This document shows positions 1 through 20,537 of a stretch of 20,537 nucleotides of DNA, piece after piece. Source of the DNA: a virus. Both the position numbers and the translations under genes were made by a program. The DNA lies in the IMG/VR virus record IMGVR_UViG_3300031787_001024, positions 1 through 20,537 of that record. One strand, written 5' to 3'. Under the pieces are notes generated by a model, which was not told the origin of the DNA, searched no databases, and saw only the letters and a list, made by a program, of their open reading frames with translations. Position 1 is the stretch's first letter, and each line of letters opens with the position of its first letter.

Positions 1-848
1 CACAAGACGCTTGGAGAATGGCGTTCGATAGATTTATCCCTGAAGGAGCGGTATTCTTTTTACCTGAGACAATACCAGGTTGGAAAGAAATGACAAAACC
101 TGTTCCATCAAGATTCTATTCGGCTCACTTCTGTTTTACTTTGGGACAATTCTCAAATGAAGTTCAACACAATCCTGAATATTATTTCCACGGTGAGGAG
201 ATTTCAATTGCTGCAAGAGCATATACTTGGGGATATGATTTATTCCACCCTCACATTCCTGTTGTTTATCACGAATACACTCGTAAGGGTAGAACAAAAC
301 AATGGGATGACGACAAAACTTGGGGAGATAAAAACAAACATTCACACCACACAAATAGAAAATTATTCGGTATGGATGGTGAAAAACAAGAAGGTCATGA
401 CGGACCTTTTGGATTCGGACCTGAAAGGACTTTGAGAGACTATGAAAGATATGCAGGTTTATTATTTGAAAAAAGAGCTGTGGACCAACATTGTTTGGAT
501 AAAAAATATCCACCAAGTCCATTAATTGAAGATGAAGAGGAATGGAAAAATAGTTTCTCTACAATTTATAAACATTGTATAGATGTTGGATATTCGAGTG
601 TTCCTGAAAAGGATTATGATTTTTGGGTTGTTGCATTTCATGGCCCGAACGATGAAACTATTTTCAGAAAAGACGCAGATAAAAATGAAATTGAGGGATT
701 CTTCAGAGACCCAGATAAATATTGTAAGGTTTGGAGAGAGTTCCCCACAACAGTACTCCCAAGTTATTGGGTCGTTTGGCCTCACTCAGAATCAAAGGGA
801 TGGTGTGATAGATTAACAGGACAACTAAATCACAATGTAGTTTCATGA
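1..848 (+). CDS. GlcNAc-transferase family glycosyltransferase (5'-truncated by window edge)
   Basis: The frame is open from base 3 to the TGA at 846-848, with five sense codons before the first visible ATG at 18, so the gene almost certainly begins upstream. The visible 282 residues match the UDP-GlcNAc:polypeptide transferase family (Pfam GlcNAc; Skp1 GlcNAc-transferase-like). The best segment, about residues 36-94 of the visible part, reads as an SRFYSAHFCF block, an HGEEISIAARAYTWGYD block and a PVVYHEYTR block, the usual order in the family. A later FGFGPERTLRDYERYAGL block is also typical. The last 100 or so residues (from about PPSPLIEDEEEW) look like a separate accessory region that I cannot assign. 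The protein would be cytoplasmic and move a sugar, probably GlcNAc, from a nucleotide-sugar donor. The acceptor is unknown. It is the first of five glycosyltransferase genes on this strand. Confidence 0.8.
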   Translation, partial: QDAWRMAFDRFIPEGAVFFLPETIPGWKEMTKPVPSRFYSAHFCFTLGQFSNEVQHNPEYYFHGEEISIAARAYTWGYDLFHPHIPVVYHEYTRKGRTKQWDDDKTWGDKNKHSHHTNRKLFGMDGEKQEGHDGPFGFGPERTLRDYERYAGLLFEKRAVDQHCLDKKYPPSPLIEDEEEWKNSFSTIYKHCIDVGYSSVPEKDYDFWVVAFHGPNDETIFRKDADKNEIEGFFRDPDKYCKVWREFPTTVLPSYWVVWPHSESKGWCDRLTGQLNHNVVS

Positions 849-849
849 T

Positions 850-1803
850 ATGAAAAGAAGATTGATAATACATCAACCTACAAATTTTTATAGTAACAAG
901 TACCGATATTATAATATTTTTTTTGATAATCTAATAAATAAACTATCTGAAATTCATGATGTTATTGTTGATAGATATCAAAAAAATGTACATAAAGGTC
1001 GAGTCAATATAGAGTTAGGATGGTATGATGACCAAGATTTTTATGTTGAAATGCAAGATTGTGAATTGATAATTGAAGATTATGATACAAAAGAAACTCA
1101 AGTTTTGAGTGTTGCGGATGATTTAACACCAGCGTCTTTGGATCTTCAATTCTACGACAACACAAAAAAAATATTTGTATCTCAATTTATTCGAGATAAA
1201 GTTTATCATCATGTTGCAAAGGAAAATCATCACAAATATTATCCTTGGATTTATTTCCCGTCCAATGAATATGATTTGGAAAAGTATTATCAGAAGAGAT
1301 TACAAACTGACCCTCAAGATAGTAGAATGTATTTTAGAGGGGAAACAGCGACAAGATCGATTTTACAACATTTTGATTCAAATGTATTTTATGGTGGAAG
1401 TCCTATTGGAGGATTCCATTCATATGTGAATGAATTGATGAATTTCAAATTAGGTTTGTCAGTAGCAGGGCGAGGTGAGATGTGTTATAGAGACGTAGAA
1501 TATATGGCACTGGGAGTTCCTTTCATCAGATTCCAATATACTACCGAATTCTTAGAACCTTTAGTCCCAAATTACCATTATGTTTCAGTTGAAAGACCTG
1601 ATGATTTGCGTGATTGGATGAATTTGGACAGACTTGGTGAAAAACACCATGTTGACATGATTGTTAAAAGGTACATGGAAGTAAAAGATGATATGGAGTT
1701 TTTGAATTTTGTTTCTAAAAATGCTCGTACTTATTATGAGAATTATTTGAGCCCCACCGCAAGTGTGGATTTTACAATTAAAACGATGGGATATGAAATT
1801 TAA
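850..1803 (+). CDS. putative glycosyltransferase (GT-B type, exostosin/CAP-like C-terminus)
   Basis: 317 residues, starting one base after the stop of the preceding glycosyltransferase, with no Shine-Dalgarno. No DxD motif of the GT-A type stands out. The informative part is residues 202-248: GLSVAGRGEMCYRDVEYMA, then LGVPFIRF, and a following NYHYVSV stretch. This is the pattern of the donor-binding half of GT-B enzymes of the exostosin/CAP59/GT90 kind, where a G-x-G-E-x-x-R-x-x-E-x-x-x-x-G-x-P block contacts the nucleotide sugar. The N-terminal half (residues 1-130) has alternating beta/alpha character but no motif I recognise. Its place inside a run of glycosyltransferases strengthens the call. 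The family assignment is from memory of motifs and the specific sugar and acceptor are unknown. It overlaps the next gene by 11 nt, suggesting translational coupling. Confidence 0.55.
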   Translation: MKRRLIIHQPTNFYSNKYRYYNIFFDNLINKLSEIHDVIVDRYQKNVHKGRVNIELGWYDDQDFYVEMQDCELIIEDYDTKETQVLSVADDLTPASLDLQFYDNTKKIFVSQFIRDKVYHHVAKENHHKYYPWIYFPSNEYDLEKYYQKRLQTDPQDSRMYFRGETATRSILQHFDSNVFYGGSPIGGFHSYVNELMNFKLGLSVAGRGEMCYRDVEYMALGVPFIRFQYTTEFLEPLVPNYHYVSVERPDDLRDWMNLDRLGEKHHVDMIVKRYMEVKDDMEFLNFVSKNARTYYENYLSPTASVDFTIKTMGYEI

Positions 1804-2542
1804 TGAAATTCCTAAATTTGTAATCAACTTGGAAACAAGACCAAATAATTTGGAAAATATCCGAAAAGAGATGGATTACATTGGTTGGGAATGGGAAAGG
1901 TTTGAAGCAGTGAACCGTGGGAACTACATGGGTTGTACACTTTCACATTTGGAGATAATTAAAATCGCAAAAGAAAGAGGATACAAAAGAGTAATGGCAA
2001 TAGAAGACGATTGTATTTTTATGCCATACGCTAAATCTCTTATAGAAAAAATAGAAGAACAAATTAGTGATATTGAATTTGGCGTTTTTAATGTTACTCC
2101 AACATTAAATAGACACATGAACGTAAGTGAAAAGTACGATACATTATTGGACTTGACTAACTTACCTCCCAAACAAAATGAAATTCACACTGAAACTTTC
2201 GCAACCAATATGATGATTTATGATGTTTCAGTTTATGATGAAATACCAAAAATTTCTGAAATTTCTTTTGGAGTTGGAGGAGACTTTTTCCATCCAATAG
2301 ATGGATACTTAGCAAAATTTATATACCCCAAATTTCAAAGTTATTGTCCAATATTACCGATTGCACCTCAAAGAAAATCTTACTCAGATGTTTCTCAGGG
2401 AATGTATAATAACTTTTATACTCAAACTTATAATTGGAATTCCTACTCACCTTACAAAATACCTGAAGAGTTTAGAAACGAGGACAACAACCAAAAAATA
2501 AAAGAGGGAAATACACACAAAGACTACTATTATGTCAGTTAA
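1793..2542 (+). CDS. GT25-family glycosyltransferase
   Basis: 249 residues from the ATG at 1793. An in-frame ATG at 1763 would add ten residues (MWILQLKRWD) lying deep inside the preceding gene. The 1793 start puts the typical GT25 N-terminus, KFVINLETRPNNLENI, at the beginning and is preferred. Family signs in order: the VINLETRP strand (residues 10-17), a GCTLSHLEIIK motif (48-58, the conserved Gly-Cys...Ser-His), and MAIEDDCIF (69-77), whose E-D-D is the likely metal and nucleotide-sugar binding acidic cluster. GT25 enzymes add galactose or glucose to LPS oligosaccharide in bacteria and to hydroxylysine in collagen. The acceptor here is unknown. The C-terminal half is less conserved, and its last residues are lysine- and tyrosine-rich. 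The gene overlaps its upstream neighbour by 11 nt and its downstream neighbour by 11 nt. Confidence 0.8.
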   Translation: MKFNEIPKFVINLETRPNNLENIRKEMDYIGWEWERFEAVNRGNYMGCTLSHLEIIKIAKERGYKRVMAIEDDCIFMPYAKSLIEKIEEQISDIEFGVFNVTPTLNRHMNVSEKYDTLLDLTNLPPKQNEIHTETFATNMMIYDVSVYDEIPKISEISFGVGGDFFHPIDGYLAKFIYPKFQSYCPILPIAPQRKSYSDVSQGMYNNFYTQTYNWNSYSPYKIPEEFRNEDNNQKIKEGNTHKDYYYVS

Positions 2543-3413
2543 ATTTATCACATCAATTTATAGTGATTTACATGGAACCGAATTCGGGGGAAGACCTGGA
2601 AGGTTAGGTCATTATAGAAATAGTCTATTGTCATTACTAAAAATGACGGACGCTGATTTTTTATGTTATACTTCAGACAGAGAAATCGAATCACTGAAAA
2701 ATTTTTTTTATAATGAGAACTCTGTCTCTTCAGAAAAGTTGAAATTTCAAGTCTATGACATTGGAAATACCAAATTCAAAGATTTGATAAACCAATATAA
2801 AAACATTGAGCAGACAAAACAAGGAGATAGATGTATAGAGGTGCAATACAGTAAATTCCATTTTTGGTGGAATGAAGATAAATCCTACGACTATTATTAT
2901 TGGATTGACGCTGGTTTATCTCATTGTGGATTGTTTGCAAACAAATACTTAGGGAAAGACAATTATTACAGACAAATGTTTGAGTGTAGTCTTTTCAACA
3001 ATCAAATGTTGTCGAATTTGATAAAGAAAACTGGAGATAAATTTTTAATCTTGGGAAAAGACAACCAAAGACATTTTTGGTCGGGTACTGTAAATCCAAA
3101 ATGGTATAATCAATATGATTCAAGTATTCATGTGGTTGGTGGTATATTTGGAGGTCATAGAGATAAGTGGGAAAATATTGTTAATCTTTTCGAGGGATAT
3201 GTCAAAAATATTATCGAAGAGGATAAAACAATTCCACATGAAGAAAATGTTATGTCTCTAATGTATTTCAACAATCAAGAACTTTTTGAAATATTGAAAT
3301 TTGACCATTGGTGGTGTAGGGATAATGCACCAAGAGAAATACCAGATAGTTTCTTTTTAAACTACACAAGTTTCAATAAATTATTTGAAGAATTAAACGA
3401 AATTTATGAATAA
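2532..3413 (+). CDS. HtrL/YibB (WlaTC)-like glycosyltransferase
   Basis: 293 residues. It begins with KFITSIYSDLHGTEFGGRPG, followed by a helical stretch and YYYWIDAGLSHCG (residues 122-133). The W-I-D-A-G block is the hallmark of the HtrL/YibB family, which includes WlaTC-type sugar transferases of lipooligosaccharide loci, where the Asp sits in the metal and donor site. Downstream are a VVGGIFGGHRDKW block (about residues 200-212) and an EENVMSLMYF acidic helix (about 237-246), also typical. The product is probably a cytoplasmic, GT-A-like glycosyltransferase with unknown donor and acceptor. It overlaps the GT25 gene by 11 nt and the next gene by 8 nt, so the run looks like one translationally coupled transcript. 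The same landmarks recur in the N-terminal half of the next gene, making the two a likely tandem paralogous pair. Confidence 0.65.
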   Translation: MSVKFITSIYSDLHGTEFGGRPGRLGHYRNSLLSLLKMTDADFLCYTSDREIESLKNFFYNENSVSSEKLKFQVYDIGNTKFKDLINQYKNIEQTKQGDRCIEVQYSKFHFWWNEDKSYDYYYWIDAGLSHCGLFANKYLGKDNYYRQMFECSLFNNQMLSNLIKKTGDKFLILGKDNQRHFWSGTVNPKWYNQYDSSIHVVGGIFGGHRDKWENIVNLFEGYVKNIIEEDKTIPHEENVMSLMYFNNQELFEILKFDHWWCRDNAPREIPDSFFLNYTSFNKLFEELNEIYE

Positions 3414-5082
3414 GATTACATTAGTAACAGGGATTTGGGATATTGGAAGAGGGGAATTAACTGAAGGTTGGAGTAGGTCATATCAACATTATTTGGATAA
3501 GTTTGAACAACTGTTAAAAGTTGAGGAAAATTTAATTATCTATGGTGATGAGGAGTTGAGAACATTTGTTAATGAAAGAAGGTCTCAAGAAAAAACACAA
3601 TTTATAGAAAGACCTTTGAAATGGTTTACCTCATCTGAGTTTTTTCCATTGATTCAAAAAATCCGAACAAACCCTGATTGGTATAATCAAGCAGGATGGT
3701 TAAAAGAATCGACACAATCTCGTTTGGAAAACTACAATCCATTGGTTATGTCCAAAATGTTTCTATTACATGATGCAAAAATAATGGATAGGTTTGATTC
3801 CGAATATTTGTTTTGGATTGATGGTGGACTAACTAATACAGTCCATCCAGGATATTTTACACACGACAAAGTTTTGGATAAACTTTCAAAATACATTTCC
3901 AAATTCTCGTTTATCTGTTTTCCTTATGATGCTGAAAAAGAAATTCATGGGTTTGAATATAATAAATTAAATTCGATTGCTAATAACAAAGTCAACAAAG
4001 TCGCCAGGGGTGGATTTTTCGGTGGTCCGAAACACACAATAAGTGATGTCAACTCAATTTATTATGGTTTGTTGAAAAGCACTTTAGATGAAGGATATAT
4101 GGGTACTGAAGAATCAATATTCAGTATTATGTGTTATAAACATTCTGATTTATTCAATTATTTCCAAATTGAATCAAATGGTTTAATTGGCAAGTTTTTT
4201 GAAGATTTGAAAAATGATGAACTTAGAGTTAAGAATGAAAGTTCTGTTCAAGTAACTAATAATTTGGACACCAATAAAGTTGGATTGTATGTTATTACGT
4301 TCAATAGTCCAAAACAATTTAAGACATTGATTGATTCGATGTTGGCGTATGACAAAGATTATATCAATAAAACAAACAAATTTTTGTTAGACAATTCGAG
4401 TGATTTATCAACTACCGAGGAATACTCTGAAATTTGTAGAGAATTTGGATTCGAACATATCAAAAAAGACAACTTAGGTATTTGTGGGGGAAGACAATGG
4501 ATTGCAGAACACTTTCAGAATGAAACTGATTTAGATTATTATTTATTTTTTGAAGATGATATGTTTTTCTACCCCAATGAAAGAAAGGTTTGTAGAAATG
4601 GATTCAGCAGATATGTTCCAAATTTATACACTAAATCATTAGAGGTAATAAAAAAAGAAAACTTGGATTTTTTGAAACTTAATTATTCTGAGTTTTATGG
4701 CGATAATGGAGTTCAATGGAGTTGGTACAATGTCCCTCAACACGTAAGAACAGAATTTTGGCCCGACAAACCAAGATTACCTGAATTGGGACTAGACCCC
4801 AATGCACCGAAAACAAGATTCACTGAAATCCTTTCTCATAGAGGATTACCTTACGCTAAAGGAGAAATTTACTATTGTAATTGGCCTCAAATTGTAAGTA
4901 GAGTTGGTAATCAAAAAATGTTTTTGGATACAACTTGGGCACATCCATTCGAACAAACATGGATGTCTCACATGTATCAGTTAGTTAAAAAAGATGAATT
5001 GAAACCTGGATTACTATTATTAACACCCACAGAACACGATAGATTCGAACATTACAACAGAGACCTTCGTAAAGAGTCATAA
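3406..5082 (+). CDS. two-domain glycosyltransferase: HtrL/WlaTC-like + GT2-like
   Basis: 558 residues, about twice its upstream neighbour, with two recognisable halves. N-terminal half (about 1-270): ITLVTGIWDIGRGEL start, LFWIDGGLTNTVHPG (135-149, WID motif), VARGGFFGGPKH (199-210) and TEESIFSIMCY (234-244). This is the same order of landmarks as in the HtrL/WlaTC-like gene just before it. C-terminal half (about 290-558): KVGLYVITFNSPKQF (291-305) is a GT2-style opening strand and YYLFFEDDMFF (378-388) carries an E-D-D acidic motif at 383-385 like the DxD of GT-A enzymes. A lysine- and asparagine-rich linker lies at about 270-290. The protein probably performs two successive sugar transfers. 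The GT2-like call for the second half rests on the opening strand and acidic motif only. The stop is 16 bases before the next gene. Confidence 0.7.
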   Translation: MNKITLVTGIWDIGRGELTEGWSRSYQHYLDKFEQLLKVEENLIIYGDEELRTFVNERRSQEKTQFIERPLKWFTSSEFFPLIQKIRTNPDWYNQAGWLKESTQSRLENYNPLVMSKMFLLHDAKIMDRFDSEYLFWIDGGLTNTVHPGYFTHDKVLDKLSKYISKFSFICFPYDAEKEIHGFEYNKLNSIANNKVNKVARGGFFGGPKHTISDVNSIYYGLLKSTLDEGYMGTEESIFSIMCYKHSDLFNYFQIESNGLIGKFFEDLKNDELRVKNESSVQVTNNLDTNKVGLYVITFNSPKQFKTLIDSMLAYDKDYINKTNKFLLDNSSDLSTTEEYSEICREFGFEHIKKDNLGICGGRQWIAEHFQNETDLDYYLFFEDDMFFYPNERKVCRNGFSRYVPNLYTKSLEVIKKENLDFLKLNYSEFYGDNGVQWSWYNVPQHVRTEFWPDKPRLPELGLDPNAPKTRFTEILSHRGLPYAKGEIYYCNWPQIVSRVGNQKMFLDTTWAHPFEQTWMSHMYQLVKKDELKPGLLLLTPTEHDRFEHYNRDLRKES

Positions 5083-5087
5083 CAGTA

Positions 5088-5095
5088 TATTTATT
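5088..5095 (+). promoter_or_regulatory. TATTTAT-type element before the 125-residue gene
   Basis: TATTTATT lies in the 16-nt gap between the last glycosyltransferase and the next gene, ending 3 bases before its ATG. It resembles the elements at 13205, 15206 and 19378 in core sequence and orientation. The spacing is too short for an ordinary promoter with a leader, so either transcripts here would be nearly leaderless or this copy is only a chance AT-rich match. Confidence 0.2.
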
Positions 5096-5098
5096 GTT

Positions 5099-5476
5099 AT
5101 GGAATTTTATATCAAAAAGAATGCAACATTGCCTGTGTTAAAAATGCAAGTTGTCAAAGACGGAAGAGCAGGTTTTCAAGAATTAATGGAAGATCTCGAG
5201 GTCTCAACAATATTTTTCACTATGGTGGATGTAGAAACAGGTATTCCCAAGATTGTCTCTGCTCCATGTCAAATAGTAAGTTTAATTCTTCCTGAAGGAG
5301 CTCCAACGGAATACTACATTTATTTTAAATTCACTTCAAGAGATACAAATACTGTAGGTCGATACGAAGGACAATTCTTAATCAGAAACGATGAGGGCAG
5401 TCTAATCCTTCCAATTAGAGAACAATTGTACATCAATGTTCAAGATAGTTTCATCTCTGAAACTGCTTGTTGTTAA
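5099..5476 (+). CDS. small phage protein of unknown function, probably virion-associated
   Basis: 125 residues, no signal peptide or membrane segment. The sequence is rich in predicted beta strands: FYIKKNATLPVLKMQVV, then STIFFTMVDVETGIPKIV, then TEYYIYFKFTSRDTNTVGRYEGQF, then SLILPIREQLYINV. This layout (a strand pair with an F-x-M-x-D-x-x-T-G turn and a later G-R-Y-x-G-x-F strand) resembles the Ig-like N-terminal domain of phage baseplate and tail-fibre proteins such as BppU, but the similarity is by pattern only. The C-terminus ends in Cys-Cys. There is no Shine-Dalgarno; the first in-frame ATG at 5099 is the only start that keeps the N-terminal strand. It lies between the glycosyltransferase run and the DNA polymerase, and no neighbour settles its role. 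A non-structural role is equally possible. Confidence 0.55.
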   Translation: MEFYIKKNATLPVLKMQVVKDGRAGFQELMEDLEVSTIFFTMVDVETGIPKIVSAPCQIVSLILPEGAPTEYYIYFKFTSRDTNTVGRYEGQFLIRNDEGSLILPIREQLYINVQDSFISETACC

Positions 5477-5501
5477 TTTGACAAGACACGAATTTCATTT
5501 A

Positions 5502-5509
5502 TATTTATA
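5502..5509 (+). promoter_or_regulatory. TATTTAT-type element in the DNA polymerase leader
   Basis: TATTTATA sits in the 95-nt gap before the DNA polymerase gene, 62 bases upstream of its ATG and directed toward it. It shares the TATTTAT core with the elements before the sheath and tube genes but lacks the extended CAWTA part. It is followed by a possible short leader ORF and a weak hairpin. It could be a promoter for the polymerase, but single AT-rich octamers are weak evidence. Confidence 0.3.
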
Positions 5510-5528
5510 CATGATGAGTAAGGTAAAC

Positions 5529-5544
5529 TTCACGTTAGTGTGAA
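5529..5544 (+). promoter_or_regulatory. small hairpin and possible 10-residue leader ORF upstream of the polymerase
   Basis: TTCAC (5529-5533) and GTGAA (5540-5544) can pair around a 6-base loop, 28 bases upstream of the polymerase ATG. A mini-ORF, MMSKVNFTLV, runs from 5511 to a TGA at 5541-5543 inside the right arm. T4 DNA polymerase represses its own mRNA through a hairpin operator near its start, so a leader structure is plausible here. The stem is only 5 bp and may be chance. Confidence 0.15.
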
Positions 5545-5571
5545 AGCCAATAAACCACTCGTGATATAGAT

Positions 5572-8361
5572 ATGTTTACTGAAAAAGAAATTGAATCGTT
5601 TCTACACGGAAACGACCCCGAAGAATTTATAGTCGCCATCGAGTTCGACTACGCTTCCAACTCCATTTACAAAATCAAAGAAATTCCTGGTAAAGGGAAA
5701 GAAATCCGAAAGGATACTTTCATTCCATTCGCATGGGTTGGAGACTTACGTGATATTAATTTTTATGGTGGGTCTAAAGCTTCTCAGAAAGAAGCTATGA
5801 CCAAACATGGAATTGTAATAGAAAAGTTAGAAACCTATGGAAACGAAAGATTAGAAAAAGGGATGACTTTCTTAGTCAAGTCTCTGAAAGGATACAGAGA
5901 ACTTGTACAATTTTTTAGAGAAGGTGGTTGTGACCCTTGGGGTGAAAGAACCAAAGAAAAAATCATGATTCTATCTCCTGTCGAACAATACTTAGTTCAG
6001 AAAGAAAAAAGATTGTTCAAAGGATTCGAAGATTATAATCAAGTAACCCGATTGGTATTTGACTTGGAAACGACTGCTCTTGAACCTAAAGACGGTCGTA
6101 TATTCATGATTGGAATTAAAACAAATAAAGGATTCCACAAAGTAATCGAGTGTATAGATGAATCTCAAGAACGAGGTGCTATAACAGAATTTTTTCGAAT
6201 AATCGATGAGTTAAAACCAAGTATAATTGGTGGATACAATTCAGCGAACTTTGACTGGCATTGGATATTTGAAAGATGTAAAACACTTGGACTTGACCCT
6301 AAAAAGATATGTAAATCTTTACACCCCCAACATTCTTTTACGAGAAAAGAAAGTATGTTGAAACTTGCAAATGAAGTTGAATCATATATACAAACTTCAA
6401 TTTGGGGGTATAACGTGATTGATATTATTCACGCTGTCCGAAGAGCACAAGCAATCAATTCAAGTATCAAATCTGCGGGTTTGAAGTATATTACTCAATA
6501 CATAAACGCACAAGCGGAAGACCGAGTGTATATTGACCATTTGGACATAGCAAGTTTATACAGTAACAAAGAGGAGTTTTGGTTAAACACACAGAACGGA
6601 AATTACAGAAAAGTTGGGGTCGACCCCAAAGTCGATAAGATTTGTGAGAGTCGAACTGATGTGTATCTTAAAACAACAGGCGATGATATTGTTGAACGAT
6701 ACTTGGATGATGACTTGGACGAAACTTTGAAAGTGGACCAAGAGTTCAATCAAGGTTCATTTCTTCTTGCTGCGATGATTCCAACTACCTATGAAAGAGT
6801 TTCAACCATGGGTACTGCAACTCTATGGAAGATGTTGATGATGGCGTGGTCTTATAAACATAATATTGCAATTCCTGCGAAAGAATCCAAGACTGACTTC
6901 GTTGGAGGTCTTTCAAGACTTCTTAAAGTTGGGTATAGCAAGGACGTACTCAAACTCGACTTCTCTTCTCTATACCCCTCAATTCAGTTGGTACACGATG
7001 TATTTCCTGACTGTGACGTAACAGGGGCAATGAAGGGAATGCTCAAATGGTTCCGTGACACACGTATCAAATACAAAAACTTGGCGGAACAATATTATGA
7101 GACAGACAAGAAAAAGTCTGAATCATATGGAAACAAACAACTTCCAATTAAAATCTTTATTAACTCCATGTTCGGTGCATTGTCAGCCCCTCAGGTTTAT
7201 GCTTGGGGTGACATGTACATGGGAGAACAAATTACTTGTACGGGAAGACAGTACCTCAGACAAATGATAAAATTTTTTATGGCGAAGGGTTATGTTCCCT
7301 TAGTAATGGATACAGACGGGGTGAACTTTTCAACTCCGACTGACGCAAAAGATAGAGTTTACATTGGTAGGGGTCTCAATTGGAAAGTTAAAGAGGGAAA
7401 AGAGTATAAAGGACCTGAGGCTGATGTTGCTGAGTACAACGACATATTCATGAGAGGTGAAATGGCTTTGGATACAGATGGTGTTTGGCCTTCTTGTATT
7501 AACTTGGCTCGTAAGAACTATGCGGTAATGGATGCTAAAGGAAAAATCAAACTCACAGGAAATAGTATCAAATCAAAAAAACTTCCAATATACATCGAAG
7601 AGTTTTTGGATAAAGGAATCAAAATGTTGTTACAAGGTGATGGGAAAGGATTTGTTGAGTATTATTACGAGTATCTACAAAAAATCTATGACAAGAAAAT
7701 TCCATTGTCCAAGATTGCTCAGAGAGCTAAAGTCAAACTTAGTCTTGATGAATACAGAAAAAGACTGACAACCAAAACCAAATCAGGCAATAGTATGTCA
7801 AGAATGGCTCACATGGAACTCGCTATTCAGGAGAAACTCAATGTCAATTTGGGAGATGTAATCATGTACGTGAATAATGGTACAAAAGCTTCCCAAGGAG
7901 ATGTTCAGAAAATGACAGTAAAACAATTAAAAGATTTGAATGCTCTCAATAAACTTGAGAATCCAAATGTTAAAGAAGTAACAGATGGTGTTATTGTTAA
8001 TTGTTACATGCTTGATAAAGATATATTGGACAACAACCCTGAATTGACTGGTGATTATAATGTACCAAGAGCAATTGTGACCTTCAATAAAAGAATTGAA
8101 CCTTTGATGGTTGTATTCCAAGATGAAGTAAGAAACGGATTGATTGTAAATGAACCTGATAAAAGGGGGATATTTACAACATCTCAATGTGAGTTAATTA
8201 ATGGGCATCCATTAGCTGATGGTGACCAAGATAAACTAAAAGAAGATGTTTTGGATATTACTGAAGCGGAACTTCAATATTGGGAAAGAAGAGGATTGAG
8301 TCCTTACTATATGTATGAATTGGCTGAAGAAGGTTGGGAAAACAAGCTTATGACTGTTTAA
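5572..8361 (+). CDS. 43: family B DNA polymerase, T4 gp43-like
   Basis: 929 residues, close to T4 gp43 (898). It replicates the phage genome with built-in 3'-5' proofreading. Exonuclease motifs: Exo I LVFDLETTAL with D164/E166, Exo II GGYNSANFDWHW with N223 and D228, and a likely Exo III around Y378-D384. Polymerase motifs: motif A KLDFSSLYPSI with catalytic D463 and the S-L-Y-P-S-I block, motif B KIFINSMFG with K527, N531 and G535, and motif C VMDTDG with D580 and D582. All catalytic carboxylates expected for both activities are present, and no intein or split interrupts the motifs. The start at 5572 has no Shine-Dalgarno. The 3' end overlaps the convergent minus-strand gene by 14 nt. The gene stands apart from other replication genes, between glycosyltransferases and virion genes. 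Confidence 0.97.
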   Translation: MFTEKEIESFLHGNDPEEFIVAIEFDYASNSIYKIKEIPGKGKEIRKDTFIPFAWVGDLRDINFYGGSKASQKEAMTKHGIVIEKLETYGNERLEKGMTFLVKSLKGYRELVQFFREGGCDPWGERTKEKIMILSPVEQYLVQKEKRLFKGFEDYNQVTRLVFDLETTALEPKDGRIFMIGIKTNKGFHKVIECIDESQERGAITEFFRIIDELKPSIIGGYNSANFDWHWIFERCKTLGLDPKKICKSLHPQHSFTRKESMLKLANEVESYIQTSIWGYNVIDIIHAVRRAQAINSSIKSAGLKYITQYINAQAEDRVYIDHLDIASLYSNKEEFWLNTQNGNYRKVGVDPKVDKICESRTDVYLKTTGDDIVERYLDDDLDETLKVDQEFNQGSFLLAAMIPTTYERVSTMGTATLWKMLMMAWSYKHNIAIPAKESKTDFVGGLSRLLKVGYSKDVLKLDFSSLYPSIQLVHDVFPDCDVTGAMKGMLKWFRDTRIKYKNLAEQYYETDKKKSESYGNKQLPIKIFINSMFGALSAPQVYAWGDMYMGEQITCTGRQYLRQMIKFFMAKGYVPLVMDTDGVNFSTPTDAKDRVYIGRGLNWKVKEGKEYKGPEADVAEYNDIFMRGEMALDTDGVWPSCINLARKNYAVMDAKGKIKLTGNSIKSKKLPIYIEEFLDKGIKMLLQGDGKGFVEYYYEYLQKIYDKKIPLSKIAQRAKVKLSLDEYRKRLTTKTKSGNSMSRMAHMELAIQEKLNVNLGDVIMYVNNGTKASQGDVQKMTVKQLKDLNALNKLENPNVKEVTDGVIVNCYMLDKDILDNNPELTGDYNVPRAIVTFNKRIEPLMVVFQDEVRNGLIVNEPDKRGIFTTSQCELINGHPLADGDQDKLKEDVLDITEAELQYWERRGLSPYYMYELAEEGWENKLMTV

Positions 8362-8683
8362 GTCCGTCACTTGATAGAATATACCAATTACCACCTACAA
8401 ATCGGAATTCGATACAAGCAAATTTATCAACTACAACCTCATCATATTCTTCATCGATTTTTCCAACATCGGGGAGTATGGTGAGGCTTGTCATTGATTT
8501 TACAACAATGTGGTCTGTAGTTGAGGAATTCAAAATAACAACTGAGTTTAATACTCCTCTAACGATGATGCAACTTTCACCATTTGTTTTATAAGTCGAT
8601 TCCGAAACTACGGAAATTTCTGATGTGTTGATAACTTCCCCGCTAATAATTCTTCTTGAGGGAATTGATTTAACTATAGCCAT
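8348..8683 (-). CDS. 111-residue phage protein, probably a virion component
   Basis: 111 residues on the minus strand, starting 3 bases after the stop of the gp13-like gene, so the two are surely co-transcribed. The sequence looks all-beta: MAIVKSIPSRRIISGEV, then GESCIIVRGVLNSVVILNSS, then TDHIVVKSMTSLTILPDVG, and a conserved-looking tail VDKFACIEFRFVGGNWYIL followed by SSDGLK. The pattern of short repeated strands with a final aromatic N-W-Y strand is typical of small phage decoration or fibre-tip proteins. I do not recognise a named family, and a structural role is inferred from fold character and its place after a neck gene. Its stop codon lies inside the end of the DNA polymerase gene (14-nt convergent overlap), leaving no room for an intergenic terminator between the two transcripts. 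Confidence 0.65.
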   Translation of the reverse strand: MAIVKSIPSRRIISGEVINTSEISVVSESTYKTNGESCIIVRGVLNSVVILNSSTTDHIVVKSMTSLTILPDVGKIDEEYDEVVVDKFACIEFRFVGGNWYILSSDGLKQS

Positions 8684-8686
8684 AAA

Positions 8687-9814
8687 TTATATAACGTAAA
8701 TTTGTCGAGGCATTGCTCTAAATTTCATTTGTTTATTTAGATTCTCTGCAATCAATGCCTCTCTCTCCATAACTTTTTCAGGTCTCATTCTTGTCAACCA
8801 ACCTTCAGCCCCAATTAATTCTTCAATCAATTTAGATTTTTCATCTTTAGCTTCGGTCAGTAAACTCTGATAATCCATTATAATTTCACTATCAGGAGTT
8901 TTGAGATTACCACTGTATTTTCCTCTGACTCTCGCTAAAGTTTCTTTACAATAAGCCGTGAACCATCTTCTAACCCACTGTTGACCAGGAACGTTCAAAT
9001 CTGTCCAAGTTAATTCTTCGATTGGAACGTCTGTAGGTAATTTAATTATATCAGGATTATTTTTCAAACAATCAGCTCGACTGTCTGGTTCTACATCATA
9101 ATACCAATACCAAACGGCTTTACCGACATAAAGGTTATAATTTGACCAATTGAACTTTCCACCAGGTGTATTGTAAAGGTGAATAAGTTTCTTGCCGTCA
9201 GGAAGACCAGTAATTCTGTAAGTTAAGGAACCACCTAAAATTCTATTCAAGATGTTGGCTTCTTGCATTCTAATAAGATAGTCAAATCCTGACATCATGA
9301 AGTACGAACCTTGATAGCCCATCTGTGCATAACCCGCTTCGTTTGCTCCCAAACCAATACCACCGAAACCGAATCCACCCAAACCACCTAAACCGAATGC
9401 AGTCCAAGCTTGGTTCGAAAACCAAAGTAACTCGTTCACTTCTCTACCTGCAGGAATTTCATAAGTTTGAGTGTTTGCGCTTAAGATAAAATAATCTTTC
9501 TTTAGAACCCATGGACCTTCAGTTTGAAGACCAACTATTTTTGAGTATGAATAACTGAATTGTTGTTCGAAATCCATTGTCCTTGTAACCAAGGCTCTTG
9601 CAACAGACCTTTCATTCATATTCAAATTTACCAAGTTGACCCATTGGGAATCAATCAACCATTGAAGAATATACTCTTCATAATCTCCAACCGCCAATTC
9701 CATTAAGGAATCTAACATTTCATCTTCTAACTCGACACTTCTAAGAGGAGCACCAAGTTGATGTTTAACTCTCGTATAAATCCGACTTCTTTCTGGTTCT
9801 GGTATAACTGACAT
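8687..9814 (-). CDS. 13: neck protein, T4 gp13-like
   Basis: 375 residues (T4 gp13 is 309). The N-terminus, SRIYTRVKHQLGAPLRSVEL, followed by EDEMLDSLMELAVGDYEEYI (residues 30-49), matches the usual gp13 opening: a helix, an L-G-x-P turn and an acidic helix starting E-L-x-D-E. The C-terminal third has RRWFTAYCKETLARVRGKYS and a long helical region with an EAKDEKSKLIEELIG stretch, again typical of T4-type neck subunits. In T4, gp13 with gp14 closes the filled head below the portal and binds the tail. A glycine-rich stretch at about 141-169 (FGLGGLGGFGFGGIGLG) looks like an inserted flexible loop. There is no Shine-Dalgarno and a TATTTATA element lies 3 bases before the ATG. It is unusual that this gene lies on the strand opposite to the remaining neck and tail genes. 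Confidence 0.7.
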   Translation of the reverse strand: MSVIPEPERSRIYTRVKHQLGAPLRSVELEDEMLDSLMELAVGDYEEYILQWLIDSQWVNLVNLNMNERSVARALVTRTMDFEQQFSYSYSKIVGLQTEGPWVLKKDYFILSANTQTYEIPAGREVNELLWFSNQAWTAFGLGGLGGFGFGGIGLGANEAGYAQMGYQGSYFMMSGFDYLIRMQEANILNRILGGSLTYRITGLPDGKKLIHLYNTPGGKFNWSNYNLYVGKAVWYWYYDVEPDSRADCLKNNPDIIKLPTDVPIEELTWTDLNVPGQQWVRRWFTAYCKETLARVRGKYSGNLKTPDSEIIMDYQSLLTEAKDEKSKLIEELIGAEGWLTRMRPEKVMEREALIAENLNKQMKFRAMPRQIYVI

Positions 9815-9817
9815 ACT

Positions 9818-9825
9818 TATAAATA
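9818..9825 (-). promoter_or_regulatory. TATTTAT-type element before the gp13-like gene
   Basis: Read on the minus strand the sequence is TATTTATA, ending 3 bases before the ATG of the neck gene, within the 17-nt gap to the superoxide dismutase gene. Core and orientation match the elements before other virion genes. The very short spacing repeats that at 5088-5095 and is hard to reconcile with a normal leader. Because the octamer's reverse complement is TATAAATA, the classic T4 late-promoter core, orientation here is ambiguous. Confidence 0.25.
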
Positions 9826-9831
9826 TCTATA

Positions 9832-11370
9832 TTAATTTATTTCGTAAATTAAAGAGGATTCATTGAATACATATTGGCCCTGAGTTTGAATTGGGTCATT
9901 TTTGAAAATTAAAACTTTTTTTGTTTTGTAGTTAATAAATATCATCCAATTTACTCTATATGGTTTCACATCACCCGTATTAACTACAGTAATTTTACCA
10001 TCTTCATGTTTAATTGAAGAAAATTGTTTTACCTGACATCTATATTTTTTTCCATCAAGTTCGATAAATAAATCAATTCCTCCAAAAGCGTCTATCATTA
10101 GACCTGCACCAGATGTTTTAGTCACAGAAACTCTATCACCAAAATGTTTTTTTATGATTAAACTAGCTTCGTCTTCGGACTGTTCCCCTTTTTTCCAAAG
10201 TTTTAGTAAAACTTTGATAATATTAATAAATTCTTCGTTGTCTTTGGAAAAGATTTCATTTTTGAAAAAATTCAATGCTTTCGTAAATCGTTCAACTTCT
10301 TCAGGTGTTCTTTTTGTTTTTATTGAAAAATCAAATTTTCTGCTTGGTTGTCCAATCAAATCGATTTGTCTGTTCACCGCTTTTGTTAATAAACAAAAAG
10401 TGTTAAAATTTGTGTTAAGATTGTTCAAGACAGATCTTGCCTCGTCGGATTCAATACCATAAAATCCAGACATTTCTTTTCCTTGACTTTCAATCCAAAA
10501 ATCTTTGAATACTTCTTTCAAACTTTCAGTAACTCCATTTTGATAAATTGGTTTTATCCGCTTGTTGTTTATTAACTCTTTGAAATACTCAGTTTCAGAA
10601 CTACTACAAAATTGTGCGGGTTTTGAACTTTCAATTACTTTCTTCATTTCGGTAGATTCCAAAAGTTTAGTTTGGGTTTTCATTTCATATAGTTTCGAAA
10701 CAAAATCCCAATTCACAACTTTCCAAAAATTTGCGATGTATTCGTCTCTCTTGTTTTTGTATTTTAAGTAATATGCGTGCTCCCATAAATCCAAACCCAA
10801 AAGTGGAAATCCACCGTTTTCGACTATGTTCATTAAAGGATTATCTTGATTTGGGGTAGACATAATTTTTAAAGTGTTTCTACCTGTCAAAACCAACCAT
10901 ACCCATCCTGACCCGAATCTTTCTTTTGCAATTTCTTCGAACTTTTTCTTAAAAGAAACAAAACTTCCAAACTCTTTTGTAATCTTTTTATATAAATCTC
11001 CTGTCAACTTTTTAGGTTCAGGTGACAACATATTCCAAAAAAGTGCGTGATTAAACGCCCCACCAGCATTGTTTCTGATTGTTTTATCAAACCGACTGAT
11101 TGTTTTTATGATTTGTTCCAATTCCAAGTCACCATACTTTTTCTTGGATAGTGCATCATTTAATTTATCAACATACCCTTTGTAGTGTTTGTTGTAATGG
11201 AAATCCATTGTTTCAGGGTCGATAAATTGTTTGAGGGCTGAGTAGGAGTAAGGTAGTTTTTCTATTCCTATCTTTTTCATTTCTGTAATTAACAACTCTT
11301 TTTCTCTCGTCACTTTTTGTTCCACAATTTTAAGTTCGAGTTGTTGAATTTTTTCTTGTATTTTAGTCAT
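9832..11370 (-). CDS. Mn-type superoxide dismutase domain fused to a predicted PD-(D/E)XK nuclease-like domain
   Basis: 512 residues, against about 200 for an ordinary Fe/Mn superoxide dismutase. Residues 1-35 are lysine/glutamate-rich and could form a coiled coil. Residues about 38-228 are a full SOD: FHYNKHYKGYVDKLN with ligand H58, NNAGGAFNHALFWNML with ligand H108, FGSGWVWLV, STPNQDNPLM and GLDLWEHAYYLKY with ligands D194 and H198. All four metal ligands are kept. Gly104 together with Gln175 is the MnSOD arrangement rather than FeSOD. Residues about 230-400 are mostly helical and unrecognised. Residues about 400-512 carry a GGIDLFIELDGKKYRCQVKQ motif; D433, Q446 and K448 fit a D-(x)n-(E/Q)-x-K nuclease site, followed by an NWMIFIN strand. 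The SOD part is sure; the nuclease part is inferred from motif and strand order. It lies 40 bases after the SNF2 helicase gene on the same strand. Confidence 0.85.
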   Translation of the reverse strand: MTKIQEKIQQLELKIVEQKVTREKELLITEMKKIGIEKLPYSYSALKQFIDPETMDFHYNKHYKGYVDKLNDALSKKKYGDLELEQIIKTISRFDKTIRNNAGGAFNHALFWNMLSPEPKKLTGDLYKKITKEFGSFVSFKKKFEEIAKERFGSGWVWLVLTGRNTLKIMSTPNQDNPLMNIVENGGFPLLGLDLWEHAYYLKYKNKRDEYIANFWKVVNWDFVSKLYEMKTQTKLLESTEMKKVIESSKPAQFCSSSETEYFKELINNKRIKPIYQNGVTESLKEVFKDFWIESQGKEMSGFYGIESDEARSVLNNLNTNFNTFCLLTKAVNRQIDLIGQPSRKFDFSIKTKRTPEEVERFTKALNFFKNEIFSKDNEEFINIIKVLLKLWKKGEQSEDEASLIIKKHFGDRVSVTKTSGAGLMIDAFGGIDLFIELDGKKYRCQVKQFSSIKHEDGKITVVNTGDVKPYRVNWMIFINYKTKKVLIFKNDPIQTQGQYVFNESSLIYEIN

Positions 11371-11389
11371 TGTTGGCTTTTTAATTTAC

Positions 11390-11397
11390 TATAAATA
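11390..11397 (-). promoter_or_regulatory. TATTTAT-type element before the superoxide dismutase fusion gene
   Basis: In the 40-nt gap between the SNF2 helicase stop and the next ATG, the minus strand reads TATTTATA, 19 bases before the start codon. It has the same core and gene-directed orientation as the other elements. Its reverse complement is TATAAATA, so orientation cannot be settled from this copy alone. Confidence 0.25.
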
Positions 11398-11410
11398 ATG
11401 CTAAAATACT

Positions 11411-13162
11411 TTATTTTCTGATTTCATTAATTCTGTTTAAAATTTCTTCTGCCATATCTGATGAGTTTAAGTTGTCTCCCATAACAGTAGCAATAACTTG
11501 TTTTTTATTATTTAATATATCGTATATTATCCCTTCTATTGTATTTTCGAATATTGGATAATATACTAGTACATTATTTTTTTGGCCGTATCTATAAGCT
11601 CTATCTTCTGCTTGGGCGTGGTCAGAGGGAAGGAATGAAAGGTCATTCATGATGACAGCTTCGGCCGCGGTCAATGTTAATCCTACACCAGCGGCTTTGA
11701 TGTTTCCAACAAAAACTTTAACTTTTTCATTATCTTGAAATGAATCGACACTATGTTGTCTTTCGTGTTTGGACATCGACCCATCCACTTTTACTGCAGT
11801 TTTTCCAAAGTGTTCACAAATTTTGTTTAGTGAATCGGTAAAGTTACAGAAGATGATTACTTTTTTACCTTGTTCAACAATATTCTCAGCAATTTCTATA
11901 GTTTGAGTTATTTTTTCATCGGCAATTATTTGACGAACTTTGGTAAGTTTTGTGAATTGTACTGTGAGAGATTTTGATTCTTCAGGGTTTTTATCGTACC
12001 AATCATAATATTCCCCCATGACTTCTTCATATGCTTTGGATTTCAATCGGAGATAAACTGGAGTGATTATTTTTTCAGGTAAGTCCAAGACGTTTTCTTT
12101 GAGTCTTCTTAAAACAAGGCCTGATGTTCTATCTCTCAATTCTTCTAAATTGGATGAACCTGTAACGTTCCAAACTTTTCTACCTCCCACATTAAATTGA
12201 TATCCACTACAGTACCTAATTGCATATGCCATCCAATTCTTTGCAACAGGAGACTCTATCAAATGTAATAAGTTGAAATAATCCATAGGTCTTGAGGTCA
12301 TAGGTGTCCCAGTCAATAACCATAGTCTATCTACCCCTTTGGCAATATCATTTATAAGTTTGGTTCTTTGGGCCGTAGGATTCTTGATATAGTGTGCCTC
12401 ATCAACGACCACCAAATCAAAATTGGCAAAAGTAACTTGCGATTCATTTTTTTTCTTAGTGTCATGGAAATTTTTGATAATGTCGTAGTTTATGATAACA
12501 AAGTCATGTTCGGTACTGAAACTTTTACCTTCAGATATGAATATTGACCTTTCGGAATAATTTTCAATTTCTCTCTTCCAATTAATTTTTAAAGTAGCGG
12601 GACAGATAATCAGAATTTTCTTTGCCCCTGTTTCTAAAGCCGCTATGATAGTAGAGGTAGTCTTACCCAAACCCATATCATCGGCTAATATAAATTTTTT
12701 GTTTTCAACAAGTTTTTGGATTGCTTCTTTTTGATGTTGCAATGGTGGTCTGTGAGAATATTTTTCATAGTCTATTACAACATCTTTGACAGAATTGTCT
12801 TTTATTATTGCTGCCTTCGGAAGCCAAAAGTCATGAAACTCTTCAGTTTCGAATACTCTTCCCCAAATATGAAAAGCCTTTTCGGTGTCACACAATAACT
12901 TTTCGACCCACACCTTATCAGGTATTATAGTATAGAGTTTGTCGTCCGCCAACTTTTTAGCAAAGTATGCATCTAAAATAACCCACTTTTTAGCAACCTT
13001 TGGTTGGTTGTTATGATTATTAATAATGTATTCAGATTGACTTCTTGTGGGATAGAATTTTTTATTTATTTGAGACTTTCTTTTAAGTTCGAGTAAATAG
13101 TTATTTCCACCTTCATAAGATTCCAATAAGGATAATGCTTTCGATTCCAAACTTATATCCAT
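11411..13162 (-). CDS. SNF2-family DNA helicase/translocase (SMARCAL1-like core)
   Basis: 583 residues. It is an ATP-driven double-strand DNA translocase of superfamily 2. Motifs in order: LQHQKEAIQKL (Q-motif region, 141-151), ADDMGLGKTT (Walker A, K167), ICPATLKINWKREIE (Ia region, 186-200), VVVDEAHYIKN (Walker B DEAH, 254-257), LLTGTPMTS (motif III, 283-290), VIIFCNFTDS (motif IV, 435-444), GNIKAAGVGLTLTAA (motif V, 486-500) and QAEDRAYRYGQ (motif VI, 517-527). The SNF2-specific D-E-A-H, the N-P-T-A-Q-R helix after it, and the R-x-x-R-x-G-Q ending are all kept. Single-subunit phage SNF2 proteins of this type are thought to remodel forks or recombination intermediates, a role like that of T4 UvsW. 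The N-terminal 135 residues are an unassigned accessory domain. It is the first gene of the minus-strand block and faces the 13238 gene across a 75-nt divergent gap. Confidence 0.93.
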   Translation of the reverse strand: MDISLESKALSLLESYEGGNNYLLELKRKSQINKKFYPTRSQSEYIINNHNNQPKVAKKWVILDAYFAKKLADDKLYTIIPDKVWVEKLLCDTEKAFHIWGRVFETEEFHDFWLPKAAIIKDNSVKDVVIDYEKYSHRPPLQHQKEAIQKLVENKKFILADDMGLGKTTSTIIAALETGAKKILIICPATLKINWKREIENYSERSIFISEGKSFSTEHDFVIINYDIIKNFHDTKKKNESQVTFANFDLVVVDEAHYIKNPTAQRTKLINDIAKGVDRLWLLTGTPMTSRPMDYFNLLHLIESPVAKNWMAYAIRYCSGYQFNVGGRKVWNVTGSSNLEELRDRTSGLVLRRLKENVLDLPEKIITPVYLRLKSKAYEEVMGEYYDWYDKNPEESKSLTVQFTKLTKVRQIIADEKITQTIEIAENIVEQGKKVIIFCNFTDSLNKICEHFGKTAVKVDGSMSKHERQHSVDSFQDNEKVKVFVGNIKAAGVGLTLTAAEAVIMNDLSFLPSDHAQAEDRAYRYGQKNNVLVYYPIFENTIEGIIYDILNNKKQVIATVMGDNLNSSDMAEEILNRINEIRK

Positions 13163-13204
13163 GTATAAGAAAAATATTTGGTTAAAATATAGTTATAAAG
13201 TGAG

Positions 13205-13212
13205 TATTTATC
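13205..13212 (+). promoter_or_regulatory. TATTTATC element, candidate late promoter (neck-like gene)
   Basis: TATTTATC followed by AATATAA lies in the divergent gap between the SNF2 helicase and the 171-residue gene, 25 bases before the latter's ATG. The first 12 bases (TATTTATCAATA) are identical to those before the tube gene at 19378. It is directed toward the tail/neck block, and no comparable element is clearly directed toward the helicase. Confidence 0.45.
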
Positions 13213-13237
13213 AATATAACGGAAATCATATAGTATT

Positions 13238-13753
13238 ATGGCAGAAAAGTTGGTTCCAATCACAAGATTAGGTAAGTTCTTCGGGGCGGAAGATTATGGT
13301 TTAGATATAGGTATGGGAGAAGAATGGTTAATCGGTGATATGAATTTCACCGTTGTTCTTTACCGTATTGATAGAAGAAAAACAAAAACAGATGATGTTT
13401 ATGGTGAAGTTTTGGAGGATGGAATACAATTTTTAGCACCAGTCGAATTGAAAGGATTAGTAAAAGTTATGGCTCCTACAAGTAAATTTATTGGTACTTC
13501 GAAAGTTGAAATAAAAGAACCAGGTAATATGCAGTTCAGTATTTACCAAAAAACTCTCGATGATTTACAGGTAGAAATTTTCTTAGGAGATTACATAGGA
13601 TACTATGAATCTGAAGACCGAGTTAGGTATTATGTTGTTAGTGATGATGGATATGTGAAATCAGATAATAAACATACATATGGAGGATACAAACCTTTCT
13701 ATAGAACGATTGTTGCCACTTATGTGAGTGAAAACGAATTTAGAGGAATATAA
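13238..13753 (+). CDS. putative neck/virion structural protein (gp14 position)
   Basis: 171 residues, mostly beta with few helices: MAEKLVPITRLGKFFGAEDY, then NFTVVLYRIDRRKT, then GIQFLAPVELKGLVKVM, then NMQFSIYQKTLDDLQVEI, then LGDYIGYYESEDRVRYYVVS, and a tail ending YGGYKPFYRTIVATY. I do not recognise a family with certainty. In T4 the order is neck 13, neck 14, tail completion 15, sheath 18, tube 19. Here this gene starts the plus-strand run that leads to a gp15-like gene, sheath and tube, so the gp14 position is suggested by order alone; T4 gp14 is longer (256 residues). The stop overlaps the start of the next small gene by one base (TAATG), which implies translational coupling. A TATTTATC element lies 25 bases upstream of the start. 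Confidence 0.6.
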   Translation: MAEKLVPITRLGKFFGAEDYGLDIGMGEEWLIGDMNFTVVLYRIDRRKTKTDDVYGEVLEDGIQFLAPVELKGLVKVMAPTSKFIGTSKVEIKEPGNMQFSIYQKTLDDLQVEIFLGDYIGYYESEDRVRYYVVSDDGYVKSDNKHTYGGYKPFYRTIVATYVSENEFRGI

Positions 13754-13926
13754 TGAAATACATTATCACAGAAACACAATTGAAAAAAATAATTGAAGTA
13801 GTCTCCAACGGGGAGGTTATTTGTGATAGTTGTGGATGGTCATGGGAATTATCTGATGGAGGAGATGACCCATACTTGTGTCACAAATGTGGACACGATA
13901 ATTCTAAAGATTTAGACGATAAATAA
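13753..13926 (+). CDS. 57-residue zinc-ribbon-like small protein
   Basis: A short ORF of 57 residues that shares one base with the stop of the preceding gene (TAATG) and ends 1 base before the next ATG, so it is a tightly packed operon member. The N-terminus is MKYIITETQLKKIIEVV, an amphipathic helix. It is followed by CDSCGWSW (C24, C27), a G-G-D-D-P turn, and LCHKCGHDN (C43, C46), i.e. two C-x-x-C knuckles 15 residues apart, the pattern of a zinc ribbon. The tail is acidic and lysine-rich. Such isolated ribbons bind nucleic acid or protein partners; which applies here cannot be told. The exact fit between neighbouring genes and the intact cysteine pairs make it a real gene. Confidence 0.75.
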   Translation: MKYIITETQLKKIIEVVSNGEVICDSCGWSWELSDGGDDPYLCHKCGHDNSKDLDDK

Positions 13927-13927
13927 A

Positions 13928-14968
13928 ATGCCTTTACCAAAACAAGTAAAACCTACATTACCATTAGTTCCAAAAAAAACTTTGTTTGCTAGAAGAGAAC
14001 AACTTCTTGAATTTATAAACAAAGATGGGACTTATTTACCAAAGTCAGTATTACATGCTGACTTGGATAGGGGTATGCTTGATTTTGTTAAAGAAGATTT
14101 ACAAGTAATAACGGCAGGGAAAATTATTCCCATGCTCGACATCATCATCACAACACAAAATTGGACACAATACGTAGAGACTGCTTTATTCACTAATCTC
14201 GATTTCAATCCTGAACCTCCGTTTATTACTGTGGTTAGACAGCCTGAAGTGAAGTACGGTACAAATCCTTCACTACAATATACAATACCAAATAGAAAAC
14301 AATTCTATTATGCTTCCGTTCCAACTTGGAATGGGAATGAACAAGGAATGGATATATACACAATACCACAACCTGTTCCAGTTGACATTAATTATAGTGT
14401 AAAAATTGTTTGCAATAGAATGAGAGAGTTGAACCAACTTAATAAAATTATTATGCAAAAGTTTTCTTCAAGACAAGCATATACTTTTATTAAAGGTCAA
14501 TATGTCCCCATCGTGTTACAAAACATTACTGATGAATCACAAATGCAACTCGATTCAAGAAAATATTTTATTCAGACTTATGACTTTACAATGTTAGGTT
14601 ATTTGATTGATGAAGAAGAGTTTGAGGTTAAACCCGCTATTGCTAGGGTTGCTCAGATTATGGAATTGGATAATACGACTCTTAAAAGGAGAAGACCAAA
14701 GTTTCCCGAAAATCCTAACGAGTTTTTATCCAATTTTCTATACATCGTGGGAAATAACACTTTGAGTGAAATAGTCGAATTCAGAGCAAATATGTCTTTG
14801 ATTGGGTCAACCAACGTAGATAGTTTTGATGTTTATATAAACGGATATTATTTTGGAACTGATGTAAATGAGATTCAGATTTCAACCAATGACATTTTAA
14901 GAATCGATGTTGTTAAAACAAACAACTCATTGGAATCAACAATCAAGTTTGATTCAAAACTTGTCTAA
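13928..14968 (+). CDS. putative tail completion / sheath stabilizer protein (gp15-like)
   Basis: 346 residues. After a proline- and lysine-rich start (MPLPKQVKPTLPLVPKKT) come a helical segment and a region rich in strands: PVPVDINYSVKIVCNRMREL (about 158-177), NKIIMQKFSSRQAYTFIKGQ, and SRKYFIQTYDFTMLGYLIDE. The I-x-Y-x-V-x-I strand, the helix ending in K-F, and the Y-D-F-T-M-L-G-Y strand are what I expect of the T4 gp15/gp3 tail-terminator fold, which caps the sheath and joins it to the neck. T4 gp15 is 272 residues. The last 90 residues (VGNNTLSEIVEFRANMSLIG onward) look like an added beta domain. Position after neck-type genes and before the sheath fits. A different neck-associated role is possible. 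It is convergent with the small minus-strand gene that follows, sharing 2 bases. Confidence 0.55.
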   Translation: MPLPKQVKPTLPLVPKKTLFARREQLLEFINKDGTYLPKSVLHADLDRGMLDFVKEDLQVITAGKIIPMLDIIITTQNWTQYVETALFTNLDFNPEPPFITVVRQPEVKYGTNPSLQYTIPNRKQFYYASVPTWNGNEQGMDIYTIPQPVPVDINYSVKIVCNRMRELNQLNKIIMQKFSSRQAYTFIKGQYVPIVLQNITDESQMQLDSRKYFIQTYDFTMLGYLIDEEEFEVKPAIARVAQIMELDNTTLKRRRPKFPENPNEFLSNFLYIVGNNTLSEIVEFRANMSLIGSTNVDSFDVYINGYYFGTDVNEIQISTNDILRIDVVKTNNSLESTIKFDSKLV

Positions 14969-15120
14969 TCCTCTCCATATATATCTTTTTTCTCTTTACA
15001 CTTCTCAAAAATAAGATTTTCTAAAAACTTATAAATTTTAATCCCTTTCTTCTCACAGTACTTTTTTAGGGTTTCATGAGCTTCAGGCGATATTTTGATG
15101 TTTTTAATTTCTTTGGTCAT
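14965..15120 (-). CDS. 51-residue ribbon-helix-helix-like protein
   Basis: A small minus-strand ORF of 51 residues between the gp15-like gene and the sheath gene, with its stop at 14965-14967 overlapping the neighbour's stop. It reads MTKEIKNIKISPEAHETL, then KKYCEKKGIKIYKFLENLI, then FEKCKEKK and an acidic end. One basic strand (residues 2-10, alternating K/I) followed by two helices, with S-P-E-A-H at the strand-helix junction, is the layout of an Arc/MetJ/CopG ribbon-helix-helix DNA-binding monomer, which acts as a dimer. It may therefore be a small transcriptional regulator, antisense to its structural neighbours. The start ATG is preceded by AAAA rather than by a Shine-Dalgarno. It could also be a protein-binding adaptor without DNA contact. 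Confidence 0.6.
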   Translation of the reverse strand: MTKEIKNIKISPEAHETLKKYCEKKGIKIYKFLENLIFEKCKEKKDIYGED

Positions 15121-15205
15121 TTTTATAGGCAGAAAAAAGGTAGAATAAAATCATACTCCTTACAAATAGATATTCAAAAGTCAAGTTTTTTCACTTAGAT
15201 ATGAA

Positions 15206-15213
15206 TATTTATC
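15206..15213 (+). promoter_or_regulatory. TATTTATC element, candidate late promoter (tail sheath)
   Basis: TATTTATCATTAAAATAA lies in the 127-nt gap before the tail sheath gene, with 34 bases between the end of TATTTATC and the ATG. Its 18 bases differ at one position from those before the tail-tube gene, at the same 34-base spacing. An 8-base match to the Bacteroidota -7 box TAnnTTTG (TAAATTTG, 15221-15228) lies just downstream but has no clear -33 partner. Confidence 0.5.
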
Positions 15214-15247
15214 ATTAAAATAAATTTGCAAACAATAATTTTGAACT

Positions 15248-18200
15248 ATGTTTTTTCAAGCAACACAAGTAAATCAAAAGGTATACGTATCGCCTGGAGT
15301 ATATACGTCTGAAACTGACTTATCATTTGTGGCTCAAAGTGTAGGTGTGACTACGTTAGGTTTAGTCGGGGAAACAATTAAAGGTCCCGCATTCGAACCT
15401 ATCTTCATCACAAACTACGATGAGTTTCAAGCATATTTTGGGGGCACTGAACCCACAAAATTTATAAACACACAAATCCCAAAGTATGAAGCGGCATACA
15501 TTGCGAAATCGTATTTACAACAATCCAATCAACTTTTCGTTACAAGAATTTTAGGATTGTCAGGATATGATGCGGGGCCATCATGGAGCATCAAAGTTAC
15601 TGCAAATGTTGATCCTCTTACAATTGGTTTAAATCCAACATCAGGTACTCCTTGGACTGCAACATTTTCAGGTTCATCTTCAGGAAACACCGTAACATTT
15701 ACAGGTGGCGCATTACCTCCACAAGTACTTGCTAATTTTAACACACAATATAGAATGTCAGATGGAAGTACATCTACATTGTCCTTGGATTTTACTAATA
15801 ATCTTGATGATGTAATGGATACTCCTTCATTGTCAGCAAACACCGTTGTTGTTTATGGAGCAATTCCTGAGAGTGACTATTATGATATTACTGCAACTTA
15901 TTCAAATGTTATAAACCAATTCGCAAGTGACAGTGTTAATTTAGCTACAAATGATTTATCTTCTGACTTGAATGACCCTTGGTATTACGCAAACTTTGAT
16001 AATACATCAGGTAATGTTTACACAGGATATTCATTCTATTATTATGTTACTTCTTTAACATCAGGAGCATCTTCAACTTTCACAGGTACAATAACAGGTA
16101 GGACTTATAATTACTCAGGTACAGCTTATCCTGAATATAACAATATGGTTGTTGCAACTCTTCGTTCAAGAGGTATTTCTTTATTCACGAACAGTGCTAC
16201 AAGTGATGACCACGGACCAATTTATGAGGTAAGTGGTTTGACTGACTTGACTTTAGTATGTACTAATCAATACTCAGGAGTTACTCAATCTCCTTTCGAG
16301 ACTTTCTTAATTTCAGGTATTACTAAAGATGCAGATAATTTCTCATTTGAAACTTCTTTATTACCATCATCTTCAAAATACATCACAAAAGTTTTGGGGG
16401 TAGACAATTTTGGTAAATCAAGAAACGAAGTACCTGTATATGTTGAGGAAGTTTATGGAAATACTTTAGCTTACGCTTACAATCAAGGATACATCAGAGG
16501 ATTAAGTTGTGATTTGATTGCATTACCTAGTGCTAGAACTCAAGACCCTCAGTCAATCGCTTACAATGTTACACAATATAAATCTCCAAGTACTCCTTAT
16601 TTGGTTTCTGAATTAAGAGGAAATAAAGTTTACAACTTATTTAAATTTATTTCAATCTCTGATGGAAACGCAGCAAACGTTGAGGTTAAAGTATCAGTTT
16701 CAAACTTGTCGTTCAATAACATGACATTTGATGTGTTGGTTAGAAATTTCTTCGACACAGATGCTAATCCAATTGTGATTGAGAAGTTTACAAACTGTAA
16801 CATGGACCCAAATTCGAACAACTTTGTTGCGAAGAAAATCGGTTCGAGTGATGGTGAATACGCTTTGATTTCGAGATACATTATGGTTGAAATGGCTGAC
16901 GAAGCTCCAATAGACGCATTACCTTGTGGTTTCAACGGGTATACTCAAAGAGAATACGCATCAGTTCTGAACCCTTCACCAGTTCCAATTTTCAAAACTA
17001 AATACTATTTTCCTGGTGAAGTAATTTACAATCCTCCTTTTGGTGGAATTGCAAACACAACAGAATCTGCTGGAGATATTGTAAGAAGAAGTTACTTAGG
17101 TTTCTCAACTCAATTCGGAATAGACGAATCATTCTTACAGTACAAAGGAACTCAAAATCCTTTGAATTGGGTTACATCAATTGTACCTGTTGATGGTCAA
17201 CCATGGAACTATGTTAGTAAAGGTTTCCATATGGACTCAGGCGCTACAGTTGTTACAATATCGAATTCTTATTTGACCTCAGGTCAGACAGCTTTCGAAT
17301 GTGGTGTGGCTGATTTTACCAGTGACCCTGAAACTCAAGAAAACCCTTACTACTTTATCTACTCTAGAAAGTATACAGTATGTTTTGCTGGTGGATTCGA
17401 TGGATGGGACATTTATAGAGAGTTCAGAACCAACCAAGATAGATTCCAATTAGGTGCAACAGGATTCTTAGCGGGAGCGTCAGCTTCTCAGAGATATCCA
17501 AATGCAACAGGAGATGGTTTATTCAAGAGAATAGTTGTTCAAAACAATACTCAAGATTTTGCAAACACTGATTACTACGCATACTTACTAGGTATTCTCA
17601 CATTTGCAAATCCTGAATCTACAAACATTAACGTGTTTGCAACTTCGAGTATAGATTATGTAAATAACTCTAACCTTGTTGAAGAGGCAATTGACATGGT
17701 TCAATTCTCAAGAGCTGACTCAGTGTACATTGCAACAACACCTGACTATCAAATGTATACTCCTGACGCAACAAATTCTTTGGATATAATCTATCCTCAA
17801 GAAGCGGTTGATAATTTGGACAACACTGGAATTGATTCTAACTACACAGCGACTTACTATCCATGGATATTAACAAGAGATACTGTAAACAATACACAAA
17901 TTTACATACCACCAACTGGTGAAGTTTGTAGAAACTTGGCTTTGACAGACAATATTGCATTCCCTTGGTTCGCATCAGCGGGTTACACAAGAGGTCTTGT
18001 GAACTCCATCAAAGCAAGAGTGAAACTCACTCAAGAAGATAGAGATACTTTATACCAAGGAAGAATCAACCCAATTGCAACTTTTGCTGATGTGGGAACT
18101 GTAATTTGGGGTAATAAAACTCTTCAGGTCGCAGATACTGCACTCAACAGATTAAACGTTAGAAGATTGTTACTTCAAGCACGAAAGTTGATTTCAGCTG

Positions 18201-18457
18201 TAGCGGTAAGATTGTTGTTTGAACAAAATGACCAAATAGTTAGACAACAATTCTTAGATAGCGTTAATCCTATTTTAGATTCAATTAGAAGAGACAGAGG
18301 TCTTTATGACTTCAGAGTAACAGTGTCTTCTTCTCCTGAAGACTTAGATAGAAACACATTAACAGGAAAGATATACTTGAAACCTACGAAAGCTTTGGAA
18401 TTCATTGATATTGAATTCTTCATCACACCAACAGGTGCTTCGTTCGAAAATATCTAA
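15248..18457 (+). CDS. 18: contractile tail sheath protein, T4 gp18-like (oversized)
   Basis: 1069 residues, against 659 in T4. N-terminus: QVNQKVYVSPGVYTSETDL, then LGLVGETIKGPAFEP and DEFQAYFGG, the standard opening of contractile sheath subunits. C-terminus: NSIKARVKLTQEDRDTLYQG, NPIATFADVGTVIWGNKTL, NRLNVRRLLLQARKLISAVA and a final GKIYLKPTKALEFIDIEF strand, the conserved sheath core that forms the inter-subunit mesh. The extra length lies in the middle (roughly residues 100-700), where a Ser/Thr/Gly/Asn-rich region with FSGSSSGNTVTFTGG and SGASSTFTGTITG stretches suggests inserted beta domains exposed on the outside of the tail. Sheath subunits polymerise around the tube and contract on host contact. 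A strong terminator hairpin follows the stop by 10 bases. Upstream is the best TATTTATC element. Confidence 0.95.
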   Translation: MFFQATQVNQKVYVSPGVYTSETDLSFVAQSVGVTTLGLVGETIKGPAFEPIFITNYDEFQAYFGGTEPTKFINTQIPKYEAAYIAKSYLQQSNQLFVTRILGLSGYDAGPSWSIKVTANVDPLTIGLNPTSGTPWTATFSGSSSGNTVTFTGGALPPQVLANFNTQYRMSDGSTSTLSLDFTNNLDDVMDTPSLSANTVVVYGAIPESDYYDITATYSNVINQFASDSVNLATNDLSSDLNDPWYYANFDNTSGNVYTGYSFYYYVTSLTSGASSTFTGTITGRTYNYSGTAYPEYNNMVVATLRSRGISLFTNSATSDDHGPIYEVSGLTDLTLVCTNQYSGVTQSPFETFLISGITKDADNFSFETSLLPSSSKYITKVLGVDNFGKSRNEVPVYVEEVYGNTLAYAYNQGYIRGLSCDLIALPSARTQDPQSIAYNVTQYKSPSTPYLVSELRGNKVYNLFKFISISDGNAANVEVKVSVSNLSFNNMTFDVLVRNFFDTDANPIVIEKFTNCNMDPNSNNFVAKKIGSSDGEYALISRYIMVEMADEAPIDALPCGFNGYTQREYASVLNPSPVPIFKTKYYFPGEVIYNPPFGGIANTTESAGDIVRRSYLGFSTQFGIDESFLQYKGTQNPLNWVTSIVPVDGQPWNYVSKGFHMDSGATVVTISNSYLTSGQTAFECGVADFTSDPETQENPYYFIYSRKYTVCFAGGFDGWDIYREFRTNQDRFQLGATGFLAGASASQRYPNATGDGLFKRIVVQNNTQDFANTDYYAYLLGILTFANPESTNINVFATSSIDYVNNSNLVEEAIDMVQFSRADSVYIATTPDYQMYTPDATNSLDIIYPQEAVDNLDNTGIDSNYTATYYPWILTRDTVNNTQIYIPPTGEVCRNLALTDNIAFPWFASAGYTRGLVNSIKARVKLTQEDRDTLYQGRINPIATFADVGTVIWGNKTLQVADTALNRLNVRRLLLQARKLISAVAVRLLFEQNDQIVRQQFLDSVNPILDSIRRDRGLYDFRVTVSSSPEDLDRNTLTGKIYLKPTKALEFIDIEFFITPTGASFENI

Positions 18458-18466
18458 ATTAAAAAT

Positions 18467-18489
18467 AAGGGGGACATTGTCCCCCTTTT
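18467..18489 (+). terminator. intrinsic terminator after the sheath gene
   Basis: AAGGGGGAC (18467-18475) pairs perfectly with GTCCCCCTT (18479-18487) around an ATT loop, and the run TTTT ends at 18489. This is a 9-bp G/C-rich stem in an otherwise AT-rich region and follows the sheath stop by 10 bases. The next ATG (18496) comes 6 bases after it, so the following gene must be read by read-through or from a start inside the hairpin region. Confidence 0.85.
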
Positions 18490-18495
18490 AGCCAA

Positions 18496-19326
18496 ATGAA
18501 AAGATTGTTTACAGAGGGGTTTGTAAAGGAGGGATCACCTGACCTAAAATATTATGCGTTTGATTGGGACGATAATATAGTACATATGCCTACAAAAATA
18601 TTACTCAAAGATGTTAATGGAAGAGAGGTAGGTATGTCCACGGATGATTTTGCCGAGTTCAGACACATAATAGGTAGAGAACCTTTTGGTTACGAAGGTA
18701 CTACAATAGTAGATTACGCTGAAGAACCGTTCAGAAATTTCAGAACTCAAGGAGATAAAGATTTTTTAGTGGATGCTATGAGAGCAAGAACAGGACCAGC
18801 TTTCGATGATTTCAGAGAAGCTATTAACAATGGGTCCATTTTTGCAATTATAACTGCTAGAGGTCACAATCCAGAAACAATAAAACAAGCAATTTATAAT
18901 TATATTATAGAGGGATTCGGTGGAATAGATAAAGATGAACTTGTCAAAAACTTAAGAAAATATCGATCTTTTGCTGGTGAAGGGGATATGTCTGACGAGG
19001 AATTAATAAAGTCATATTTAGAACTTAACAAATATCACCCCGTATCTTTTGGGGATGAACAAGGAGCGGTCAACCCTGAAGAAGCAAAAGTAGAAGCGAT
19101 GGAAAATTTTGTCAACTACATCAAAGGAATGGCCGCAGTATTAAACAAAAAAGCATTTCTCAAGAAAGATATTGCTAATAAATTTAATCCACATAAATTA
19201 TCTATAGGTTTTAGTGATGATGATCCTAAAAACATAGAAGTAATGAAAAAACATTTTGAAAATAAACCAGATAATATAGTAAAAACTTATTCTACTGCTG
19301 GAGGATTAAAGCGAGAAGTTAAATAA
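18496..19326 (+). CDS. HAD-superfamily phosphatase
   Basis: 276 residues. Motif I is YYAFDWDDNIV with D23 and D25 (D-x-D; D23 the nucleophile). Motif II is FAIITARGHN with T120. Motif IV is SIGFSDDDPKNIEVM with D241-D243 holding Mg2+. A candidate motif III lysine lies between 150 and 235 but cannot be pinned. The cap region between motif I and II (about residues 35-110) is long and acidic. The enzyme would hydrolyse a phosphate ester, of a nucleotide or of a nucleic-acid or protein 5'/3' end. The substrate is unknown. The opening MKRLFTEGF precedes the fold. It sits between sheath and tube, a place not occupied by a phosphatase in T4. The start is 6 bases after the sheath terminator, and the gap of 93 bases after it holds the tube gene's TATTTATC element. 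Confidence 0.8.
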   Translation: MKRLFTEGFVKEGSPDLKYYAFDWDDNIVHMPTKILLKDVNGREVGMSTDDFAEFRHIIGREPFGYEGTTIVDYAEEPFRNFRTQGDKDFLVDAMRARTGPAFDDFREAINNGSIFAIITARGHNPETIKQAIYNYIIEGFGGIDKDELVKNLRKYRSFAGEGDMSDEELIKSYLELNKYHPVSFGDEQGAVNPEEAKVEAMENFVNYIKGMAAVLNKKAFLKKDIANKFNPHKLSIGFSDDDPKNIEVMKKHFENKPDNIVKTYSTAGGLKREVK

Positions 19327-19377
19327 GGATAATTCCACCAAAAAAAAAGTAAATAGAAAAATTTTTGAGGTTGGATA

Positions 19378-19385
19378 TATTTATC
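19378..19385 (+). promoter_or_regulatory. TATTTATC element, candidate late promoter (tail tube)
   Basis: TATTTATCAATAAAATAA lies in the 93-nt gap before the tail-tube gene, again with exactly 34 bases between the octamer and the ATG. It matches the sheath element at 17 of 18 bases. The region downstream is a poly-A-rich leader (AACAAAAACAAAAAAAAT), compatible with translation start without Shine-Dalgarno in Bacteroidota. Confidence 0.5.
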
Positions 19386-19419
19386 AATAAAATAACAAAA
19401 ACAAAAAAAATTTAAACAC

Positions 19420-19908
19420 ATGGCTGATTTATTAATGAAAATGCCGATTCCTTATGAACCAAAACGACAAAACCGTTTTATCTTAAGGTTTCCTTCCTCA
19501 CTTGGTATAAATGAGTGGTTTGTTGAGTCATCAGCAAGACCACACATACAAATAGTATCTACTCCGATTCCTTTTTTGAACACATCTACTTATGTAGCTG
19601 GTAGATTCGAATGGCAAACAATACCAGCAGTATTTAGAGATCCAATTGGACCATCTGCGGCACAAGCTTTGATGGAGTGGGTTAGACTTCATGCTGAATC
19701 TGTGACTGGTCGTATGGGTTATGCAGCGGGTTACAAAAAAGATGTCGACTTAGAAATGTTGGACCCAACAGGTGTTGTCGTTGAAAAATGGATATTGTAC
19801 GGAACTTTCCTAACCGATGTCAATTTCAACACTTTGAATTACGGACAAGACGGATTGGCAACAATCAACACTACCCTAAGAATGGATAGATGTGTTCTTG
19901 TTTACTAA
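19420..19908 (+). CDS. 19: tail tube protein, T4 gp19-like
   Basis: 162 residues, nearly identical in length to T4 gp19 (163). The sequence shows the family landmarks in order: MPIPYEPKRQNRFILRFPSS (residues 8-27), the WFVESSARPHIQIVSTPIPF segment, FEWQTIPAVFRDPIGPS (the beta hairpin that lines the tube), MEWVRLHAESVTGRMGYAAG, and the last strands KWILYGTFLTDVNFNTLNYG and INTTLRMDRCVLVY. The product stacks as hexameric rings to form the rigid inner tube through which DNA passes. The gene is separated from the sheath by a phosphatase gene. It has its own candidate promoter and ends before a strong stem-loop, so it may be expressed to high level alone. No Shine-Dalgarno precedes the ATG; the leader is A-rich. 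Confidence 0.96.
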   Translation: MADLLMKMPIPYEPKRQNRFILRFPSSLGINEWFVESSARPHIQIVSTPIPFLNTSTYVAGRFEWQTIPAVFRDPIGPSAAQALMEWVRLHAESVTGRMGYAAGYKKDVDLEMLDPTGVVVEKWILYGTFLTDVNFNTLNYGQDGLATINTTLRMDRCVLVY

Positions 19909-19912
19909 ATTC

Positions 19913-19920
19913 TATTTATT
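19913..19920 (+). promoter_or_regulatory. TATTTAT-type element between tube and baseplate genes
   Basis: TATTTATT starts 5 bases after the tail-tube stop, 60 bases upstream of the baseplate gene's ATG and directed toward it. It lacks the C and the extended part of the 13205/15206/19378 elements. It is followed by a strong stem-loop, so a transcript from it would have to cross that hairpin. Confidence 0.2.
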
Positions 19921-19939
19921 AAAAACATTTTTGATTTAT

Positions 19940-19978
19940 ATTTAACCGTAAAGAAATAAACTTTACGGTTAAATTTTT
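19940..19978 (+). terminator. long perfect stem-loop with U-tract after the tube gene
   Basis: ATTTAACCGTAAAG (19940-19953) pairs over all 14 bases with CTTTACGGTTAAAT (19961-19974) around the loop AAATAAA, and T residues run from 19974 to 19978. It looks like an intrinsic terminator or an mRNA-stabilising 3' end for the abundant tube message. The next ATG (19981) follows the T-run by 2 bases, so it also forms the leader of the baseplate gene. Confidence 0.85.
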
Positions 19979-19980
19979 AT

Positions 19981-20537
19981 ATGGACAATCAAGCAAAAGA
20001 ATACGGACAATCAAATTTTTCACTACCACATGACGTAGTGCCTTTACCATCTCAAGGTTTTTTTTATAAAAATAAGAAAAAATCATTAAAAGTGGGATAC
20101 TTGACAGCCAATGATGAAAACATTTTAATGGCGGCAGGTAATGACATGACTCAAACTTTATTACGTTCCAAAATTTATGAACCCGAAATAAGAGTTGAAG
20201 ATTTGTTAGAAGGTGACGTTGAAGCAATTTTGATTTTTTTAAGGAATACTGCTTTCGGACCCGAAATGGAACTCAATTTAGTTGATACAGTAACAAGAAA
20301 ACCTTTTAAAACAACCGTATTGTTGGATGAGTTGGATATTATCAAAGGTCAACAACCTTCAGAAGACGGAACTTTTACAACAATATTACCCAAATCCCAA
20401 AGTACAGTTAAATTAAAACCTATGTCATATGGAGAAATTTTGGAAATTCAACGTATGTCTTCAACGTATCCCGAAGGAAGAACCGCTCCGAAAGTAACAT
20501 GGAGGTTGAACAAACAAATTGTTGAAGTAAACGGAAT
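19981..20537 (+). CDS. baseplate protein, T4_baseplate/gp26-like (3'-truncated by window end)
   Basis: The frame is open from the ATG at 19981 to the last base, giving 185 full codons; the gene continues beyond the window. The N-terminal part reads HDVVPLPSQGFFYKNKKKSL, then KVGYLTANDENILMAAGN and EDLLEGDVEAILIFLRNTAFG. This matches the T4-type baseplate hub subunit/assembly family: an L-P-S-x-G-x-x-Y opening, a strand leading to an (T)-x-x-D-E-x-I-L helix, and a G-D-x-x-A-I-L-x-x-L-R helix. T4 gp26 is 208 residues, so most of the gene may be visible. Later VKLKPMSYGEILEIQRMS is also family-like. Such proteins help assemble the central hub to which the tube and baseplate wedges attach. Position directly after tube and sheath genes fits. 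Start choice is supported by the family opening lying 20 residues in. Confidence 0.75.
   Translation, partial: MDNQAKEYGQSNFSLPHDVVPLPSQGFFYKNKKKSLKVGYLTANDENILMAAGNDMTQTLLRSKIYEPEIRVEDLLEGDVEAILIFLRNTAFGPEMELNLVDTVTRKPFKTTVLLDELDIIKGQQPSEDGTFTTILPKSQSTVKLKPMSYGEILEIQRMSSTYPEGRTAPKVTWRLNKQIVEVNG

Follow-up and report, generated by a model that had tools for sequence, protein, structure and literature searches.

Superoxide dismutases (SODs) of the Fe/Mn family are nearly always stand-alone enzymes. For a 20,537-nucleotide stretch of phage DNA (IMG/VR record IMGVR_UViG_3300031787_001024; the whole stretch is called the window here), a first-pass annotation had proposed a gene at positions 9832-11370 in which a SOD, an unrecognised helical region and a PD-(D/E)XK-like nuclease domain follow each other in one frame. 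This raises the question if such a protein is a stable unit, where its parts come from and what a phage would gain from joining them. The gene spans exactly these positions as a single ORF of 512 aa with an ATG start and a TAA stop; it lies on the minus strand, which the annotation had not given, and the domain order is backed by Pfam, structure prediction, Foldseek and conservation. Both domains are of known kinds; their stable combination appears to be undescribed, and a limited search of the open-access literature found no description of a SOD-nuclease fusion.

Conservation of the gene and its SOD domain

Scans of IMG/VR with the C-terminal half yielded 122-127 contig places per single scan, and a scan with the whole protein was also run. 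After removal of identical proteins, more than 100 contigs gave 69 distinct full-length fusions of 510-512 aa, all with the same domain order and at the same genomic position. Each of 11 records tested, four of them 317-326 kb long, contained exactly one SOD, always in the fused frame. Median dN/dS was lowest for the SOD (0.027), followed by the helical region (0.072), the nuclease domain (0.084) and the N-terminal helix (0.085), values obtained by simple pairwise counting with pairs that are not independent and synonymous sites close to saturation. The fusion ORF is not a product of chance, because its length is constant in the 69 proteins and every part is under purifying selection (dN/dS 0.03-0.09).

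The SOD comprises residues 37-228 (10687..11262, minus strand), as delimited by Pfam, PDB matches and conservation. Sod_Fe_N (residues 37-116, E 1.6e-22) and Sod_Fe_C (residues 123-226, E 4.4e-40) both scored above the Pfam cut-off, and outside these two domains Pfam gave no reliable match on the 512-aa protein. The metal ligands had been numbered correctly as H58 (codon at 11197-11199), H108 (11047-11049), D194 (10789-10791) and H198 (10777-10779), all on the minus strand, and are invariant in the 69 distinct homologues. The same holds for H62, Y66, Q175, E197 and Y201, which we equate with the second-shell and dimer-bridge residues of E. coli SOD. With both Pfam domains in order, three His and one Asp ligands and the second-shell residues present, the description as a complete Fe/Mn SOD holds. 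In a phmmer search of PDB sequences, manganese SODs ranked first (about 1e-59). We take the glycine two residues ahead of the Asp ligand (G192-L193-D194), G104 and the glutamine of STPNQD (Q175) to be Mn-type features, and from these and general knowledge the fused SOD is apparently of the Mn type. Since the active site is complete and the SOD is the slowest-evolving part of the fusion, the sequences argue for a real dismutase activity.

Ordinary Mn-type SODs (SodA-like) have both SOD domains, all metal ligands and the Mn-type second-shell residues in common with the fused one. However, they are stand-alone proteins of about 200 aa, whereas the fusion adds a 280-aa C-terminal half and an N-terminal helical extension (residues 1-36; 11263..11370, minus strand), which lies outside the Pfam SOD match and is absent from ordinary SODs. 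For this extension a helix at residues 3-33 was predicted with low confidence in the full-length AlphaFold model. Among bacterial SODs the nearest come mainly from Bacteroidota, at about 50% identity, and the fused SODs form one tree group (96/81) amid Bacteroidota-type sequences, any closer placement being without support. Jumbo phages such as the PA5oct-like phages and Vibrio phage 2.275.O likewise carry Fe/Mn SODs, but these are unfused, about 180-190 aa long, about 28-31% identical and set among other neighbours. A stand-alone SOD-like gene of 219 aa (Sod_Fe_C 3.5e-13) was also seen in an unrelated human faecal phage (MT835482.1; L370:2881-5038), where it and the start of a helicase gene of the UvsW/SF2 type (phrog_16, 1.1e-34) overlap.

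Structure prediction of the whole 512-aa protein, as proposed in the first-pass annotation, modelled the SOD part poorly, because the alignment contained close relatives only. The inter-domain geometry of this model was left unused, and neither domain arrangement nor dimer geometry was read from it. M230 would be a possible internal translation start; a Shine-Dalgarno-like sequence was found neither near it nor at the main start.

The C-terminal half and its stand-alone relatives

The C-terminal half consists of a helical middle region (residues 232-380; 10231..10677, minus strand), delimited by the AlphaFold model and by alignment with a stand-alone relative described below, and a PD-(D/E)XK-like domain (residues 381-512; 9835..10230, minus strand), assigned from Foldseek and invariant residues. 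The middle region had been called helical and unrecognised; it is helical in the AlphaFold model and has no reliable Pfam match. Residues 232-512 were modelled with AlphaFold2 at pLDDT 87.6 and pTM 0.81 (52 relatives in the alignment). The top PDB matches of this half in Foldseek were all PD-(D/E)XK nucleases, in agreement with the fold suspected at the outset: the homing endonuclease I-Ssp6803I came first (2e-4, probability 1.00), further matches being archaeal Hjc (0.012), SPARDA complexes (0.026) and NhoI, with RecU lower down. TM-scores were modest (0.46-0.52 on the target).

The motif residues D433 (codon at 10072-10074), Q446 (10033-10035) and K448 (10027-10029), numbered correctly in the annotation, are invariant in the 69 distinct homologues. 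To these we add E399 (10174-10176; all four codons on the minus strand), an acidic first-helix residue that fills out the D...QxK nuclease motif. In the model, E399, D433 and Q446-x-K448 are placed on a long helix and strands at the active-site position of the superfamily. For this half, no named nuclease family could be assigned reliably from Pfam, NCBIfam, PADLOC or a profile search of PDB sequences; phrog_5018, a family of unknown function, weakly matched 26 of 31 members (best 8e-5). T4 late-region proteins were considered as homologues and rejected, no match exceeding those of shuffled controls. From the predicted structure, membership of the PD-(D/E)XK superfamily is thus well supported but not complete, because profile searches reach no named family and the model has no clear alpha-2 helix of the PD-(D/E)XK core.

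I-Ssp6803I has the PD-(D/E)XK fold of the C-terminal domain but is a stand-alone, intron-encoded homing endonuclease of 150 aa, and a profile search of PDB sequences detected no sequence similarity between the two. The DREN domain of SPARDA (DUF4365) has in common with the C-terminal domain both the fold and D, Q and K residues, its catalytic set being D41, Q60 and K62 (PMC12205087); it is, however, joined to APAZ rather than to a SOD and belongs to a defence system that filament formation switches on. DREN is active only as a tetramer, similar to that of I-Ssp6803I (PMC12205087). Among Holliday junction resolvases, Hjc and RecU are resembled by fold only (Foldseek). Archaeal Hjc combines a helix Glu, an Asp and an xK motif as the C-terminal domain does, but is a small stand-alone dimer of undetectable sequence similarity.

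Stand-alone relatives of the whole C-terminal half, helical region included, do exist. The 735-kb phage LR756501 encodes a 290-aa homologue, which scored 50 bits with the family profile, whereas 200 shuffled versions of it reached 4.8 bits at most; a second copy (L372, 288 aa) is 66% identical to it. Both carry the same invariant residues as the fusion but are not joined to a SOD, and no SOD was found in either record. Across fused and stand-alone members, only 13 columns of the nuclease domain are invariant, including E399, D427, D433, Q446 and K448. This invariance of the E/D/QxK set argues for a real nuclease activity. It also speaks against a domain that binds DNA or protein and has lost cleavage, to which the modest TM-scores and the want of a named nuclease family would be suited: even in remote stand-alone members the four motif residues persist, among positions that are mostly variable, and we regard a binding-only domain as unlikely.

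Because stand-alone homologues exist in which the motif residues are invariant, the fusion probably arose when a SOD was added to a nuclease-like phage protein that already existed; we infer that the C-terminal half predates the fusion. No bacterial relatives of this half were found in bacterial genome contigs. In BFVD, the C-terminal half matched A0A6J5L953, a 501-aa protein of an uncultured Caudovirales phage (5.9e-18, 28% identity), which is more distantly related. Judged from its name ('superoxide dismutase') and this match, it is probably the same fusion, which may then reach beyond the lineage.

Genomic setting, lineage and host

The label 'T4-type' given to this phage is reasonable, as the window encodes a tail sheath, a tail tube, a gp13-like neck protein, a family B DNA polymerase and an SNF2 helicase. 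The lineage consists of very large freshwater phages, with records reaching 317-326 kb. The few named-phage relatives of the neck protein are from Flavobacterium phages and one Microcystis phage. Since these relatives and the nearest SODs point to Bacteroidota, the host likely belongs there.

The neighbourhood of the fusion gene is constant. Directly downstream lies the gene of the gp13-like neck protein, a head-tail adaptor (8687..9814, minus strand; phrog_211, 1.8e-9), in 69 of 69 distinct loci. Upstream we found an SNF2-family helicase gene (11411..13162, minus strand; Pfam SNF2-rel_dom 1.7e-28), similar to ZorD and other SNF2 helicases. It is likewise present in all 69 loci, in 57 of them directly adjoining and in the remaining 12 separated from the fusion by roughly 280-860 bases. 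A TATTTAT element (11391..11397, minus strand) is located 27-21 bases ahead of the start codon of the fusion. The same heptamer occurs upstream of six of 16 window genes (orf125, neck, SOD-nuclease, orf171, sheath and tube; window 5099-19420), with a binomial p of 4.7e-7 that is optimistic, the motif having been chosen by eye ahead of the test. This distribution suggests that TATTTAT is a putative late promoter of the lineage and that the fusion is expressed late.

With T4 rings as a control, no Endonuclease_7 match over the cut-off and no RuvC were found in the four records of 317-326 kb, a statement limited to these resolvase families. A single weak endonuclease VII match, in G003, was set aside, as the hit appears to be a small HNH protein in its own right. 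A probe for SbcC-like AAA_23 ATPases contributed nothing further.

Some further observations concern the surroundings of the gene. SET-domain genes (L418:1808-2194, Pfam 1.9e-16, and L283:2951-3388, 2.3e-14; 37% identical to each other) adjoin both the helicase/SOD-nuclease pair (tblastn match in 32 of 69 loci) and the stand-alone nuclease gene of the 735-kb phage. The tail sheath (window 15248-18457) is unusually long, with 1069 aa, of which only the C-terminal ~215 residues match the sheath family well. Upstream of the DNA polymerase, a run of five genes (window 18-5082) includes two that match PHROG glycosyl/glucosyltransferase families and three that match nothing; it is possibly a surface-sugar or DNA-modification cluster.

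Possible roles of the fused protein

We consider it probable that the gene encodes a bifunctional polypeptide, in which an active Mn-type SOD is joined to a PD-(D/E)XK nuclease of the D...QxK type; both activities are deduced from conserved residues and modelled fold. Fe/Mn-family SODs assemble as dimers or tetramers. If the fused SOD dimerises as its family does, each particle would carry at least two nuclease domains. Since the closest nuclease folds work as dimers or tetramers and family SODs oligomerise, the SOD could serve to hold the nuclease domains together. The nuclease would act on phage or host DNA, in the simplest case on DNA that is branched or damaged, and would do so late in infection alongside the SNF2 helicase, while the attached SOD would clear superoxide at the site of DNA work. 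That the protein processes DNA of this kind is plausible because the SNF2 helicase lies upstream and neither endonuclease VII nor RuvC was detected; adjacency of the helicase is no proof of a common function, and the DNA-processing account as a whole is tentative. Somewhat more doubtful is the narrower proposal of a redox-linked nuclease, in which the active SOD, fused as an obligatory partner, would bring about oligomerisation and chemically guard or gate the phage nuclease, itself acting alongside the SNF2 helicase. If true, it would be an undescribed coupling of superoxide chemistry to phage DNA processing.

In one survey of freshwater phages, over 10% of the genomes carried oxidative-stress genes, SODs included, and such genes have been explained as host protection (PMC6802176). 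By analogy with these genes and with the stand-alone SODs of other jumbo phages, the fused SOD would be an auxiliary stress gene that shields the infected host from reactive oxygen, its union with a nuclease being incidental and serving co-expression only. An incidental join needs neither the presence of the fusion in all 69 distinct proteins nor their near-constant length nor the want of intact split genes, which makes this explanation unlikely. A conserved fusion in widespread large freshwater phages rather suggests that superoxide removal and DNA handling are linked during infection. It also allows a concrete test of what phage SODs are for: general protection of the host versus protecting or controlling one DNA-handling enzyme.

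Rather improbable is a strict redox gate, with the nuclease toggled by superoxide, peroxide or the metal state of the SOD. An active-looking SOD constitutively linked to a nuclease-like domain would provide for it, but the record of the LR756501 homologue lacks a SOD, and the nuclease half is thus not always SOD-dependent. The first-pass annotation had offered DNA protection, redox control and a scaffold as functions, and among these a catalytically dead SOD is least likely, since the active site is invariant throughout and the SOD evolves slowest. A SOD that has lost catalysis and acts solely as an oligomerisation scaffold is very improbable: family dimers and tetramers would suit the tetramers in which I-Ssp6803I and DREN (PMC12205087) work, but all four ligands and the second-shell residues are invariant, and oligomerisation is compatible with catalysis.

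That a frameshift or assembly artefact fused two genes, as the one broken copy on contig L184 might hint, is refuted by 69 distinct full-length proteins across many independent assemblies. Among relatives at the locus, none has two separate intact genes, in accordance with the single gene first proposed. The L184 copy (L184:834-2278), the sole broken one seen, consists of a shortened first part, a 356-aa ORF that is family-like up to about residue 348, followed by a separate 107-aa nuclease end; we attribute it to strain variation or an assembly error.
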